DNA from: Pyxidicoccus trucidator | Lineage (GTDB): Bacteria; Myxococcota; Myxococcia; Myxococcales; Myxococcaceae | DNA length: 64,000 nt | NCBI RefSeq assembly: GCF_010894435.1 | Contig: NZ_JAAIXZ010000023.1 | Coordinates: 62,001-126,000, forward strand | Direction: 5' to 3' | Shown: piece by piece, positions 1 to 64,000 of the stretch | How positions within the stretch are numbered: position 1 is the first letter of the stretch | Layout: every line of letters starts with the position of its first letter | The notes under the pieces: model-generated | Told to the model about the DNA's origin: nothing | The model's database searches: none | The model's input: only the letters and a program-made list of their open reading frames with translations | Program-made: the position numbers and the translations under genes

Positions 1-2
1 TG

Positions 3-725
3 CGCGTGCCGGAGGGCTTCGCCTACGGCGTCTTCCGGACGGACCCGTTCCCCCTGGCCGAGACACCGCTGGAGCGCCTGCGCCGGGCGGACGAGGCCGG
101 GGCAGGGGTGATTGGCGTGCTCCAGCTCGCGGACAACGTGCTGGAGCTGCGTGCGTGCGGCGGGCTGTGCCGGCACGTGTACCTGTCCGGTGCGCGCGTG
201 GATGCGTCCTCGCCGCCGGAGGTGCTGGATGAGCTGGCCGATGCCGTCACGGATGGCGTGGCCACCGCGAGCCGCGAGCGCGCCCGGGGCTTCTTCCGCC
301 GCGTCCTCTTCGAGGTGATGCAGGGCTCGCACGGCACGCTGGTGGCGGTGCTGCCCCGGGAGCGCGCGGGCTCGATGCTCTTCGTGGACGGAATCATCCT
401 GCCGCGCCCGCTGGACATCGTCGCGCTGCTGGAGCGCTACCACGCGGACCCCACCGACAGCGCGGCCACCGCCGTGCGCGCCACGGCCCAGCTCCTCCGG
501 GGAATGATGGCCACGGATGGAATCACCGTGCTCCGCGCGGATGGCTGCATCGTGGGCTACAACATCTTCGTGAGGCACCCGGAGACGCTCACGAGCCAGC
601 CCTCCAGCGTCGTCGGAGGCGCGAGGCGGAGAACCTTCGAGGTACTCTGCGCCGCCCTCGGCACCGAGCTGACCGCCGCGCTCATCCGCTCACAGGATGG
701 GGACGTGAGCTGCCGCCGGGCGTGA
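3..725 (+). CDS. DisA_N-like (DACNV-type) nucleotide-binding protein, 5' end cut off
   Basis: The reading frame is open to the left edge of the window, so the N-terminus is missing; the first visible start-like codon is a GTG at 6. The visible 239 residues end in a domain like the diadenylate cyclase (DisA_N) fold: a serine-histidine-glycine-threonine stretch followed by a hydrophobic strand near residue 108, a D-G-x motif near 172 (ATDGIT) and a G-G-A-R-R-R-T loop near 205, which sits where diadenylate cyclases have the R-H-R-A motif. Both motifs are diverged, so it may bind a nucleotide without making c-di-AMP. Family assignment is from motif memory and moderate; function in the cell is unknown. 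Confidence 0.55.
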   Translation, partial: RVPEGFAYGVFRTDPFPLAETPLERLRRADEAGAGVIGVLQLADNVLELRACGGLCRHVYLSGARVDASSPPEVLDELADAVTDGVATASRERARGFFRRVLFEVMQGSHGTLVAVLPRERAGSMLFVDGIILPRPLDIVALLERYHADPTDSAATAVRATAQLLRGMMATDGITVLRADGCIVGYNIFVRHPETLTSQPSSVVGGARRRTFEVLCAALGTELTAALIRSQDGDVSCRRA

Positions 726-965
726 GTGCGCGGGTCCTGGCTTGAAACAGCCGACCTCGGAGGCGCGGTGGTGGGAGCCGGAGACACATGTTTTCTGCCC
801 GGAATTTCACGCTGTTCATGGTTATCAAGCCGAGTCAGGTGTCCACCGCGTTACGAGCCGGCTGGAGAACCTGCTACGTCAGGTCAGTGACTCAGTACGT
901 TTCACGTCGCGCGGCAGACGCTTGAATTTGCTCTTGTCAGAGGAATCCAGCATTCTTACGCCGCT

Positions 966-3206
966 TTGAAATCCCCCCTGTTCCGCATCGCGCGTACCGC
1001 GCTCACTGTGCTGTCGGTGTGTCTCGCTGGCGTCGCCGTCGCAGCGAAGCAACCGGCGGTCGTTATCTCCGGACTTCCCGTGGCGCCTTCGCCAAGCGAA
1101 GTCGGCACCGGACTGTGCAGGGCGTCGAGCGAGTCACTCGCTCCGAACGTGGACTTCCCCGCCGATGACGTCAATTTCATCCGGGACATGAATTCGTTCA
1201 TGGAGACGAGCCGGGACCGCCGCTCGACGTCCGTGCTGCGCATCGTGTTCGACCAGTCGAACAACGCCACTCAGGGCGACCCAACCGACCCCACCAATCC
1301 GCAGCCGAGTTATGGGGACTTCGAGAACTCGGTGGCCGGCTGTGGCAGGGGTGGGTGCACGTTTCCCCAGCGCCAGTTCGCTCCACTTGGCGCCCGCTAC
1401 CGGGGTTACATCAACGTCACGCCTCAATGGGTCGGCGTCCCCATCCACTTCGGCTTCTACACGGACGATGGGGTCGCCTTCGTCATCTATGACCGGGCCG
1501 CGAATGCACACCGGGTCATCAATCTGCCTCCACAGCGGTTCTTCCCCACGTGGCGTACAACCAATAGCGTCACGTTCCAGAACCCCGGTCTCTATCCGGT
1601 CGAAATCCTCTATGCGCAGGGCGGAAGCGCGGCTGCGCTGGAGTTCTCGACTTACGCGGGAACCTTCACCGACTTCGAGTCGGAGTACGTCACCCCCCCT
1701 GTCGTCAAGCTGAACGCTTCAGGCTTCGCCCTGGCCCCGCCGGAGCTGTTCTTCCAGACGGAGAACGGTCGCCCCTCGTTTCCAGAGGATATCGACCGTT
1801 GCGAGCAGTGCAGCCGCGAATTCGCCAACGATCCAGGCAACGGTGGCTGCGACCCGTTCTACTACTGCAACGCCGCCGCGCTCTGTGCGCCATGCAACTC
1901 GGCCCTCAAGTGCGGCGATTCCTGCGCCCCCTGCGGTCTGTCCACGCCCTACTGCGCAAACATCAATGAACGCACCCAGTGCGTGCAGTGCACCGAGGAC
2001 AGCCAGTGCGCCAACGGCCGCTGCGACCTGACGGACAACAGCTGCCGCGGCTGCAATGACGACGGCGACTGCCCGAACGGTCGATGCGACATGACGGACA
2101 ACGTCTGCCGCGGCTGCAACGATGACGGTGACTGCCCCGACAACGGCCGCTGCGACACGGCGACCAACCAGTGCACCGGCTGTAACGACGACAGCGACTG
2201 CCCCGGCTCCGTGTGCGACGTGGCCGCCTCCACCTGCGTGGAGTGCACCACCGACGACCACTGCCCCGGCGACCAGGTCTGCGACCCGAACGCCAACGAG
2301 TGCAACGAGTGCAATGACGACTCGCAGTGCCCGCGCGGAGAGATCTGCTCCAGCCACCAGTGCACCCCCTGCGCCACGGACGACTCGTGCGCGGGCAACT
2401 CCTGCAACTGCTGCCCCAATGGCACCCAGTGCGCGGCCCTGACGCCCGGCGCCTCTCCGTCCTGCGTGGAGTGCACCACCAACAGCCAGTGTGCTCCGGG
2501 TCAGGTGTGCGACGCGCTCAACGGCACCTGCGTGGACTCGGTGCCCGAGTGCAACACCGCCGACGCCTGCGGCCCCGGCTGCGCGAAGTGCCCCGGCGAG
2601 CGTCCCTTCTGTCTGGACGGCGAGGTCTGCGTCCAGTGCCGCAACGACATGGAGTGCAGCGACGGCCAGTTCTGCCTCAGCGGCGAGTGCACCGCCTCCA
2701 CCACCGACCGGCACTGCGGCGTGCGCGGCACCGCCTGCGAGGGCGACACGCCCTTCTGCCTCTCCGACGGCTCCGTGCAGGGCAGCGCCTGCGTGGGCTG
2801 CCGCGACGACAACGACTGCGGCAGCGGCCAGTGCAACCCCACCACCCGCACCTGTGACAACGCCGGTGCGTGCGCGGTGACCTGCAACCAGGGGCTCGTC
2901 TGCAACGGCAGCACCTGCGTGGAGTGCTTCGCCGACGCGCACTGCCCCTGCGGCGGCACCTGCGACGTCTCGACCAACAGCTGCTCCACCTCCTGTGAGG
3001 ACAGCGGAGACTGCCTCGGCGTGCAGTACTGCTCGCCGGATACGCAGGAGTGCGAGCGCGGGCGCCGCAAGCCCGGCACCAAGCCCCAGGGCGGTGCCTT
3101 CTGCTGCGGCACCACCGCCGATGCCACTCCCGCCGGAAGCACCACCGTCCTGGTGCTGCTCGCCGCCGGCCTCCTGCTCCTCCGCACCCAGCGCCGCGCA
3201 CGATGA
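966..3206 (+). CDS. traA: TraA-like outer-membrane exchange receptor (PA14-like domain, Cys-rich stalk, MYXO-CTERM-like tail)
   Basis: TraA is the polymorphic cell-surface receptor by which myxobacteria recognise kin and swap outer-membrane proteins and lipids. The 746-residue product has a signal peptide (residues 1-27, ending near AVAA), a PA14-like lectin fold at about 90-235 (FGFYTDDGVAFVIYD is the typical core), a long stalk of tandem Cys modules at about 275-700, and a C-terminal CCG motif, hydrophobic segment and RTQRRAR tail resembling a MYXO-CTERM sorting signal. Recognition specificity in Myxococcus maps to the PA14 region, near residue 205. The start is a TTG preceded only weakly by AGAGGA, so the exact start is uncertain. 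Its stop overlaps the next gene's start (ATGA). The 240 bp upstream of 966 should hold the promoter; no clear box was seen. Confidence 0.88.
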   Translation: MKSPLFRIARTALTVLSVCLAGVAVAAKQPAVVISGLPVAPSPSEVGTGLCRASSESLAPNVDFPADDVNFIRDMNSFMETSRDRRSTSVLRIVFDQSNNATQGDPTDPTNPQPSYGDFENSVAGCGRGGCTFPQRQFAPLGARYRGYINVTPQWVGVPIHFGFYTDDGVAFVIYDRAANAHRVINLPPQRFFPTWRTTNSVTFQNPGLYPVEILYAQGGSAAALEFSTYAGTFTDFESEYVTPPVVKLNASGFALAPPELFFQTENGRPSFPEDIDRCEQCSREFANDPGNGGCDPFYYCNAAALCAPCNSALKCGDSCAPCGLSTPYCANINERTQCVQCTEDSQCANGRCDLTDNSCRGCNDDGDCPNGRCDMTDNVCRGCNDDGDCPDNGRCDTATNQCTGCNDDSDCPGSVCDVAASTCVECTTDDHCPGDQVCDPNANECNECNDDSQCPRGEICSSHQCTPCATDDSCAGNSCNCCPNGTQCAALTPGASPSCVECTTNSQCAPGQVCDALNGTCVDSVPECNTADACGPGCAKCPGERPFCLDGEVCVQCRNDMECSDGQFCLSGECTASTTDRHCGVRGTACEGDTPFCLSDGSVQGSACVGCRDDNDCGSGQCNPTTRTCDNAGACAVTCNQGLVCNGSTCVECFADAHCPCGGTCDVSTNSCSTSCEDSGDCLGVQYCSPDTQECERGRRKPGTKPQGGAFCCGTTADATPAGSTTVLVLLAAGLLLLRTQRRAR
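1980..2380 (+). repeat. Tandem Cys-module repeats inside traA
   Basis: At least five consecutive modules of roughly 22-26 codons, each carrying the pattern C-x2-C-x(D/E)DxxC followed by GRCD or VCD and a closing C. Two neighbouring copies (about 2045-2105 and 2108-2170) are nearly identical in DNA. Such repeats can expand or contract by recombination and would change the stalk length of the receptor. Confidence 0.75.
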
Positions 3207-4846
3207 AGCCCTCGCACCTTCCGCTCCTCCTCCTCGCGCTGGGCCTGTCCACCGTCGCCACCGCCCAGCCGGACACGCGCTTCAACGCCCAAATCTTCCG
3301 CCCGTCCGGCGCGCCTCAGGACCTGGTGGTCGTGACGCAGTCGCGCCCGCTGTCGCACCTGTCCGTGGCGGGAGGCCCGTACCTCAGCTACTCGCTCAAC
3401 CCGCTGACGCTGGTGCCCGAGGGCGGGGACCTGGGGAAGATTTCCCTCGTCGGCAACCGCCTCCAGCTCGACGCCATGGCCAGCGTGGGCCTGTTCGACT
3501 GGGCCGAGGTGGGCGTCGACATGCCGCTCATCCTCGCGCAGGGCGGAGAGAACCTGGAGGTCATCGGCACGGAAGGCAGCGTGGAGAGCTTCGTGCTCGG
3601 CGACCTCCGGCTCACCGGCAAGGTGGCCGTACCCGGCCTTCGCAGGCCCGCGGAGGGCAAGGGCTTTGGCGCGGCGCTGACGCTCAACGTGAGCTTCCCC
3701 ACCGGCGCCCAGGAGGCCTTCGCCGGTGACGGAGAGATGACGTGGGCACCGGGCGTCGTGCTGGACTACCGCTTCGGCAACGGCATCCTCATCGCGCTCA
3801 ACGGCGGCTTCTGGAAGCGGCCGGACCACGTCTTCAACGGCGTGTCGGTGGGAGACATGATGCCCTTCGGCGTGGGCACCGAGGTGCCCATCATCCGCGG
3901 CAGCGGCATCACCGCGGTGGGCATGGTGCACGGCGCCGTGGGCCTGGAGAAGCTTCCGGACGAGCCCCGCCAGGTGCCCGCCGAGCTGCTCATCGGCCTG
4001 CGCTGGTACAGCTCCACCGGCCTCACCTTCACGTTCGGCGGTGGCGCGGGCTGCGGGTGCTCGCTCGCGTCGCCCACGCTGAGCTTCTTCACCTCCATCA
4101 TCTGGGTGCCGGCGAAGACGCGCGAGTGGGAGGCGCTGGAGCGCTTCAAGGAGCCTCCCGAGCCCACCCCGCCGCCTCCGCCGCCGGTGGACCCGGACGG
4201 AGACTCGGTGATTGGCGGAGGCGACCTGTGCCCGGACGTGGCGGGCCCCGTGGGGAACTCGGGCTGCCCGGACACGGACAGGGACGGCGACGCCGTGGTG
4301 GACCGGCTCGACAAGTGCCCGGACCAGCCGGCCGGCAGCCGGGGCCGCGACGGGTGCCCGCTCGCGCGCCGCGACGGGAACAAGATTGTCATCCTGGAGC
4401 AGGTGAACTTCGCCACGGACCAGGACGTCATCCTCTCCGAGTCCTTCCCCATCCTGGAGGAGGTGGCCCGGGTGATGAACGAGAACCCGGAGGTCGACCG
4501 CATCCTGGTGGAGGGCCATACCGACTCGCGCGCGAGCGACGCGTACAACCTGGAGCTGTCGCGGCGGCGCGCGGCCAGCGTCATGCGCTTCCTCATCGAG
4601 AGCGGCGTGGTGGCGGAGCGGCTGTGCTCGCAGGGCTTCGGCCGCAGCCGGCCGCTGGCCGACAACGCGACGGAAGAGGGCATGGCGCTCAACCGCCGCG
4701 TCGAGTTCACCATCCAGCCGCCGAGCGACGGGCCCCGCCCGCCGTGCCCGGAGGAAGGGCTCGACAAGAAGGGCAAGCGCATCCGCGTGAAGCCGCCCCT
4801 GTTCAAGGGGAAGGAAGCGGCTCCGGCTCCGGCCCCGAAGAAGTAG
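3203..4846 (+). CDS. traB: TraB-like outer-membrane protein with OmpA domain
   Basis: TraB is the partner of TraA in outer-membrane exchange. The 547-residue protein has a signal peptide (LLLLALGLSTVATAQ), a beta-rich region of about 300 residues likely to form an outer-membrane barrel, a proline linker (PTPPPPPPVDP), two thrombospondin-type-3-like calcium motifs (DPDGDS and DTDRDGD with Cys), and a C-terminal OmpA domain with the peptidoglycan-binding signature (VEGHTDSRASDAYNLELS, then NRRVEF). The start is the ATG at 3203, which overlaps the traA stop by four bases and implies translational coupling; an upstream in-frame extension lies wholly inside traA and is rejected. The tail is Lys/Pro/Ala-rich. 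Confidence 0.88.
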   Translation: MKPSHLPLLLLALGLSTVATAQPDTRFNAQIFRPSGAPQDLVVVTQSRPLSHLSVAGGPYLSYSLNPLTLVPEGGDLGKISLVGNRLQLDAMASVGLFDWAEVGVDMPLILAQGGENLEVIGTEGSVESFVLGDLRLTGKVAVPGLRRPAEGKGFGAALTLNVSFPTGAQEAFAGDGEMTWAPGVVLDYRFGNGILIALNGGFWKRPDHVFNGVSVGDMMPFGVGTEVPIIRGSGITAVGMVHGAVGLEKLPDEPRQVPAELLIGLRWYSSTGLTFTFGGGAGCGCSLASPTLSFFTSIIWVPAKTREWEALERFKEPPEPTPPPPPPVDPDGDSVIGGGDLCPDVAGPVGNSGCPDTDRDGDAVVDRLDKCPDQPAGSRGRDGCPLARRDGNKIVILEQVNFATDQDVILSESFPILEEVARVMNENPEVDRILVEGHTDSRASDAYNLELSRRRAASVMRFLIESGVVAERLCSQGFGRSRPLADNATEEGMALNRRVEFTIQPPSDGPRPPCPEEGLDKKGKRIRVKPPLFKGKEAAPAPAPKK

Positions 4847-4850
4847 ACGC

Positions 4851-4878
4851 GCCCCTCCTCTCACCGAGGAGGAGGGGC
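4851..4878. terminator. Hairpin between convergent traB and the lipoprotein gene
   Basis: Perfect 10-bp stem GCCCCTCCTC / GAGGAGGGGC with an 8-base loop, starting five bases after the traB stop and facing the convergent gene. It has no T-run, so it could end transcription from either side only weakly or with Rho. Confidence 0.5.
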
Positions 4879-4908
4879 TGCTGTCACGAGCGCGGGCAGC
4901 ACCCCGCG

Positions 4909-5739
4909 CTACGGAACGACGAACTCCGCCGCCGAGCGCCGCCGTCCCGCGACGACGGAGACCACCGCGCGGCCAGTGCCCACCGCCGTCACGCGGCCAT
5001 CAGGCGACACGGACACCACCGCGGCATCCGAGGTGAACCACTCCAGCGGCACGCTCTCGAGCACGACGCCGTTGCGGTTGTAGGCGCGGGCCTGGAGCTG
5101 CACGGACTGGCCCCGCCGCTGGAAGGCATGGTGGGTGAGATTCAGGCCCAGGCGCGCGAAGTCCGCCGGCACCACCTGCACGGCGATGGCGCGGCTGAGG
5201 TGTCCCAGGATGGCGGTGACGGTGGCGGTGCCGGGACGCCCGGCCACGAGCTGACCGTCCTCCACACGCACCACCAACTCGTCGGAGGTGCGGAACTCGG
5301 GGACGGCGTCCGGGAGCGCGTCGCCCTGCTCGCTCCTCGCCACCACGCGCAGCTTGATGACGCGACCCACTTCCATGAAGTCCGCGCCTGGAGCCCTCAC
5401 GTCGAGCGAGTTGAGGATGGTGAGGTCCAGCGGAATCGCCGTGCGAATCTTGCCGCCGGTGACGCCGATGGTCGTCTTGCCGGACTTGCGCACCGTCACC
5501 ACGCCGTCCTGGACGAGGGCCACGTCCGTGGCGGAGCTGGTCCACCGCAGCTTCGGGTCGGACATCCGCTGGCCCTCCGTATCGAGGACCACGTACTCCA
5601 GCTTCACGTTCTGGCCCGGAGTCCGCAGGTACTTCGTCTCCAGCGGCTGGACGGTGATGGTGCCAGGGGACGGACCGCAGGCGCTCAGCAGCCCGAGGAC
5701 GAGAACAAGGACGGAACGGAAGGGAAGGCGCGTCTTCAC
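4909..5739 (-). CDS. Lipoprotein with Big2-type Ig-like repeats
   Basis: The 276-residue product begins with a lipoprotein signal peptide (VLVLGLLSAC, lipobox LSAC at about residue 21). The rest is three Ig-like modules of 75-85 residues with the bacterial Big2 hallmarks: a W-x-S-S-D or F-x-S-D strand, then VSPDGRVTAVGTG near the C-terminus. Such domains usually mediate adhesion or scaffold surface complexes. The gene is monocistronic and converges on traAB. No enzymatic motif is present, and the partner is unknown. Confidence 0.75.
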   Translation of the reverse strand: MKTRLPFRSVLVLVLGLLSACGPSPGTITVQPLETKYLRTPGQNVKLEYVVLDTEGQRMSDPKLRWTSSATDVALVQDGVVTVRKSGKTTIGVTGGKIRTAIPLDLTILNSLDVRAPGADFMEVGRVIKLRVVARSEQGDALPDAVPEFRTSDELVVRVEDGQLVAGRPGTATVTAILGHLSRAIAVQVVPADFARLGLNLTHHAFQRRGQSVQLQARAYNRNGVVLESVPLEWFTSDAAVVSVSPDGRVTAVGTGRAVVSVVAGRRRSAAEFVVP

Positions 5740-5895
5740 GGCGGATGGGGGCGGAGAGCAGCGGCCATACTAACGCCACGCAGAGGCCCCGGTGGGAAAA
5801 GGGTCCGCTCCGTTCATGGCTGCACGCCTGCCGCGCTCGCGCGCCACCTGGAGGCTCACCGTCCAGGCAGACGGCGACTCTTGTGCCGCCTTACC

Positions 5896-7800
5896 TCATG
5901 CCTGGGCATCCCACTGCAAACGGGGGACGTGGCCCGTCGGACGGGGACCCGGGGCCAGGGCCAGGGGCGGCACATAGAGGCCCACCCGCTCGCGCTTCCA
6001 CCAGGTGCCGGTGCGCCGCCGCTCCTCCAGGTCGGCCATCTTGTAGTCGTAGAGCACCGCGCGGACCATGCGAGGAGGCTCGTCCGGGAAGGGGTTGCCT
6101 TCGAGCAGCCTCAGCACCTCCGGCGAGCCCTCCAGCAGCCGTCCAAGGAAGGCGATGAACCAGCTCGTCGGAGCCCCCAGCGCCGCGAACCACATCTGCC
6201 AGTCCAGGCGTGGCTGGTGGGGCGCCACCAGCCGGGGAGGCCGCTCGGGGTCGCCCACCTTGTAGCGGAACGAGTATTCCTTCCAGTGCTCCCCGTCCTC
6301 GGAGCCCTCGACGAGGATTTCCGGGCGCTCCACCGTCATCACGCTGAAGAGGCCATACGAATTCACGGAGCGCAGCGGCCGCGCGCGGGCCTCCAGCCAC
6401 CTCAACGTGCCCCGCACGCGCTCATGGCGGAGGGGCCACGAGTCGAAGCGGCGAAGCACCTCGGACACGCCGAGCACCAGCACCGGAGCGGCCACCACCG
6501 TGGACAGCGCCGCGCGCCACCAGGGCTGCGTCCGGGCGGGCCCCTCGGCCTCCAGCGGCAGCACGCGCCGCAGCGCCGCGTCGTCCAGCAGCCACAGCCC
6601 CAGCGCCAGCGCCTGGTAGTTGAAGAAGCCGTAGTTGCCCGTGGTGAGGATGGCGCCCTGCAACCCCGCGAAGGCCCAGAAGGCGAGCTGCCGTACCTTC
6701 CGAGGGCCCAAGACGAGGAACGGCACACCCGCCTCCAACCCGAGCGTGGCCGCGGTGGACGCGCTCTGGAACCCGGGGGGCAGGTGGTGCGCGTACCAGC
6801 CGCCGCGCGTGGGCAGCGGCGCCGTCTCGTAATAGTGGTTCAGCGCCGTCAGCTCGCGCCACGTCTCGTCCCCCGACTGGAGCTTGCTGATGCCAGAGCC
6901 GAAGTAGAGCCGGAACACGAGCAGCCGGAAGAGGAACACGTCCAGCGCGGAGGGCGCGTCCCGGCCCAGGCCCGGCCTCAGCCCTCCAGGCGCGGTGAGC
7001 GCCGACAACAAGCCCATCTCCAGCAACAGCACGTCCCACTGGAAGGAGAGGAACTCGCGACCCACCGAGACATAGGAGAGGTACAGCCCCCACAGCAGCG
7101 ACACCGTGAGCCGGGGCGCGAGGTTGAAGAGCAGCGCGAGTGACAGCAACTGCCCCGCGCGGCACCCACGCACCAGCGCGGCATCGGACGCGTCCAGCCA
7201 GAACACCGTCGGCGTCAGCCGCCAGCGCTCCCGTTCTGGCTCCGCCAACTTCTCCGCGGCCAACCGCTCGCGAATCGGACGGATGCCCCGGCTCCCATAG
7301 AGGCCGAGCACCTGCCGCCCCAGCGAGGTGAAGGCGATGAGGAACGCGCCGCCCGTCAGCCGGAGGAAGGCCCAGCGCACCAGCCGGTACTCATGCGGAA
7401 CCACCGCGCGCCCGAAGAGCCACGCATCCACTCGCGCCGCCGAGCGTCGGTTGCGGGCGATGAGGGCATACGCGCCTCGCGCCACGTGCAGCACGCCGGG
7501 CAGCAGCCCCACCCTCGCCACCACCCGGGTGCCCGCGCGGGGCGACCAGGCGAGCATCCGGAAGACCGCCTCCGCGCCCTGGGACACGCGCCCGGAGGGC
7601 TCCACCAACTGCATGGCCCGGCGCAGGTCCGCCTTGCGGAGGCCGAGCAGCCAGCGATGCCACCACCGGCCCGGCTCGAAGCGCACACGCCCTCGCGTGC
7701 TCAATCGCCACCGCGCCACCCAGCGGCGGCAGAAGCCACAGTCCCCGTCGAAGAGCACGAGCGGACGCGGCGCGGCCCCACGCATGACTCTCTCCACCAT
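5896..7800 (-). CDS. DCC-domain (DUF393) / lipase maturation factor fusion, membrane protein
   Basis: The 634-residue product joins two known domains. Residues 10-120 are a DCC (DUF393) thioredoxin-like domain with its diagnostic FDGDCGFC motif. From about 130 to the end it matches the lipase-maturation-factor family (LMF1-like): several membrane helices, a R-L-Y-F-G-S-G-I-S-K-L segment, and a soluble C-terminal part with the Y-S-F-R-Y-K-V-G-D and P-x-x-P-R-L-D-W-Q-M-W-F-A-A-L motifs. LMF1 helps fold secreted lipases; the DCC part could supply redox chemistry. It is a single gene, divergent from the MBL-fold gene. The alternative start at residue 6 (MRGAAPRP) is possible. Confidence 0.8.
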   Translation of the reverse strand: MVERVMRGAAPRPLVLFDGDCGFCRRWVARWRLSTRGRVRFEPGRWWHRWLLGLRKADLRRAMQLVEPSGRVSQGAEAVFRMLAWSPRAGTRVVARVGLLPGVLHVARGAYALIARNRRSAARVDAWLFGRAVVPHEYRLVRWAFLRLTGGAFLIAFTSLGRQVLGLYGSRGIRPIRERLAAEKLAEPERERWRLTPTVFWLDASDAALVRGCRAGQLLSLALLFNLAPRLTVSLLWGLYLSYVSVGREFLSFQWDVLLLEMGLLSALTAPGGLRPGLGRDAPSALDVFLFRLLVFRLYFGSGISKLQSGDETWRELTALNHYYETAPLPTRGGWYAHHLPPGFQSASTAATLGLEAGVPFLVLGPRKVRQLAFWAFAGLQGAILTTGNYGFFNYQALALGLWLLDDAALRRVLPLEAEGPARTQPWWRAALSTVVAAPVLVLGVSEVLRRFDSWPLRHERVRGTLRWLEARARPLRSVNSYGLFSVMTVERPEILVEGSEDGEHWKEYSFRYKVGDPERPPRLVAPHQPRLDWQMWFAALGAPTSWFIAFLGRLLEGSPEVLRLLEGNPFPDEPPRMVRAVLYDYKMADLEERRRTGTWWKRERVGLYVPPLALAPGPRPTGHVPRLQWDAQA

Positions 7801-7944
7801 GCGGGAAGGTGGGGTGCCCTCTCGCGTCGCGGCTGCCCTCTCCCGTGCAGACCGGCCGCCCCCGGAGCAGGAGACCCGGCGAGCCGTGTGTCACCTGTCC
7901 CAGGAGTCCAGGTGACGTACGGCACGGGTGCCTACGTTCACGGC

Positions 7945-8598
7945 ATGAGCGAGCCCAAGGGGAAGGCGAAGCGCGTCGTCGAATTGGTGCCTGGCATCCA
8001 CCACTGGACCCTGTCCGATGACCGCATCGGCGGCTCGCGCAGCGACGCGTACGCGGTGGTGGACGAGGATGGGGCCGTCGTCCTCATCGACCCGCTCCCC
8101 ATCGACCAGGACACACTGCGCGAGCTGGGCAACCTCGCCGCCATCGTCCTGACAGCGGGCAACCACCAGCGCTCGGCGTGGCGCTTCCGCAAGGCCTTCA
8201 GCATCCCGGTGTGGGCACCCGAGGGCGCGCACGGCCTGGAAGAAGCGCCGGACTACACCTACGTGGCGGGCGAGACGCTGCCCGGGGGCCTCGTCTCCTT
8301 CCACACGCCAGGCCCCACGCTGGCCATGTACACGCTGTGGGTGCAGCAGCATCCGCGCAGCGTGGCCTTCATCTCGGACCTGCTGGCGCACGAGAGCCCG
8401 GGCACGCCGGAGTTCGTCCCCAGCGAGTACCAGGACGACCCGCTCCGCACCCGGCACAGCGTCCAGCGCATCCTGGACCACCTGCCGGTGCAGACCGTCT
8501 GCTTCGCGCACGGCGAGCCCATCATCGGTGACGGCGCCGCCGCGTTGCGCCGCGCGCTGCAGGAGGACATGGAGTCCCCCGCCACGCCCGCGCCCTGA
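7945..8598 (+). CDS. MBL-fold protein lacking the metal-binding HxHxDH motif
   Basis: The 217-residue protein has the metallo-beta-lactamase layout: an N-terminal beta sheet with YAVVDEDGAVVLIDPLP, a strand IVLTAGNHQRSAWRF where active members have THxHxDH, then FHTPGPT, FISDLL and CFAHGEPI, which match later strands including the final histidine. Because the main histidine cluster is replaced by NHQRSA, hydrolase activity is doubtful. The start chosen is the ATG opening MSEPKGK; the open frame extends far upstream only because the region is GC-rich and opposite the neighbouring gene. Confidence 0.75.
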   Translation: MSEPKGKAKRVVELVPGIHHWTLSDDRIGGSRSDAYAVVDEDGAVVLIDPLPIDQDTLRELGNLAAIVLTAGNHQRSAWRFRKAFSIPVWAPEGAHGLEEAPDYTYVAGETLPGGLVSFHTPGPTLAMYTLWVQQHPRSVAFISDLLAHESPGTPEFVPSEYQDDPLRTRHSVQRILDHLPVQTVCFAHGEPIIGDGAAALRRALQEDMESPATPAP

Positions 8599-8599
8599 C

Positions 8600-9400
8600 T
8601 CAGCCGGGCTCGCCCTCGCGCACCAGCACGTGCCCCGCGTCCAGGCCGGGGGCGACGAGGTGCAGCACCTCACCCGCCTCCGCCCGGTCCAGCAGTCCGC
8701 TCAGCGCGGGCAGGTCCGTGACAGCCACCCGCCGCGTGGGCGGCAGGGGCACGCGCCGCTCCATCGCCTCCGCCACACGCGCGCCGTCCGACACGTCCGA
8801 CTCGTAGACGAAGGTGCGCTCACCGTACTCATGGCCTCCGGGCACACGGCCCACCAGGCGCAGCGGGCCCAGTCGTGAGTGGATGCGGACGCTCGGGTTG
8901 TCCCACTGGGCCACGCCGCGCAGCCGGCGCGCGCGCAGCATGGCCAGCGTCAGCACCTTCACCCACGGCGCGGCGCCGGTGCCCGGAAGGAAGCTCAGCA
9001 GCGACACGCCGATGAACAGGCCCGGCGTTACCGAGGGCGCCGCGTAGTACGCCGCGCCGATGGTCGGGTCCTCGTCGGCCAGCCCGAGCCGCTCGCGCAC
9101 CTCCGGCCTCACCATCCGCGCCGGGCACCGCAGCAGACCGATGGCCCCCGGCAGCAGGTACAAGTCCGACAGCACCCAGCGCGGCACGCCGATGCCACCG
9201 AAGGCGAGCTGGTTCAGCAGCAGGTACTGCTGCGCCAGCTCCAGGTTCCGCTCCGCGGGCAGGTACCGCACCGGCAGCCCCAGCGGAGCCAGGTCCAGCG
9301 ACTCCGCATGCGCCCCCGAGCCCAGCGCCACCAGGGACACGCCAGGGTGCTGGGAGAGAAACGCCTCCGCTCCTCGGGTCAGCGCGCTCGCGTCACGCAT
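8600..9400 (-). CDS. Unrecognised protein coupled to the amidinotransferase-like gene
   Basis: I do not recognise this 266-residue family. It is Leu/Ala-rich, with a hydrophobic stretch around FIGVSLLSFLPGTGAAPW and a basic segment after it (LRARRLRG). The start at MRDASALTRG (9400) overlaps the upstream gene's stop by eight bases, so the two are probably co-translated and act together. A longer frame to 9574 runs antiparallel into Cys/Arg-rich nonsense in the neighbouring gene and is rejected. Its stop lies two bases from that of the convergent MBL gene. Confidence 0.65.
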   Translation of the reverse strand: MRDASALTRGAEAFLSQHPGVSLVALGSGAHAESLDLAPLGLPVRYLPAERNLELAQQYLLLNQLAFGGIGVPRWVLSDLYLLPGAIGLLRCPARMVRPEVRERLGLADEDPTIGAAYYAAPSVTPGLFIGVSLLSFLPGTGAAPWVKVLTLAMLRARRLRGVAQWDNPSVRIHSRLGPLRLVGRVPGGHEYGERTFVYESDVSDGARVAEAMERRVPLPPTRRVAVTDLPALSGLLDRAEAGEVLHLVAPGLDAGHVLVREGEPG

Positions 9401-10289
9401 CGGCTTCGATGTCCTTCGCCACCGCGTCCAGCCGGTACTCGTCCGGAATCCGCACCGCCGCCGCGTCCACCTGCGCGCGCGACACGAGGCAGCGCGACGA
9501 GCCACCGCCCTTCTCGCACAGCTCGCGCATGGTGAGCGGCACCACGCGCATGCCCAGCAGGGCCAGCCGCGCACGCACCGCGTCCGGCACCACCGAGGGC
9601 GCCAGCAAATCCCGACCCAGCGGCAGCCCGTTGGTGGCGTAGCCCTTGATTTCGTCCTCCGTCACCGTGAGCAGCCGCTGCTCACCGAAGCGCTCGCGCA
9701 GCAATGCGTACGAGGCCGGAGCGATGACGTCCGCGCACACCATCAGCCGGTCCACCACGGGCAGCGGGAGCACGGCCATGTTGCCATGGAAGGCGGGCTC
9801 GCGGACCTGCACGCGCACCACCTCGCCGGGGAAGTAGCGCGCCGCGGCCTCCAGCCCATCGAGCGTGGTGCGCCCGCCCCAGAACAGCAGCGTCACACCG
9901 TCGAAGGTGGCCACGTCGCCGTGCGCCTCCCAGATGCCCACGCCCGGGTCCACCACTTCCAGCCCCAGGCTTCGGGCCAGGGGCGCCCAGTGCTCGCGCT
10001 CGGTCTGTCGGTGCGCGCTCATCATCCGGGGCAGCAGGAACAGCGGCGGCGCGCCCTCGCGCGGGACGACCTGCCCGCACTCCGCGGCGTAGGGCATGCC
10101 CGTCAGCAGCTCGGACGGAGACGGCAGCGCCACCACCGTGCCGCCGCGCGCCTCGAGCTCCCGCGCCAGCGTCAGCCATTCCCGGCGGGCCTGTCGCGCA
10201 TCCACCTGCGGGGCCTCGCGACTGCGGAAGTTGTTCCGCCCACGCAGGGCCCACGCGCGCCCCGGGGGCGACATCAGGAAGAGGTCCAT
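9393..10289 (-). CDS. Amidinotransferase/dimethylargininase-like (guanidino-modifying superfamily) protein
   Basis: The 298-residue protein looks like the arginine deiminase/DDAH fold. The features seen are an acidic pair near WEAHGDVATF (matching the E-G-G-D region), a His in AFHGNMAVL (the catalytic His position) and a late EKGGGSSRCLVSR with the nucleophilic Cys. Known members hydrolyse or transfer the guanidino group of arginine derivatives. It lies first in a two-gene minus-strand unit and is divergent, across 238 bp, from a small double-glycine peptide gene. Start: ATG at 10289 giving MDLFLMSPPG. The true substrate cannot be read from sequence; a modified arginine or peptide is possible. 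Confidence 0.65.
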   Translation of the reverse strand: MDLFLMSPPGRAWALRGRNNFRSREAPQVDARQARREWLTLARELEARGGTVVALPSPSELLTGMPYAAECGQVVPREGAPPLFLLPRMMSAHRQTEREHWAPLARSLGLEVVDPGVGIWEAHGDVATFDGVTLLFWGGRTTLDGLEAAARYFPGEVVRVQVREPAFHGNMAVLPLPVVDRLMVCADVIAPASYALLRERFGEQRLLTVTEDEIKGYATNGLPLGRDLLAPSVVPDAVRARLALLGMRVVPLTMRELCEKGGGSSRCLVSRAQVDAAAVRIPDEYRLDAVAKDIEADA

Positions 10290-10527
10290 GGTGGAAGCAC
10301 TTCTACTCCTCCCGCCTTCCGCGCCGCCACGGCGTGCATTCCCGGAAGCGTCCTTCCTGGCAGGCCCTCCACGCAGGGCGCCTGCCCGGGCGCACCGGCC
10401 TGTAAAGGCTTCCGACGGAAAAGGCCCGCGGGCCTCCGCCGTTCTCCCCTTGCCGAAGCGGCCCGCGGCGTTGCACGGGGCGCACGCACGGACCGACACA
10501 CCCCACGCCCCACACACGGAGAGCACC

Positions 10528-10686
10528 ATGAGCACCGAGAAGAAGGTCAAGAAGGTGAAGGAGCTGTTCGTGCAGGACCTGGCGCGCATCCAGGGCGGCG
10601 CCGACAAGCCACAGAAGCCGCCGAAGTGCCCGGAGTACACCACCCTCGCCTGTGGTGAAGAGCCCGACGGCTGCTCCGGCTGCTGA
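10528..10686 (+). CDS. Small Cys-rich peptide with double-glycine leader (candidate RiPP precursor)
   Basis: The 52-residue peptide has a basic N-terminus (MSTEKKVKKVK), then ELFVQDLARIQGG, which has the look of a GG-type leader (hydrophobic-x-x-D-L-x-x-I-x-G-G). Cleavage after GG would release a 28-residue core, proline-rich at first and with four cysteines (KCPEY, LACGE and a final GCSGC). An RBS-like GGAGAG lies 5-7 bases before the ATG. It is followed by a strong terminator, so it is a single-gene transcript, as expected for a secreted peptide, toxin or pheromone. No maturase or peptidase-exporter is adjacent; the divergent amidinotransferase-like gene is the only candidate modifier. Confidence 0.6.
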   Translation: MSTEKKVKKVKELFVQDLARIQGGADKPQKPPKCPEYTTLACGEEPDGCSGC

Positions 10687-10696
10687 GTCCTACACT

Positions 10697-10727
10697 CCGG
10701 CGGGAGCAGCTCATCGGCTCCCGCCGG
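10697..10727 (+). terminator. Rho-independent terminator of the small peptide gene
   Basis: A perfect 11-bp stem (CCGGCGGGAGC / GCTCCCGCCGG) with a 9-base loop begins ten bases after the stop and is followed by a T/C-rich stretch (TCGTTTCCCTCCT). Confidence 0.75.
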
Positions 10728-10873
10728 TCGTTTCCCTCCTGGCGCCGGGCGCGCGGGTTCCGGAGCGGAAGGACGCGCCGACCGGGCCCTGGCCGATAAG
10801 TGCACGCTGGCGCACCCTCCGTGCATCTTCTTCGTAGTCACCCGGGCGCGGCCGGGACAGGCTCCGTCCCCAC

Positions 10874-12571
10874 GTGGACGAGACGAGCCTTCCCGACCCC
10901 GAAGCCCTTCGCACCCTCTTGAAGACCGCCCTGGAGCTGCCCGCGCTACAACCGCACGCGGCGCGACTGGAGCGGCTGGTGGACGACTACGCACGGGGCG
11001 TGGCGCGCAAGGATGCGCCGCTCGGCGTCGCGCTGGTGGGAGCCACCGGCGCGGGCAAGTCCACCCTCCTCAACGCGCTGGCCGGGCAGTCGCTGTCGCG
11101 CGAGGGAGTGGACCGGCCCACCAGCACCGCCGCCACCGTGTTCGCTCCGGAAGGCGCCGCCGCGGACGCGCTGGCCCAGACGGGCGCGCGGGTGGTGCGG
11201 TACGCGCCCGGGCCGCAGGGCCTGTGGGGCGGGCAGGTGTTCATCGACACGCCGGACCTCAACAGCGTGGCCACCACCCACCGCGACGTGGCGCGCGCCG
11301 CGCTGGAGCGCGCGGACGTAGCGCTGGTGGTGATGCACCGGGGCAGCGTGGCCGAGGCCTCGCAGGTGGAGTTCCTCGCGGAGTTCGCCCGCCGCCGCGC
11401 GCTCGTCTTCATCCTCAACTTCGCGGACGAGCTGTCCCCGGAGTCCCGCGAGACGCTCAAGGCCCAGGTGCGCCGCGTGGCCTCCGAGCAGTACGGCCTG
11501 CCCCAGGAGGACGTGCCCGTCTTCACCATCAGCGCGCTGGCGGCGAAGGACGGCCGCGACGTGTCCGGTGAGTTCGGCGCCCTGCTCTTCCACCTGCGCG
11601 GGCTGGCCACGCAGGCGGTGGCCGCGCGGGTGCGGCGCACCAACGCGCTCGGAGCGCTGGAGGAGGTGTCGTCCCGGGTGGGCACGGCGCTCCAGGAAAC
11701 GGACGCACTGCTGGCGCGCACCCGCGACGCGCTGGGCTCGGGGCTGGAGAAGGCGGCGGAGGCACTGCGCGCGGACTTCGACGCACGGCTGCGGCTGGCG
11801 CACGGTCATCTCGCGGCGGAGGTGCGGCGGCAGGCCGGTGGCCGCTTCTGGGGGCCCGCGGCCTGGGGGCTGCGGCTGTCCCTATGGGGAGCAAGCGGGC
11901 TGGGTGCGGCGGCGCTGGTGGGGCGGGCCAGCCTTCCGGCGGGGCTGGCCGTGGCGGCGGCCTCCACGGCGCTGGACGCGGTGCGAGGACGCACGCGCGC
12001 TCGGGCCGCGGAAGCCGCGGTGGTGGAGCCCTTCGAGGACGACTTCGGCGTGGAGTCCGCCGCGCGCACGGCGCTGGCGGAGGCGCGCAGCGTGGTGCGG
12101 GCCGGCGGACTGGAGCCCGCGCTGCTGGGCGTGCCGGACGTGGACGCGCTGCTGGACGCGGTGCGGGGGGCGCGCGCCGGAGCGTGGCGCTACACGGCCA
12201 CCACCGGCGTGGGGGAAGCGGTGGCCGGCTGGTGGCGCACCGCGCGCTGGCTGGTGCTGCCGCTCATCAACCTGCCACTGCTGGCGCTGCTGGGACACGT
12301 GGGCTGGCGCGTGGTGCGCGCCTACGTGGAAGGCCCCCTGTTGCCGATGGAGTACTTCGTCAACGCGGGGGCCCTCTTCGTGCTGCTCGCCGGGGCGGGC
12401 GCGCTGCTGGCCTCAGCGAGTCTCGCTGGGGCCGCTCGCCGTGCGGGCGCGGCTGGGCGCGCGCGCTTCGTCGAGGCCCTGGCCGCCCTGGGCGGGAGGC
12501 TGATTGAGGCCGTCGATGATGGTCTGCGCCCCGGGCGGGAGGCCGCGAAGCGCCTCTTGGCGCTCAGGTGA
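10874..12571 (+). CDS. Dynamin-like/Era-type GTPase with C-terminal membrane segments
   Basis: The 565-residue protein carries a GTP-binding domain: P-loop GATGAGKST (about residues 57-65), switch region RPTSTAATV, G3 motif IDTPDL (about 127) and a weak G4 NFAD (about 179). A helical middle region (300-370) precedes two hydrophobic segments in the last 100 residues (LVLPLINLPLLALLGHVGW and ALFVLLAGAGALLASASL). This is the plan of bacterial membrane-remodelling or stress GTPases. Start is a GTG at 10874. Its last 159 bases overlap the 3' end of the convergent M23 peptidase gene, which is unusual. Confidence 0.75.
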   Translation: MDETSLPDPEALRTLLKTALELPALQPHAARLERLVDDYARGVARKDAPLGVALVGATGAGKSTLLNALAGQSLSREGVDRPTSTAATVFAPEGAAADALAQTGARVVRYAPGPQGLWGGQVFIDTPDLNSVATTHRDVARAALERADVALVVMHRGSVAEASQVEFLAEFARRRALVFILNFADELSPESRETLKAQVRRVASEQYGLPQEDVPVFTISALAAKDGRDVSGEFGALLFHLRGLATQAVAARVRRTNALGALEEVSSRVGTALQETDALLARTRDALGSGLEKAAEALRADFDARLRLAHGHLAAEVRRQAGGRFWGPAAWGLRLSLWGASGLGAAALVGRASLPAGLAVAAASTALDAVRGRTRARAAEAAVVEPFEDDFGVESAARTALAEARSVVRAGGLEPALLGVPDVDALLDAVRGARAGAWRYTATTGVGEAVAGWWRTARWLVLPLINLPLLALLGHVGWRVVRAYVEGPLLPMEYFVNAGALFVLLAGAGALLASASLAGAARRAGAAGRARFVEALAALGGRLIEAVDDGLRPGREAAKRLLALR

Positions 12572-13204
12572 CATGGACACCACCGGCTGGCCCGGGGTGT
12601 GCGAGCCGTCGTTGCTGGCCATGAGGGTCTGCTGGCCCGCATCCTTGCAGATGGGCGCGGCCACGCGGGTGTCACGCACCGGGTCACCGTAGCCGGCGAT
12701 GCGCGCCGGGACAGACGGGTTGTTCCAACCCTTGCCCACCTCACGCGCCACCTTGAAGTGCAGGTGCGCGCCGCAGGCCCAACCGGTGGAGCCGGAGAAG
12801 CCGATGAGCTGGCCCTCCCTCACGCGGTCTCCCGGCTTCACCACCACGGCGCTGAAGTGGAGGTACTGCGTCTCCAGCCCATCACCGTGGGAGACAACGA
12901 CGTAGTTCGCGTACGGAGCGAACTTCTCGTCGCAGCCACCCTTCGTGCTGTCACCACGCGCCAGGCGCACCACACCGTCGCGCGCGGCGACGATGGGAGT
13001 GCCATCCGGCATGCGGAAGTCCCAAGCGTACGTGTCGTTGTGCTGATGGCTGCCGGTGTCGTGTCCCTGGCTCACCGTGTGGATGCGGCCACAGGAGAAG
13101 GGGACGCCGACCTCGGGCATGTTGTCCGAGTGGTTGGCAGTCGAGTGGGGAACCGAGGGCGCCGAAGCCAGGAGGGAGCTTACGAGGAGGGCGGAGAGGT
13201 TCAT
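12413..13204 (-). CDS. Secreted M23-family (LytM) peptidase
   Basis: The 263-residue protein has a short signal peptide (MNLSALLVSSLLASAPSV) and a LytM domain. Visible zinc/catalytic features are H-x-H-N-D-T-Y-A-W-D-F (first His and Asp), a glycine-rich GDRVREGQLIGFSGSTG strand and the closing G-A-H-L-H-F. Active M23 enzymes cut peptidoglycan cross-bridges. The start was taken at MNLSALL rather than nine codons upstream because it puts the signal peptide at the N-terminus. The Arg/Ala-rich tail is encoded opposite the end of the GTPase gene and may be dispensable. Confidence 0.85.
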   Translation of the reverse strand: MNLSALLVSSLLASAPSVPHSTANHSDNMPEVGVPFSCGRIHTVSQGHDTGSHQHNDTYAWDFRMPDGTPIVAARDGVVRLARGDSTKGGCDEKFAPYANYVVVSHGDGLETQYLHFSAVVVKPGDRVREGQLIGFSGSTGWACGAHLHFKVAREVGKGWNNPSVPARIAGYGDPVRDTRVAAPICKDAGQQTLMASNDGSHTPGQPVVSMSPERQEALRGLPPGAQTIIDGLNQPPAQGGQGLDEARAPSRARTASGPSETR

Positions 13205-13327
13205 ATCGGGGCGGGCAGGAAACGGAGGCAAGTGCCCCCGATATTTCCCACGTCATTTTCGCAGATGCCCGCGCGCCCTGCGACCAGGGGTGCTGTGCTC
13301 CGTTCTCCTTCCTGGAGGAGTACACGC

Positions 13328-14758
13328 ATGCCCGTAGAGGGAAGAACGCGTCTTTGGCGCTGGAGTCTCTGCCTGCTCGTCTGCTGGACGGCCTGCCGCA
13401 GCGGACCCGAAGCACTGCCCACTTCCGCTCCGGAATCAACCTCGCGCACCCATGTCGCCACTCTGGCGCTGGTGGGGGTGAAGGTGCTCCCGATGACGGG
13501 TGGAGACGGAGTGCTGGAGGATCAGACGGTGCTGGTGGACGGGGACCGCATCGTCGCGCTGGGACCGACGGCTTCCACGCCCGTCCCCGAGGGAGCGACG
13601 CGGGTGGAGGGGCGTGGACGCTGGCTGATGCCGGGGCTGGCGGACATGCACCTGCACCTCCAGCAGGGGACCGGGACGGCGGGCGACAACGCGGGGCTGC
13701 AAATGCGGCTACTGCTGGCCAACGGCGTCACCACCGCGCGGGCGCTGGGTGCCGCGCCGACGGGACTGGAGCTGCGCGCGCGGGTGGCGAAGGGCGAGGT
13801 GCTGGGGCCCCGGCTGCTGGTGTCCGGCCCCTCCTTCCATGGCAAGTCGGTGCAGGGGCCCGAGGCGGCGCGCCAGCGCGTACGCGAGCAGAAGGCCGCG
13901 GGCTTCGACCTGCTCAAGACGCACGGCGGGCTGGGGCGCGAGACGTACGACGCGATGATGGCCGAGGCGAAGGCGCAGGGGCTGCGCGTGAACGGCCACG
14001 TGACGCCGGATGTGGGGCTGGCGCACGCGCTGGCCTCGGGGCAGCAGTTGGAGCACCTCGACGGGTGGCTCGCCGCGCTGCTGCCACCGGGTGACCCGGC
14101 GGTGGTGGACCAGCTCGACTTCACCGACGCGCTGGAGCGGATGGACGCGGCGCGCATCCCCGCACTGGCGGAGGCCACGCGGAAGGCGGGAGTGTGGAGC
14201 TCGCCCACGCTGGAGCTCTTCGAGCTGCTCTCGAGCGCCGACCAACTCGACATGCTGCGGGCGAGGCCGGAGCTGCGCTACGCGCCCCCAGCGGCGGTGG
14301 AGGCGTGGACGAAGGCCCTTTCCGACCCGGAGCTGACGGGAGCACCCGCCGCGCGAAGGCAGCGCTTCGTGGAGCTGCGGCGTCAGGTGGTGCGGGGACT
14401 GCACACGGCGGGAGCGGGACTGCTGGTGGGCTCGGACTCGCCGCAGTTCTTCATGGTGACGGGCTTCGCGGTGCACCGGGAGATGGAGGCCATGGCCGCG
14501 GCGGGGTTGCCGGCGCACGCGGTGCTGGAGGCGGCCACGCGCGGCGCGGCGGAGTACCTGGGCGAGTCCGCCGAGTGGGGCACGGTGGCGCCCGGCCGCC
14601 GCGCGGACCTGCTGCTGCTGGACGCGGACCCGCGCAAGGACGTGCGCAACACGCGCGCTCTCTCCGGCGTGGTGTTGCGCGGCCGGTGGCTGCCACGCGC
14701 GGAGCTGGACGCGATGCTGGCGGAGGTGGAGTCGGCGGTGAAGGCGAAGGCGCCCTGA
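13328..14758 (+). CDS. Amidohydrolase-family lipoprotein
   Basis: The 476-residue protein starts with a lipoprotein signal (LCLLVCWTAC) and is otherwise an imidazolonepropionase-like amidohydrolase: LMPGLADMHLHL (metal H-x-H), K in LLKTHGG (position of the bridging Lys), VNGHVTPD and LEHLDGW (metal His residues), LVGSDSP (catalytic Asp) and a closing V-A-P-G-R-R-A-D-L-L-L-L-D-A-D-P strand. It probably hydrolyses a cyclic amide or an acyl-dipeptide at the cell surface; the substrate is unknown. A strong GGAGGAG sits about eight bases before the ATG. Confidence 0.85.
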   Translation: MPVEGRTRLWRWSLCLLVCWTACRSGPEALPTSAPESTSRTHVATLALVGVKVLPMTGGDGVLEDQTVLVDGDRIVALGPTASTPVPEGATRVEGRGRWLMPGLADMHLHLQQGTGTAGDNAGLQMRLLLANGVTTARALGAAPTGLELRARVAKGEVLGPRLLVSGPSFHGKSVQGPEAARQRVREQKAAGFDLLKTHGGLGRETYDAMMAEAKAQGLRVNGHVTPDVGLAHALASGQQLEHLDGWLAALLPPGDPAVVDQLDFTDALERMDAARIPALAEATRKAGVWSSPTLELFELLSSADQLDMLRARPELRYAPPAAVEAWTKALSDPELTGAPAARRQRFVELRRQVVRGLHTAGAGLLVGSDSPQFFMVTGFAVHREMEAMAAAGLPAHAVLEAATRGAAEYLGESAEWGTVAPGRRADLLLLDADPRKDVRNTRALSGVVLRGRWLPRAELDAMLAEVESAVKAKAP

Positions 14759-14789
14759 GCCTGGAGTGCGTCGTCCTCCCCTCCCCCGC

Positions 14790-15908
14790 TCACTTCCCCT
14801 CGCGCTGGCGCAGCCAGTTAGCGATGGCACGCTCGCACTCGGCATGGCGGTCGAGGAAGGCGAAGTGCCCGCTGTCCACCTCCACATAGGTCGCGAGCTT
14901 GCCCAGGCGCTCGGCGAAGGCGCGCATGGAGCGCGTGGGCATCATGGAGTCGGTCCGCCCCTGCACCACCAGCGTGGGGACCTGGTGCGTGGGCGCCTGC
15001 GACACGGCCCCGGAGACGAGGACCAGGCCCCGCAGCTCGATGCGGGGATGGGAGACCCGGCTCACGAGGACGCTGGCCCCCGCGCCTCCATTGGACAGCC
15101 CGCCCAGATAGACGCGGCGGATGCCCCAGCTCGCGAGCCAGTCCAGCGTCGCCTCCAGCGTGCGCTCCCCCTGGGGTGACCACCAGTCCCCGGCGGGGCC
15201 CACCGAGGGGCAGACAGTGAGCGCGGAGATGGCCTGGGCCGCCCGCGCCATCTGCCAGCAATACACGGCGAAGTTGCCCGCGTAGCCATGGAGGAAGACG
15301 ACGGCCGTATCGGACGAAGCGCCGTCGGGCGGCGAGATGACCAACGTGTCGAAGGACTTCGAGGATTGGAGGCCCAGGTACGTGGCGACGGCGGGAGTGG
15401 CGAACGCGCCCTCGGCGGCGTCCATCCGGTCGAACGCGGACTCCAGCGCGGAGATGAAGTCGCGCGAATCCGAGCGCGGCACGCCACCGGACAGCACCAG
15501 CGCGTGGGCCGCGAGCAGCGTTCCATCCCGCTCGGCGACAAGGCGGTTCACCCACCGGTGGCCCCGGTCCGGCAGGCGCAGGGTCTCCACGTGGGTGCCG
15601 TCCGCGAACACCATTCGCGCCAGGGCGATGAGCAGCAGGACAGCGAGCCCCGCCCGCGTCAGCCCCCGGCGCTTCCGCCAGGGCCGCGACACGAGTCCGG
15701 CCGACACGAGCGCGAAACCCACGGCGTAACCCCAGCCCGAAGGCGAAGCGCCGACGAAGCCCGCGGCGGCCAGCAGCAGCAGGGCCCACGGGACGGCGAC
15801 GAGCCCCAGGACGAACCCGAGCCACCCCCTCCGCCGCGACACCACCGCCGGAGGTGCAATGGAGCCGGACAGCGGCTGCATCACGAACAGGGAAGACGAA
15901 GAGGCCAT
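14790..15908 (-). CDS. Membrane-anchored alpha/beta hydrolase
   Basis: The 372-residue protein has three N-terminal hydrophobic segments (for example VPWALLLLAAAGFVGAS) followed by an alpha/beta hydrolase fold: oxyanion loop FLHGYAGN, nucleophile elbow G-L-S-N-G-G, acid in GRTDSMMP and the final His in DSGHFAFLD. All triad positions are present, so it is probably active on an ester, amide or lipid. Start chosen at MASSSSLF; upstream frame is possible but shows no RBS. It is divergent from the TetR gene and shares its 200-bp control region, so TetR may regulate both. Confidence 0.75.
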   Translation of the reverse strand: MASSSSLFVMQPLSGSIAPPAVVSRRRGWLGFVLGLVAVPWALLLLAAAGFVGASPSGWGYAVGFALVSAGLVSRPWRKRRGLTRAGLAVLLLIALARMVFADGTHVETLRLPDRGHRWVNRLVAERDGTLLAAHALVLSGGVPRSDSRDFISALESAFDRMDAAEGAFATPAVATYLGLQSSKSFDTLVISPPDGASSDTAVVFLHGYAGNFAVYCWQMARAAQAISALTVCPSVGPAGDWWSPQGERTLEATLDWLASWGIRRVYLGGLSNGGAGASVLVSRVSHPRIELRGLVLVSGAVSQAPTHQVPTLVVQGRTDSMMPTRSMRAFAERLGKLATYVEVDSGHFAFLDRHAECERAIANWLRQREGK

Positions 15909-16061
15909 GCAACCGAGCATGCGGGCCCGGGCCCGCATGCTGGACCGCCCGAGGCCGAGCGGTCCGGAAGCGACGGTGAGCGGCCGCTCGCGCCCGCCGG
16001 AATGACGCACCCGGCTGAGGCCACCCGACCCGAGCGGCGCCGGGCCGCCCGCCTGCCTTTG

Positions 16062-16089
16062 AACTTAGTGACTGGTCACTTGTTAAGTT
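16062..16089. promoter_or_regulatory. Nested palindrome, candidate TetR operator
   Basis: AGTGAC-TG-GTCACT (16067-16080) is a perfect 6-2-6 palindrome, nested in outer arms AACTTA (16062) and TAAGTT (16084). It is an AT-rich island in GC-rich DNA, 22 bases before the TetR start and between two divergent genes, the normal place for an autoregulatory TetR site. Confidence 0.6.
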
Positions 16090-16110
16090 TGGCGTTATCC
16101 TCTGGGTGAA

Positions 16111-16776
16111 ATGGCCTCGAAGACCTCTCCGCCGGAAGGGCAGCGCCCTCCCCGCCGCACCCAGCAGGAGCGCCGCGAGACGACGCGCCGCAAGCTGCTG
16201 GACGCCACCATCTCCACGCTGGTGGAGCTGGGCCATGCGCGGCTGACGACGGTGGAGGTCGCGAAGCGGGCGGGTCTCTCGCAGGGCGCCCTCTTCACGC
16301 ACTTCGACACCAAGGAGGAGCTGCTCGCCGCGGCGGTGGAGCACCTCTTCCCGCGCATCATCCAGGACTACCTGGCGGGCGTCGGGGCCCGGCCGTCGAG
16401 CAGGGACCGCGTCGCGGCGGCGGTGGACATGCTGTGGGCCGCGTACCAGCGCCCGGAGCTGCAGGCAGCCATCGAGCTGTACGTGGCGGCGCGCACGGAC
16501 CCGGAGCTGCGGGCGGCGCTGGAGGCGGTGGACGGGCCGCACCGGGAGAACCTGCACCGCGTCGCTCGCGAGCTGTTCCCCGAGGTGGCCACCACGCACC
16601 CCGACTTCGACGCGGTGGTGGAATTGGCGCTGGACGCGGTGCAGGGCGCCGTTGTCGGAGGCAGCGCCCGGCCGAACGACCCGGCCCACCGCCGCATGCT
16701 GGACACACTCACGCGCTTCATGCGCACCGCGTTCTCACCCACCCCGGAGCGGCCTCGCCGCCGCTCCCGTCCATAG
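16111..16776 (+). CDS. TetR-family transcriptional repressor
   Basis: The 221-residue protein has a TetR N-terminal helix-turn-helix (RRKLLDATISTLVELG, then VEVAKRAGLSQGALFTHF near residues 50-66) and a helical C-terminal ligand domain. The tail is Arg/Pro-rich. It is the first gene of a two-gene unit: the AGGAGG for the next gene overlaps its stop codon. The upstream palindrome suggests autoregulation. The inducer is unknown; a fatty acid or sterol is plausible from the downstream enzyme. Confidence 0.88.
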   Translation: MASKTSPPEGQRPPRRTQQERRETTRRKLLDATISTLVELGHARLTTVEVAKRAGLSQGALFTHFDTKEELLAAAVEHLFPRIIQDYLAGVGARPSSRDRVAAAVDMLWAAYQRPELQAAIELYVAARTDPELRAALEAVDGPHRENLHRVARELFPEVATTHPDFDAVVELALDAVQGAVVGGSARPNDPAHRRMLDTLTRFMRTAFSPTPERPRRRSRP

Positions 16777-16786
16777 GAGGCCCAGC

Positions 16787-17683
16787 ATGGACGCAGCACG
16801 CATCCCCGACCTCATCACCCCCGCCATTCCCGTCTTCCTCATCACGGTCATCGCCGAGGCGTTCTGGGTGAAGAAGCTGCGGGACGAGGGACGGCCGCTG
16901 GTGGGCCATACCTGGAAGGACTCCATCGCCAGCATGTCGATGGGGCTGGGCAACGCGGCCATCAACCTGGGGTGGAAGTTCGTCGCCTTCGCCGGCTACC
17001 TCGCGCTCTACCACCTGACGCCGCTGCGCATGGGCACGGGCGTGGTGGCCTGGGTGCTGCTCTTCTTCGCAGAGGACCTCTGCTACTACTGGTTCCACCG
17101 CGTCCACCACGAGAGCCGCTTCTTCTGGGCGTCCCACGTGGTGCACCACTCCAGCCAGCACTACAACCTCTCCACGGCGCTGCGGCAGACGTGGACGCCG
17201 CCCACGGCCTGGGTGTTCTGGGCGCCGCTGGCGCTGCTGGGCTTCCACCCGGTGATGATTGTCGTGCAGCAGGGCGTCAGCCTGCTCTACCAGTACTGGA
17301 TTCACACCGAGGCCATCGGCCGGCTGCCGCGCCCGCTGGAGTGGTTGCTGAACACGCCGTCGCACCACCGCGTGCACCACGCCGCCAACCCGCGCTACCT
17401 CGACAAGAACTACGCGGGCATCCTCATCATCTGGGACCGGCTCTTCGGCACCTTCGAGCCCGAGGGCGAGAAGCCCGTGTACGGGCTGACGAAGAACCTC
17501 CAGACGCACAACCCGCTGCGCATCGCCTTCCACGAGTTCGGGGCCATTGCCCGTGACGCGCTGAAGCCCGGCCCGTGGCGGCACCGGCTGGGCTACGTCT
17601 TCCGCAACCCGGCCTGGAAGCCGGAGCCGCTGACGCCTCCCTCGGCGCCGCCGTCGCCGGAAGCCGCCCGGCCGTCGGCCTGA
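16787..17683 (+). CDS. Sterol desaturase / fatty-acid hydroxylase family membrane protein
   Basis: The 298-residue integral membrane protein shows the three di-iron histidine clusters of the family: FHRVHH (about 104), H-V-V-H-H-S-S-Q-H-Y (about 119) and H-H-R-V-H-H (about 187), plus a typical WDRLFGTFEPE segment. Such enzymes hydroxylate or desaturate lipids using O2. It starts ten bases after the TetR stop with an AGGAGG, so TetR and desaturase form an operon. The substrate cannot be deduced; the C-terminus is a Pro/Ala-rich tail. Confidence 0.88.
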   Translation: MDAARIPDLITPAIPVFLITVIAEAFWVKKLRDEGRPLVGHTWKDSIASMSMGLGNAAINLGWKFVAFAGYLALYHLTPLRMGTGVVAWVLLFFAEDLCYYWFHRVHHESRFFWASHVVHHSSQHYNLSTALRQTWTPPTAWVFWAPLALLGFHPVMIVVQQGVSLLYQYWIHTEAIGRLPRPLEWLLNTPSHHRVHHAANPRYLDKNYAGILIIWDRLFGTFEPEGEKPVYGLTKNLQTHNPLRIAFHEFGAIARDALKPGPWRHRLGYVFRNPAWKPEPLTPPSAPPSPEAARPSA

Positions 17684-17700
17684 AGTCTCCTCCAGTGTCG

Positions 17701-17720
17701 GGCCCTCCCCCCGGAGGGCC
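17701..17720 (+). terminator. Hairpin after the desaturase gene
   Basis: Perfect 8-bp stem GGCCCTCC / GGAGGGCC with a 4-base loop, 17 bases after the stop; no real T-run, so termination strength is uncertain. Confidence 0.45.
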
Positions 17721-17854
17721 GTGAGGTGTTGAGCACTGGGCCTCCGTGAGGGCCCTGTCCTCATGCTGCCCTCGCGTGCGGCTTCCCACCCGCATGCGGA
17801 GGCGCTAAGCCACACGGCACCTTCCGCGCGAGCAGCCGAGGAGAAAGAGGAGCC

Positions 17855-19444
17855 ATGACCGAGCGTGAGCTGTGGCAGCGGTACCAGCGTTATCTGTGCG
17901 TCGTGCCGTCCGTGGGGTTCACGCTCGACGTCTCGCGCATGCACTTCCCGGCGGACTTCCTGGAGCGGATGCGCCCGCTCATGGAAGAGGCCTTCACGTC
18001 CATGGAGGCGCTGGAGAAGGGCGCCATCGCCAACCCGGATGAGCAGCGCATGGTGGGCCACTACTGGCTGCGCGCGCCGGAGCTGGCCCCGGAGCCGGGG
18101 CTGAAGAAGGAAATCACCGACATGGTGGCGGCCGTCCACGACTTCGCGCGGAACGTGCACGCCGGCAAGGTGAAGCCGCAGAAGGCGCAGCGCTTCACAC
18201 ATCTCCTATTGGTGGGCATCGGCGGCTCGGCGCTGGGGCCGCAGCTGGTGGCGGACGCGCTGGGCACGGCGACGGACACGATGCAGGTGTCCTTCTTCGA
18301 CAACACGGACCCTGACGGCATGGACCGGGTGCTGGCGCAGCTGGGTGACAGGCTGGCGGAGACGCTCACGCTGGTCCTCACCAAGTCGGGCGGCACCAAG
18401 GAGACGCGCAACGGCATGCTGGAGACCGAGCGCGCCTACCAGGCGAAGGGGCTCGACTTCAGCAAGCACGCGGTGGCCGTCACGGGGACGGGCAGCGAGA
18501 TGGACAAGCACGCGCGCAAGCAGGGCTGGCTGCGCACCTTCCCGATGTGGGACTGGGTCGGCGGCCGCACGTCGGTGCTGTCCGCGGTGGGCCTGCTGCC
18601 GGCGCGGCTGCAGGGACTGGACATCGACGGGCTGCTGACGGGCGCGCGGGAGATGGACGCGGCGACGCGGCAGCGCGACGTGGCGAAGAACCCGGCCGCG
18701 CTGCTGGCGCTGATGTGGCACCACGCGGGCGGAGGGCGCGGCGCGAAGGACATGGTCATCCTGCCGTACAAGGACCGGCTGCTGCTGATGTCCCGCTACC
18801 TCCAGCAGCTCGTCATGGAGTCGCTGGGCAAGGAGAAGGACCTGGACGGCAAGGTGGTGAACCAGGGCATCGCCGTCTACGGGAACAAGGGCTCCACGGA
18901 CCAGCACGCGTACGTGCAGCAGCTCCGCGAGGGCGTGAACAACTTCTTCGCCACCTTCATCGAGGTGCTGAAGGACCGCCAGGGTGCAACCTTCGAGGTG
19001 GAGCCCGGCGTCACCAGCGGGGATTACCTGCTGGGCTTCCTGCTGGGCACGCGCCGCGCGCTGTACGAGAAGGGCCGCGAGTCCATCACCCTCACCGTGC
19101 CGGACGTGAGCGCGCACACGGTGGGCGCGCTGATTGCTCTCTACGAGCGCGCGGTGGGCTTCTACGCGAGCCTGGTGCACATCAATGCCTACCACCAGCC
19201 GGGTGTGGAGGCGGGCAAGAAGGCCGCGGGCGCGGTGCTGGAGCTGCAGCACAAGCTGACGGCGCGCCTGGGCGAGGCCCGCGCGGAGCCCCGCTCCGCC
19301 GAGCAGCTCGCCGCGGACCTCGGCATGCCGGACGAGGTGGAGACGGTGTTCAAGGTGCTGGAGCACCTGGCCGCCAACCCGGACCGGGGCGTGCTGCGCT
19401 CCGGAGGCCCGGGGCCCTCGGAGGTGCGCTACCGCGTGAAGTGA
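17855..19444 (+). CDS. pgi: Glucose-6-phosphate isomerase
   Basis: Interconverts glucose-6-phosphate and fructose-6-phosphate in the cytoplasm (glycolysis/gluconeogenesis). The 529-residue protein shows the phosphosugar-binding loop [11 protein letters not shown], the [13 protein letters not shown] strand, the [17 protein letters not shown] signature and the catalytic [15 protein letters not shown] segment with its Gln-His. Length is normal. GAGGAGAAAGAGGAG before the ATG is a strong RBS. The gene stands alone, in front of a convergent LysR gene 46 bp away. Confidence 0.93.
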
Positions 19445-19490
19445 CGGCGTGGAGACGGCGGGGGGCGCGAGGTCGGGTCGCCCAGCATGG

Positions 19491-20393
19491 CTACCGGGCC
19501 TCGCCCTCGCTGCCACCGAGCCCCGCCCGCTCCTTCCGGCACAGCTCCGCCAGCCAGTCGTAGGCGGCTCGCACGCGCGGGCTTCGCTGCAGGTCCTTGT
19601 GGACGACGAGCCACAGGGGCCGCTTCGCCAGGACGCCCGCGCCCACGCGCGTCAGCCGAGAGTCCCGCTCACCGCTGAGGCACGGCAGCAGCGCGACGCC
19701 GAGCCCGGCGGCGGCCGCCTCGCGCAGCACGGTGGAACTGTTGCTCTGGAGGAGCCGGCGCGCGCCCGCCGTCAGTCGCTTCAGCTCGTCCGACTCGGCG
19801 CCGGAGGTCAGGGCCGCGCGGTAGAGGAGGACACAGTGCCCGCGGAAGTCCCCGGGCCTGGGCGCACCGTGGCGGCGCAGGTAGCCGCGCGCCGCGTACA
19901 TGGCGAAGGCCACGTCCGCCACCTTCCGCACCACCAGCGCGTCTCCCCGAGGCGGCGCGAGCCGGAGCGCGAGGTCCGCGTCGCCTCGCTGGAGGTCCAC
20001 CAACTCGCTGCCCGCCACCAGCTCCAGGTCCAGGCCGGGATGGCGCGTGTGCAACTCGCCCAGTCGCGGAGCAATCAAGGCGTGGGCGAGGTACTCGGTG
20101 GCGGTGAGTCGCACGGTGCCCACGGCGCGGGCCTCGGTCGCCACGGCGCTGTGCAGCGAGCGCAGGGAGTCCTCCATCTCCCGCGCCCGGGCCACCACCG
20201 CCTCCGCGGCCTCCGTGAGGGCGAGCGTCCGTGCGCCGCGCAGCACCAGCCGCGTGCCGAGCGACTTCTCCAGCGCGTCCAGCCTGCGTCCCACCGTGGT
20301 GGCATCCACGCGCAGCTCGCGCGCCGCGCCCGCGAGCGAGCCCTGGCGCGCCACCGCCAGCAGGTACCGCAGGTCGTCCCATCGCATGTCCAT
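19491..20393 (-). CDS. LysR-family transcriptional regulator
   Basis: A 300-residue protein with an N-terminal winged helix (DDLRYLLAVARQGSLAGAAR, then VDATTVGRRLDALEKSLGTRL) and a C-terminal ligand-binding domain. The recognition helix T-T-V-G-R-R-L places it with the one-gene-regulating LysR subgroup. It is divergent from an alpha/beta hydrolase 101 bp away, the classical LysR arrangement, so that hydrolase is the likely target. Start at MDMRWDD; the eight-codon longer form is less likely. Confidence 0.88.
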   Translation of the reverse strand: MDMRWDDLRYLLAVARQGSLAGAARELRVDATTVGRRLDALEKSLGTRLVLRGARTLALTEAAEAVVARAREMEDSLRSLHSAVATEARAVGTVRLTATEYLAHALIAPRLGELHTRHPGLDLELVAGSELVDLQRGDADLALRLAPPRGDALVVRKVADVAFAMYAARGYLRRHGAPRPGDFRGHCVLLYRAALTSGAESDELKRLTAGARRLLQSNSSTVLREAAAAGLGVALLPCLSGERDSRLTRVGAGVLAKRPLWLVVHKDLQRSPRVRAAYDWLAELCRKERAGLGGSEGEAR

Positions 20394-20494
20394 GCCTGCA
20401 ATGGTGCAGCAAAGCACTGCATCCGTGCAGCCCTCCCGGCGCTATCTCGCGACAATGGGGCGCGCACGGCGGTCCCCATGACGGGAGGACGGAC

Positions 20495-21457
20495 ATGGCT
20501 CACGCGGCGATGCTGGAGCGGGAAGTGGGACCGGCGGTGCCGGAGACGACGTCGGACGCGACGGGCCTCAGCCTGGACACCGGCCCGGGAGTCCCGTTTC
20601 CCATCCGGGCCCGGGACGGCTACGCGCTCTCCGGGACGCTCTACCCCCACACGGGCGCGGAGCTGGGAGGCGTGGTGCTCATCAGCTCCGCCACGGGGGC
20701 GCGCCAGCGGTACTACGCGCGCTTCGCCGCGTACCTCGCCGGGCGGGGCCTGCCCACCGTCACCTATGACTACCGGGGCATTGGCGGTTCGCGCCCCGCG
20801 TCGCTCGTGGGCTTCGGGGCCCGGATGGAGGACTGGGGAGCGAAGGACCTCGCGGGCGCCATCGACACGGTGCGCGAGCGCTTCCCGGGCCGCCGGGTGC
20901 TGCTGGTGGGGCATAGCGCGGGCGGACAGCTGCTCGGGCTCGCGGACAATGCGCGCGCGGTGACGGCGCTGCTCACGGTGGCGTCGGGTTCGGGTTACTA
21001 CCGGCTCTTTCCCCAGCGGCTGCGCATGGCGCTCAACTGGCGCGTGCTGGCGCCCCTGCTGGTGAAGGCGTACGGGAAGCTGCCGGGCTGGGCCGGCACG
21101 GCGGAGGACCTGCCCGCGGGCGTGGCCGAGCAGTGGGCGCGCTGGTGCCTGGCGCCGAGCTACCTGCTGAGCGAGGGCGGTGAGGCACGCCGCGAGGCCT
21201 ATGCCTCGCTGTACCTGCCGCTACGGGCCTACAGCTTCACGGACGACCCCATCGCCTCGCCGGCCTCGGTGCGCGCGCTGCTGTCCGTCTACGCGGATGC
21301 CGTCGTGGACCACCGGCTGCTCTCTCCGAAGCAGCTGGGACAGGCCATCGGCCACTTCGGCTTCTTCCGCGCGCCCTTCCGCGACTCGCTGTGGGCGGAC
21401 GCGGCGGACTGGCTCGCGGACAAGGCACTGTCTCCCCGGTACGCGAAGCGCGCCTGA
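20495..21457 (+). CDS. Alpha/beta hydrolase
   Basis: A 320-residue cytoplasmic alpha/beta hydrolase: YDYRGIGGSR strand-loop, nucleophile elbow G-H-S-A-G-G and a C-terminal IGHFGFFR with the likely catalytic His. ATG at 20495 is preceded by GGGAGGA. It is divergent from the LysR gene and probably controlled by it. The substrate is unknown; no thioesterase or lipase signature allows a finer call. Confidence 0.8.
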   Translation: MAHAAMLEREVGPAVPETTSDATGLSLDTGPGVPFPIRARDGYALSGTLYPHTGAELGGVVLISSATGARQRYYARFAAYLAGRGLPTVTYDYRGIGGSRPASLVGFGARMEDWGAKDLAGAIDTVRERFPGRRVLLVGHSAGGQLLGLADNARAVTALLTVASGSGYYRLFPQRLRMALNWRVLAPLLVKAYGKLPGWAGTAEDLPAGVAEQWARWCLAPSYLLSEGGEARREAYASLYLPLRAYSFTDDPIASPASVRALLSVYADAVVDHRLLSPKQLGQAIGHFGFFRAPFRDSLWADAADWLADKALSPRYAKRA

Positions 21458-21742
21458 CACGCCGACGACGCGTGGAGCGCCACGGGCTCAGCGGCTGGCG
21501 CGCTGACCCGGCGCCGGCATGCGCTCCTCCGTCCACCAGGCGCCCAGGGCCGTGAAGGAAATTTCCGCTCCGAGCCGCCCCGGGTAGTGCTCAAGGCGGC
21601 GAAGGCCGCTGAGCGCCTCACCGCATCCGGCCGCGCCACGCAGGCCGAGACGATGCGCGCGTGGATGGACTCCCTGCCAGAGGACGAGAAGCCGAAGCCC
21701 TCCCCTGAGAAGAAGCGGCGCCGGCAGGACGGCAGGACGTGA
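21458..21742 (+). pseudogene. Start-less coding remnant
   Basis: The frame that begins right after the hydrolase stop stays open to a TGA at 21740 and reads as a plausible protein tail (AAERLTASGRATQAETMRAW, then an acidic and a Lys/Arg-rich end). There is no usable start codon before 21587 and no RBS, so this looks like the C-terminal scrap of a lost gene. I do not recognise the family. It lies directly upstream of the CBASS-protease locus. Coding nature is uncertain. Confidence 0.3.
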
Positions 21743-21787
21743 GGAGACCTTGGCACCCAGTCGGTCAGGTCACCCCTTCGAAATTCC

Positions 21788-21813
21788 GAGGTAATAATCC
21801 AGCGATTCCCGTC
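21788..21813 (+). promoter_or_regulatory. Promoter-like motif GGTAAT-N14-CGTC before the sigma-factor gene
   Basis: GAGGTAATAA (21788-21797) and CGTC (21810) resemble ECF-type -35/-10 elements. The same ten bases and the same 14-base GTAAT-to-CGTC spacing occur before the CHAT-SAVED gene, and a near copy before the two-repeat gene. CGTC ends 20 bases before the ATG. This is pattern evidence only. Confidence 0.4.
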
Positions 21814-21833
21814 CGGGTGGGCACGAGATCCTC

Positions 21834-22529
21834 ATGGCCCCACCCAACGCCCTGGTGTCCCATACAACCCCACTGGCAGAGAAACTGCCTGCGGAGGCCT
21901 CCTCCGCTGCAGTGATGGAGGCTCGCGCGCCGCAAAGGCCCTTGCATATCGTAGAGCAGAATGCGGCGATCCATGGAGGGGCCTCACCTTTGATGGGAAT
22001 GGGAGACCGCAGCCACGCGGCGGGGGCGATTGCGCTGCAACTCCGCGACTGGCTCCTGGCCCAGGCAAAGGTCATCTGCCGCAATGCACCGGATGCAGAG
22101 GATCTCGTCCAGGAGACTCTGACCCGGTTCATGGCCACCTTTGGCAGCGCAAGCCCACTGCCGAACGAGCGCACCGCCGCGAAGTGGCTGGTGACCACTC
22201 TCACCCACATCTTCTATGACCAGTGCCGGAAACAGCGTGTACAGGCGCGGAGGGTGAGCGACCTGAGCCTGGCTGCCGAATCCAGGAACGAGCAACCTGT
22301 GCCTCCGCCAGCATACGAGTCCCTCTCGGAAGAGCAGATAGAAGAGGCGATCAGCCTGCTGGGCTCGGTGGGCCGTACCACCTTCGAACTCCATGTCGCC
22401 GGAAAGAAGAACCCCGACATTGCTCGCGAGCTTGGCATTCGAGCTGGAACAGTGGCCAAGCGGCTGCACGATGCACGCGTCAAGCTGCGCACCATTCTCC
22501 GGAAGTATCTCCAATCGGGGGTGAACTGA
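21834..22529 (+). CDS. ECF-type RNA polymerase sigma factor of the CBASS-protease locus
   Basis: The 231-residue protein has a sigma-2 region (DAEDLVQETLTRFMATF, then WLVTTLTHIFYDQCRKQR, about residues 83-135) and a sigma-4 helix-turn-helix (NPDIARELGIRAGTVAKRL, about 195-215). A 60-residue N-terminal extension of unknown role precedes sigma-2. Its stop overlaps the anti-sigma start by one base (TGATG), so the two are translationally coupled, as expected for a sigma/anti-sigma pair. It is the first gene of an eight-gene same-strand cluster; I infer it is the transcriptional output of the cascade. Confidence 0.85.
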   Translation: MAPPNALVSHTTPLAEKLPAEASSAAVMEARAPQRPLHIVEQNAAIHGGASPLMGMGDRSHAAGAIALQLRDWLLAQAKVICRNAPDAEDLVQETLTRFMATFGSASPLPNERTAAKWLVTTLTHIFYDQCRKQRVQARRVSDLSLAAESRNEQPVPPPAYESLSEEQIEEAISLLGSVGRTTFELHVAGKKNPDIARELGIRAGTVAKRLHDARVKLRTILRKYLQSGVN

Positions 22530-25465
22530 TGGCTGGCGCCTGTGACAAGCTCGAGCCCTTCATCGACGGTGATTTGCCGCCGGATGCGGCACAGACCTTC
22601 CGGGACCATCTTCCGGAGTGTGCTCGCTGTCAGCGAGAGCTCACGGAGCTGCTCCATCTCAAGCTCATCGGCAAGCGCCATTTCGAGCGAGTCGGGCCCC
22701 GGCCCCAGTCGTTTTCGCCGGCGCCCGGGCCCTTGCCTCTATGGAGACGTACCGCCTTATTGGCTGCGGCCTCCATGTCCGTGCTCCTGCTGCTGGTAAT
22801 GGGCGTTTGGCCGCGTTCAACCCCCAGCCCGGGACAGGGAGCCGTCTGGCTGGCAGACCGTCCCCAGCGCCTGCTGGACGGGCGTCTCTCCTATCGAGAT
22901 GCTGACCGCTATCGTCCTCCTGCATCGAAAACGATGGGAAGTGACAGAGGAGCGGAGCGGCTGCCGCTTGAGGAGTTGGCTCGCCTGGAGAAGGCGGACC
23001 CTCAGGGCGCTGCGGCCGTCTACCTTGTACGCAATGACAAGGACTTCACGAAGCAGGCCATTCAGCATCTCAAGGAACTGCCGCCTTCTGCGGACCGGGA
23101 CAATGACAGCGCCGTGGCCAAGCTGGTCTCGGGCGAGTTCTTGGAAGCCCTCCGCCATACCGATGCAGCCCTCGCGAAGCAGTCCAGGCACCCTCAGGCA
23201 ATGTGGAACCAAGGGCTGGCGCTTGAGGAACTGAAGCTCCCGCTCACAGCGGCCCGGGCATTCAGGCAGATGGCAGCCCTGGCGGAGGAAGGCTGGGCCC
23301 AGGAAGCCACCCAGCGCGCCGAGAGTCTGCAAGGGGATGCCACCCAGCGACATGCGCGCTGGGACGAGGCTGTCGCGGCGGGCAAGGCTCTGCTCGACCC
23401 GGCTCCGGTTTCGCCGCCCGAGGGCTTCAGCCAGTTCTACATCGCCAGGCTCCTTTTCTATGACGCCGTCCGGGCTGCACCCGACCGGGAGCGGGCCCTC
23501 GCGCTGGTGCCCTTGGCCCAGGAACTGGATGCCCGGTCCGAGGCAGGCGTACTCGAGGCCTATGTGCGCCGGGTCGCCGATGCCGACTTCTCGCGCCGCG
23601 CGCCACTGGCTCAGGACTATGCGGCGCTCGTCCGGAAACAGCTCCCGGCAGAGCGACGGCAGCCCTTCCTCACGGAGTTGCTGGCGTCGGACGAGGAGGA
23701 CATCCTCCTGGGGGCGCTCGTCCTCATGGACGCCGTTGGGCCTCATCTTGCCCGCTTCGAAGCCATGGCCAGCGCCACGGGCGACCGCTGGTTCCAGCTG
23801 CTTGTGGCGCAGGTGCGTGCGACGGTGGAGGAGCGCGCGGGACGCAAGGAGCAGGCCGTCCAGTTGCTCGTCCAGGCCAGACAGCTCTGCCCCGCGCCCG
23901 GGCTGGAGTACCGCTGCATCTTCCTGCGGCGCGAGCTGTCGGGTCTCTACATCCAGCTGTACCAGTTCGACGCCGCACGAGATCAAGCAACGGAGGGATG
24001 GCAGGAGGCCCGTGCCGGCAACGAGTGGGCCCTGGAGCGGGACTTCCTCTGGGACCTCGCCCAGGTCGCGCGCTTCGTGAATGATGCCTCGCTCGCCCGT
24101 GCCTACTTCACGGAGTTCCTCGCGGGTGCTCCGGACGACCTGGAGACGGTCCGCCGCGTCCGCCAGCATCTGGCGGACATCGCCCTGCACCAGCTGCGGG
24201 TGGAAGAAGCGCGCGCCGAGATTGATGCGGCGCTGGCCACCGGGCTGCCGCTGTCTTTCAGTGGAGCGCTGACCCTGGCCGACATCTCGCGGATGCGGCC
24301 TGCGCCGGACGATGAGGCCGCCCTGCGACGTGCGCTGAACGAAGCCATGCACGGCCTGGGCCCCGGAGAGAAGGCCATTGCCACCCATGTGCTCGGGCGT
24401 TTCTTCATCGAACGGGATGCTGGCCAGGGCCGAAGCCTGCTCTGGAAGGCCATCGAAGAAGCAGAGCCCCACGGCCCAGAAGAGGACCTGGCAGCACGAA
24501 GGGCCCGCGCATATAGCTTCACCTCGCTCATCCTGGAAGCGGGCCGCCGCGGCGCCTTCGATGAAGCACTGGAGCTGGTAGCACGCGAGCGCGGGCAGGT
24601 GCTCCCTCCGCAGTGCTTGCTGGTAGCCGCCGTGGATTCGGAGCGGACACTGCTCGTGGTGCGAGGGGCCGCGGGGGACCAGCTCGGCCACTACGATGCG
24701 CTACGGCGCGAGCCCCTGGGGCCACAGCTCGACGGGCTCGTGCCGGAAGTGCTCCTTGCACCTCTCCGGGCATGCACGCGGGTGCAGGTCATCGCCCGTC
24801 CGCCCCTGCATGGCCGGCCCGGCCTGCTGCCCCCGGACATGGCCTGGAGCTACCTGACGCGTCTGTCGGAGCGCTCTCCGACCACGACACTCCGTCCGGT
24901 CCGCCTGGTGGTCACCAACGTCGAGCTGCCCTCTGGCACGCCTCTCAGGCGCCTCAACACCTGGACTCCAGCCCGTGTCCTTGGTGAGCAGCGGGACACC
25001 CTCGCGGGGGCGGAAGCGACGCCCACCCGGGTGCTTGCGGCGATGAAGAACGCCACGGAGATCGACTTCTTCACGCACGGCGTCCTCAATAGATACTCCG
25101 ACGCTTCCTACTTGCTGCTGGCCTCGGAGCAGGGGAGGAGCGAGCTGCGCGCACCCAGGGTCAGGGCTGCTCGGCTATCAGGCGCGCCTTTCGTCGTCCT
25201 GGCCGCCTGTCACGCTGCGCACACCGCGTACGCACTCCACGAGCCACTCAGCCTTCCTGCCGCCTTCATCGAGGCAGGGGCGCGCGGCGTGCTCGCCGCG
25301 ACGGTGGAGATTCTCGACCTGGAGGCAGGCACATTCTTCGACGCGGTCCGTGAGCGCATGCGCTCGGGCGTGGACCCGGCCATCGCGCTCCGCGACGAGC
25401 GCATGCGCTGGCTGGCTGAAGGCAGGGGTGGTTCATGGATTCACAGCGTCCTGCTCTTCGACTGA
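22529..25465 (+). CDS. Anti-sigma factor fused to TPR region and CHAT protease
   Basis: The 978-residue protein starts with a zinc-binding anti-sigma domain (H27-x3-C31-x2-C34 in DHLPECARC), then one hydrophobic segment (about 75-94), a long helical region with TPR-like repeats (about 140-700), and a C-terminal CHAT caspase-like domain with the catalytic His in FFTHGV (about 850) and Cys in VLAACHA (about 894). It should sequester the preceding sigma factor until signalled. If the hydrophobic segment really spans the membrane, the protease would face the periplasm, which conflicts with a purely cytoplasmic cascade; topology is therefore an important open point. Start ATG at 22529 overlaps the sigma stop; the longer frame is a shadow of the sigma gene. 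Confidence 0.82.
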   Translation: MAGACDKLEPFIDGDLPPDAAQTFRDHLPECARCQRELTELLHLKLIGKRHFERVGPRPQSFSPAPGPLPLWRRTALLAAASMSVLLLLVMGVWPRSTPSPGQGAVWLADRPQRLLDGRLSYRDADRYRPPASKTMGSDRGAERLPLEELARLEKADPQGAAAVYLVRNDKDFTKQAIQHLKELPPSADRDNDSAVAKLVSGEFLEALRHTDAALAKQSRHPQAMWNQGLALEELKLPLTAARAFRQMAALAEEGWAQEATQRAESLQGDATQRHARWDEAVAAGKALLDPAPVSPPEGFSQFYIARLLFYDAVRAAPDRERALALVPLAQELDARSEAGVLEAYVRRVADADFSRRAPLAQDYAALVRKQLPAERRQPFLTELLASDEEDILLGALVLMDAVGPHLARFEAMASATGDRWFQLLVAQVRATVEERAGRKEQAVQLLVQARQLCPAPGLEYRCIFLRRELSGLYIQLYQFDAARDQATEGWQEARAGNEWALERDFLWDLAQVARFVNDASLARAYFTEFLAGAPDDLETVRRVRQHLADIALHQLRVEEARAEIDAALATGLPLSFSGALTLADISRMRPAPDDEAALRRALNEAMHGLGPGEKAIATHVLGRFFIERDAGQGRSLLWKAIEEAEPHGPEEDLAARRARAYSFTSLILEAGRRGAFDEALELVARERGQVLPPQCLLVAAVDSERTLLVVRGAAGDQLGHYDALRREPLGPQLDGLVPEVLLAPLRACTRVQVIARPPLHGRPGLLPPDMAWSYLTRLSERSPTTTLRPVRLVVTNVELPSGTPLRRLNTWTPARVLGEQRDTLAGAEATPTRVLAAMKNATEIDFFTHGVLNRYSDASYLLLASEQGRSELRAPRVRAARLSGAPFVVLAACHAAHTAYALHEPLSLPAAFIEAGARGVLAATVEILDLEAGTFFDAVRERMRSGVDPAIALRDERMRWLAEGRGGSWIHSVLLFD

Positions 25466-25486
25466 GGCGTTTCTTCTCCGTCGGCA

Positions 25487-25511
25487 GGTAACGACCGAGG
25501 CAGGTCACGTC
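25487..25511 (+). promoter_or_regulatory. Promoter-like motif GGTAAC-N15-CGTC before the two-repeat gene
   Basis: GCAGGTAACGA followed, 15 bases after GTAAC, by CGTC (25508). It resembles the motif before the sigma and CHAT-SAVED genes, with one base more spacing. Transcription from it would begin near 25518, just before the GTG at 25523, which favours the TTG start at 25562. Confidence 0.3.
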
Positions 25512-25561
25512 CTATTCAGCGGGTGGTTTCAGGGACTCCACCCATTGGACAGGAGCCCTCC

Positions 25562-26200
25562 TTGAGCAAGCCAAGCCTGCCGTACCATGACCTTGAGTTC
25601 TCCAGCGACGCCCCCTTCTGGAGCGGAGAGGAAGCCTCCGAGCGGCGCATCTTCCTCATGCCCGCCTCACCGCCCTCCAAGTTCGTCGGCTTCGGTGTAG
25701 CCCGAGCTTCGAAGGAGGTGTGCTTCGTGGCCCGGGGCGTGGTGGCCGACCACCTCGGGCACTTCATCTCCCGGAACGTCCGAGAGGGAGCCAGGGTGGA
25801 ACTCTATGCGAAGCCCCCGCTGCCCCACTGGCTGCTGGAGCGCTACGTCTGCGATCCCCCCTGGGAGGGACACGAGTATGAGAAGCCCCCCAACCCTCCC
25901 GTTGGCGGGCTGGTCGCCACCGGAGTGGAGCGGTACGCGCCGTCCCCGACAGGCGCCCTGTGGTCGGGAGGGGACGGCTCCAACCGGGTGACCTTCATCA
26001 TCCCGGTGCATGACCCGGCCGAGTTCCTCGCGCTCGGAATGCTCGGCTCGCAGGCAGAGGAGCACTTCATGCGCGTGGGCCGGGTGGAGGATCAGCTCGG
26101 GGACTTCATCGAGCAGATGAAGCGAGAAGGAGCCCGGGTGGAGCTGCGGGCCCTGCCACCGCTCCCGGAGCCGCGCCTTCGCAGGTACTTCACCCGATGA
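25562..26200 (+). CDS. Two-repeat protein of unknown function in the CBASS-protease locus
   Basis: The 212-residue protein is an internal duplication. Repeat 1 (about 12-96) and repeat 2 (about 124-210) share FW/LWSG, an F-h-x-P strand, a GxxVADHLGHFI / GRVEDQLGDFI helix, and the ending REGARVEL-x-A-x-PPLP followed by RY. I do not recognise the family; no catalytic motif is visible. TTG at 25562 is chosen because AGGAG lies six bases upstream; a GTG at 25523 is the alternative. It overlaps the caspase-like gene by four bases, so it is a good candidate for that protease's inhibitor, substrate or chaperone. Confidence 0.75.
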   Translation: MSKPSLPYHDLEFSSDAPFWSGEEASERRIFLMPASPPSKFVGFGVARASKEVCFVARGVVADHLGHFISRNVREGARVELYAKPPLPHWLLERYVCDPPWEGHEYEKPPNPPVGGLVATGVERYAPSPTGALWSGGDGSNRVTFIIPVHDPAEFLALGMLGSQAEEHFMRVGRVEDQLGDFIEQMKREGARVELRALPPLPEPRLRRYFTR

Positions 26201-27630
26201 AGGACTCCACCATGGCTCTTGAACTGCTCCTGGCCCATGCCGATGACGGCCAGCCCGTGATTCCAGAGGGGCTTCCCATGGAAGCCCTTCACTTTCCCTC
26301 GAAGCCCGAGCCGCTCGACCTTCCCGAGCGGCTGTGGGACACCAGTGGTGACCATGACCGGCTCTCCCGGCAACGGTGGGGCCTCGTGGTGCCACAGGGG
26401 CCGCGGGGCCAGCAGCTGCTCGCGCGGGTCTGCCGGCTGCGGGAGCACCGCGAGGCGCAGCAGGGAGGAAGGCCTGCTCAGATCTACTGTGTGCCGCCCG
26501 GCATGGATGGCGTGAGCGCCGCCAACTGGAAGCGGACGGTCTTCCGGGACGAAGCCGTGTCTGAGGCGGAGCGCCCGCGATACCTGCTGCTGCTGGGGGA
26601 CCTAGACGAGGTCTCGCTGGAGCTGCAGCAGGAACTGGGCACGGATGCCTTCGTGGGCCGCCTGACGTTCCCGACGGACGAGGGCTACGACGCCTACGTC
26701 GATAAGGTGCTGCGCTGGGAGGCCACGGAGGCCCGCGCACACCGGCCGCGCGTGATCTTCTACACCGCTCTGGACGGCTCGGACGCGACCCGGTGGGGGC
26801 GGGAAATGCTCATCGAGCCGGGCGTCTCGGACTGTCGCAGCCGGACGACGGACGAGGGTCGGCCGCTGGTCGAGGTCCACGACATCATTGGCAAGGCGGG
26901 TGACCCCTCGGGGGAACTGCTGGCACGTGCGGCGGAGCCCGGGCCGTCCGTACTGTTCTCGCTGAGTCACGGAGCGGGGACCCCTCGTAAGGGATGGCCT
27001 TCCCTTGCCCAGCAACGTGAGCGACAGGGGGCACTCGTTCTTCCGGGCGGACAGCTCCTCACAGCTGCAGACCTGGCTTCGAGGCCCTTTCTTCCTGGAG
27101 GGGTGTGGTTCTGTCTTGCCTGCTTCAGCGCGGGGACCCCGGCGCCGAGTTCCTACACGCCATGGCTGCGCGACCTCGCCAGCACGGACCCCGAGGCGGC
27201 CCGTGTCCTGGCAGGTGCCCTGCCCAAGCAAGGGGACCGGCCCTTCATCGCCGCGCTCCCTCAAACCGTGCTGGCCAACCCGGAGGGACCGCTGGCCGTC
27301 ATGGGACATGTGGACCTCGCCTGGACTTCTGGCTTCGATGACCATGGCCGAGGAATGCCCTCCCGCTTCCTGGGCGTGGTCCAGGCGCTCCTCGATAGCC
27401 GCCGCGTCGGCGCCGCCATCCACACCCTGTTGCGCTTCTTCGGAGAGGCGAACAGCACGCTGGCGGTGCTCTACCTGCGGGAGGCGCTGGAGCGCGAGGC
27501 CGGGAAGCCGTGCTCCGTGGCTCCACAGGACAAGGCGGAGCTCTGGCTGCGGCGGCAGGACCTCGCCGGCTACGTGCTGCTCGGAGACCCCGCGGCGCGG
27601 CTGGCGCTACGCACTGAAGAGGCGAGGTAA
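26197..27630 (+). CDS. Caspase-like (clan CD) cysteine protease
   Basis: In this 477-residue protein, VLFSLSHGAGTP supplies a caspase-type catalytic His (H258) and GGVWFCLACFSAGTP the Cys (C309 most likely; C306 also present). The order and spacing match clan CD enzymes such as CHAT and metacaspase-like proteases, but the N-terminal 180 residues match nothing I know. The ATG at 26197 overlaps the previous stop; an ATG at 26212 has a better RBS (GAAGGA, seven bases away) and may be the true start. Neighbouring SAVED-CHAT suggests it is activated by cleavage. Confidence 0.7.
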   Translation: MKDSTMALELLLAHADDGQPVIPEGLPMEALHFPSKPEPLDLPERLWDTSGDHDRLSRQRWGLVVPQGPRGQQLLARVCRLREHREAQQGGRPAQIYCVPPGMDGVSAANWKRTVFRDEAVSEAERPRYLLLLGDLDEVSLELQQELGTDAFVGRLTFPTDEGYDAYVDKVLRWEATEARAHRPRVIFYTALDGSDATRWGREMLIEPGVSDCRSRTTDEGRPLVEVHDIIGKAGDPSGELLARAAEPGPSVLFSLSHGAGTPRKGWPSLAQQRERQGALVLPGGQLLTAADLASRPFLPGGVWFCLACFSAGTPAPSSYTPWLRDLASTDPEAARVLAGALPKQGDRPFIAALPQTVLANPEGPLAVMGHVDLAWTSGFDDHGRGMPSRFLGVVQALLDSRRVGAAIHTLLRFFGEANSTLAVLYLREALEREAGKPCSVAPQDKAELWLRRQDLAGYVLLGDPAARLALRTEEAR

Positions 27631-27649
27631 TAACCGCACGCTTGGCGTC
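27624..27649 (+). promoter_or_regulatory. Promoter-like motif GGTAAT-N14-CGTC before the CHAT-SAVED gene
   Basis: GAGGTAATAA (27624-27633, overlapping the caspase gene's stop) and CGTC (27646) repeat the motif before the sigma gene with identical 14-base spacing. CGTC ends 41 bases before the ATG at 27691. Confidence 0.4.
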
Positions 27650-27690
27650 TGTATTTGCGGTGCCTCACCTCATCATTGGAAGACACGCCC

Positions 27691-29634
27691 ATGTCTGGAA
27701 ATTCCAGCCCGCGAAAGGTCTCACTCAGCTTCTCGCTGCTGACCCGCATTCAGGACCCGCATGAGGTTCCAACCGGGCCCCGGGAGTACCGCATCGAGCA
27801 CACGGACCGGGATGAAAGCAGGGCCACCTTCCCCTGGGGTGAGCCCGAGTTCGTGCAGGCGATGGCCGACCTGGAGAAGCCCATCCCGGACTCCAACGTC
27901 TTCGCGAGGCTGGGGAAGTACCTCCAGGACTTCCTACACGGGACGCCGTGGGCGAAGGATGAGGACCGCATCAACCAGGCGTGCAAGGCCGGGCGTCCCA
28001 TCCACGTCACCATCCGCTCGAATGCGCCCGAGCTGTACTACCTGCCCTGGGAGCTGCTGAAGCTCAAACCCGGTGGCGGTCCTCTCGTCGAGCTGCCGGA
28101 CTGCTGCATCCGCTACGAGTGGCCGCAGCGTCCGCCCGAGGACGAGCTGCCTCGCCCTGTGGGGCGCATCCTGGTGGCAGTCCCAGCGACTGACGGTGCG
28201 CTGCCCATTGCCGGTCACCTCAAAGCCATTGCTGAGGCCTGCCGCAAGGAGCGCTTCGAGTTCGACCTGGACCGCGACGTGCTCTCTCCGGTGACGCGGA
28301 CGTCCCTAGCGAATGCACTGAGCGACACCGCCAGACCCGTCACCGCGCTCCACCTGCTTTGCCATGGCGGAGTGAAGCCCAACGGAGCCTATGGGCTGCG
28401 CCTGGACTCCTTGAAGAAGGGACACCCTCCTGAGCACCTCGACTCGGAGGAACTGCGACCACTCTTCAGGGATGCCCGCTCGCTCCGGCTTGTCACCCTG
28501 TGCGCCTGTCAGAGCGGCGATGCTGGTCGGCCGGGCCCCCTGGTGGGGAGCGTTGCCCAGATGCTGAATCGGCAGGGGGTCCCCGCGGTGATTGCCTCCA
28601 GGATGCCCCTGTCCACCGAGGGATCCAACCTGCTGACCGAGACGCTCTATGCCGAGCTGCTCGGTAGCAGCAAGGACCTGTGCAAGGCCTTCTCCATCGC
28701 CCGGCGGCGCCTACACATTGAGCAACGGCACAAGGACTGGGCCTCGCTCCAGCTCTACGCACGCGAGGATGACGCAGCCGCGCTCCGGCCCTTCGTTGCT
28801 CCTCCTGCGCCCCCTCCTCCAGGGACGCGCGGCGACCTCGTGCTCATCCGCCACGAGGCCTATGCCAAGGCTGATACGGCGCCTGACGCGCCCGATGCTC
28901 CGGAGCTTTTCCTGAACCGGACCGTTCGCGAAGTGCCCATCGACCACACGCGTGCGCTGGAGGGCCGCGACTGGAGCAGGGAGAAGCTCGAGGCAGAGGT
29001 CCGGCAGCTCGTCTCTTCTCGCGGAAGGTTCCGGCGGGCCCTCTCGGAGCGCGGCAGCGAGCTCGTCTACTTCGGCTTTCCCTTCGTCCCCCTGGCTGTC
29101 CTCGCGGGCTACCTGGCGAAGACGCGCCCGGTGCATGTCTTCGAGTACGACCGGGACAAGAAGCGCTTCACCTGGGAGGCGGAGTCCAGTGCGCCCTTCC
29201 CGCCGCTCATCATTGAGGACCAGCGCCACGAGTCAGGGACTGCCGCCAGGCTCCGGCTCTCCATCTCCGCTACCGTCCGGCTCGAAGACTGTCGCGAGGT
29301 GCTGAAGGACGAGGAAGTGAGGCTCGACCTCCACGGCCGGCTTGAGTCGTTCGGACGAGGCGTCATCCGGCGCAAGTCCCAGGCACAAGCCTACGCGCAG
29401 CAGCTCCGGCAGATGCTGGACGTTCAGCTCACGAGCAACCCCGACGTCCGGAGCGTCCACATCTTCGCGGCAGTCCCGGTCAGCATCGCCTTCCATCTGG
29501 GCCAGGAGCTGAATACGACCTGGATGCGGCCCTGCTACGTCTACAACTTCGAGCAGGAGAAAACGCCTCGTTACAAATGGCGCTTGTGTCTCCGTGCGGC
29601 GGCCGACGGCCAGCCCTCGGTCGACGTCTTCTAG
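27691..29634 (+). CDS. CHAT-SAVED cyclic-nucleotide-activated protease (CBASS effector)
   Basis: The 647-residue protein joins a CHAT protease (about 100-360; LYYLPWELL, H225 in HLLCHGG, C273 in TLCACQSG) to a C-terminal SAVED domain (about 430-647; LVYFGFPFVPLAVLAGYL, VHVFEYDR, and HIFAAVPVSIAFHLGQ), linked by a proline stretch. SAVED domains bind cyclic oligonucleotides made by CD-NTases or type III CRISPR and oligomerise to switch on the fused effector. It precedes the CD-NTase gene, so the second messenger made next door should activate this protease. Start: ATG at 27691 with TGGAAGA nine bases upstream; the TTG at 27655 is less likely. Confidence 0.85.
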   Translation: MSGNSSPRKVSLSFSLLTRIQDPHEVPTGPREYRIEHTDRDESRATFPWGEPEFVQAMADLEKPIPDSNVFARLGKYLQDFLHGTPWAKDEDRINQACKAGRPIHVTIRSNAPELYYLPWELLKLKPGGGPLVELPDCCIRYEWPQRPPEDELPRPVGRILVAVPATDGALPIAGHLKAIAEACRKERFEFDLDRDVLSPVTRTSLANALSDTARPVTALHLLCHGGVKPNGAYGLRLDSLKKGHPPEHLDSEELRPLFRDARSLRLVTLCACQSGDAGRPGPLVGSVAQMLNRQGVPAVIASRMPLSTEGSNLLTETLYAELLGSSKDLCKAFSIARRRLHIEQRHKDWASLQLYAREDDAAALRPFVAPPAPPPPGTRGDLVLIRHEAYAKADTAPDAPDAPELFLNRTVREVPIDHTRALEGRDWSREKLEAEVRQLVSSRGRFRRALSERGSELVYFGFPFVPLAVLAGYLAKTRPVHVFEYDRDKKRFTWEAESSAPFPPLIIEDQRHESGTAARLRLSISATVRLEDCREVLKDEEVRLDLHGRLESFGRGVIRRKSQAQAYAQQLRQMLDVQLTSNPDVRSVHIFAAVPVSIAFHLGQELNTTWMRPCYVYNFEQEKTPRYKWRLCLRAAADGQPSVDVF

Positions 29635-29711
29635 AGCCTCATCTGCCCTTAACGCTTTGCACGCCACCCACCGTGGTGCGTGGAACCCTTTTCCCTAAAG
29701 AGGTACTTCCC

Positions 29712-30740
29712 ATGGTCAAGCTGAGCACGAGGAGCCAGCTCCACAGCCGTATGTCCTCATTCGTCGATTGGATTCGCGCGGGAGACAAGGACGACATCAT
29801 CATCAAGCAGTCGCAGGAGATCCGCGACCGTATCCGCAGCCAGGCGGAGGCGGACGGGCTGACGGTGCGCTCCACCCCGAACTCCGGGTCCTTCGCCAAG
29901 AAGACGGGCCTGAGGAGGCACCTGCAAGGCCACTCCTACGTCGAGGGCCAGGACGTGGACCTCCCCTTCGTCGTCTCGCCGCGTGACGAGGACGGCGCGC
30001 GCATCGATGAGTTGCTCCGGCGCTTTGCCCGCTACGCGCAGACCTCATATCCGGAGACCAGCCGCACCCCGACGCGAAGTTCCATCCAGCTCGACTTCGT
30101 CGGCACCAAGCTCCGCTACGATCTGGTGCCCATGCTCGCCGTCCCCGGGGACGACTTTGCCCAGGTGCTGCTGCGCTCCAACGGAGAAAGGCGCCACACC
30201 TCCGTCCAGAAGCACATCGAGTTCGTCACAGCCCGCAGCGGGAAGAGCAACTTGCTGGCGGGGCGGGTCCGCTTCAACGACTGCGTCCGGCTCCTCAAGT
30301 GGTGGCGGGAGTTCCGGGTGGATGGGGCGCGCGTCCTCAAGGACGTGCCGTCCATGCTCCTCGACCTGCTCTGCGCGCACGCCTACGACCGCCTCGAGGT
30401 CGAGGAGACCTACGCCGGCACGCTATCGCGGTGGTTCAGCCTCCTGGCCGGCACGGTGCGCAAGCGGGAGCGGGTCGCCTTCTCCGACTTCGCCCGCATC
30501 CCGGCCGCCTCGGGCAACGCCGTGTGGACGGTCCTCGACCCGGTCAATCCCGAGAACAACGTCGTGTCGCAGTGGGACAAGTTCCAGGTCGAAGAGCTGG
30601 CGGAATGGCTGGAAGAGGGCTGCGACAGCATCAACCGGGCGCTTGCCGCAGACCTCCGCGGAGATGATGTCGCGAGCCTGGAGTCCCTGGTGGAGCTGTT
30701 CGGCAATCCGTTCAGGAACCACTGCGAGGTGGACGGATGA
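29712..30740 (+). CDS. CD-NTase (cGAS/DncV-like nucleotidyltransferase) of CBASS
   Basis: Makes a cyclic oligonucleotide alarm signal on phage infection. The 342-residue protein has the nucleotidyltransferase core: G59-S60 in NSGSFAKKT, D81-x-D83 in QDVDLPFVV, and the third acid D137 in LRYDLVPM. The order CD-NTase, HORMA, TRIP13 defines a type III CBASS; the HORMA partner suggests a clade C-like enzyme, but the clade is not proven. Start: ATG at 29712 with AAAGAGG nine bases upstream. Its stop overlaps the HORMA start (ATGA). Confidence 0.9.
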   Translation: MVKLSTRSQLHSRMSSFVDWIRAGDKDDIIIKQSQEIRDRIRSQAEADGLTVRSTPNSGSFAKKTGLRRHLQGHSYVEGQDVDLPFVVSPRDEDGARIDELLRRFARYAQTSYPETSRTPTRSSIQLDFVGTKLRYDLVPMLAVPGDDFAQVLLRSNGERRHTSVQKHIEFVTARSGKSNLLAGRVRFNDCVRLLKWWREFRVDGARVLKDVPSMLLDLLCAHAYDRLEVEETYAGTLSRWFSLLAGTVRKRERVAFSDFARIPAASGNAVWTVLDPVNPENNVVSQWDKFQVEELAEWLEEGCDSINRALAADLRGDDVASLESLVELFGNPFRNHCEVDG

Positions 30741-31219
30741 CCTTCTCTCACACCAGGACCTCCACCTTCACCGAGGCCCGGGTCCGGGAGGTCATGAAGT
30801 CGGTGTTCGACGAGCTCGTGGGCGCCGCCAGGCGGGGGTTCATCTCGCTGGAGAATGCCCAGAAGTGGAATGACGACTTGACGTACATGCTGTTCCGCCA
30901 AGTCGTTGCGTACTTCGAGCTGCAGTTCAGGACGCCCGAGGGGCAGCGGGTCGGGTTCCGGTACGACGTCAGCGATGACGGCTCGCTGCTCGAGGGCTCC
31001 CGCTCCGGCGGGCAGCGGCTCTACATGCTGCCGGATGGCACCCGGGGCTCCATCTTCGTCTCCTTCCGGGAGGGGCAGCTGGACTCGGAGACGGACACCG
31101 AGCTGACGAGGCGTGACTGGGTCTCCGGTGGGTCATCGCTCCAGGGAGAGGGAACACGGGACAGGGCGTACTCGGACCAGGGCTATGGGCTGATTCGAAA
31201 GCGAATGGGGGACTGGTAA
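30737..31219 (+). CDS. cap7: Bacterial HORMA-domain protein of CBASS (Cap7-like)
   Basis: The 160-residue protein matches the small bacterial HORMA family: TFTEARVREVMKSVFDEL, then LENAQKWNDDLTYMLFRQ, YFELQF, and RYDVSDDGSLLEGSRSGG followed by LPDGT. In type III CBASS, HORMA closes around a peptide from a phage protein and then binds and activates the CD-NTase. It overlaps the CD-NTase by four bases and the TRIP13-like gene by one (TAATG), so all three are translationally coupled. Confidence 0.88.
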   Translation: MTFSHTRTSTFTEARVREVMKSVFDELVGAARRGFISLENAQKWNDDLTYMLFRQVVAYFELQFRTPEGQRVGFRYDVSDDGSLLEGSRSGGQRLYMLPDGTRGSIFVSFREGQLDSETDTELTRRDWVSGGSSLQGEGTRDRAYSDQGYGLIRKRMGDW

Positions 31220-32094
31220 TGGCTGGGATGCAACTCGTGGAGACGACTCACCCGTCGGATCAGGCGCAGGAAGGCTTCGACGCGCTTATCGGCCTGGAGA
31301 ACCAGAAGCAGCTGCTGCTCGAGGAATTGCTCCTCCTGCTGGCTCCGGATCGCCTTTCCAAATGGCTCAAGCGCCACCACTCCGAGGGGCTTCCCCTCGC
31401 GGCGACCGCTCAGCGAACGACCCCCCTGGTGTTGCTGAGCGGTGAGGTCGGCTGTGGGAAGACCGCGCTGGCGACCTCCGTGGGTACCCCCCTCGCTCGT
31501 GAGCTCGGGGAGAAGGTGCGGGTCCTGGAGACTCCCTCCGATATCCGCGGCACCGGGCTCGTGGGAGAACTCTCTACGAGGGTGACCGAGGCGTTCGCCC
31601 AGGCCAAGTCCAAGGTGGGGAAGGGATATGGCCTGCTCATCATTGATGAGGCGGACGACATCGGCATGAGCCGCTCCGAGCAGCAGGCCCACCACGAGGA
31701 CCGTGCGGGGCTCAACGTGCTCATCAAGCAACTGGACACCCTGCCACGGGAGAAGGTGCGCATGGCGGTGCTGATGATCACCAACCGGGTGAACGCGCTT
31801 GACCCCGCCATCCGGCGTCGGGCCGCCTTGACGCTTGAGTTCACCCGGCCCGGGCAGCTTGAGCGCCAGCGCCTGTTCGAGCACCTGCTCCGAGGGAGCG
31901 ACCATACCCCCACCGAGGTGGAGACCCTGGTCCGGCAGAGCAATCGCGAGGTTCCCTACTCCTACTCGGACCTCATGCACCGGGTTGCCCGCGCCGCCCT
32001 GCTGGAGTGCCTGCGCCGCAATGAGCCCTTCGGGCCCGCGGGGCTGATGGCCGCGCTGACACGGGTAGAGCCCTCGCCCATGATGGCTCCCTGA
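31219..32094 (+). CDS. cap6: TRIP13/Pch2-like AAA+ ATPase of CBASS (Cap6-like)
   Basis: The 291-residue AAA+ protein has Walker A GEVGCGKT (75-82), Walker B LLIIDEADD (D143, E144), a sensor region MITNRVNALD and RRR after it. TRIP13-like ATPases pull HORMA open and so switch CBASS signalling off and keep it from false alarms. Size and position directly after HORMA fit. It is the last gene of the locus; a hairpin follows 12 bases later. Confidence 0.88.
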   Translation: MAGMQLVETTHPSDQAQEGFDALIGLENQKQLLLEELLLLLAPDRLSKWLKRHHSEGLPLAATAQRTTPLVLLSGEVGCGKTALATSVGTPLARELGEKVRVLETPSDIRGTGLVGELSTRVTEAFAQAKSKVGKGYGLLIIDEADDIGMSRSEQQAHHEDRAGLNVLIKQLDTLPREKVRMAVLMITNRVNALDPAIRRRAALTLEFTRPGQLERQRLFEHLLRGSDHTPTEVETLVRQSNREVPYSYSDLMHRVARAALLECLRRNEPFGPAGLMAALTRVEPSPMMAP

Positions 32095-32105
32095 GCCGAG
32101 CAGGA

Positions 32106-32136
32106 GGGTCAGGGAGGAACAGTCCTCTCCTGGCCC
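32106..32136 (+). terminator. Imperfect hairpin after the CBASS locus
   Basis: GGGTCAGGGAGGA pairs with TCCTCTCCTGGCCC with one bulge and one G-U pair around an ACAG loop. There is no T-run, so this is a candidate only. Confidence 0.35.
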
Positions 32137-32146
32137 GAGCCGCTGG

Positions 32147-32242
32147 CTACTCCGCCGTGAAGTACAGGTTGTCCAGCAGCAGCTTGTCCGCCGCCCCGCC
32201 CTGGCCGGCGATGAGCACGAACGGCGCCGTCACGGCATCAAA
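32147..32242 (-). pseudogene. C-terminal remnant of a lost gene
   Basis: On the minus strand 31 codons read FDAVTAPFVLIAGQGG, then LLLDNLYFTAE and a stop; an in-frame stop cuts the frame just upstream. This is typical of the end of a secreted carbohydrate-binding protein and not of random DNA. Downstream to 32520 I see no intact gene. Together with the scrap at 21458-21742 it brackets the CBASS locus with debris. Confidence 0.4.
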
Positions 32243-32520
32243 GCTTCAATCCCACTGCGGTGAAGGCCGCCGGCCGGATAGCCAGCAATGCGCCACCGAC
32301 TACGAACGTCCAGGCGAGGTCTGGATGGCCTGCGAGTTCACGTGCGGCAGGGACCGCTCCCTGCCCGGACGGGCTCATCTGCGACCGAGCTTCGTACCAG
32401 GCCCCCGCGACCCCAACGACCCCGACATCTGTGCAGTGGACCACCACTGCACCCGGAGGACGAAGCGCAGCCCTTTGTGTGCCAACCCGCCTACCGGCCG
32501 AAGCGATAGAACCCACTCCC
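32243..32520. other. Gap with no recognised gene before the SDR
   Basis: No frame in this stretch reads as a known protein. A minus-strand frame ending at 32238 has a hydrophobic tail (TFVVGGALLAIRPAAF) that could be a decayed membrane protein, but it has no start of its own. It should contain the SDR promoter. Confidence 0.4.
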
Positions 32521-33291
32521 ATGGACCTGGAGCTCAAAGGAAAGTCGGCCCTCGTCACCGGCAGCAGCCGGGGCATCGGCCGGGCCATCGCCACGGTGCT
32601 GGCCCGCGAGGGCGCACGGGTGTGCCTCACCGCGCGCGGAGCCGAGGCACTGGAGGCCACCGCGGCGGAGCTGCGCGCCTCCGGCGCGGACGTCACCACC
32701 GTGGTGACGGACGTGGCCACCCAACCCGGCGCGGTGGCGGCGGTGGACGCGGCCGTCCATGCCTTCGGCACGCTGGACATCCTCGTCAACAACGTGGGCG
32801 GCAGCGGCGGCGCGGGCGCCTTCGACGCGGCCACCGTGGCGCAGTGGGCCTCCATCATGGACCGCAACCTCATGTCCGCCGTGTGGTGCAGCCAGCGCGC
32901 CGTAGAGGTCATGCGCGCCAAGGGCGGCGGCTGCATCATCCACATCAACTCCATCTACGGCCGCGAGTACGCCACCAGCGCGCCCTACACCACCGCCAAG
33001 GCCGGCCTCACCGCGCTCACCAAGGAGATGGCCGTGGACCTCGCCCGCCACCGCATCCGCGTCAACGGCGTGGCGCCGGGCTCCATCCTCTTCCCCGGTG
33101 GGAGCTGGGACAAGCGCCGGCAGGCGGACCCGGAGAAGGTGGAGAAGCTCGTCCGCGAGGAGCTGCCCTGGGGCCGCTTCGGCGCCCCCGAGGAGGTGGC
33201 CGACGTGGTGGCCTTCCTCTGCTCGGAGCGCGCGCGCTGGGTGACGGGCGCCACCCTACCGGTCGATGGAGGACAGGGCCGTGCCTTCTGA
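32521..33291 (+). CDS. SDR-family NAD(P)-dependent oxidoreductase
   Basis: The 256-residue classical short-chain dehydrogenase has the cofactor loop TGSSRGIGRAI (about 12-22), NNVGG after strand 4 (N-N-A-G variant), catalytic Ser in IINSIYG region, Y-x-x-x-K in PYTTAKAG, and a late N-G-V-A-P-G. The substrate is unknown; members near FabG reduce 3-oxoacyl groups or similar ketones. The start at MDLELKGKSAL is chosen because the family starts there; upstream codons are debris. Confidence 0.9.
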   Translation: MDLELKGKSALVTGSSRGIGRAIATVLAREGARVCLTARGAEALEATAAELRASGADVTTVVTDVATQPGAVAAVDAAVHAFGTLDILVNNVGGSGGAGAFDAATVAQWASIMDRNLMSAVWCSQRAVEVMRAKGGGCIIHINSIYGREYATSAPYTTAKAGLTALTKEMAVDLARHRIRVNGVAPGSILFPGGSWDKRRQADPEKVEKLVREELPWGRFGAPEEVADVVAFLCSERARWVTGATLPVDGGQGRAF

Positions 33292-33348
33292 CGGGAAGCC
33301 CCGGCGCGCCCCATGCTATGCAGGGCCCCTCCGCATGAGACCGCACGC

Positions 33349-33870
33349 GTGCTGAAGCTCTACAAGAAGGAAGGCGACACCCTCCACTACTGGGAAGCCT
33401 GGGTGCACGAGGGCAGCCTCACCGTGCACTGGGGCCCCGTCGGCCAGGTGGGCGAGGAGCGGCAGCAGCCCGTGCCCCCGGACGAGGACCCGGACATGGC
33501 CATCGCCGAGGCCGCCGGTCCTCTCGTGGACCAGGGCTATGACGAGCCCGACCCGGACGCCATGGTCACCCTCATCGTCCAGTACGCCGTGGAGGGAAAG
33601 GGCTCCGGCCATGACCTGGAGAAGCGCGTGGCCGTGGAGGAGCTGCTCACGGACGCGCTCGGCTGGACGGGCAATGGCGAGGTGGAAGGCGGCGAGCTGC
33701 GGGAGCAGCGCCTGCGCGTGCACTGCCGGGTGATGGACGCGGATGCCGGCGTGCGCACCGTGGTGGAGGCGCTGGACTCCGAGGACCTGCTCGAGGGCGC
33801 CAGCGTGCTGCTGGCGCAGGGGGACGAGGAACCCCGGGCCGTGTGGCCCGCGGCGCCCTCAGCTCCCTGA
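33349..33870 (+). CDS. WGR-like domain protein
   Basis: The 173-residue protein opens with VLKLYKKEGDTLHYWEAW and HWGPVGQVGE, a WGR-like beta sheet in which WGP replaces the W-G-R motif. The remainder is acidic and unrecognised, with ALGWTGNGEVEGGE in the middle. WGR domains often bind nucleic acid or proteins. Start is uncertain: GTG at 33349 fits the domain edge, while ATG at 33313 adds 12 residues. Its last 12 bases overlap the end of the convergent Rrf2 gene. Confidence 0.65.
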   Translation: MLKLYKKEGDTLHYWEAWVHEGSLTVHWGPVGQVGEERQQPVPPDEDPDMAIAEAAGPLVDQGYDEPDPDAMVTLIVQYAVEGKGSGHDLEKRVAVEELLTDALGWTGNGEVEGGELREQRLRVHCRVMDADAGVRTVVEALDSEDLLEGASVLLAQGDEEPRAVWPAAPSAP

Positions 33871-34323
33871 AGCGCGGCGGCGGGAGCTGCGGCGGCGCAT
33901 GCGCGCGCCCAGCCCCCGGGACATCATCGCCACGGTGGTCTCCTCCAGGCTCTCCTTGAAGGCCGACTCGGCGCGCCCCACCACCTCTTCCAGGTACTCG
34001 GCCACCACGGGGGCCAGGTCACAGGACTGGCTGGGCCCGGAGGGGTAGCGGCCGAGCAGCTCCGCGTCCTCCTCCACCGCCTCGTACACGTCGCGCAGGG
34101 TGATGTCCTCCGCGCCACGGGCCAGGGACACCCCGCCGCCCACGCCCCGCTTCGTCTCCACCAGCCCCGCGCGCGCCAGGTCCCGCAGCAGCCGCCGCAC
34201 CACCACCGGGTTCGTCTGGATGCTGCGCGCCATGTTCTCGGACGTCAGCGAACAGCGCTCCTCGCGCGCCGCACACGCGAGCATTCCCAGCATGTGCGCA
34301 GCCATGGTGAAGCGGCAGTTCAC
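33859..34323 (-). CDS. Rrf2-family transcriptional regulator without Fe-S cysteines
   Basis: The 154-residue protein shows the Rrf2 winged helix (FTMAAHMLGMLAC, then NPVVVRRLLRDLARAGLVET and RGVGGGVSLAR). Unlike NsrR at 42976, it lacks the three clustered cysteines that hold an iron-sulphur cluster (only one Cys, in SQSCDLAP), so it probably senses something else. GTG at 34323 or ATG at 34305 are the possible starts; longer frames are Arg-rich and unlikely. The C-terminus is strongly basic. The target is unknown; 240 bp to the next gene on the left hold a hairpin. Confidence 0.8.
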   Translation of the reverse strand: MNCRFTMAAHMLGMLACAAREERCSLTSENMARSIQTNPVVVRRLLRDLARAGLVETKRGVGGGVSLARGAEDITLRDVYEAVEEDAELLGRYPSGPSQSCDLAPVVAEYLEEVVGRAESAFKESLEETTVAMMSRGLGARMRRRSSRRRASGS

Positions 34324-34522
34324 GCGTCCTCCGCGTCCTCGATTGAGGCTCCCGGGTGACGTATCGCCCCGGGATTGCGCGCGCAACCCCTCGCGCGGCG
34401 CGGTGGGACGGCATGTCCACCGTGCGCCCGCACCCCGCGTCATGACGCGGCTCCCCAGGAAACGGCGACGGGGCAGGGGCGCGAAGGCTGTGCCTTCATG
34501 CCCCTACCCCGTCGCACCCCGA

Positions 34523-34546
34523 GCCCTCCGAGCAACCTCGGAGGGC
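34523..34546 (-). terminator. Hairpin after the cytochrome c/beta-propeller gene
   Basis: Perfect 10-bp stem GCCCTCCGAG / CTCGGAGGGC with a CAAC loop, 17 bases past the gene's stop. No T-run follows on the minus strand. Confidence 0.5.
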
Positions 34547-34563
34547 CGGCATCACCGCGAGCC

Positions 34564-37338
34564 CTACCGCGGCGCCTCGACCAGATTCATCACCAGGTCC
34601 CGCTCATTGCCCGGCGCATCCGGCCGCCAGCCCCGGTCCAGCTCATCGCGGTCCAGCGTGCCGTCCTCGTCCTGGTCCACGCCGATGCGCCACTGCGTAC
34701 CGGGAGGCACCACGGTGTAGGTCAGCTCGCTGCCGGCACCGGCGCGGTCCAGCAGCACGTACGCGTTCACCTTCTCCTGGGCCCGGTCGGACTGGAAGAC
34801 GCCGCGGCCCGCGTAGGTGTAGCCGCGCACCCGGCCCTGCTGCCGTCCCTTCACCACGAGGCCCACCTGGCCCCGCTCCGCCAGGGCCGTGAAGAGCAGC
34901 ACCCGCCCCAGCTGCGCGGGCGTGGGCCCCGAGGAACCCACCGTCACCTGCTGTCCCACCGCCGCGTGCGAGTCCAGGCTGTCAGGCCCCGGCGGGCTGA
35001 AGAGCTCCGTGGCCACGCCGCGCGGCAGCTCCGAGCCCGCGAAGGAGAGCAGCAGCGCCACCAGGTCGGCGACCTCCTGGTCACTGGCGGGGAGGAAGAC
35101 GGGCTCGCTGACGAAGCGGGCAATGGAGTCCACGCTGCCATCGTGGAGGAAGCTGAAGCCCGAGAGGCTCTCCTTCTGCGTCAGCTCCATGCCCACCTTC
35201 TCGTAGAGGTTGCGCAGCTGCGGCACCTTCATGCTGACGTTCGTGTTGCCATCCGTGGAGGCGAGCGCGTGGTGGGACTCGCCCTTGGCCCCGCGCGGCA
35301 GGTCCATCCACATGGTGCCGGTCCACTGCATGCTGGGCGCCAGGCCCGAGGGGAAGGTGTGGCAGGTGCTGCACGCGAACAGCCCCGTCGCGAGCAGCCT
35401 CGGCGGCTGGAACAGCTTCAGCCCGTTCGTCGCATCACCATTGGGCAGCGGCTGGCCGGCGGGGCCGAAGCGGCCGGTGGTGTAGTGGCCCGGCAGCGGC
35501 AGATTCTTCGGCAGCGAGTTGTCCAGGCCGCGGAAGGGGTTGGGCGGGAAGCTCAGCGTCGCGAGGAAGGAGCGCAGCTCCGCCATCTCCTTCGGGGTGA
35601 GCTGGGCGTCGTCGCCTTGCAGTCCCTCGAAGGCGGGGTTGAACTCCTCCAGGCTCGCGCGGTCGCCACGCCAGTGCAGCGGCTCCTTGCCGATGATGTC
35701 CTGGAGCGTCTGCGTCGTCATGGGGCCCTTCATCGGGTGCCACGGCTCGAAGGCCGGCATGGGCAGGTTCATGCCCAGGTTCTGCCCGTCCAGCGACTTC
35801 ACCGTCCCCGCCGGGTCGCCCAGGTCCCACGCCAGCCGGTCCATGCGCGCGTCCACGTGGCAGGACGCGCAGGAGATGTGGCCCAGGCCGGACGTCTTGT
35901 GCGTGTTGTACAGGTGCTTGCGGCCGTTCTTGATGGCGGCGGGGGACGGGTCGAAGAAGGGCACGCGGACCAGCTCCTGGTGGCGCTCCGCGCTCAGCAC
36001 GGACACGCTGGCGCCGAAGCGGTTGAGGACGTAGACGCGCTCGCGGCGGGCATCGAAGACGACGCCCGTGGGCCCCTCGCCCACCGGCACCTGCCCCAGG
36101 CGCGCGCCGCCCGGGCCCACCATCACCACGTTGTTGGAGCCCATGCCCGTCACGTAGGCGCGAGTGCCGGAGGCGTTCCAGGCGATGCCGCGCGGGTCAC
36201 CGACGGACAGGTTGCGCAGCGACTGGGGCACCGTGGGCGTGGCGTAGTTCAGGTGCGGGTTGAGGTCATGGACCTTGCGCGAGGTGGGCCGCTTCGGGTC
36301 CACCACCGCCATCAGCACGCGCAGGAAGCGCCCGTTGACGTTGGGCTCGAAGCGCACCTCGTTGGTGGCGTCGGTGCCCACCACGGTGACGGAGCCGGAG
36401 GGGTGGACGGCCAGCGCCATGTTCAGGTTCATCAGCCGGGGGGCGTAGGTGACGCTCAGGCTGTGGGTGTCGATGATGGCCAGGTCGCGGTCCGGCAAGT
36501 CCCAGCCCATGGGCCGCCCCGTCACCGAGGCGTACGCGCCGCTCACCAGCTGCGTCCAGTCGCCCCGGTTGTCATCCATCCACCGGCCCCGGTCGTCCTT
36601 CTTCACGATGAGGCCCACGGCCGGCGGCGGCGGGTTGGCCGGGTTGAGCGCCGGCTCGAAGGAAGCGCCCGCGTTGGGCGGCGGGTTGATGCCGCCATAC
36701 GGGCCGCGCGGGTCACCCACACCGTTGGGAGGGAAGGCGTCCGGAATCAGCAGGCCGCCGCCGAGGACGGTGCTGCCGTTGCCGGACTCGAAGATGGCGG
36801 CGTAGACGGAGCGGCCGTCGGCGCTCACGGCCAGGGCGCGCGGGTCCTCGCCCTTGAGGGTGATTCGCCGGGGCTCCGCGCCGAGGCGGTGGGGGTCCAC
36901 CACCAGCACGCGGTTGACCTGCGAGCAGGTGATGAAGGCCCGCTGCGGGTGGCCCGCGAAGACGACGTCCGCGGGCTCGTCGTCCGTCTGGACGGTGGCC
37001 TTCACGTAGCCCTGCTTCAGGTCGACGATGCTCACGCTGTCGGAGATGTGGTTCACCACCCACGCCTCATGGTTGCTCCGGGCGCGCACCGACACCGGGT
37101 CCAGGCCCACGGGGATGGAGGCCACCAGCTCCGGCCCGCCCCGTGACGTCAGGTCGAACACCATCAGCCGGTTGTCCGCCGTGTTGACGGCCAGCAGCCG
37201 CGTCCCATCCGGCGTCAGCTCCAGCGGGTGGACCTGCGGGTCCTCCCAGTTCACGAACGAGTCCGACGCCTGGGATGTCGCCGGAGCAAGAATCGAGAGG
37301 AGACTCAACAGCATGACAGCACGCGTGATGGCACCCAT
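34564..37338 (-). CDS. Secreted beta-propeller / di-haem cytochrome c protein with EF-hand tail
   Basis: The 924-residue exported protein has a signal peptide (VMLLSLLSILAPATSQA), an N-terminal YVTN-type beta-propeller (about 30-480; repeats such as DGTRLLAVNTADNRLMVFDL and RVYVLNRFGASVSVL), then two c-type haem sites (CASCH and CSTCH) in a region like the di-haem peroxidase (MauG) family, and a C-terminal calcium motif DQDEDGTLDRDE. It is likely periplasmic or surface-exposed and redox active. No electron-transfer partner is adjacent. Start chosen at MGAITRAVML, where the signal peptide begins; the 63-codon upstream extension is Cys/His-rich noise. Confidence 0.82.
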   Translation of the reverse strand: MGAITRAVMLLSLLSILAPATSQASDSFVNWEDPQVHPLELTPDGTRLLAVNTADNRLMVFDLTSRGGPELVASIPVGLDPVSVRARSNHEAWVVNHISDSVSIVDLKQGYVKATVQTDDEPADVVFAGHPQRAFITCSQVNRVLVVDPHRLGAEPRRITLKGEDPRALAVSADGRSVYAAIFESGNGSTVLGGGLLIPDAFPPNGVGDPRGPYGGINPPPNAGASFEPALNPANPPPPAVGLIVKKDDRGRWMDDNRGDWTQLVSGAYASVTGRPMGWDLPDRDLAIIDTHSLSVTYAPRLMNLNMALAVHPSGSVTVVGTDATNEVRFEPNVNGRFLRVLMAVVDPKRPTSRKVHDLNPHLNYATPTVPQSLRNLSVGDPRGIAWNASGTRAYVTGMGSNNVVMVGPGGARLGQVPVGEGPTGVVFDARRERVYVLNRFGASVSVLSAERHQELVRVPFFDPSPAAIKNGRKHLYNTHKTSGLGHISCASCHVDARMDRLAWDLGDPAGTVKSLDGQNLGMNLPMPAFEPWHPMKGPMTTQTLQDIIGKEPLHWRGDRASLEEFNPAFEGLQGDDAQLTPKEMAELRSFLATLSFPPNPFRGLDNSLPKNLPLPGHYTTGRFGPAGQPLPNGDATNGLKLFQPPRLLATGLFACSTCHTFPSGLAPSMQWTGTMWMDLPRGAKGESHHALASTDGNTNVSMKVPQLRNLYEKVGMELTQKESLSGFSFLHDGSVDSIARFVSEPVFLPASDQEVADLVALLLSFAGSELPRGVATELFSPPGPDSLDSHAAVGQQVTVGSSGPTPAQLGRVLLFTALAERGQVGLVVKGRQQGRVRGYTYAGRGVFQSDRAQEKVNAYVLLDRAGAGSELTYTVVPPGTQWRIGVDQDEDGTLDRDELDRGWRPDAPGNERDLVMNLVEAPR

Positions 37339-37801
37339 GCGACGACCCCCGTGTCGGCAGAAGCGGTGTGCTCTCTGTCTGTATTTATCAACGCGGTGAG
37401 CGCAACTCCTTGCGTTCAACAAACAAAAACCACATCCGCCGCCATGGGTGTCTTTCAATCGGAGCCCAGAGATATGCGCGGCCTGGACGCCGTCACAGCT
37501 CGTCACACCCCACGCAAAGGCAGACACGGGAAAGCTACAGCCAGCCCATTCTCACTCAGGGAACTGTCACGGCGCGGCGAGGGCGGCGCAGCGCGCCAGA
37601 CGGCCTGGGAGAGCGTACCTGCGGCGCGTCACGGACGCGTTCCACTCCGCAAGCACGGAACTTCCCGGGTACCCGCCCGCATGGAGAAAACCCGACAATT
37701 GCCCGAGTGTCGTGTTTTCAATCCCTGCAATTCATGTCTGACAAAAGACTCGCGGGACTTTCACGAGTAGCACGTCAAATGACGTTTGCCTGTGAAACGG
37801 C
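37339..37801. other. 463-bp gap between the cytochrome c gene and cydB
   Basis: No convincing coding frame. The part nearest the cytochrome c gene (37370-37430) is AT-rich for this genome (TATTTATCAACG, AACAAACAAAAACC) and probably carries its promoter. The part near cydB (37690-37790) is also AT-richer, including TGTGAAACGG, but no inverted repeat strong enough for a terminator was seen. Confidence 0.5.
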
Positions 37802-38821
37802 TCACTTCTCCGCGCCAGCGGAGGGCGCGGGCCCGGGCCGGAAGACGCGGAAGAGGAGCGCGAGCGAGGGCAGCACGGTGAGCGCGCCCACTCCCAGCGC
37901 CACCAGCAGCATGCGCTGCGCGGTGGGGCCCGCGGCGGCGCTGCTCAGAGTGACATCCGGCACCACCAGATAGGGATGCTGCGAGGCGGCCCAGCCGAGG
38001 ACGATGAGGCCCGCCTGCGTGGCCGCCGCCACGCGCGCCCACCGGAAGCGCCGCGTCCACAGCAGGGCGAAGGCCGTCACCGACGCCAGCGCGGTGCCCG
38101 CGTGGAGCGCCAGCGCGAAGGGCGAGTGCAGCAACCCCTGCCACACCCGGGGCGCGCCCTGCCGAGCGAACAGCAGCACCGCCAGCGCCGCGACGAAGAC
38201 AGCCACGCCCGAGCCCAGGGCCCTGAGGCGGAAGTCCTCGCGCAGCTCTGGCGTGGGCGCCTCGTGCGTGAGGTACACCGCCGCCAGGAAGGCGAAGAGA
38301 CACAGCGCCAGCGCGCCCACCACCCAGGCGAAGGGGGTGAGCCACGACGCGAAGAAGCCGCTCACCACCACGCGGCCCTCCACGCGGATGGAGCCGCTCA
38401 CCACCGCGGCCACGCACATGCCCAGCAGCAGCGGCGCGATGACGCTCGCCACGCTGAAGACGAGGCCCCACTGCCGCTGCACCGCGTCCCCCCGCATGTC
38501 GTACGTGCGGAAGGTGAAGGCGGCGCCCCGGAAGACGATGCCCAGCAGGAGCAGCGTCAGCGGCACGTGCAGCGCCACGCTCAGCACAGCGAAGGCGCGC
38601 GGGAAGCCGGCGAACAACAGCACCACGCCGACGATGAGCCAGATGTGATTCACCTCCCACACCGGCCCCAGCGCATGGGCGATGAGCGCGCGCTGCTCCT
38701 TCTTGCGCGGGCCGCTGGCCAGCAAGTCCCACACGCCGCCGCCGAAGTCCGCGCCACCGAAGAGGGCGTAGAGGACGAACGTCCCCGCCACCGCGAAGCC
38801 CAGCACCGCCTCAGTGGACAT
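37802..38821 (-). CDS. cydB: Cytochrome bd-type ubiquinol oxidase subunit II
   Basis: The 339-residue protein has about eight to nine membrane helices and the CydB hallmarks: YALFGGADFGGGVWDLLA at the N-terminus, G-P-V-W-E-V-N-H-I-W, and R-G-A-A-F-T-F-R. With CydA it forms the quinol oxidase that reduces O2 without pumping protons, useful at low oxygen or under cyanide/NO. It overlaps cydA by 11 bases, so the two are coupled. Start at MSTEAVLG; the eight-codon longer form is possible. Confidence 0.92.
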   Translation of the reverse strand: MSTEAVLGFAVAGTFVLYALFGGADFGGGVWDLLASGPRKKEQRALIAHALGPVWEVNHIWLIVGVVLLFAGFPRAFAVLSVALHVPLTLLLLGIVFRGAAFTFRTYDMRGDAVQRQWGLVFSVASVIAPLLLGMCVAAVVSGSIRVEGRVVVSGFFASWLTPFAWVVGALALCLFAFLAAVYLTHEAPTPELREDFRLRALGSGVAVFVAALAVLLFARQGAPRVWQGLLHSPFALALHAGTALASVTAFALLWTRRFRWARVAAATQAGLIVLGWAASQHPYLVVPDVTLSSAAAGPTAQRMLLVALGVGALTVLPSLALLFRVFRPGPAPSAGAEK

Positions 38822-40154
38822 GAGCGTCACCTCCGCCCTGGCCACCGTGCCGGCCCGGCAGCGTGCCCGCCACCTGCCGCACCATGAGGAACACCACCGT
38901 CGCGCCGAGGAAGAGGTACACCACGGTGAAGGTCCAGAAGGGCGCCGCCAGGTGCGGCACCGGCGTCACCGCGTCCGCGGTGCGCATGAAGCCGCGGACA
39001 ATCCACGGCTGCCGGCCCCACTCGGTGACGAGCCACCCCGCCTCCAGCGCCACCACCCCGAGCGGCCCCGACAGCAGCCACGCCCACGTCAGCCACCGCC
39101 CGTCCGGCCACGCCTTCCGCCGCCACCGGAGCGCCAGCGTCACCAGCGCCAGCAGCGCCATGAGGCTGCCCGTGCCCACCATGACCTGGAAGGCCAGGTG
39201 CACCTTGGCCACCGGCGGCCACTCGTCGCGGGGGAACTCCTTCAGCCCCTTCACCTCCGCGTCCGGGTCCGCGAAGGCGAGGATGGACAGCCCCTTCGGT
39301 ATCTCCACGCCCCAGGGCACCTGCCCCGTCTCCACGTCCGGCAGTCCGCCCAGCCGCAGCGGCGCACCGCGCTCCGTCTCGAAATGCCCCTCCATGGCGG
39401 CCAGCTTCACCGGCTGCTCACGGGCCACGTGCTTCGCGGAGAGGTCCCCCACCAGCGGCTGCAGGAGCGCGGTGACACACGCCAGCGGCAGCGCCACCGA
39501 CAGCGCCTTGCGGTGGAAGGCCGCGCCCGGGTGGCGCAGCAGCACGAAGGCGTGGATGCCCGCCATGGCGAAGGCGCTCGCCTGGTAGCAGGAGAGCAGC
39601 ACGTGCGCCGTCTGGTACTGCCAGCCCGGGCTGAACATGGCCACCAGCGGCTCCACGTCCGTCACGCCCCCGGGCGTGGCCGTGAAGCCCGACGGGTTGT
39701 TCATGAAGGTGTTGACCAGCGTGACGAAGAACGCGCTGGCCGCGCCGCTCACCGCCACCATGACGCCGGAGAACAGGTGCAGGCCCGGCGACACCCGCTC
39801 GCGCCCGTACAGGTAGATGCCCAGGAAGATGGCCTCGGTGAAGAAGGCCACGCCCTCCAGGCTGAAGGGCAGCCCAATCACCTCGCCGTACTGCCCCATG
39901 AACTCGGGCCACAGCAGGCCCAATTCGAAGGACAGCACCGTGCCGCTCACCGCCCCCACCGCGAAGAGGATGGCCGTCCCCTTCGCCAGCTTCTGGCTCA
40001 GCAGCCGGTAGTCCGCGTCCCCGGTGCGCCGCGCCTTCCAGTCACTCAGCACCATGAGGACCGGCAACGCCACGCCCGCCGCCGCGAACACGATGTGGAA
40101 CGCGAGCGACAGGCCCATCTGCGCCCGCGCATAGAGCAGGTCCGTCATGACCAT
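38811..40154 (-). CDS. cydA: Cytochrome bd-type ubiquinol oxidase subunit I
   Basis: The 447-residue membrane protein has the conserved features of subunit I: ARAQMGLSLAFHIVFAAAG (haem His), E-x-x-F-M near FMGQYGEVIGLPFSLEG, FFTEAIFLGIYLYG, and the G-W-x-x-E-x-G-R-Q-P-W motif before helix 9. The Q-loop between the two halves is short, as in the CIO (cyanide-insensitive) type. It is the upstream gene of cydAB. There is a second ATG two codons in, at 40148; no strong RBS separates them. Confidence 0.92.
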   Translation of the reverse strand: MVMTDLLYARAQMGLSLAFHIVFAAAGVALPVLMVLSDWKARRTGDADYRLLSQKLAKGTAILFAVGAVSGTVLSFELGLLWPEFMGQYGEVIGLPFSLEGVAFFTEAIFLGIYLYGRERVSPGLHLFSGVMVAVSGAASAFFVTLVNTFMNNPSGFTATPGGVTDVEPLVAMFSPGWQYQTAHVLLSCYQASAFAMAGIHAFVLLRHPGAAFHRKALSVALPLACVTALLQPLVGDLSAKHVAREQPVKLAAMEGHFETERGAPLRLGGLPDVETGQVPWGVEIPKGLSILAFADPDAEVKGLKEFPRDEWPPVAKVHLAFQVMVGTGSLMALLALVTLALRWRRKAWPDGRWLTWAWLLSGPLGVVALEAGWLVTEWGRQPWIVRGFMRTADAVTPVPHLAAPFWTFTVVYLFLGATVVFLMVRQVAGTLPGRHGGQGGGDAHVH

Positions 40155-40184
40155 CAGTCTGCTTTATGCGCGTCTTCGCTGCAA

Positions 40185-40709
40185 TTAACTATTCTTTTGG
40201 ACACCCGCAGCGGCAGTCGGGGCCCCGCGCGCCGGCACCAGGGTGCGCACGGAGTTCTGGGCGATACGGGTGGCGAGCGCGGTGGCGAAGATGAGGACGA
40301 GCTTGCGTCCCAGCTCGATGCCGAGCGGGCGCTGGTTCGCGGCGTAGGCCACGCTCTCCGGGTGCTCCCAGGCCCGCTTCAGGGCGATGCGGCGCTGGCG
40401 GCGCAGCAGCGCCTCGCGGTGGCGCGCGCGGTAGATGGCGTAGCCCACGCCCAGCCCCACCGTCACCATGGCCACGGCGCCCACGCCGATGAGCAGCTCC
40501 TTGTGCTGCTCCGCCTGGTAGCGAAGGCTGAGCGCGCGCTCGCGGCGGCGGTCCAGCTCCTCCAGCGTCAGCATGAGCTCGTCGCGGATGCGGTCCGCCG
40601 TCTGCTCCACCTGCTTCCGGTCATCCATGCCCCGGGTGATGTGGTGGTCGGCGTGCCGTTCGATTGCGACGGGCCCGCCCACGTTCTCGTCGCGGCCGTT
40701 GCCATTCAT
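40185..40709 (-). CDS. Small membrane protein with DUF3618-like N-terminal region
   Basis: The 174-residue protein has a charged helical segment (VEQTADRIRDELMLTLEELDRRR) like DUF3618/YqjD proteins, one transmembrane helix (LLIGVGAVAMVTVGLGVGYAIY) and a basic C-terminal half. It overlaps the YqjE-like gene by four bases (ATGA) and ends 31 bases before cydA, so it may be cotranscribed with the oxidase genes. Its role is unknown; relatives are ribosome-binding or envelope-stress membrane proteins. Confidence 0.7.
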   Translation of the reverse strand: MNGNGRDENVGGPVAIERHADHHITRGMDDRKQVEQTADRIRDELMLTLEELDRRRERALSLRYQAEQHKELLIGVGAVAMVTVGLGVGYAIYRARHREALLRRQRRIALKRAWEHPESVAYAANQRPLGIELGRKLVLIFATALATRIAQNSVRTLVPARGAPTAAAGVQKNS

Positions 40710-41113
40710 TGCAGCGTCTCCCGCGTGAGCTGGTAGTCCATTTTCAGCCGCTCCTGCGTGTGTGGCAGCGGCTTCTTGGGCACCCGCTTGATGCCCAGGA
40801 ACAGCAGGAGGCCCGAAATCGCGAGCAGCGCCACGCCCACCGCCAGCACGCCCAAGGCCTCGCCCAGCGGTAGCGCCAGTCCCAGCGCCACGAAGAGGCA
40901 GGGCAGCGCCGCCGCGAGCAGCAGCACCGCGCCCGCGCCGATGAGGATGCCGGCGGTGCGCGCGGCCTTCAGCTCGTCACGCAGCTCCTTCTTGGCGTGC
41001 AGCAGCTCGGCTCGCACCAGCAGGCGAGACTCCGCCAGGGCATGCCGGATGAGCTCCGCCGTGGAGAGCGACTCCAGTTGACTTCGCTCCAGGCGTTCCG
41101 ATTCGAGGTCCAC
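40706..41113 (-). CDS. YqjE/phage-holin-like membrane protein
   Basis: The 135-residue protein has an amphipathic N-terminus (LSTAELIRHALAESRLLVRAEL) and two adjacent membrane helices (AGILIGAGAVLLLAAALPCL and ALGVLAVGVALLAISGLLLF), as in the YqjE/holin-X-like family. Start is the GTG at 41113, supported by AGGAGG nine bases upstream; the longer frame lacks a signal. It is first in the minus-strand run leading to cydAB. Function is unknown. Confidence 0.75.
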   Translation of the reverse strand: MDLESERLERSQLESLSTAELIRHALAESRLLVRAELLHAKKELRDELKAARTAGILIGAGAVLLLAAALPCLFVALGLALPLGEALGVLAVGVALLAISGLLLFLGIKRVPKKPLPHTQERLKMDYQLTRETLQ

Positions 41114-41296
41114 GACGTGCGCCTCCTGCGCTGACTTTCGCGGGTCCGCTCGTGCGCTCGCATGCCTGGCTGGCACCCATGCGGCCCCGCTCCTTCGCAC
41201 AAGGTGGTCAGCAGACACTCATCAGAGAAGTCCCGAGAGCAGAAGGGCCCAAGCCCGCCCGCCTGCCCTCCGGCCAACAGCCCCCTCGGGGGCCGC

Positions 41297-42325
41297 TCAG
41301 CGGCGACGGTGGTGGGCCAGCGCGGTGGCCAGCGTCTCGCGCACCTGGCGGGCGCGGAAGAGCCGGTCCGCGGTGTCCACCAGGTTCTCCGAGTACAGCA
41401 CCTGCTTGCGCAGGCGTGCCGGAATCGCGCGCGTGCCCAGGTGCGCGCCGATGAGGGCCCCGGTGAGCGCCGCGGCCACGTCCGCCTCGCCGCCACAGCG
41501 CAGCGTGAGCGCCACGGCCTCGCGGAAGTCGTGCGGCACCTTGAGGGCGGCGTACAGCGAGGTGAGCAGCACCGGCACCACGTGCGGCGGCAGCCCGTCC
41601 ACGCCCTTCAGCTCGCTGGGGGGCACGCCCACCTTGCGCAGCTGTCCCAGCGCGCGCACGGGGTCCCACGTGAGCAGCCGCGGCAGGTGGCGGACCTCCT
41701 CCGCCAGCCCCTTGTCATGCACCGCCGCCGCCAGCGCCAGCTCCTCGCAGAAGGCGGCCGGCGTCAGCGCCTCCTCCTCCATGCCCAGCGCCGCGGCCTG
41801 CGCGAAGGCCGCCGCCGCCGCGGCACAGACAGGGTCCTTGTGGGTGATGACGGTGAGGACGCCGGCGTCATGCGGCAGGCGCGCGCGGTGGCCGCTCTCC
41901 AGCAGGCCCACCACCAGCGCGCGGCTGAGCACGGACGGGCACTTCGTGCCCAGCGACGCGCCCGCGCTCATCCACGGCGTGCCCGCGGCCAGCCGCTGCA
42001 GCGCGTCCGCGAGGCTCCGGGGCGGCTGGAGGATGATGCCCTCCTGCCACAGCCACGCCAGGTGCGCCGCCGCGCTGCGCCCGTCCACCTTGCCCTCGCG
42101 GATGACGCTCTCCGCCGCGGCGAGCAGCAACTGTGTGTCGTCGCTGAACTGGCCCTTGGCGAACTTGCCGCGCGGCCGGGGCGCGAAGTCATCCGCCAGG
42201 TTCGGCAGCCGCGCGAGACTCGCGGGCGGGATGCCGCGCAGCGGGAAGCCGAGCGCATCGCCGATGGCGAGTCCCACGAACGCCGCATGGAACCTGTCCT
42301 GGCGCTCGGCGGGAGTCAGCGGCAT
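41297..42325 (-). CDS. ADP-ribosylglycohydrolase-family protein
   Basis: The 342-residue protein shows the family's metal/substrate motifs: GLAIGDALGFPLRG at the N-terminus, FSDDTQLLL, a central D-A-G-V-L-T-V-I-T-H segment, and RCGGEADVAAALTGALIGAH at the C-terminus (G-G-E-A-D replaces the usual G-G-D-T-D). Members remove ADP-ribose from proteins or act on related nucleosides using two magnesium ions. Loss of one acid in the last motif makes activity uncertain. It is a single gene. Confidence 0.82.
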   Translation of the reverse strand: MPLTPAERQDRFHAAFVGLAIGDALGFPLRGIPPASLARLPNLADDFAPRPRGKFAKGQFSDDTQLLLAAAESVIREGKVDGRSAAAHLAWLWQEGIILQPPRSLADALQRLAAGTPWMSAGASLGTKCPSVLSRALVVGLLESGHRARLPHDAGVLTVITHKDPVCAAAAAAFAQAAALGMEEEALTPAAFCEELALAAAVHDKGLAEEVRHLPRLLTWDPVRALGQLRKVGVPPSELKGVDGLPPHVVPVLLTSLYAALKVPHDFREAVALTLRCGGEADVAAALTGALIGAHLGTRAIPARLRKQVLYSENLVDTADRLFRARQVRETLATALAHHRRR

Positions 42326-42718
42326 GGGGGCGTGGAGATTAACCGAGGCTCAGGGCCGGACGGCCAGGGAGAAGCGCGTGAAACGCGCGAACGCGAAGGT
42401 GGGAAGAAGCATGCCGGGGCTTGACGCGCGCTCGGCGGGCCTGGTGGTGCACCGCGCGGGCGGCGCTCCCTCTTCATACACCAACACGCACGTTGTCATC
42501 ACCGTCCACCCTCCCTCGCCCACGACTCACTCACGCACGTGCGCGGGCGGGCTGACTACCGCAACCAGCACGGGCGCGGCAAGCCCGTGCCCACGCATGC
42601 ATCCACGCACCTGCACACGTGTCCAACTCCAGAAGCTTCGCGCGCGACACTCATGGCGCACGAGGGGCGCACAGGTGGCAGCGGCGCGCGAATGTCGGCA
42701 CACGCGAGCGAGCGCCCG
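42326..42718. other. 393-bp gap without a gene
   Basis: No convincing frame. It has a hairpin (GCACGGGC / GCCCGTGC, 42568-42590) which could end the NO operon that stops at 42719. The 42540-42620 stretch is rich in CACGCA/CACGTG-like words, probably of no meaning. Confidence 0.4.
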
Positions 42719-42979
42719 TCACGCGTCGTCGCGGCCCAGGTTGACGACGGCCTGCAAACGCGCCAGCACCGCCTGGGCGCCCTGGTGCAGGTGCGTGCCG
42801 TCCCACAGCGCGGGTGTGGTGTGGCCACCCAGCCGGAGCCAGTCGGATTCCGCTTCGCGAAACGCCACGTTGCGGAAGACGACGCGGTCCTCCAGCGCGT
42901 AGTCGACGATGTAGCGCCGCGCCTCGGCGGAGGGCGGGTCGGCGATGCGGTGGAACAGCTCCAGCGTGCCGGACGTCAT
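42719..42979 (-). CDS. Glutaredoxin/thioredoxin-fold protein with degenerate active site
   Basis: The 86-residue protein follows the thioredoxin-fold order (TLELFHRIADPPSAEA, a helix, FRNVAFREAESD, then TTPALWDG with the cis-Pro and GTHLHQGAQAVLARL). The active-site C-x-x-C is missing, so it cannot act as a dithiol oxidoreductase and may bind a partner instead. Its ATG overlaps the nsrR stop by four bases, making it the last gene of the NO operon. Confidence 0.65.
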   Translation of the reverse strand: MTSGTLELFHRIADPPSAEARRYIVDYALEDRVVFRNVAFREAESDWLRLGGHTTPALWDGTHLHQGAQAVLARLQAVVNLGRDDA

Positions 42980-43422
42980 CCCGCGCGGGCGGGCAGGAAG
43001 AAGTCCGCGAGGTCCGGACGCGAGCGGCTCACGAGGTCCGCGAGCGTGTACCGGTCCAGGATGGCGAGGAAGGCCTCGCGCGCCTCGGCCAGCACGCCCT
43101 TGAGGCCGCACGCCGGGGCAATCGGGCAGGTGTTGCGCGCGGGCTCGAAGCACTCCACCAGGTGGAAGTCCGGCTCGGCGGCGCGCAGCACCTGTCCCAC
43201 GTTGATGTCCTTCGGCTCGCGCCCCAGCGTCACGCCCCCCGCACGCCCCGCGCGCGCGTCCACGAAGCCCTGCGCCGCCAGCGTCTGCACCACCCGCACC
43301 AGGTGGTGCTTGGAGATGCCGTACGCGTCCGCCATCTCCTGCGTGGAGACGGGCCGCCCGCGACGGGTGGCGAGGTAGAGCAGGACGCGCAGCGAGTAGT
43401 CGGCGTGGAGGGTGAGGTGCAC
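42976..43422 (-). CDS. nsrR: NsrR-type nitric-oxide-sensing Rrf2 repressor
   Basis: The 148-residue Rrf2 protein has the winged helix (LHADYSLRVLLYLA, then HHLVRVVQTLAAQGFVDA) and, uniquely in this window, the Cys triad C-x7-C-x5-C (VECFEPARNTCPIAPACGLK) that holds an NO-sensitive iron-sulphur cluster. Spacing matches NsrR. It sits in its own target operon, and the NsrR-like palindrome at 44863 fits autoregulation. GTG at 43422 starts the domain; longer frames are rejected as non-family sequence. Confidence 0.88.
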   Translation of the reverse strand: MHLTLHADYSLRVLLYLATRRGRPVSTQEMADAYGISKHHLVRVVQTLAAQGFVDARAGRAGGVTLGREPKDINVGQVLRAAEPDFHLVECFEPARNTCPIAPACGLKGVLAEAREAFLAILDRYTLADLVSRSRPDLADFFLPARAG

Positions 43423-43424
43423 GG

Positions 43425-44429
43425 TCAGCGGACTCCAACAGCGGCGTTTCCTGAAGCTCCCGCCTGGGGGGTGCTCGGCAGGAACGCATCCGCGTGGAGT
43501 TCCTTCAGCGAGAGCCCGGACAGGAAGAGCTTCTTGCGAAGGGATAGCACCAATCCGGGGTCTCCGCAGAGCCAGGCCCGCCAGCCTGTCGGCTTCGGGC
43601 ACTCGGCGCGGATGAGCACGTCGAGCGGCCCCTCGGCGATGTCCCGGCTGCCGCCCGCCAGCACGCCCGGCCGGTACCGCACCTGGGGGTGGCGCTCCGC
43701 CAGCTCGCGCAGCTCGTCGAGGAGGTAGAGCCCCTCCGGCACCCGCGCCCCGTGGAACAGGTAGATGGGACCGGTGTGGCCCGCCTCCAGGGCATCCCGG
43801 ACGATGCCGTACAGCGGTGCCAGCCCCGTGCCGGTGCCCGCGAGCAGCAGCGGCTGCTCGGGACGGCCGGGGACATAGAAGCAGGTGCCCGCGGGGCCCT
43901 GGAGGAAGAGCCTGTCACCCGGCCGCGCCTCGCCGGCCAGCCAGCCGCTCATCGTCCCGCCCGGAAGGAGGCGCACGTGCAGCTCCAGCGAGTCCTCGCG
44001 AGGCAGGCTCGCCAGCGAGTAGCTGCGGGCGAGCCCGTCCTCACGCACCAGCGAGACGTACTGCCCCGCGCGGTACGCGAAGGGCGTCTCTGGCATCAGC
44101 CGCACCCGCAGCACGTCCGGGGACAGCATCGCCAGCGAGGTGAGTCGCGCCGGCACGCGCAGGGCCTCCGCGCCCGCCACCTCCAGCTCCGTGCCTTCCG
44201 GGAGCCGGCAGGTGCACGCGAGGAAGTAGCCCTGGGCCACGAGCGTGTCCTTCAGCCCCACGCGCGCCGCCTCCGGCACCGCGCCGCGCTCCGCCTTCAT
44301 CAGGCAGGACTGACAGGCCCCCGCGCGGCAGGAGTTCGGCACGGACACGCCCTGCCGCAGCAGCCCGTCCAGCACGCTCTCGCCCGACTCCAGCGGATAC
44401 CACTGCGACTCATGCTTCACCTTCGCCAT
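43425..44429 (-). CDS. [2Fe-2S]-FAD-NAD(P)H oxidoreductase (ferredoxin reductase-like)
   Basis: The 334-residue protein has an N-terminal plant-type ferredoxin domain (C-x4-C-x2-C in NSCRAGACQSC and the fourth Cys in FLACTC), an FAD domain (A-R-S-Y-S-L-A-S) and an NAD(P) domain (LLAGTGTGLAP). It should pass electrons from NAD(P)H through FAD and the iron-sulphur cluster. Between a truncated haemoglobin and nsrR it probably reduces that haemoglobin, giving a split flavohaemoglobin for NO oxidation. The gap to the haemoglobin gene is 16 bases, and to nsrR two. Confidence 0.88.
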   Translation of the reverse strand: MAKVKHESQWYPLESGESVLDGLLRQGVSVPNSCRAGACQSCLMKAERGAVPEAARVGLKDTLVAQGYFLACTCRLPEGTELEVAGAEALRVPARLTSLAMLSPDVLRVRLMPETPFAYRAGQYVSLVREDGLARSYSLASLPREDSLELHVRLLPGGTMSGWLAGEARPGDRLFLQGPAGTCFYVPGRPEQPLLLAGTGTGLAPLYGIVRDALEAGHTGPIYLFHGARVPEGLYLLDELRELAERHPQVRYRPGVLAGGSRDIAEGPLDVLIRAECPKPTGWRAWLCGDPGLVLSLRKKLFLSGLSLKELHADAFLPSTPQAGASGNAAVGVR

Positions 44430-44445
44430 GGCGCGCTCCGTGTCC

Positions 44446-44829
44446 CTAGCGGTTGAGGACGTCCGCGCGGGCGCCCTCGGCGATGGCCAGCACCCGCGCC
44501 ACCAGCGGCGCCGGCACGCCCAGCTCCTCCAGCGTCTCCTTCAGGTGCCCCGCCACCGCGTCGAAGTGCAGGTCATTCAGCCCGCGCTTCACCAGGGGCG
44601 CGTGCCCCGCGCGCATGTCCCGGCCCGAGTAGTTCGCCGGCCCTCCCGTCACCATGGTGAGGAACGCCTTCTGCTTGGCCGCCTGGCGCTCCATGTCCAC
44701 GTCCTCGAAGAAGTGGCTGATGCGGTCGTCCGCCAGCACCTTCCGGTAGAAGACCTCCACCGCCGCCGCCATCGCCGGCTCCCCGCCAATCTGCTCGTAG
44801 ACGCTCTTCTCCGCTGCAGCCGTGGTCAT
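44446..44829 (-). CDS. Truncated haemoglobin (group I type)
   Basis: The 127-residue globin has the family's short two-on-two layout: YEQIGGEPAMAAAVEVFYRKVL at the start (with the B-helix FY), then a K-x-K-A-F segment and H-x-x-L-V-K-R-G-L-N-D with the proximal His (AGHAPLVKRGL). Truncated globins of this kind convert NO to nitrate or bind O2. It is first in the operon and is preceded by the NsrR-like operator. Confidence 0.85.
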   Translation of the reverse strand: MTTAAAEKSVYEQIGGEPAMAAAVEVFYRKVLADDRISHFFEDVDMERQAAKQKAFLTMVTGGPANYSGRDMRAGHAPLVKRGLNDLHFDAVAGHLKETLEELGVPAPLVARVLAIAEGARADVLNR

Positions 44830-44862
44830 GTGTTGCTCCTCGCGCCCGGGTCCGGGCGCTCA

Positions 44863-44885
44863 ATGATGCATTATGAATGCATCTT
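44863..44885. promoter_or_regulatory. NsrR operator upstream of the NO operon
   Basis: GATGCATT-ATG-AATGCATC (44865-44883) is a perfect 8-3-8 palindrome, and with the flanking bases (A, T and TT) it differs by one base from the classical NsrR site AAGATGCATTTnAAATGCATCTT. It lies 34 bases before the globin start, on the promoter side. It is also a striking AT-rich island in GC-rich DNA. Confidence 0.82.
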
Positions 44886-45131
44886 AAATGCCATGGCTTC
44901 CCGGGAGCGGAAGCGAGGAATGTCGCCGCGCAGGAGTTGCGCCGCGAGCGCGGAAGCCCCGGGACGTCCCGCAGGACTTGCGCCGCCTGGCAGGGGAGCG
45001 CTTCCCGGAGCGACCAGGCGTCGAAGCGGGCCCCTGTCATGGGGGCGCCGGGCCTTCGCGCGCCGCTGCCTGCACTGAAGGGAGCGCCGGGCCCACGTGG
45101 CGGGCCCTGGACGCGGGGTGAAGCGGAAGGG
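44886..45131. other. Gap between the NO-operon operator and atpC
   Basis: No gene recognised. It must hold the NO-operon promoter and the end of the atp transcripts. A GGGCCC-ACGTGGC-GGGCCC inverted repeat at 45089-45107, 25 bases past the atpC stop, is a weak terminator candidate. Confidence 0.4.
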
Positions 45132-45542
45132 CTAGCCGCGGGCGACGCTGGCGGCGCCGATGCGGGCCGCCTCGCGGCGCACCGTGGCCTGCTCCAGCTC
45201 GAAGCGCGCGTCCTCGGCGGACAGGCCCTTCATGCGCTCCTGCGCCTCGGCCATGCGGCGGCGGGCGCCCTCCACGTCGATGCCGGCCACGGGCTCGGCC
45301 GCGTCGGCGAGCACCAGCACCTTGTCGTTGCCCACCTCCACGAAGCCGCCCGCGACGAAGTAGGACTCGCGTCGGCCACCGTCGATGAGCGTCAGCGGAC
45401 CCGGCTCCATCAGCGACAGGAACGGGGTGTGGCCCGGGCGCACGCCGAACAGGCCCCGGCCGCCGGGGACGACGGCCTCGTCGGCCTGCACCGACAGGAT
45501 GCGCTTCTCAGGGGTAACAATCTCCACGGTCAGCTTGGCCAT
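45132..45542 (-). CDS. atpC: F1F0 ATP synthase epsilon subunit
   Basis: The 136-residue protein has the epsilon fold: MAKLTVEIVTPEKRIL at the start, VPGGRGLFGVRPGHTPFLS, and V-A-G-G-F-V-E-V in the beta domain, then a C-terminal helix pair. It couples rotation of the central stalk and inhibits ATP hydrolysis. It is third in the order atpG, atpD, (secreted protein), atpC. Confidence 0.93.
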   Translation of the reverse strand: MAKLTVEIVTPEKRILSVQADEAVVPGGRGLFGVRPGHTPFLSLMEPGPLTLIDGGRRESYFVAGGFVEVGNDKVLVLADAAEPVAGIDVEGARRRMAEAQERMKGLSAEDARFELEQATVRREAARIGAASVARG

Positions 45543-45563
45543 GAGGCTCCTCGAACTACCGCA

Positions 45564-46124
45564 TCAGAACGTGAGCTGCTGGGTGGTTCCACCCACCGGC
45601 TCGAACTCCACCACCCCGGCATCCGTCAGCCGGGGCCCCTTGCCGGGGATGCCGAGCGTGCCCTCCAGCCACTTCAAGTGGTGGGTGAGCTGGCGCACCT
45701 CGGAGAGCTGCCGCGTGGAGAGCAGCTCCGTCAGCCGCTTCTCCTGGAGCCGGTTGCCCTTGCTGTCGTACTGCGCCGCCACCACCACATTGGCCCACGC
45801 GGGCGGCCCCTTGGGCTTCTTCTTCCCCCGGGTCACCGGCGCGGGCGCCGCCTTGCCCTTCTCCACCAGCGACCACAGCACCCAGACGCGCTCGCCGTCG
45901 TTGGAGACGAAGTAGAAGTCGTCCAGCGAGCCCAGGCACTTCGGCAGCGACCAGGCGGGACCACTCTCCTTCGTCACCTCCAGCCGGCAGTTGCCCGGCG
46001 CGACTTCCACCAGGTGCACGCTGAAGAGCCCGTTGGCGCTCACCCGGGCCCTCCCCTTGCGCTCCTCCGCCAGGGCGGGGAGCGCCAGGAACAGCAGGGC
46101 CAGGGCAAGCACGTGGCGACGCAT
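45564..46124 (-). CDS. Secreted protein of unknown function inside the atp cluster
   Basis: The 186-residue product has a clear signal peptide (VLALALLFLALPALAEE) and a beta-rich body (FSVHLVEVAPGNCRLEV, DDFYFVSNDGERVWVLW), with two cysteines that could pair. It shares no motif I recognise. It lies 34 bases after atpD and 21 before atpC on the same strand, so it is cotranscribed with the ATP synthase genes although it is exported. GAGGTGACC before the ATG at 46124 is a good RBS. Confidence 0.7.
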   Translation of the reverse strand: MRRHVLALALLFLALPALAEERKGRARVSANGLFSVHLVEVAPGNCRLEVTKESGPAWSLPKCLGSLDDFYFVSNDGERVWVLWSLVEKGKAAPAPVTRGKKKPKGPPAWANVVVAAQYDSKGNRLQEKRLTELLSTRQLSEVRQLTHHLKWLEGTLGIPGKGPRLTDAGVVEFEPVGGTTQQLTF

Positions 46125-46158
46125 GGTCACCTCGGGAGAGAGTGCGAAGCGGGACGAC

Positions 46159-47909
<1,751 letters not shown>

Positions 47910-48794
47910 TTACTTCAGCGCCTCGGCGCCGGAGACAATCTCCATCAGCTCCTTGGTGATGACCGCCTGACGGGTGCGGTTGTAGGTGAGCGTCAGGCTG
48001 CCGATCATGTCGGACGCGTTGGAGGTGGCGTTCTCCATGGCGCTCATGCGGGCGCCGTGCTCGCTGGCCACGCTCTCCAGCAGCGCGCGGTAGAGCTTGA
48101 TGTTGACGGCCTGGGGCACCAGCCGGTCCAGCACCGCCTGGCGGTCCGGCTCGTACTTGAAGTCCACCAGCGCGGGGGCGCCCTCGGCGGGGGCCTGGTC
48201 CGCGGCACCGAGCGTCTGCAGCGGCAGCAGCTGCACCACCGAGACCTTCTGGGTGATGGCGGTGACGAACTCGTTGTAGACCATGTGGACGGCGTCCACC
48301 TCGCCATTGAGGTAGCTGGCGACCAGCTCCTCGGCGATGTCCGCGGCGGCGCGGTAGTTCAGGCGCTGGTAGAGGCCGCCGAAGTCCTTGCGGATGGCCT
48401 GGCCGCGGTTGCGGAAGAAGTCGTTGCCCTTGCGGCCCACCGTGGCGAGCTGGATGCGCTCCAGCGCGGTGTTCTCGTAGAGGAAGCGGTTGGCGCGGCG
48501 GATGACGTTGGAGTTGAAGCCGCCGGCGAGGCCACGGTCCGAGGTGAGCAGGACCAGCTCCACCTTCTTCACCGGGCGGGCCACGAGCAGCGGGTGGGTG
48601 AGGTTCTCCCCACCGGAGCGCGCCGACAGGTCCGCGATGATCTGGTCCAGCATCGTCGCGTAGGGGCGCGCGGCGAGGATGGCGTCCTGCGCCTTCCGGA
48701 GCTTCGCGGCGGACACCATCTTCATCGCCTTGGTGATCTGCCGCGTGTTCTTCACCGAGCGGATGCGCTTGCGAATGTCACGAAGGGACGCCAT
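47910..48794 (-). CDS. atpG: F1F0 ATP synthase gamma subunit
   Basis: The rotating central stalk. The 294-residue protein starts [27 protein letters not shown]-like, has [15 protein letters not shown] and ends with the family's [20 protein letters not shown] motif. Normal length. No atpA or atpH precedes it; instead a response regulator gene points away from 49029. The alpha and delta subunits must be encoded outside the window. Confidence 0.95.
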
Positions 48795-49028
48795 GGGACC
48801 GGGAAGCTCCTGTGGGACGTTTCAAGCCCGCGTCGCCCAGGTGGGACAGGGGACAGCGGCGGGGCCCCCTATATAGGCGGGGCGGGGGCCGGTCAACGGC
48901 GGCATGCCTGTCCCGGGTCGGCGCCGGGTCGGCCGGGGCAAAGCAGGCGGGCAGGCCCCCAGGGGACTCCCGGTGGTGGGTGGCTGACTTACCTTGAAAG
49001 GGTGTTCATGCCCCTCGGAGAGCCTTCC

Positions 49029-49451
49029 ATGCCAGCCTCCAGCGGACCCCTGCTCATCGTCGAGGACGACGCGGACATCCGGGAGGCCCTCCAGGGGTAC
49101 CTGGAGCTCCAGGGCTACGAGGTGCGCGCCGCGAGCAACGGGAAGGAGGCGCTCAAGTACCTGGAGACGCCGCCGCGCCCCTCGCTCATCCTGCTCGACA
49201 TGGCCCTGCCCGTCATGGACGGCCACCGGGTGCTGACGGCGCGCAAGGCGAACGCGACGCTGGCCGGGGTGCCCGTCATCATCCTGTCGGCGGGCATGGC
49301 GGCGATGAACCCGCGAGACAGGGCCGTGTACGCGGCCAACTACGACGTGGCGGCCTTCCTCAAGAAGCCGGTGGAGCCCCGGCTGCTGCTGGAGGTCATC
49401 GAGCGCTTCTCGCTGAAGTCGTCCGGAGCCCAGGCGGGCACGTCACCCTGA
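49029..49451 (+). CDS. Single-domain response regulator
   Basis: The 140-residue protein is a bare receiver domain: acidic pair in LLIVEDDADIRE, phospho-acceptor in LILLDMALPVMDG, T/S position in VIILSAGMAAM and the Lys in FLKKPVEPR. There is no output domain, so it relays phosphate to a partner. GGAGAG seven bases before the ATG at 49029 supports this start over 49008. It is divergent from atpG and has no cognate kinase adjacent. Confidence 0.88.
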   Translation: MPASSGPLLIVEDDADIREALQGYLELQGYEVRAASNGKEALKYLETPPRPSLILLDMALPVMDGHRVLTARKANATLAGVPVIILSAGMAAMNPRDRAVYAANYDVAAFLKKPVEPRLLLEVIERFSLKSSGAQAGTSP

Positions 49452-49499
49452 GACAGTGGGGCGTCTCGGCCCTTTCCCGGGACGGTGCGTCGGAACACA

Positions 49500-50177
49500 A
49501 TGGACCTTCCACCGGTGTTCTCGGGGTCCATGAAGCCAGTCGGTGCGAGCAGGGTGTGGGTGCGCAGGGGCCTCCTCGCGCTGGTCGTGTTCGGCCTGGG
49601 CCTGCTTGCCCTCTCGCACCTCGTGCGGGTGAGCTACGAGGACCGCATCGTCCCGCTGGCGGGAGCGCCCGAGGCCCCCGTGGCCCTCGTCTTCGGCGCG
49701 GGGCTGGCGCCGGGCGCGGTGCCCTCACCGGTGCTCGCCCAGCGGCTGGACGCGGCCATTGCCCTGTGGAAGCAGGGGAAGGTGCAGGCGGTGCTGGTGA
49801 GTGGGGACCAGTCGAAGCCCTTCCACCACGAGACGCGGGCCATGCGGCGCTACCTGCTGGAGCGCGGCGTGCCCGAGTCGGTGGTGCAGGGAGACGAGGC
49901 GGGGCTGTCCACGTACGACAGCTGCCTGCGGGCGTACACCGTGTTCGGGGCGAAGCGGGCGCTGCTCGTCACGCAGCGCTTCCACCTGTCGCGGGCGCTG
50001 TTCATCGCCAACTCGGTGGGCATCGACGCGTGGGGCGTGGCGGCGGACGAGGGGCGCTCGACACCCTGGCGGTACACGGTGCGCGAGACGCTGTCCCGGG
50101 TGCTGGCGCTGGCCATGGTGCTGCTGGAGGTGGAGCCCGTCTACCCCTCCGGCCGCGCGGCGCTCCCGCAGCGCTGA
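49500..50177 (+). CDS. SanA/YdcF-like (DUF218) membrane protein
   Basis: The 225-residue protein has one N-terminal membrane helix (GLLALVVFGLGLLALSHLV) and a DUF218 domain: VALVFGAGLAPGAVPSPVLAQRL, LVSGDQSK, E-T-R-A-M-R-R-Y-L and LLVTQRFHLSRALF. This matches SanA-like proteins, which affect envelope permeability. Function is otherwise unknown. Start among 49485, 49500 and 49530 is uncertain. Confidence 0.8.
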   Translation: MDLPPVFSGSMKPVGASRVWVRRGLLALVVFGLGLLALSHLVRVSYEDRIVPLAGAPEAPVALVFGAGLAPGAVPSPVLAQRLDAAIALWKQGKVQAVLVSGDQSKPFHHETRAMRRYLLERGVPESVVQGDEAGLSTYDSCLRAYTVFGAKRALLVTQRFHLSRALFIANSVGIDAWGVAADEGRSTPWRYTVRETLSRVLALAMVLLEVEPVYPSGRAALPQR

Positions 50178-50290
50178 GGCCCGGGCGAGCGAGGGCAGGC
50201 AGGCGGGCACCGAGAATTGCGGCGGCTCCTGCTGGTTCTCATTGTTGACTCGAAAGCAGCCGACCCACCGCGCTTTCTCGAGGAGAGGCC

Positions 50291-50563
50291 ATGCGATTCA
50301 AGAAGCTCGGTTCGGAGGACGTAGGCGAGTCGACCTCGCGACGTCACATGAACCCGGATACCGGTGAGGAGGAGATCAACATCACCGACCAGGACATGGC
50401 GGCGACTCCGCCGCTGGAAGATGAGCCGGACTACCGCGACATCCTCCCGGACCAGATTCACGAGTTCCGCCGAGGCGACGAGGAAGAGGAAGGGCCGGAG
50501 CTGACAGCCCAGCCAGAGGACCGCATCAGACCCATCCGCCGCGACCAGCTCCCCGAGGGGTAG
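50291..50563 (+). CDS. Small acidic protein of unknown function
   Basis: The 90-residue, highly charged protein (glutamate and aspartate-rich, for example GDEEEEGPEL) has no hydrophobic core and is likely disordered. A strong GAGGAGAGG sits before the ATG, which argues that it is a real gene. No family recognised. Confidence 0.6.
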   Translation: MRFKKLGSEDVGESTSRRHMNPDTGEEEINITDQDMAATPPLEDEPDYRDILPDQIHEFRRGDEEEEGPELTAQPEDRIRPIRRDQLPEG

Positions 50564-50779
50564 CCGCGCTGCGGACACTCCACGGGCCCGTCGCCCACGC
50601 CAGGGAACGCCACGAGCAGGCTGCGCGGCGCGGCAGGGGTACGCGGCTCCGTGGAGCAGAGTGAGAGGGATGCCGGGGTCGTGCGCCGGAGACTGGTGCA
50701 CGGGCCCGGGACGGCTCCGCGTCGACGTTGGAGCCCAGCGCAGGAGTCCGGAGGCGGCGCCTCCTGACGAAAGTTTCCA
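50564..50779. other. Gap with no gene between the acidic protein and the H1-like gene
   Basis: No recognised feature other than the terminator hairpin at its right end. Confidence 0.4.
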
Positions 50780-50810
50780 AGGCCGGGCGCCGATTCTCCG
50801 GGCCCGGCCT
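50780..50810. terminator. Bidirectional terminator hairpin
   Basis: Perfect 9-bp stem AGGCCGGGC / GCCCGGCCT around a 13-base loop, 14 bases past the minus-strand gene's stop; on the minus strand it is followed by TTGGAAACTTTCG, a loose T-tract. It could also stop transcription of the small acidic gene. Confidence 0.55.
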
Positions 50811-50823
50811 TTCGACTACCTGC

Positions 50824-52377
50824 TCAACGACCGAGAGCCCTGGCTCCCTTCTTCGTGGGAACCTTCTTCGCAGGAGCCTTTTTCGCCGCAGCCTTCTTCG
50901 CGACCGGCTTCTTCGCCGCAGCCTTCTTCGCGACCGGCTTCTTCGCCGCAGCCTTTTTCGCCGCAGTCTTCTTCGCAGGCGCCTTCTTCGCTGCGGCCTT
51001 CTTCACCGGGGCAACCTTCTTCGCAGGCGCCTTCTTCGCTACGGCCTTCTTCACCGGGGCAACCTTCTTCGCAGGCGCCTTCTTCGCTGCGGCCTTCTTC
51101 GCTGTGGCCTTGCGTGCTGCCGGCGTGCCCGCGCCCTTCTTCGCGGCGGCTTTCTTCGCAGGAGCCTTCTTCGCCGCAGCCTTGGTGGTAGCCGCCACGG
51201 TCTTGCTCGCGGGAGCGGTCTTCGCAGCAGCAGTGGGTGCCGTAACGACCTTCTCCGCCGCAGGACCAGCAGGCGCCTTCTTCGCGGCGACCTTCTTCGC
51301 CGTAGCGGGCTTCGCGGTCGCAGCCTCCCGCGCGGCAGGCTCGGCAGCGGGTGTCCCGGTGGTCACCTCCGTGACGGGAGCAGACTCCACGCGGGCCCTC
51401 TCCGTGGCGGGCGCCTTCGCCTCCGCGCGGGCCTTCTTCGCGGCGGCCTTTTTCGGAGCGGAGGGCGGCACCGCCGGGGCCTCCGAGCCCACGGGCGCGG
51501 CCTTCTCACTCGCGGGAGCCTCCGCACCACCACTGGGGAGCAGGACACCCGCGCCACCCATGGCCTCGGAGCGAGGCTCCGCGCGGCCCACGGGCTTCAC
51601 CTTCGCGGCTCGCCCCTCGCCGATGGGGCGCACCGGCTTCTTGGCCTCCGGCTTGGGCTTCCTCGCACCGAAGGGCCGCTCTTCGTCGCGCTTGCCGGCC
51701 GAGTACTCGTCGTACTCGTACGCGAGCTCGCGCACCTCCCCCGTGTCCTCCTCCCCGGCACCGGCCGCTCCCTCCTCCGTGTCGGCCTTCTCGAACGGAC
51801 TTGCCTCCTCCTCGCCCTCTCCGTCACCAGCCTCGGCGCCGGACAGCGCGCCCTGGAGGACGGCGTTCATCGCGCGCGCGAAGGTGCGCTCACCGAAGCT
51901 CTCCACCTCCGCCGGAGGGACGAGCACGTCGAGCATGTCCTTCAGCGAGCGGTACATCCGCAGCTCCTGCTTCTCGCCGTCCCAGGTGCCGTAGACCCAC
52001 TCCTCGTCACCCAGCGCCTCGACCCAGCCGGGCAGCGGCCCTCCCCCATCTCCCTGCTCCACCATCGCGGACTTTCGCGCGGTGAAGAGGTGACGGTGGA
52101 GCCCCTTCAGGCCAATGCGCCACACACCCGCGGCGGGAAGGCCCACCAGCTTGAGCCGGGACTTCTCCAGGACGCTCGGCGCCCCCTCGGGCCCATGCAG
52201 GGGGAAGAGCTGCACATCACCGCTGAACTCCCCGCCATTGAGGGCCTCGTACAGGGCACCAAGCTCCTCGGGGAATGGGACACCGCACTCCGTCTCGGCC
52301 CGGCGGACCTCGTCCGCGGGGACACCCGGTGACGCTGCCTTCGCCAACTTCCGCAGTGCCTCCAACCACTCGTGCAT
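50824..52377 (-). CDS. SUKH-domain protein with histone-H1-like Lys/Ala tail
   Basis: The 517-residue protein opens with a SUKH (SMI1/KNR4) domain (about 5-135; G-V-P-F-P-E-E-L-G-A-L-Y-E-A-L-N-G-G). SUKH proteins often act as toxin immunity proteins. A 100-residue acidic linker (DGEGEEEASPFEKADTEEG) follows, then some 250 residues of AAKKAPAKK repeats like histone H1 tails, ending KKGARALGR. The tail should bind DNA or other polyanions. Joining a SUKH head to an H1-like tail is unusual. Single gene. Confidence 0.75.
   Translation of the reverse strand: MHEWLEALRKLAKAASPGVPADEVRRAETECGVPFPEELGALYEALNGGEFSGDVQLFPLHGPEGAPSVLEKSRLKLVGLPAAGVWRIGLKGLHRHLFTARKSAMVEQGDGGGPLPGWVEALGDEEWVYGTWDGEKQELRMYRSLKDMLDVLVPPAEVESFGERTFARAMNAVLQGALSGAEAGDGEGEEEASPFEKADTEEGAAGAGEEDTGEVRELAYEYDEYSAGKRDEERPFGARKPKPEAKKPVRPIGEGRAAKVKPVGRAEPRSEAMGGAGVLLPSGGAEAPASEKAAPVGSEAPAVPPSAPKKAAAKKARAEAKAPATERARVESAPVTEVTTGTPAAEPAAREAATAKPATAKKVAAKKAPAGPAAEKVVTAPTAAAKTAPASKTVAATTKAAAKKAPAKKAAAKKGAGTPAARKATAKKAAAKKAPAKKVAPVKKAVAKKAPAKKVAPVKKAAAKKAPAKKTAAKKAAAKKPVAKKAAAKKPVAKKAAAKKAPAKKVPTKKGARALGR
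50877..51110 (-). repeat. Tandem repeats coding the AAKKAPAKK tail
   Basis: Two repeat types lie in tandem: a 30-bp unit at about 50890-50950 and a 48-bp unit at 50969-51064 that is repeated in full twice and continues imperfectly to about 51110. Such repeats can change the tail length by slippage. Confidence 0.7.
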
Positions 52378-52768
52378 GACCCCTCCACGACATCCAATGA
52401 CACAACCTTACGGCGTGTGTGCCCTCCTGCGCAGTGCGGGTGTTGGGTTTTGATGACACCCCGTGCGGGATGATCCAACCCTGGAGCGCCAAAGCCGCTG
52501 CCCCCCAGGCCACTCGCATGACTGGGACACACACCTGATCCAAACCGCTGGGAGGACGGACGCTCCCCCGGCCGTTCGCCCTGCTTCCGGTCGGTCTGGA
52601 GGGCAACGGCAGGCAACTCCTGGAGCAATGCATAGCCTCCGCCGACCCGTCGGGGCTGCCGCGCAGGGAAGCCTGCCGGGCTTGCGAGGGAAGAAGTCTT
52701 CCACCCGTGGGCGGGAGACCGGGGCATGCAGGCTGCACGGGCCGACGGCACTGCCACGTGGAGGTGAC
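52378..52768. other. 391-bp gap between divergent SUKH-H1 and CotH genes
   Basis: No gene recognised. An open frame leads into the CotH gene from 52463 but reads as unrelated Arg/Gly-rich sequence before the lipoprotein start. The region should carry promoters for both neighbours. Confidence 0.4.
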
Positions 52769-54634
52769 ATGGGTCGTGGAGCGGGATGGTGGATGGTGAG
52801 CATCGTGGGCCTGCTGGCGTGCGGCCCAGGCGTACCCGAGGCACTGAACGGCGGCATTTCCGACCCAGACGATGTGCACCAGGAACTCCCTCCGGACCGT
52901 CCCAGGGACACGGCCACCGATGCGGGCCCGGTGACGTCTGAGGAGGACGCGGGGACCTCCCCGGCGGCCTCCGATGGAGGCGCTCCCGGAACGGATGCGG
53001 GTGTTGGAGGCTCGCAGCCGGACGCGGGCACGCCCGATGCGGGTCCGCGTCCCGTCCCCGTGGGCCAGTTCCCACCGGTGCAGTCGACCGTGCCGACCTT
53101 CGCGCTGGAGCTGTCTCCGGAGGACCTGGAGAAGCTGGAGGCGGACCCGTCCTCGAACGTGTCCGTCCCGTGCACGGTGACCCTGGAAGGAGTGCGGGTG
53201 CCGGGGCGCATGCGCTACCGCGGCGCGAGCACGCGCGACCTGCCGCAGAAGAGCTACAAAATCGAGCTGGACCCCGGCCACGAGCTGGGAGACCGGGACC
53301 ACTTCGAGCTGCTCGCGAGCTGGTTCGACGGCGGCAAGCTGACGGAGAAGTTCGCGGTGGACCTGTACCGCGCCCTGGGGCTGCCCGTGCCGAAGGCCCG
53401 CTATGCGCGAGTCAGCGTGAATGGCGAGCACCAGGGGCTGTACCTGGACATGGAGCACGTGGGGAAGGACTGGCTCAAGCACCATCGGCGCGAGCGAGAT
53501 GCCTCCATCTACCGCTGCGGCCACCGCAACTGCGAGCTGACGCTCCGGCCCGGCCCCCACCAGAGCAACTTCGAGAAGAAGACGAACGAGGACACCGGCC
53601 GCGAGGACCTGACGGCCTTCCTCGCCTGGGTGAACCGGAGCGACGACGCACGCTTCGAGGAGGAGCTGGAGCAGCGGGTGGACGTGGAGGCGTACCTGGG
53701 CAACCTGGCGGCGGACGCGCTCATCTCCAACAACATCATCGAGGACTCGCGCAGCTTCTGGGTGCACGAGCTGCACGCGGACCGGTGGACGTACGTGCCG
53801 TGGGATTTGAACAACGCGCGGATGCTCTACTGGCGCACGTGGAACCCGCTGTCGACGCCCGTGGTCGACCGGTGGCCGCAGTCCTTCACGCTGTACGACC
53901 CGGCGGTGCAGGACATCTTCGAGACGCGCGTGGCGACTCGGCCCGAGCAGCGCCCCACGTGGAGCGTGCTGGCGACGCGCGTGTGGGACCGGCCGGCGCT
54001 GCGGGCGCGGGTGCTCGCGAAGCTGGAGGCCGCGCTGGAAGGCCCCTTCTCCGAGGACAAGGCGCTGGCCCACATCGACGCGCTGTGGAAGGTGGTGGAG
54101 CCGGAGCTGAAGAACGACCCGCACGCGTCCGCCGAGCACCTGCGGCGCGCGCGCCAGTTCCTCCGGGACTACGTGCGCGGCCGGCGCGAGTACCTCCTGA
54201 AGAAGCTGGAGACACTGCGGGTGCACGGGAGCGGGCCGCTGGTCATCCGCGAGGTGACGACGGGGGGCTCGGGGTACGTGGAGCTGTACAACCGGGGCAG
54301 CGGCGCGCTGGACCTGAGCGCCTACGAGGTGACGAGCGACCTGCGGGCCACGGCGCGGTATCGGCTGTCTTCGGGGACGCTCGGGCCCGGGCAAGCTGTG
54401 AGGTTGCTGGCGAGCGGCGACATCTCCCGGGGACCGCTGCACCTGCCCTTCACGCTGTCGCGCAACGGGGGCGAGGTGGGGGTGTTCAGCCGGGAGCGGC
54501 GCTCGGAGGAGACGGGGAAGCCGGTGCTCTACGGGCCGGAGGATGCCGTCTGGTACGGGCCGCTGCCCGCCGGGACAGTGTACGGGCGCAAGAGCGGAGG
54601 GGCCAGTGAGGACTTCGAGCGGCGCACGCCGTGA
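52769..54634 (+). CDS. CotH-kinase-like lipoprotein with lamin-tail domain
   Basis: The 621-residue lipoprotein (lipobox near VGLLACG) has a Pro/Asp/Gly-rich linker, then a CotH-type atypical kinase domain (about 105-470): R-Y-R-G-A-S-T-R-D-L-P-Q-K-S-Y-K-I, LLASWFDGGKLTEK, G-L-Y-L-D-M-E, and V-P-W-D-L-N-N-A with the catalytic/metal Asp-Asn. A lamin-tail domain closes the protein (G-Y-V-E-L-Y-N-R-G). CotH kinases phosphorylate spore-coat proteins; the substrate here is unknown. GGAGGTG five bases before the ATG fixes the start. Confidence 0.85.
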   Translation: MGRGAGWWMVSIVGLLACGPGVPEALNGGISDPDDVHQELPPDRPRDTATDAGPVTSEEDAGTSPAASDGGAPGTDAGVGGSQPDAGTPDAGPRPVPVGQFPPVQSTVPTFALELSPEDLEKLEADPSSNVSVPCTVTLEGVRVPGRMRYRGASTRDLPQKSYKIELDPGHELGDRDHFELLASWFDGGKLTEKFAVDLYRALGLPVPKARYARVSVNGEHQGLYLDMEHVGKDWLKHHRRERDASIYRCGHRNCELTLRPGPHQSNFEKKTNEDTGREDLTAFLAWVNRSDDARFEEELEQRVDVEAYLGNLAADALISNNIIEDSRSFWVHELHADRWTYVPWDLNNARMLYWRTWNPLSTPVVDRWPQSFTLYDPAVQDIFETRVATRPEQRPTWSVLATRVWDRPALRARVLAKLEAALEGPFSEDKALAHIDALWKVVEPELKNDPHASAEHLRRARQFLRDYVRGRREYLLKKLETLRVHGSGPLVIREVTTGGSGYVELYNRGSGALDLSAYEVTSDLRATARYRLSSGTLGPGQAVRLLASGDISRGPLHLPFTLSRNGGEVGVFSRERRSEETGKPVLYGPEDAVWYGPLPAGTVYGRKSGGASEDFERRTP

Positions 54635-54675
54635 GCAGGTTGAAGAAGGAGGGGGAGACCGTTAGGCAGGAGGCC

Positions 54676-55020
54676 ATGGCACATCCCGTGAGCTACGAGG
54701 GAACGGCGGAGAACTTCGACCAGCTGGTCATGGAGCCGAAGGGCGAGCTGGTGGTGGTGGACTTCTGGGGAGACGGCTGCCCGAACTGCGACATCTACGC
54801 GGCCGCCGAGCCCATGCTGCTGTCGGAGCTGGAGGGTGCGCCGATGCGCGTGGTGAAGGTGAACGCGTACCAGTACGAGGACCTGGCGAAGCGCTTCGGC
54901 CTCTTCGGGATTCCGACGTTCCTGCTGTTCCGCGACGGGAAGCTCATCGGGAAGATGAGCCAGTACTACGGCAAGGAGTACTGGCTCGGCGTCATCCGGG
55001 ACCATCTGCCGAAGGCGTAG
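54676..55020 (+). CDS. Thioredoxin-family protein
   Basis: The 114-residue protein has the thioredoxin active site CPNC in DFWGDGCPNCDIY and the cis-Pro loop IPTFLLFRDGKLIG. Length is normal, so it should be a cytoplasmic thiol-disulfide reductant. A GTG at 54631 overlapping the CotH stop would add 15 residues; the ATG at 54676 fits the family better, although its AGGAGG is close. The last 36 bases (54985-55020) are repeated exactly at 58589-58624. Confidence 0.82.
   Translation: MAHPVSYEGTAENFDQLVMEPKGELVVVDFWGDGCPNCDIYAAAEPMLLSELEGAPMRVVKVNAYQYEDLAKRFGLFGIPTFLLFRDGKLIGKMSQYYGKEYWLGVIRDHLPKA
54985..55020 (+). repeat. 36-bp direct repeat, left copy (end of thioredoxin gene)
   Basis: CTCGGCGTCATCC through GAAGGCGTAG, the last 36 bases of the thioredoxin gene including its stop. 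An identical copy lies at 58589-58624, on the far side of the NACHT/DUSAM genes. Bases outside the two copies differ. Confidence 0.9.
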
Positions 55021-55026
55021 GGCGGG

Positions 55027-57951
55027 TCATTCGTCGTAGTTGACCTGCAAGGCGCCCGCTGCATCTGGGTCGAACCCATCGGGCCATTGGGTGTTGCTGT
55101 CATAGAAAGCACCACGCAACAGCGCTCGTTCGAGCACGGCCCCGGTGAGGTTGGCGCCCGTCAAGGAGGCCCCTGCTAAGTCGGCACCGACAAATGAGGC
55201 ACCTGCTAGGTTACTGTCCCCAAACAAGGTTCCTCGCAGGTTTGCCCCGTCGAACACAGCATGAACCGCAGAGGCATCAGTCAACTCTGCGGCATCGAGA
55301 TTCGCTCCGACAAAGACAGCGCCGTCCATCACCGCCCCGGCGAGCCCCGCTTCACGGAGGGACGCCGCATCGAAATTACATCCCGAGAGCTCCGCATTCA
55401 TCAGCGAGGCGCCATCGAGATGTGCTCGAACGAAACTCGTGGGAAGGCTACCTCCGCTGGGAACTGCCCTGAAGTTGGTTCGTGAAAAGTTGGCACCTTC
55501 CAGATGGGCCTCACGGAAGTCAGCACCTCTCAAGGTGTTATCTGGCATCAAGGCACCCACCAACTGCGCTTTGCGCGCGATGATGATGGGGCCGACTCGC
55601 ATCATCCAGAACCAGGCGAGCATCGACCGAAGGGTCAGCTTGTCATGCTGTTTCAGGCCGGGGCTGCCCTTCAGCGTGCTCCCGATGGCAAGCGCCGCCT
55701 CACGCAACCAGGGGCTCCTGTCCTCTCGCAGCGAAGGGTGACGGCCACGTGTCCCACGTGAGGACTCGGCTGGCAGCAGGGGCACCTCCGACTCGAAGCG
55801 CATCTGAGCCCACCCCAGCAGAGAGCGGCGCTCGGACTCCGTCAGGCCGAAAGGAGCTGCTGTGCGTTTCGGGTGGGCAGCCCCGTCCAGCATCTCAATC
55901 AGGAACTCAAACGTCCGGTCCTCACGGCTGAGCAGTCGTCCTCCCAGCAGCGGAGCTTCAACGTCCTCCCAATCTCGTGATGAGGCCCTGGCAATGGCCT
56001 TCAGCCTGTCCGCCCAGTAGCGAGCCACCAGGAACTCCCGGAAGGACTTGTGACCGAAGAGGAGTTGGCTCGACTCCCCGGCGCGCAAGTGAGCCTGGAG
56101 CGTCAGCAGCAGGCCCACCTGGATTGCATCGATGGTCTCAGCCGCACTCTTCTCCACCTTCAATTCATCGACGAGGAGGCTCGTGATGCCGTGCTTCGTG
56201 AGAACCTCCGCTTTGCGCCCGGGTTCGAGCATCTGGCGCTGGTCGAGCTTCGTGGCTTCCCAGGCCACGCGCCCCATGAGCCACAACATGGCATCCGGTG
56301 GCACGGTTCCCCGCGCGACCAGGTCCATGCTCACCAAGTGTTGATGAAGCTTATCGGAGGCCTCGAAGACGTTCTTGTGCCCCCTGCGGTCTGCCTCATG
56401 CTTTCCCCGCGCAATCTGCCAGAAGAACTCCTCGTAAAGAGCAGCGCGGCTTGCGCCCACCTCGCGGGACTGGCCCCCCCAGGTCTGCGCAACCATGAAG
56501 AGGAGAATGGGCGTCCTGGCCAGCTCGCCCAAGTTTCTGGCTTCAAGCTCTTGAGGGGTTGGCCCAGCACCTCCATTCAGGCCACGCCACGCTTCGAGCC
56601 AGTCGGCAATCTGCGGTTCGGTCCACGGCAGGATCTCAAGCACCGGAATGCCCTCCAGTTCCTGCTCCGCAGGGAGCGCACCGGGACGAGAGAAGACGAT
56701 GAAACGGTGGTGCTCCGAGGCCTCGTCCTTGATGCGCTGAAAGAACGACTCCAGCCGCCGCTCTCCGAGGATGACCTCATCCAACCCGTCGAGGATGAAG
56801 AGAGCTCGCTGTGTGCGACCTGGGGGCTCAAGAGCAGGGTCGTCGAGCTTCAGCTTCAGATCCAGCTCACCAGCCTCGCGTTTCCACGCTCTGCGTACGA
56901 ACTCGTCAAGATCGACCCCTTCGTCGGTCAAGTCTTCGGCGCATCGGATGAAGACCGGTATCTCCGTCTCAGGAGACGGGGTTCGCGTCTCCAGGAACCG
57001 CAGGGCGAGCCGCTGCGCCAGTGACCGCGCCGTAAGCGACTTCCCCATTCCGAAGTCTGCACGCACAACGACGACATTCGTCTTCGAAGAACCAAGCCAC
57101 TGTTCGATCAGGGAAAGCACAGGCTTCCGTGGCGCCTCCTCCTGCTGTTCCTTCTTCGCGAGACGGGCAGCAGGCTCGATGTACATCTTCGCGAGCGGCA
57201 TGAACGGAATGGGGTCATCTGGCGGCCGGTCGCGCCGCTCCATGTTGCCAAAGGTGTGGCGCTCGCCCCATTCGGCCATGTCGCGCAGGAGCAGCTCGCG
57301 CAGCATGCGCACGCGGTAGTCGCCAACCACGCCAGCCACATACCGCTGGAGCTTCTGACCTTCCGGTGATGCCAGCACCTGCTGATAGGCAAGGAGGAAG
57401 TCACGCTCGAACCCCAGTCGCCCCTTCTCCAAGTCGAGCAGCGGGATTCCTCCCTCGTCCAGCTTCGGGTTGGAGAAGGCGTCCCAGAGCGCCCTGTAAT
57501 ACGGAGTCGCCAAGGGCTCGCCGATGGCGGCCGCATCTCGCACCCCATCCACACTCGGGGGCAAGTCTCCCGCCTGTAGCAGGGAAGGCCCCCCAAACTT
57601 CGGAAGCGCGCTGACGGCAAGCTTCACCCGAAGGTCGATCTCATCCGCCCGTTCCCGCTGCTCCCTGCCCATGAAGAGCCGAAACCCACTAGGCGCCAAC
57701 TGCCTGTTGAACGCCCACTGCCGCCCGAGCGCGTGGCCGAAGCACTGTGCAATGACGCCAAAGTGCAGGGCCGCCATGTCCGAGAGCTGACCGGAGCTAT
57801 TTCCTCCCAGGTCTCCCAGCAGGTCCGTCGCCAGACGTAGCGCAGTGACTTCCTTGCTGCCGATGCCCTCTTCCTTGAAGGCATCCCATGCGGCCATTCC
57901 CACCTGGAGGAGCTTGCTGACAGCCTTGACGGTCACCAACACTTCGAACAT
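55027..57951 (-). CDS. NACHT-like NTPase with C-terminal pentapeptide repeats
   Basis: The 974-residue protein has a helical N-terminus (about 1-260), an NTPase domain with P-loop ADFGMGKSLT and Walker B ALFILDGLDEV (NACHT-type, two acids after the hydrophobic strand), a helical middle region with GHKSFREFLVARYW, and a C-terminal run of pentapeptide repeats (ANLxG type, for example AGASLTGANLTGA). This plan is that of bacterial NLR-like defence proteins, in which the C-terminus senses or docks and the N-terminus acts. No known effector domain is seen in the N-terminus. ATG at 57951 has a good AGGGGG; GTG at 57966 overlaps the DUSAM stop. Confidence 0.78.
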   Translation of the reverse strand: MFEVLVTVKAVSKLLQVGMAAWDAFKEEGIGSKEVTALRLATDLLGDLGGNSSGQLSDMAALHFGVIAQCFGHALGRQWAFNRQLAPSGFRLFMGREQRERADEIDLRVKLAVSALPKFGGPSLLQAGDLPPSVDGVRDAAAIGEPLATPYYRALWDAFSNPKLDEGGIPLLDLEKGRLGFERDFLLAYQQVLASPEGQKLQRYVAGVVGDYRVRMLRELLLRDMAEWGERHTFGNMERRDRPPDDPIPFMPLAKMYIEPAARLAKKEQQEEAPRKPVLSLIEQWLGSSKTNVVVVRADFGMGKSLTARSLAQRLALRFLETRTPSPETEIPVFIRCAEDLTDEGVDLDEFVRRAWKREAGELDLKLKLDDPALEPPGRTQRALFILDGLDEVILGERRLESFFQRIKDEASEHHRFIVFSRPGALPAEQELEGIPVLEILPWTEPQIADWLEAWRGLNGGAGPTPQELEARNLGELARTPILLFMVAQTWGGQSREVGASRAALYEEFFWQIARGKHEADRRGHKNVFEASDKLHQHLVSMDLVARGTVPPDAMLWLMGRVAWEATKLDQRQMLEPGRKAEVLTKHGITSLLVDELKVEKSAAETIDAIQVGLLLTLQAHLRAGESSQLLFGHKSFREFLVARYWADRLKAIARASSRDWEDVEAPLLGGRLLSREDRTFEFLIEMLDGAAHPKRTAAPFGLTESERRSLLGWAQMRFESEVPLLPAESSRGTRGRHPSLREDRSPWLREAALAIGSTLKGSPGLKQHDKLTLRSMLAWFWMMRVGPIIIARKAQLVGALMPDNTLRGADFREAHLEGANFSRTNFRAVPSGGSLPTSFVRAHLDGASLMNAELSGCNFDAASLREAGLAGAVMDGAVFVGANLDAAELTDASAVHAVFDGANLRGTLFGDSNLAGASFVGADLAGASLTGANLTGAVLERALLRGAFYDSNTQWPDGFDPDAAGALQVNYDE

Positions 57952-57962
57952 GGACGTCCCCC

Positions 57963-58334
57963 TCACTCCAGGTCCTTCAACTCAGTCTCGGCCCACTCGC
58001 GGTAACGGGGAATAGGCTCGTTCGCGATGTACTCCTCCAGCACCTTCCGCGCGCCTTCAGGGTCTTCCGCCTCCTGGAGGTCACGCACGTCGCCGAGCGT
58101 GCTGGAGTAGCGCTTCCCGCCATCGATGACCCGGCGGCGGACCTCCCGCACCAGCGCCGCCGTCCCCTCGGCCGTGAGCAACAACGTGTAGACCTCTGCC
58201 TCGGCAATCGTCATCTGCAGCGCGACGGACTGCACCTGTGCGCGGTCCTCACCAGGAAGCTCCAACCTTCCCTCCGGAGAGATCCACTTCTCCATCGCAA
58301 TGACCTGGTCCCATGCAGGTACTCGCGGTCTCAC
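57963..58334 (-). CDS. DUSAM-domain protein
   Basis: The 123-residue protein matches the DUSAM domain, a family of unknown function found mainly in Myxococcus and Stigmatella: WDQVIAMEKWISPEGRLEL at the start, VREVRRRVIDGGKRY in the middle, and GARKVLEEYIANEPIPRYRE near the end. It overlaps the NACHT gene's possible GTG start, so the two are probably coupled. Its role may be to regulate or sense for the NACHT protein. Confidence 0.75.
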   Translation of the reverse strand: MRPRVPAWDQVIAMEKWISPEGRLELPGEDRAQVQSVALQMTIAEAEVYTLLLTAEGTAALVREVRRRVIDGGKRYSSTLGDVRDLQEAEDPEGARKVLEEYIANEPIPRYREWAETELKDLE

Positions 58335-58454
58335 ATTCCACCCCCGGGCAAAACCAGCGCTTCAGCACTGGCCCCAGTATGGCCGCACCAGCCTAACGCG
58401 GGGATGCACAAACACACTGCACCAGCGATAGACAGTCAGAACGGAGTCAGGTGC
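58335..58454. other. Upstream region of the DUSAM-NACHT pair
   Basis: AT-richer non-coding DNA (for example AACGCGGGGATGCACAAACACACTG) that should hold the promoter of the minus-strand pair; no clear boxes assigned. Confidence 0.4.
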
Positions 58455-58588
58455 GACTCACGCCCGCAGCACGGTCGCCTTGCGGTCCGAGAGCGCCTGC
58501 GCCTGCTCGAAGCGCGTGCAGGAGTCGGCGTCACCTGATTCCCGGCTACGGTAAGGACGAAGCTCCTGGGCTCGGCCTGCACCTGCAA
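58455..58588 (-). pseudogene. Remnant of an ATPase-nuclease gene with internal deletion
   Basis: 58455-58553 is about 85 percent like 59341-59440, the 3' end of the ATPase gene next door including its stop; 58554-58588 then matches about 59811-59847, an internal part of the same gene. The 370 bases between are missing. This is therefore an old, partly deleted second copy and not an active gene. Confidence 0.75.
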
Positions 58589-58624
58589 CTCGGCGTCATC
58601 CGGGACCATCTGCCGAAGGCGTAG
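58589..58624 (+). repeat. 36-bp direct repeat, right copy (thioredoxin 3' end fragment)
   Basis: Identical to the last 36 bases of the thioredoxin gene (54985-55020). It follows directly on the ATPase remnant. The junction falls in CTCGGCGTC, nine bases shared by both parents, which suggests recombination by short homology. Confidence 0.9.
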
Positions 58625-58687
58625 CCTCCAGACGTGTAGAGCGCCGGGGGACCCACGCGGCCCCCCTTGCAGAAGGCACTCCGTGCG

Positions 58688-59275
58688 TCACCGGCCCGGA
58701 GTTCCACGCCGCAGCAGCTCGAGCACGGGCTGGCAGCCCGCGTCCCGGGCCAAATCCAGCGCGGTTTGTGGACTCCACGAGGTCGTCGCGGTGATGCGCG
58801 CCCCGGCCGCCAGCAGGGCTTCAGCCACCTCAGGGGAACAGCCCTGCGCCGCAGCCATCAGCGGGGTGCCCGCCTCGCCTACTCGCTCCAGGTCGGCACC
58901 GTGTGTGAGCAGCAGGCGCACGACGCCCAGGTGCCCCCGGCGGGACGCGGCCTCCAGTGCCGTGAGGCCCATCTTGCCCGGAGCGTCCACGCGCGCTCCG
59001 TTCCGCAGCAGGAGCGCCACCACTTCCTCGCGTTCCTGCATGGCGGCCGCGATGAGTGGCGAGACCTTCCCCGCCACGGGCTGATTCGGGTCCAGCCCGA
59101 GCCGCAACAACCAGCGGACCTTCCCGAGCTCACCTCTCCATGCCGAGTCGGAGAGCTGTCGGTAGACGTGATGCGAGACCTCGCCCCAAACCGAGGCAGT
59201 GCCCGCGACCACTGCCGCCGCGAGGCCTGCCCATAACCAGGTTCTCCTCCTGCGGAAGCTGCGCATCATCAGCAT
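58688..59275 (-). CDS. Ankyrin-repeat protein with N-terminal membrane anchor
   Basis: The 195-residue protein has an N-terminal hydrophobic segment (WLWAGLAAAVVAGTASVW) and about four ankyrin repeats (for example GLTALEAASRRGHLGVVRLL, then GADLERVGEAGTPLMAAA). Ankyrin repeats bind other proteins; the target is unknown. Start among three close Met codons is open. It is the original downstream neighbour of the thioredoxin gene if the DUSAM-NACHT segment is an insertion. Confidence 0.8.
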   Translation of the reverse strand: MLMMRSFRRRRTWLWAGLAAAVVAGTASVWGEVSHHVYRQLSDSAWRGELGKVRWLLRLGLDPNQPVAGKVSPLIAAAMQEREEVVALLLRNGARVDAPGKMGLTALEAASRRGHLGVVRLLLTHGADLERVGEAGTPLMAAAQGCSPEVAEALLAAGARITATTSWSPQTALDLARDAGCQPVLELLRRGTPGR

Positions 59276-59344
59276 GGCTCGTGGCTACGTCACGTCCCGG
59301 GGTTGCCTAGCAACGCAGGGGCGCACAACGGGAGTATGCCCGAC

Positions 59345-60919
59345 TCATGCCCGCAGCACGGTAACCTTGCGGCCCGAGGGCGACTGGGCCTGCTCGAAGC
59401 GCATCCGGGAATCGGCGTCACCTGATTCACGCCGACGGTCGAAGATGACGAGCACGCCCTCATCGAGGCTCAGCTGCTCCAGGTACTCGTCGAGCTGCGC
59501 GAGCCCCCTGGGCAGCGGGTCCTTCTCCCCTTCCCGCCACACCTTCAGCTCCATCGCCTGTCGCTGCCAGCGGCGCTGCCCCGCCTCCGTATAGGGCCAG
59601 CGCACCAGCAGGTCGATGCGTCCCCTGCCCACGCCGTACTCCCAGTCCACGAAGCCACCGCCGTTGACCACCCGGTGGAGGAACGCCATGAGCACCAACT
59701 GAGACGCGACCTCGTGGTACGAGAGTCCGGCGGTCAGCACCTCTCCATGCTCTCGCCAGAACGCGGCGAACTCGCGGAGCAGGCGGCCGAAGTCCAGCCG
59801 GCCATCTGGCAGGACGAAGTTCCTGGGCTCGGCCTGCACCTGCAGCTCGGCGTCCCCTGCGAGCACCCGGGCAATCACCTCGTTGTAGATGGGGTTCGCG
59901 ATTCGCACCGGGTTGTCCGGCGCGAGCAACCCCAGGTCCCGGGCGTACTGCACGTCATCCTGGTAGCTGTCGCCGGAGGTCAGCATGCCGGCCAGCACGG
60001 GCTCGAGCACGCGACGGATGCGCGGCTCATGCAGGCGCGCCACCAGCGAGTCGAGGTGGGTGACGCGGGCGTAGATGAGCCGCTCCTTGGCCGACTCCAC
60101 GTGGTCCGCGGTGATGGGCTCGCTGAGAGGTACCGCCATCTCCTCGGTGATTTCCCGAGCGATCGCATTGACCAGCCAGGGTTGTCCGGCCGTCAGCTCG
60201 AAAGCGCGCACCAGGGCCTGCTCGGTGAAGGGCTGTCCGGTCTCCGTGGTGTGCTGCTTGTAGAGTTCTTCGACTTCAGACTGGTCGAAGTCACCCAGCC
60301 GCAGTGACTTGAGCTTGATGTTGAAGGGGCTCGCCATGCCGAACCGGTCTGCATCCCCACCACTGGCGGCCTTGCAGTCGCGCACGTCTCGCAAACCACA
60401 GAGGATGACGGAGGCAGGGAAAGCACCGGGGCGGCTCGGAAAACCACTGCCCAGCTGGCGCAGGACGCTGATGAGGCTCTGCCCACGCAGGGCGTCTATC
60501 TCATCCAGGAAGAGCACCAGCGGGCGCGGGCAGGCGCTCGCCCACGCGGAGAGAGCGGTCCCCAGGAGCAGGCTGTCCGGTACGTCGGGAAAGGGCGGCG
60601 GTTGCAGTTCCGTGGGCAGGAAGAGCCCCGCGTTGAGCCGCAGGTTGGCCAGGATGGCCCGCTGCGCCTCGCCGAAGTCGTCGCCCGCCGCCTCGCCCAC
60701 TTCGCAGGAGGAGTAGAGCGCGGCGTAGCGCCCGGCAGCCGTGAGTTCCTCCGCCAAGGCCCGGGTGGCAGTGGTCTTCCCTGCCCGCTGGAGCGCGTGA
60801 ACCATGAAGTAGCCCAGTTGGTCCAACGGTTCAGACACCACGGGGAGTCGACGCTCGGCGGCAACCATGTAGTGCCAGTCCGGGCGGCACGGGCCCGCTG
60901 TGTTGAAGCGGCGCGGCAT
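59345..60919 (-). CDS. AAA-like ATPase fused to PD-(D/E)xK nuclease-like domain
   Basis: The 524-residue protein starts with an ATPase domain: YFMVHALQRAGKTTATRAL is the P-loop position, but the usual GxxGxGK is reduced to R-A-G-K-T-T; Walker B is PLVLFLDEIDALRG. Its C-terminus has GRIDLLV and AMELKVW, the D and E-x-K of a PD-(D/E)xK nuclease. Such ATPase-nuclease fusions are common in defence islands. ATG at 60919 is preferred; a GTG two codons earlier exists. It is divergent from the Uma2 gene. Confidence 0.75.
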   Translation of the reverse strand: MPRRFNTAGPCRPDWHYMVAAERRLPVVSEPLDQLGYFMVHALQRAGKTTATRALAEELTAAGRYAALYSSCEVGEAAGDDFGEAQRAILANLRLNAGLFLPTELQPPPFPDVPDSLLLGTALSAWASACPRPLVLFLDEIDALRGQSLISVLRQLGSGFPSRPGAFPASVILCGLRDVRDCKAASGGDADRFGMASPFNIKLKSLRLGDFDQSEVEELYKQHTTETGQPFTEQALVRAFELTAGQPWLVNAIAREITEEMAVPLSEPITADHVESAKERLIYARVTHLDSLVARLHEPRIRRVLEPVLAGMLTSGDSYQDDVQYARDLGLLAPDNPVRIANPIYNEVIARVLAGDAELQVQAEPRNFVLPDGRLDFGRLLREFAAFWREHGEVLTAGLSYHEVASQLVLMAFLHRVVNGGGFVDWEYGVGRGRIDLLVRWPYTEAGQRRWQRQAMELKVWREGEKDPLPRGLAQLDEYLEQLSLDEGVLVIFDRRRESGDADSRMRFEQAQSPSGRKVTVLRA

Positions 60920-61060
60920 GGACACTACCTGTAATCGGCGAGGTAACGGTGTTGCCTGCCTACCCTAAAGGTAGTACCGAGGACACGAAATAGAACCTAC
61001 CTGCGCCAATTCGGACGCGCTCCATGCTTCTTCTCTTCCGGCACGCTGCGGGAGCGAGTC

Positions 61061-61801
61061 ATGTCCAAAGAGGGTGGCCATCCCGGGGACAACCCGCATG
61101 CTGAGTTCCCCATCTCCGAGGCGACTCAGCCAGAAGGTGACGCTCACTACGATGCCAGGTCACGAACCCGCGAAGTGCTCGGCAGCTTCTTCTCGCGCCT
61201 TGGCCGCAAGGTGTACCTGGCCTGCGAGCTGCCCGTGGACTACCCGGGTGAGCCCATGTTCGCCCCGGACGTCATCGCCGTAGTGGACGTGGAGCCCCAC
61301 TCGCGCATGCGTTGGACGGTGAGCGCCGAGGGAAAGGGCGTGGACCTCGCGCTGGAGGTGCATGTCGCGGGCGAGCGGCGCAAGGACCTCGAACGGAATG
61401 TGGAGCGCTACGCGCGGCTGGGCATCCGCGAGTACTTCGTCTTCGACCTCGGCCGGCTGCGACTGAACGGCTGGCGGCTTGTCGAGGGACTCCGCGCATA
61501 TCGTCCCATCCTCCCCCAACGCGGTACCTACCACTCGGACGTGCTCGACTTGGAGTTACAGGTCGGGGAGGAGCAACTTCGCTTCTACAAGGGCGGCGCA
61601 GCCCTTCCGAATGCACAGGAAGTGATTGCCAGACTCGAACGGCTGGTCGGGCAACGGGAGGCAAGTTGCGCCGAGCTGCAGCAACAGCTGGTCGAAGAAG
61701 CTCGCCTGCGCGCGGAAGAGTCCCAGCGCCGCGAGGACGCCGAGCGGCGTCTGGCCGAGGCCCTCGCCGAGCTGGAGCGCCTGCGCGGCGGCAAGCACTG
61801 A
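61061..61801 (+). CDS. Uma2-family endonuclease-like protein with coiled-coil tail
   Basis: The 246-residue protein has the Uma2 fold (DUF820): F-A-P-D-V-I-A-V, DLALEVHVAGERRKDL and Y-A-R-L-G-I-R-E-Y-F-V-F. The active-site E-x-K appears as E-V-H, so nuclease activity is uncertain. The last 60 residues form a Glu/Arg/Leu-rich coiled coil (LRAEESQRREDAERRLAEAL). Uma2 proteins are abundant in filamentous and multicellular bacteria. It is divergent from the ATPase-nuclease gene. Confidence 0.8.
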   Translation: MSKEGGHPGDNPHAEFPISEATQPEGDAHYDARSRTREVLGSFFSRLGRKVYLACELPVDYPGEPMFAPDVIAVVDVEPHSRMRWTVSAEGKGVDLALEVHVAGERRKDLERNVERYARLGIREYFVFDLGRLRLNGWRLVEGLRAYRPILPQRGTYHSDVLDLELQVGEEQLRFYKGGAALPNAQEVIARLERLVGQREASCAELQQQLVEEARLRAEESQRREDAERRLAEALAELERLRGGKH

Positions 61802-61805
61802 CGCC

Positions 61806-63662
61806 TCAGTCCCTGTACCCCCGCGCCTGCAACCGGAACAGGTGCGCGTAGCGCCCGTCCCTCGCCATCAGCGCGTCGTGGCTGCCCAGCTCCTCCACCT
61901 GCCCGTTGTGGAGCACCGCAATCTGGTCCGCCATCCGCACCGTGGAGAAGCGGTGCGAAATCACAATCGCAATCCGGTCCGCCGCCAGCGCCTGGAAGCG
62001 CTCGAACAGCGCATGCTCCGCCTCCGCGTCGATGCTCGCCGTCGGCTCGTCCAGAATCAGCACCTCCGCGTCGTCCCGCATGAACGCTCGCGCCACCGCC
62101 AGCTTCTGCCACTGCCCCGCCGACAGCTCCTGCCCCTTCTCGAACCAGCCCCCCAGCATCGTGTCGTACTGCTTCGGCAGCGTCGCAATCACCTCGCTCG
62201 CCCCACCCTCCTCCGCCGCTCGCACAATCCGATTCCGGTCCTCCAGCGCCGGCACGTGCCCCAGGCCGATGTTCTCCGCCACGTTGAACTGGTAGCGCAC
62301 GAAGTCCTGGAACACCGCCCCGAAGCGGCTCCGCAGGTCCTCCACGTCCATGTCCTTGATGTTGACGCCGCCGTAGAGAATCTCCCCCTCCGTCGGCTCG
62401 TACAGGCGCAGCAGCAGCTTCACCAGCGTGCTCTTCCCCGCCCCGTTCTCACCCACCAGCGCCAGCTTCTGCCCCGGCTGCAGCGTCAGATTCACCCCGC
62501 GCAGCGCCCACGCCTCCTTCCCCGAGTAACGGAAGGACACGTTGCGCAGCTCAATCGCGTTGCCGGGCCCTCGCGGCGGAGACTTCGCCGGCAGCACCCG
62601 CGTCGTCTCCCCTCCCGTGGGGATGTCCAGGTACATGAAGAGGTTGCTCATGAAGAGCGCGTCCTCATACATGGACCCGATGCTCGTCAGGATGCCCTGG
62701 AACGCCGCCTGTCCCTGACGGAACACGCCCAGGTACAGCACCATGTCGCCCACCGAAATCGCCCCGCTCGCCGCGCGGCCCGCCACATACAGGTAGCAGG
62801 CGTAGAAGGCCGCCAGCGACAGCACCCCCAGCCCCAGCCCCCACGCCAGCCGCTTGAAGGCCAGCGCCCGGTCCTCCGAGAAGAACTTCTGGAAGAGCGA
62901 GCGATAGCGCCCCAGCACCAGCGGCCCCAGCCCGAAGAGCTTCACCTCCTTCACGTGGTTGTCCCGCGTGAGGATCCACTCCAGGTAGTTCAGCTTGCGC
63001 CCCTCCGGCGCCCGCCACGAGTACAGCCGGAAGCCCTCCGCCGCCAGCCGCGCCTCGGCGATGAAGGCCGGAATCGACGCCGCCACCAGCACCACCACGC
63101 TCCACGGCGACAGCGCTATCAACAGCGCGGCGAACGTGGACAACGTGATGGCGTTCCGCACAATCGAGAACGCCTGCATCACCAGCGACAGCGGCCGGCT
63201 GTTCGCCTCGCGCCGCGCGTTCTGCATCTTGTCGTAGGTGTCCGAGTCCTCGAAGTGGCGCAGCTCCAGCTCCAGCGCCTTCTTCAAAATCCGCTCGTTG
63301 AGCAGGTTGCCCAGGTTGGCCCGCAGCAGCTCGCGCGTCAGCGTCAGCCCACGCTCCACCACCGCCGAGCCCAGCATCAGCCCGAACTCCAGCCCCACCA
63401 GGCCGTAGACGCGCGAGCGCGCCTCCAGCGAGCCCTGCGCCGCCGCCACCACCGAGTCCACAATCAGCTTCCCCACCCAGGCGATGCCCGCCGGCAGCAC
63501 CGCCGCCACCAGCGTCAGCAGCCCCAGCAGCACCGCCAGCCGAGGACTGGCCTGCCAGAAGAGGCGAAAGGTGCCGGGGAGCTGCTTGAACAGGCTACCC
63601 GTGCTCTTCAGGCGGGCCCGGAGTGACTGCGGAGGAGCGGAAGCGGACAGGGGTGGGGACAC
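61806..63662 (-). CDS. ABC exporter (permease-ATPase fusion)
   Basis: The 618-residue half-transporter has six membrane helices (starting with LAVLLGLLTLVAAVLPAGIAW) and a C-terminal ATPase with Walker A GENGAGKST, the signature LSAGQWQKLAVARAF, Walker B VLILDEPTASID and the H-loop VISHRFSTV. A homodimer would export a lipid, peptide or drug. No substrate gene is adjacent. It ends five bases from the Uma2 stop (convergent). Confidence 0.9.
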   Translation of the reverse strand: MSPPLSASAPPQSLRARLKSTGSLFKQLPGTFRLFWQASPRLAVLLGLLTLVAAVLPAGIAWVGKLIVDSVVAAAQGSLEARSRVYGLVGLEFGLMLGSAVVERGLTLTRELLRANLGNLLNERILKKALELELRHFEDSDTYDKMQNARREANSRPLSLVMQAFSIVRNAITLSTFAALLIALSPWSVVVLVAASIPAFIAEARLAAEGFRLYSWRAPEGRKLNYLEWILTRDNHVKEVKLFGLGPLVLGRYRSLFQKFFSEDRALAFKRLAWGLGLGVLSLAAFYACYLYVAGRAASGAISVGDMVLYLGVFRQGQAAFQGILTSIGSMYEDALFMSNLFMYLDIPTGGETTRVLPAKSPPRGPGNAIELRNVSFRYSGKEAWALRGVNLTLQPGQKLALVGENGAGKSTLVKLLLRLYEPTEGEILYGGVNIKDMDVEDLRSRFGAVFQDFVRYQFNVAENIGLGHVPALEDRNRIVRAAEEGGASEVIATLPKQYDTMLGGWFEKGQELSAGQWQKLAVARAFMRDDAEVLILDEPTASIDAEAEHALFERFQALAADRIAIVISHRFSTVRMADQIAVLHNGQVEELGSHDALMARDGRYAHLFRLQARGYRD

Positions 63663-63671
63663 GGGGCGCGT

Positions 63672-64000
63672 TCATAACGCGGACCGGCTGTCCGTGCTCA
63701 GCCGCGAACCGGTGTGCCGCGCCACCAACACGTCGCACCCGGCCCGCGCCAGCACCCGCTCCGTCAGCGGTGTCCGGGCGTTCGCCCCCGACATGGCCAG
63801 CGCCAGCACGTCCGAGCCCCGCTCCGCCACCTCCGCCAGGATGCCCTCCCCCACCTCCGCGTCACCGCTGCGCACCCGCACCTCCAGCTCGCGCCCCGTC
63901 TCCCGGTAGGGAGCGAGGAACCGTCCGAGCGCCACCCGGGCCGTGTACTCGCGCTCCTGCCGGAGGAGCAGCCAGCGCTCGGTGGGCGCCCCCTTCGCTC
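63672..64000 (-). CDS. Universal stress protein-like gene, 5' end cut off
   Basis: The frame stays open to the right edge, so the N-terminus is missing. The visible tail reads SGDAEVGEGILAEVAERGSD, then VLALAMSGANARTPLTERV and ARAGCDVLVARHTG, which fits the C-terminal half of a UspA domain, although the usual G-x2-G-x9-G-S/T ATP motif is not clear. It lies nine bases upstream of the ABC exporter start on the same strand, so it may be cotranscribed with it. Confidence 0.65.
   Translation of the reverse strand, partial: AKGAPTERWLLLRQEREYTARVALGRFLAPYRETGRELEVRVRSGDAEVGEGILAEVAERGSDVLALAMSGANARTPLTERVLARAGCDVLVARHTGSRLSTDSRSAL

Follow-up and report, generated by a model that had tools for sequence, protein, structure and literature searches.

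A DdvA-type anti-sigma factor with a CHAT domain beside a type III CBASS operon in Pyxidicoccus trucidator

The locus and its gene products

The window, the whole 64,000-nucleotide stretch of Pyxidicoccus trucidator DNA that was analysed, contains on its forward strand a gene for an ECF sigma factor, a gene for a large anti-sigma factor ending in a CHAT domain and, directly downstream of the latter, a type III CBASS operon encoding p225, a C25-type caspase, SAVED-CHAT, a CD-NTase, HORMA and TRIP13. The features are as follows.

21790..21813, +, predicted sigma-dependent promoter, GGTAATAA-N12-CGTC, upstream of the sigma gene (motif)
21834..22529, +, ECF sigma factor gene, DdvS-like, 231 aa (Pfam Sigma70_r2 and r4_2; TIGR02937)
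22529..25465, +, DdvA-type anti-sigma factor with transmembrane, TPR-like and CHAT parts, 978 aa
22541..22630, +, CHCC zinc motif of the anti-sigma domain (C5, H27, C31, C34)
22751..22810, +, single predicted transmembrane segment, residues 75-94 (hydropathy)
22967..24592, +, helical TPR-like region, residues about 147-688 (predicted structure; weak Pfam TPR_16)
24989..25414, +, CHAT domain, residues 821-962 (Pfam PF12770, E 2e-15)
25076-25078 and 25208-25210, +, CHAT residues H850 and C894
25487..25511, +, predicted sigma-dependent promoter upstream of p225 (motif)
25523..26200, +, p225, two tandem beta-beta-beta-alpha repeats, conserved in cassettes
26197..27630, +, caspase-like protease of Peptidase_C25 type, dyad H258/C309 (Pfam PF01364, E 8e-7)
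27626..27649, +, predicted sigma-dependent promoter upstream of SAVED-CHAT (motif)
27655..29634, +, SAVED-CHAT CBASS effector (Pfam SAVED, E 2e-32, and CHAT, E 2e-19; PADLOC SAVED_CHAT, E 2e-116)
29577..30740, +, CD-NTase of CBASS (Pfam SMODS; PADLOC Cyclase, E 6.5e-151)
30737..31219, +, bacterial HORMA protein of type III CBASS (Pfam bacHORMA_1, E 6e-30; PADLOC HORMA)
31219..32094, +, TRIP13-like AAA ATPase of type III CBASS (Pfam AAA; PADLOC TRIP13, E 4e-94)

As an earlier note on this DNA had it, the reading frame at 22529-25465 directly follows the sigma gene, and its product carries the zinc ligands H27, C31 and C34. The ATG at 22529 overlaps the sigma-gene TGA (22527-22529), and C5 is the likely fourth ligand. 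The Pfam zf-HC2 profile matches residues 6-35 with 21.2 bits, slightly below its 22.2-bit cut-off. Six of 40 aligned homologues have no letters at the zinc columns; the other 34 all share H27, C31 and C34, and at the position of C5 there is cysteine in 33 and histidine in one. The same note had described TPR-like repeats and a CHAT domain with a histidine near 850 and a cysteine near 894. An AlphaFold2 model (mean pLDDT 85.4) comprises a three-helix N-terminal domain, helical repeats at about residues 147-688 and an alpha/beta C-terminal domain, with low confidence in the linker and transmembrane stretch (51-106). The TPR_16 match is weak and below cut-off, and the CHAT match is partial, spanning profile positions 121-267 of 289. 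H850 lies within FFTHG and C894 within AACHA. The conservation of these residues, which the note had named as the check on its reading, leaves that reading standing, as both are invariant in all 40 distinct homologues from both branches of the family. This invariance is uninformative on a role in infection, since the housekeeping paralogues retain identical residues.

The one hydrophobic segment claimed for residues 75-94 stands out clearly, the top hydropathy window beginning at residue 75 with a value of 2.30 against 1.49 for the runner-up. The strongest such segment lies more than 800 residues from the C-terminus in 54 of 57 anti-sigma homologues, the remaining three being cut at the N-terminus, and net charge is higher before the segment than after it in 50 of the 54 with an intact N-terminus. 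From hydropathy and charge bias, the protein is predicted to cross the membrane once with its N-terminus inside, so that the TPR-CHAT part would be periplasmic, as the note had reasoned. The homologue DdvA largely answers this topology question, and both the transmembrane state and the binding of sigma are presumed here from knowledge of DdvA.

By Pfam and PADLOC, the operon unites a CD-NTase, HORMA and TRIP13 with an effector, the composition by which type III CBASS is recognized. The likely start of SAVED-CHAT within its open reading frame is the ATG at 27691, and the true start of the CD-NTase is probably downstream of 29577. Neither this operon nor the kinship with DdvA had been seen in the earlier note. 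H258 and C309 of the caspase are kept in 20 of 20 rows and are also invariant in A1. This C25-type caspase with its His/Cys dyad adjoins SAVED-CHAT, as in the SAVED-CHAT/PCaspase cascade. No solved structure matches it by sequence, and PADLOC at E ≤ 0.001 returned no match for the anti-sigma factor, p225 or the caspase. p225 (model pLDDT 80) has no sequence match in Pfam, PADLOC, NCBIfam or the PDB at the thresholds used; Foldseek found nothing at E ≤ 0.001, its superpositions on reverse transcriptases being poor (TM about 0.2), and the best VIA-align Z was 5.9, under the level that the tool's note calls common. p225 may be a caspase inhibitor (PCi), for which these searches gave neither a sequence match nor a convincing fold. 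No signal-like hydrophobic start is present on the sigma factor, p225, caspase, SAVED-CHAT or CD-NTase of this locus.

Kinship with DdvA and other systems

A PDB sequence search matched residues 3-979 of the 979-aa query to 8rot/8rw5 (E 2.3e-169), and 8rlz, 'Antisigma factor DdvA', matched the zinc domain (query residues 3-59). Foldseek with the predicted model placed the cryo-EM structure of DdvA first (E 1.7e-53; TM-score by query length 0.76-0.77 to 8rw5/8rot), followed by Csx29 (4e-9) and separase (7e-9), and this best fold match supports the earlier reading of the chain as anti-sigma factor and CHAT domain in one. Identity to DdvA, a transmembrane anti-sigma factor of Myxococcus, is 39% from end to end, and pairwise identity to the other DdvA-locus counterparts is 37% for the sigma factor (over 160 residues, to the sigma preceding DdvA), 44% for the caspase and 27% for SAVED-CHAT. 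The product of 22529-25465 is a new relative in the DdvA family and, since the gene extends that family, the idea of a CHAT anti-sigma factor is already known. It is probably a membrane-anchored anti-sigma brake that holds back the ECF sigma factor adjoining a phage-defence operon.

DdvS/DdvA of Myxococcus xanthus likewise has a CHCC zinc N-domain, one transmembrane segment, a TPR-like region and the same CHAT His and Cys; its ECF sigma gene precedes it, and the CBASS island in which it lies also encodes SAVED-CHAT and a C25 caspase. The paper on DdvA reportedly describes its His-Cys site as incomplete. The gene order there is SMODS CD-NTase, SAVED-CHAT, sigma, DdvA, small protein and C25 caspase; after these come a second CD-NTase, E1-E2 and JAB, and at a greater distance Cmr3 and RAMP genes. 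Unlike that locus, the CBASS here is of type III (HORMA/TRIP13), no Cmr gene occurs among the ten genes scanned at 20231-33338, and in place of a small protein of 110 aa there is the two-repeat p225. According to PMC12288465, a CBASS/CRISPR island is under the control of DdvS.

Three further systems are comparable. In CalpL/CalpT/CalpS of type III CRISPR, a second messenger likewise acts through a SAVED-protease and anti-sigma cleavage to release an ECF sigma factor, but the protease is of Lon type, the anti-sigma factor is separate and the excerpt mentions no TPR-CHAT fusion (PMC11417357). In the Craspase Csx29/Csx30/CASP-sigma of type III-E CRISPR, a TPR-CHAT protease, a sigma and an anti-sigma factor also share one pathway (PMC10028731); there, however, protease and anti-sigma factor are separate proteins, and Csx29 acts with the RNA-guided Cas7-11. 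For ECF54-type sigma factors, set beside this locus by description only, a link between ECF sigma and CHAT was proposed from gene context, with proteolytic control but without an anti-sigma factor (PMC8999054).

A literature search by domain words (CHAT with anti-sigma, sigma factor, zinc finger or myxobacteria) gave no match, and the relative DdvA came via the PDB sequence search. No title or abstract opening among the matches listed describes a sigma/anti-sigma-CHAT/p225/caspase cassette with nSTAND1 sensors, the Sci Adv 2024 and Science 2024 studies lying outside this scope. The words CHAT, nSTAND1 and sigma factor are absent from the eLife paper PMC7159879. The operon of the Haliangium ochraceum SAVED-CHAT/PCaspase cascade (Steens et al. 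2024), which is said to be linked to type III-B CRISPR, reportedly also contains sigma, anti-sigma-like and inhibitor genes. It resembles the present locus in combining SAVED-CHAT with a second caspase in one operon, a likeness drawn by description only, Haliangium not being among the 76 loci kept for comparison.

A recurrent cassette and a confined promoter-like motif

The sigma/anti-sigma-CHAT/p225/caspase cassette is found repeatedly, next to CBASS of type II or type III or next to NLR-like CHAT-nSTAND1 proteins. Each of the 12 best SAVED-CHAT matches across 96 family genomes has an anti-sigma-CHAT homologue within 10 kb (12/12); two of these 12 matches carry one internal stop. Of six weaker full-length matches (26-31% identity), four are in a cassette (L122, L227, L233 and L234), and L231 and L232 have none in the 19.9 kb read. 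A caspase lies within 11 kb of 29 of the 34 anti-sigma factors outside the housekeeping clade; it is absent from the stretch read in the other five and from all 23 housekeeping rows. On the anti-sigma tree this label is clustered, requiring 3 changes against 19.5 in shuffles (29 and 28 rows). As the 57 anti-sigma rows are not random, many loci having been fetched for a nearby caspase or SAVED-CHAT, linkage is judged with less bias from the 12 top SAVED-CHAT matches of the 96 genomes. The DdvA-locus row, L221, is a short copy, and the caspase is visible in L227. Seventeen rows are labelled SAVED-CHAT, among them L172, recognized by its CHAT part only, and the nSTAND1 label covers only matches above 200 bits. 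Two loci of the housekeeping clade show weaker matches, one to nSTAND1 about 4 kb away (L217, 134 bits) and one adjoining, p225-like match (L218, 28 bits).

The pattern GGTAAYRA-N12-14-CGTC has four matches in the whole 12.67-Mb genome, all of them in two cassettes: before the sigma gene, p225 and SAVED-CHAT at this locus, and before the sigma gene of the second cassette. The three in the 64-kb window compare with 0.02 expected. Across 33 loci, 34 of 43 matches fall in front of sigma, p225 or sensor genes, in regions that make up 4.3% of the sequence; in the same regions 39 letter-shuffled patterns gave at most one match each and the reversed pattern none, although the motif was derived partly from loci where it is counted and several loci are near copies. 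It precedes 15 of 31 sigma genes, 9 of 26 p225 genes and 9 of 26 sensor genes, fewer than half of those tested. The DdvA locus (19.9 kb) has one match to a looser motif, before the second CD-NTase and not before ddvS. Across the family the motif lacks specificity, matches in many of the 96 genomes being about as frequent as those of the reversed control, and it was discarded as a means of finding regulons outside this genome.

Proposed release of the sigma factor

We propose, with a probability of about 0.72 for the explanation as a whole, that a DdvA-type anti-sigma factor holds the sigma factor, that cleavage triggered by infection frees it and that the CBASS operon thereby amplifies itself. 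The cytoplasmic CHCC zinc domain would tether the neighbouring ECF sigma factor to the membrane, and the TPR-CHAT part would be periplasmic. Infection would lead to cleavage of the anti-sigma factor. Most probably the CHAT site of a dimer partner would make a first cut on the periplasmic side, with a second one following inside the membrane; alternatively, the operon caspase would cut from inside once SAVED-CHAT has activated it. Freed sigma would read the GGTAAYRA-N12-14-CGTC promoters before its own gene, p225-caspase and SAVED-CHAT, and through them the CBASS operon would reinforce its own expression. The architecture, the zinc and His/Cys conservation, the homology to DdvA, the operon context, the recurrent linkage and the confinement of the motif come from this analysis; any cleavage, its side, its trigger and the feedback are what we infer.

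Lacking a signal-like N-terminus, the operon caspase is as good a candidate for the releasing protease as the CHAT domain. That it alone serves, with SAVED-CHAT activated by a second messenger, the caspase cutting the cytoplasmic linker (residues 45-74) and the periplasmic CHAT a structural or dimerization part, is possible, with the odds against it. The caspase is co-encoded with SAVED-CHAT and lies near most non-housekeeping anti-sigma factors, and, like the caspase itself, the sigma factor, p225, SAVED-CHAT and CD-NTase of this locus begin without a signal-like hydrophobic stretch. Precedents are the cleavage of CalpT by CalpL, which frees CalpS (PMC11417357), that of Csx30 by Csx29, which relieves inhibition of CASP-sigma (PMC10028731), and the proteolytic cascade through which SAVED-CHAT works (PMC11229360). 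Against this, no specific cut site is seen in the linker, as it is modelled with low confidence and is K/R-rich before the membrane in housekeeping paralogues too, and the anti-sigma factors that have no caspase in the stretch read (5/34, and 23/23 in the housekeeping clade) need another release route.

Somewhat less likely is the version of the earlier note, in which damage to the envelope or entry of a phage is sensed by the periplasmic TPR-CHAT part, which then cleaves the chain it belongs to; CBASS would on this view be a downstream target only. The predicted topology and the invariant His/Cys fit it, and a lipobox gene, which comes directly downstream in 6 of 22 housekeeping rows while the opposite-strand control gives 1 of 22, fits a periplasmic partner there. 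Such a gene follows only 1 of 33 defence-type rows, equal to its opposite-strand control (1/33), so that the idea of an envelope lipoprotein partner does not carry to this locus and was rejected for it. The association with cytosolic sensors points instead to a trigger in the cytosol, and the DdvA signal was given as 'unknown' in 2015 (PMC4374960).

A CHAT domain without protease role, acting as a non-catalytic receptor or dimerization fold, is improbable. Release by general regulated intramembrane proteolysis, which it would entail, is in keeping with the site-1/site-2 protease release of sigma that is standard in ECF systems, and the CHAT match is partial; an invariant His and Cys in 40 of 40 homologues of both branches would, however, be unlikely in a dead enzyme. 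That a housekeeping envelope-stress pair lies beside CBASS by chance is very improbable, for although the genome has anti-sigma homologues at 10 places, this locus included, and the family also occurs without CBASS, the 12/12 SAVED-CHAT linkage, the clustered caspase label and a promoter motif common to cassette genes stand against it.

Beyond the self-amplifying switch proposed for this locus, one cassette may serve as an immune output module shared by three sensor classes, a broader reading that we hold tentatively, at a little under even odds. Type II CBASS SAVED-CHAT, type III CBASS SAVED-CHAT and NLR-like CHAT-nSTAND1, some with WD40 or TPR repeats, each have a homologous CHAT. The CHAT sensor would start a protease relay that frees sigma, sigma would feed forward on the sensor, p225-caspase and itself, and the membrane anti-sigma factor could combine cytosolic and periplasmic signals. 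The less expected result is the same switch cassette beside three different kinds of infection sensor. The locus offers three defined promoter candidates, two catalytic dyads and the small protein p225. Together, the cassette and the motif confined to it in this genome make it testable what inactivates DdvA-type anti-sigma factors, and whether cyclic-nucleotide and NLR-like phage sensors reach a transcription response with positive feedback by one and the same proteolytic route.

Architecture of the anti-sigma-CHAT protein and its relation to DdvA

The genes considered here lie on the forward strand in the following order.

21834–22529, forward: ECF sigma gene, its stop codon overlapped by the ATG of the next gene
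22529–25465, forward: anti-sigma-CHAT gene (978 amino acids)
25523–26200, forward: p225, a small protein gene downstream of anti-sigma-CHAT
26197–27630, forward: C25-type caspase gene, downstream of p225
27655–29634, forward: SAVED-CHAT gene, downstream of the caspase
after SAVED-CHAT, forward: CD-NTase, HORMA and TRIP13, forming with SAVED-CHAT a type III CBASS

The overlap of the reading frames, the residues themselves and Pfam confirm what had been noticed from the sequence, a sigma-adjacent single chain with a zinc motif (H27/C31/C34, with C5 as a likely further ligand), one strong hydrophobic segment (residues 75–94) and a CHAT domain with its His and Cys (H850 and C894). The earlier note had made its reading depend on conservation of this catalytic pair, which is invariant among 40 distinct homologues. 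In the 34 homologues with letters in the zinc region (the other six have none there), H27, C31 and C34 are present in all and C5 in 33. The AlphaFold2 model (mean pLDDT 85.4) has an N-terminal domain of three helices, a low-confidence stretch comprising the linker and transmembrane segment (residues 51–106), and helical repeats followed by an alpha/beta C-terminal end.

A sequence search of solved structures returned a full-length relative, 8rot/8rw5 (E 2.3e-169), together with 8rlz, the N-terminal domain of 'Antisigma factor DdvA'. The fold search was headed by 8rw5 and 8rot, the cryo-EM structure of the transmembrane anti-sigma factor DdvA (E 1.7e-53 and 2.2e-53), with the CRISPR protease Csx29 and then separase ranking next. 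The 978-residue protein is 39% identical to DdvA across nearly the entire length of both, and a DdvA stretch was matched at 100% identity over 203 residues in the genome that carries the DdvA locus (G076). The window gene thus belongs to the already known DdvA kind. The order sigma, anti-sigma-CHAT, small protein, caspase is also that of the DdvA locus, where the small protein has 110 amino acids. DdvA and its sigma factor DdvS reportedly form arrow-shaped transmembrane dimers with a periplasmic TPR-CHAT domain of the separase/craspase type, whose His-Cys site is said to be incomplete, and autoproteolysis in trans followed by RseP has reportedly been proposed. If this account is right, the suggestion that the protease cuts its own anti-sigma part has already been published for DdvA, as has a solution of the topology puzzle raised with it. 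The earlier interpretation as a whole is partly right and in essence known from DdvA.

Of 57 anti-sigma-CHAT proteins, 54 have their strongest hydrophobic segment at a distance of more than 800 residues from the C-terminus, the remaining three being cut at the N-terminus; in 50 of these 54 the net charge before the segment exceeds that after it. A single-pass topology is therefore predicted from sequence, in agreement with DdvA being named transmembrane. Four TPR-CHAT paralogues from a separate branch of the tree, the housekeeping clade (L042, L044, L045 and L218), are without a zinc-domain match and retain the hydrophobic segment near the N-terminus. Six members of that clade (L041, L042, L043, L209, L214 and L219) are followed by a lipobox gene.

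A recurrent cassette and its distribution

Each of the best 12 SAVED-CHAT matches in 96 family genomes has an anti-sigma-CHAT homologue no more than 10 kb away. The cassette of sigma, anti-sigma-CHAT, p225 and caspase was surveyed by tblastn and our own HMMs in stretches of up to 20 kb and in 76 loci from a caspase profile, the HMMs covering the full set. It was found beside type III CBASS (the window, L105, L110, L111 and L112), type II CBASS with a DncV-like CD-NTase, E1-E2 and JAB (L106, L107, L108, L109, L113 and L114; p225 matches weak in L107, 35 bits, and L109, 25 bits) and CHAT-nSTAND1 proteins (L115–L121 and L038). Pfam was run on one type II set (L113), the JAB of L106 and three nSTAND1 proteins, those of L116 with WD40 repeats, L117 with TPR and L118 with neither. 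L038 (C1:655001–675000), from the genome to which the window belongs, is a second cassette; it has all four cassette genes together with a divergent CHAT-nSTAND1 gene. The p225 protein, composed of two beta-beta-beta-alpha repeats and kept together with the caspase, was assigned to no family and gave no convincing fold match in searches of its model; it is a candidate caspase inhibitor or substrate.

Several further genes were observed. In two of the type III CBASS operons TRIP13 is followed by a further effector (L111:14987–16180 and L112:14932–16125), which is HNH-SAVED by Pfam in L111 and a gene of the same cluster in L112. A thrombospondin type 3 repeat gene (L120:1691–4915, Pfam) has similar genes in L038, L118 and L119; all of these, that of L120 included, have exported-looking N-termini and come after the caspase in CHAT-nSTAND1 cassettes. 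Elsewhere in the window, a 979-residue NACHT protein with C-terminal pentapeptide repeats (55027–57966, reverse strand; third-position GC 0.74, below most neighbours) is possibly another defence gene, with a DUF2379 gene (57963–58334, reverse strand) directly upstream.

In the tree of 57 anti-sigma-CHAT proteins, a set biased by the manner in which loci were fetched and including some short stretches, the housekeeping clade comprises 23 members (support 100). No caspase or SAVED-CHAT was found in their loci within the stretches read; in one of them, L217, a weaker nSTAND1 match was seen at a distance of about 4 kb. Among the other 34, with the DdvA entry corrected, 29 have a caspase at most 11 kb away, measured between centres, accompanied by SAVED-CHAT (17), CHAT-nSTAND1 (8) or no sensor seen (4). 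The corrected caspase label changes 3 times on the tree versus 19.5 in shuffles. With at most five candidates scored per genome, TPR-CHAT matches (E <= 1e-20) occurred in 66 of 193 phylum genomes sampled, 65 in the window's own family and one in a different family of the same order. The caspase is mostly found without this anti-sigma (57 of 68 Myxococcota caspase loci, L125–L192) and 19 of those 57 loci lie close to members of a single large STAND-like cluster, so the C25-type caspase may serve several outputs as a hub.

A shared promoter-like motif

Spaced 4-mers were counted de novo in the sequences upstream of sigma genes; GGTA-N17-CGTC and words overlapping with it came up in 15 of 32, against at most 8 in ten shuffles. 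GGTAAYRA-N12-14-CGT, a pattern partly drawn up from the window sites themselves, occurs three times in the window (before sigma, p225 and SAVED-CHAT) versus 0.02 expected. With a CGTC end it has four matches in the 12.67-Mb genome (reversed pattern, eight), namely the three window sites and one before the sigma gene of the second cassette, which thus has its own copy. Across 33 loci, some of them near copies, 34 of 43 matches fall near the starts of sigma (15 of 31 genes), p225 (9 of 26 genes) or sensor genes (9 of 26), regions that make up 4.3% of the sequence; p225 regions had been left out of motif discovery. In those regions 39 letter-shuffled patterns gave at most one match and the reversed pattern none. 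Across the family at large the pattern is not specific, and the DdvA locus has a looser form once, ahead of a second CD-NTase. We infer that the window sigma factor reads the predicted sites.

Proposed release of the sigma factor

Most likely, the system follows a hold-then-cut scheme with sigma feedback. The anti-sigma would keep sigma at the membrane until cut, and freed sigma would raise expression of its own operon, p225-caspase and SAVED-CHAT. The periplasmic CHAT domain could cleave its own chain, as reportedly proposed for DdvA, or the caspase of the operon could cut the anti-sigma. In Haliangium a second caspase is said to be the substrate of SAVED-CHAT (Steens et al. 2024). Precedents are described in reports on CalpL/T/S (PMC11417357) and Csx29/Csx30/CASP-sigma (PMC10028731), in both of which an activated protease frees an ECF sigma factor; SAVED-CHAT is described as working through a proteolytic cascade (PMC11229360), and control by proteolysis has been proposed for those ECF54 sigma factors whose gene context includes CHAT proteins (PMC8999054). 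What is worth following is the recurrent cassette with its three sensor types, together with a motif limited to the cassettes in this genome.
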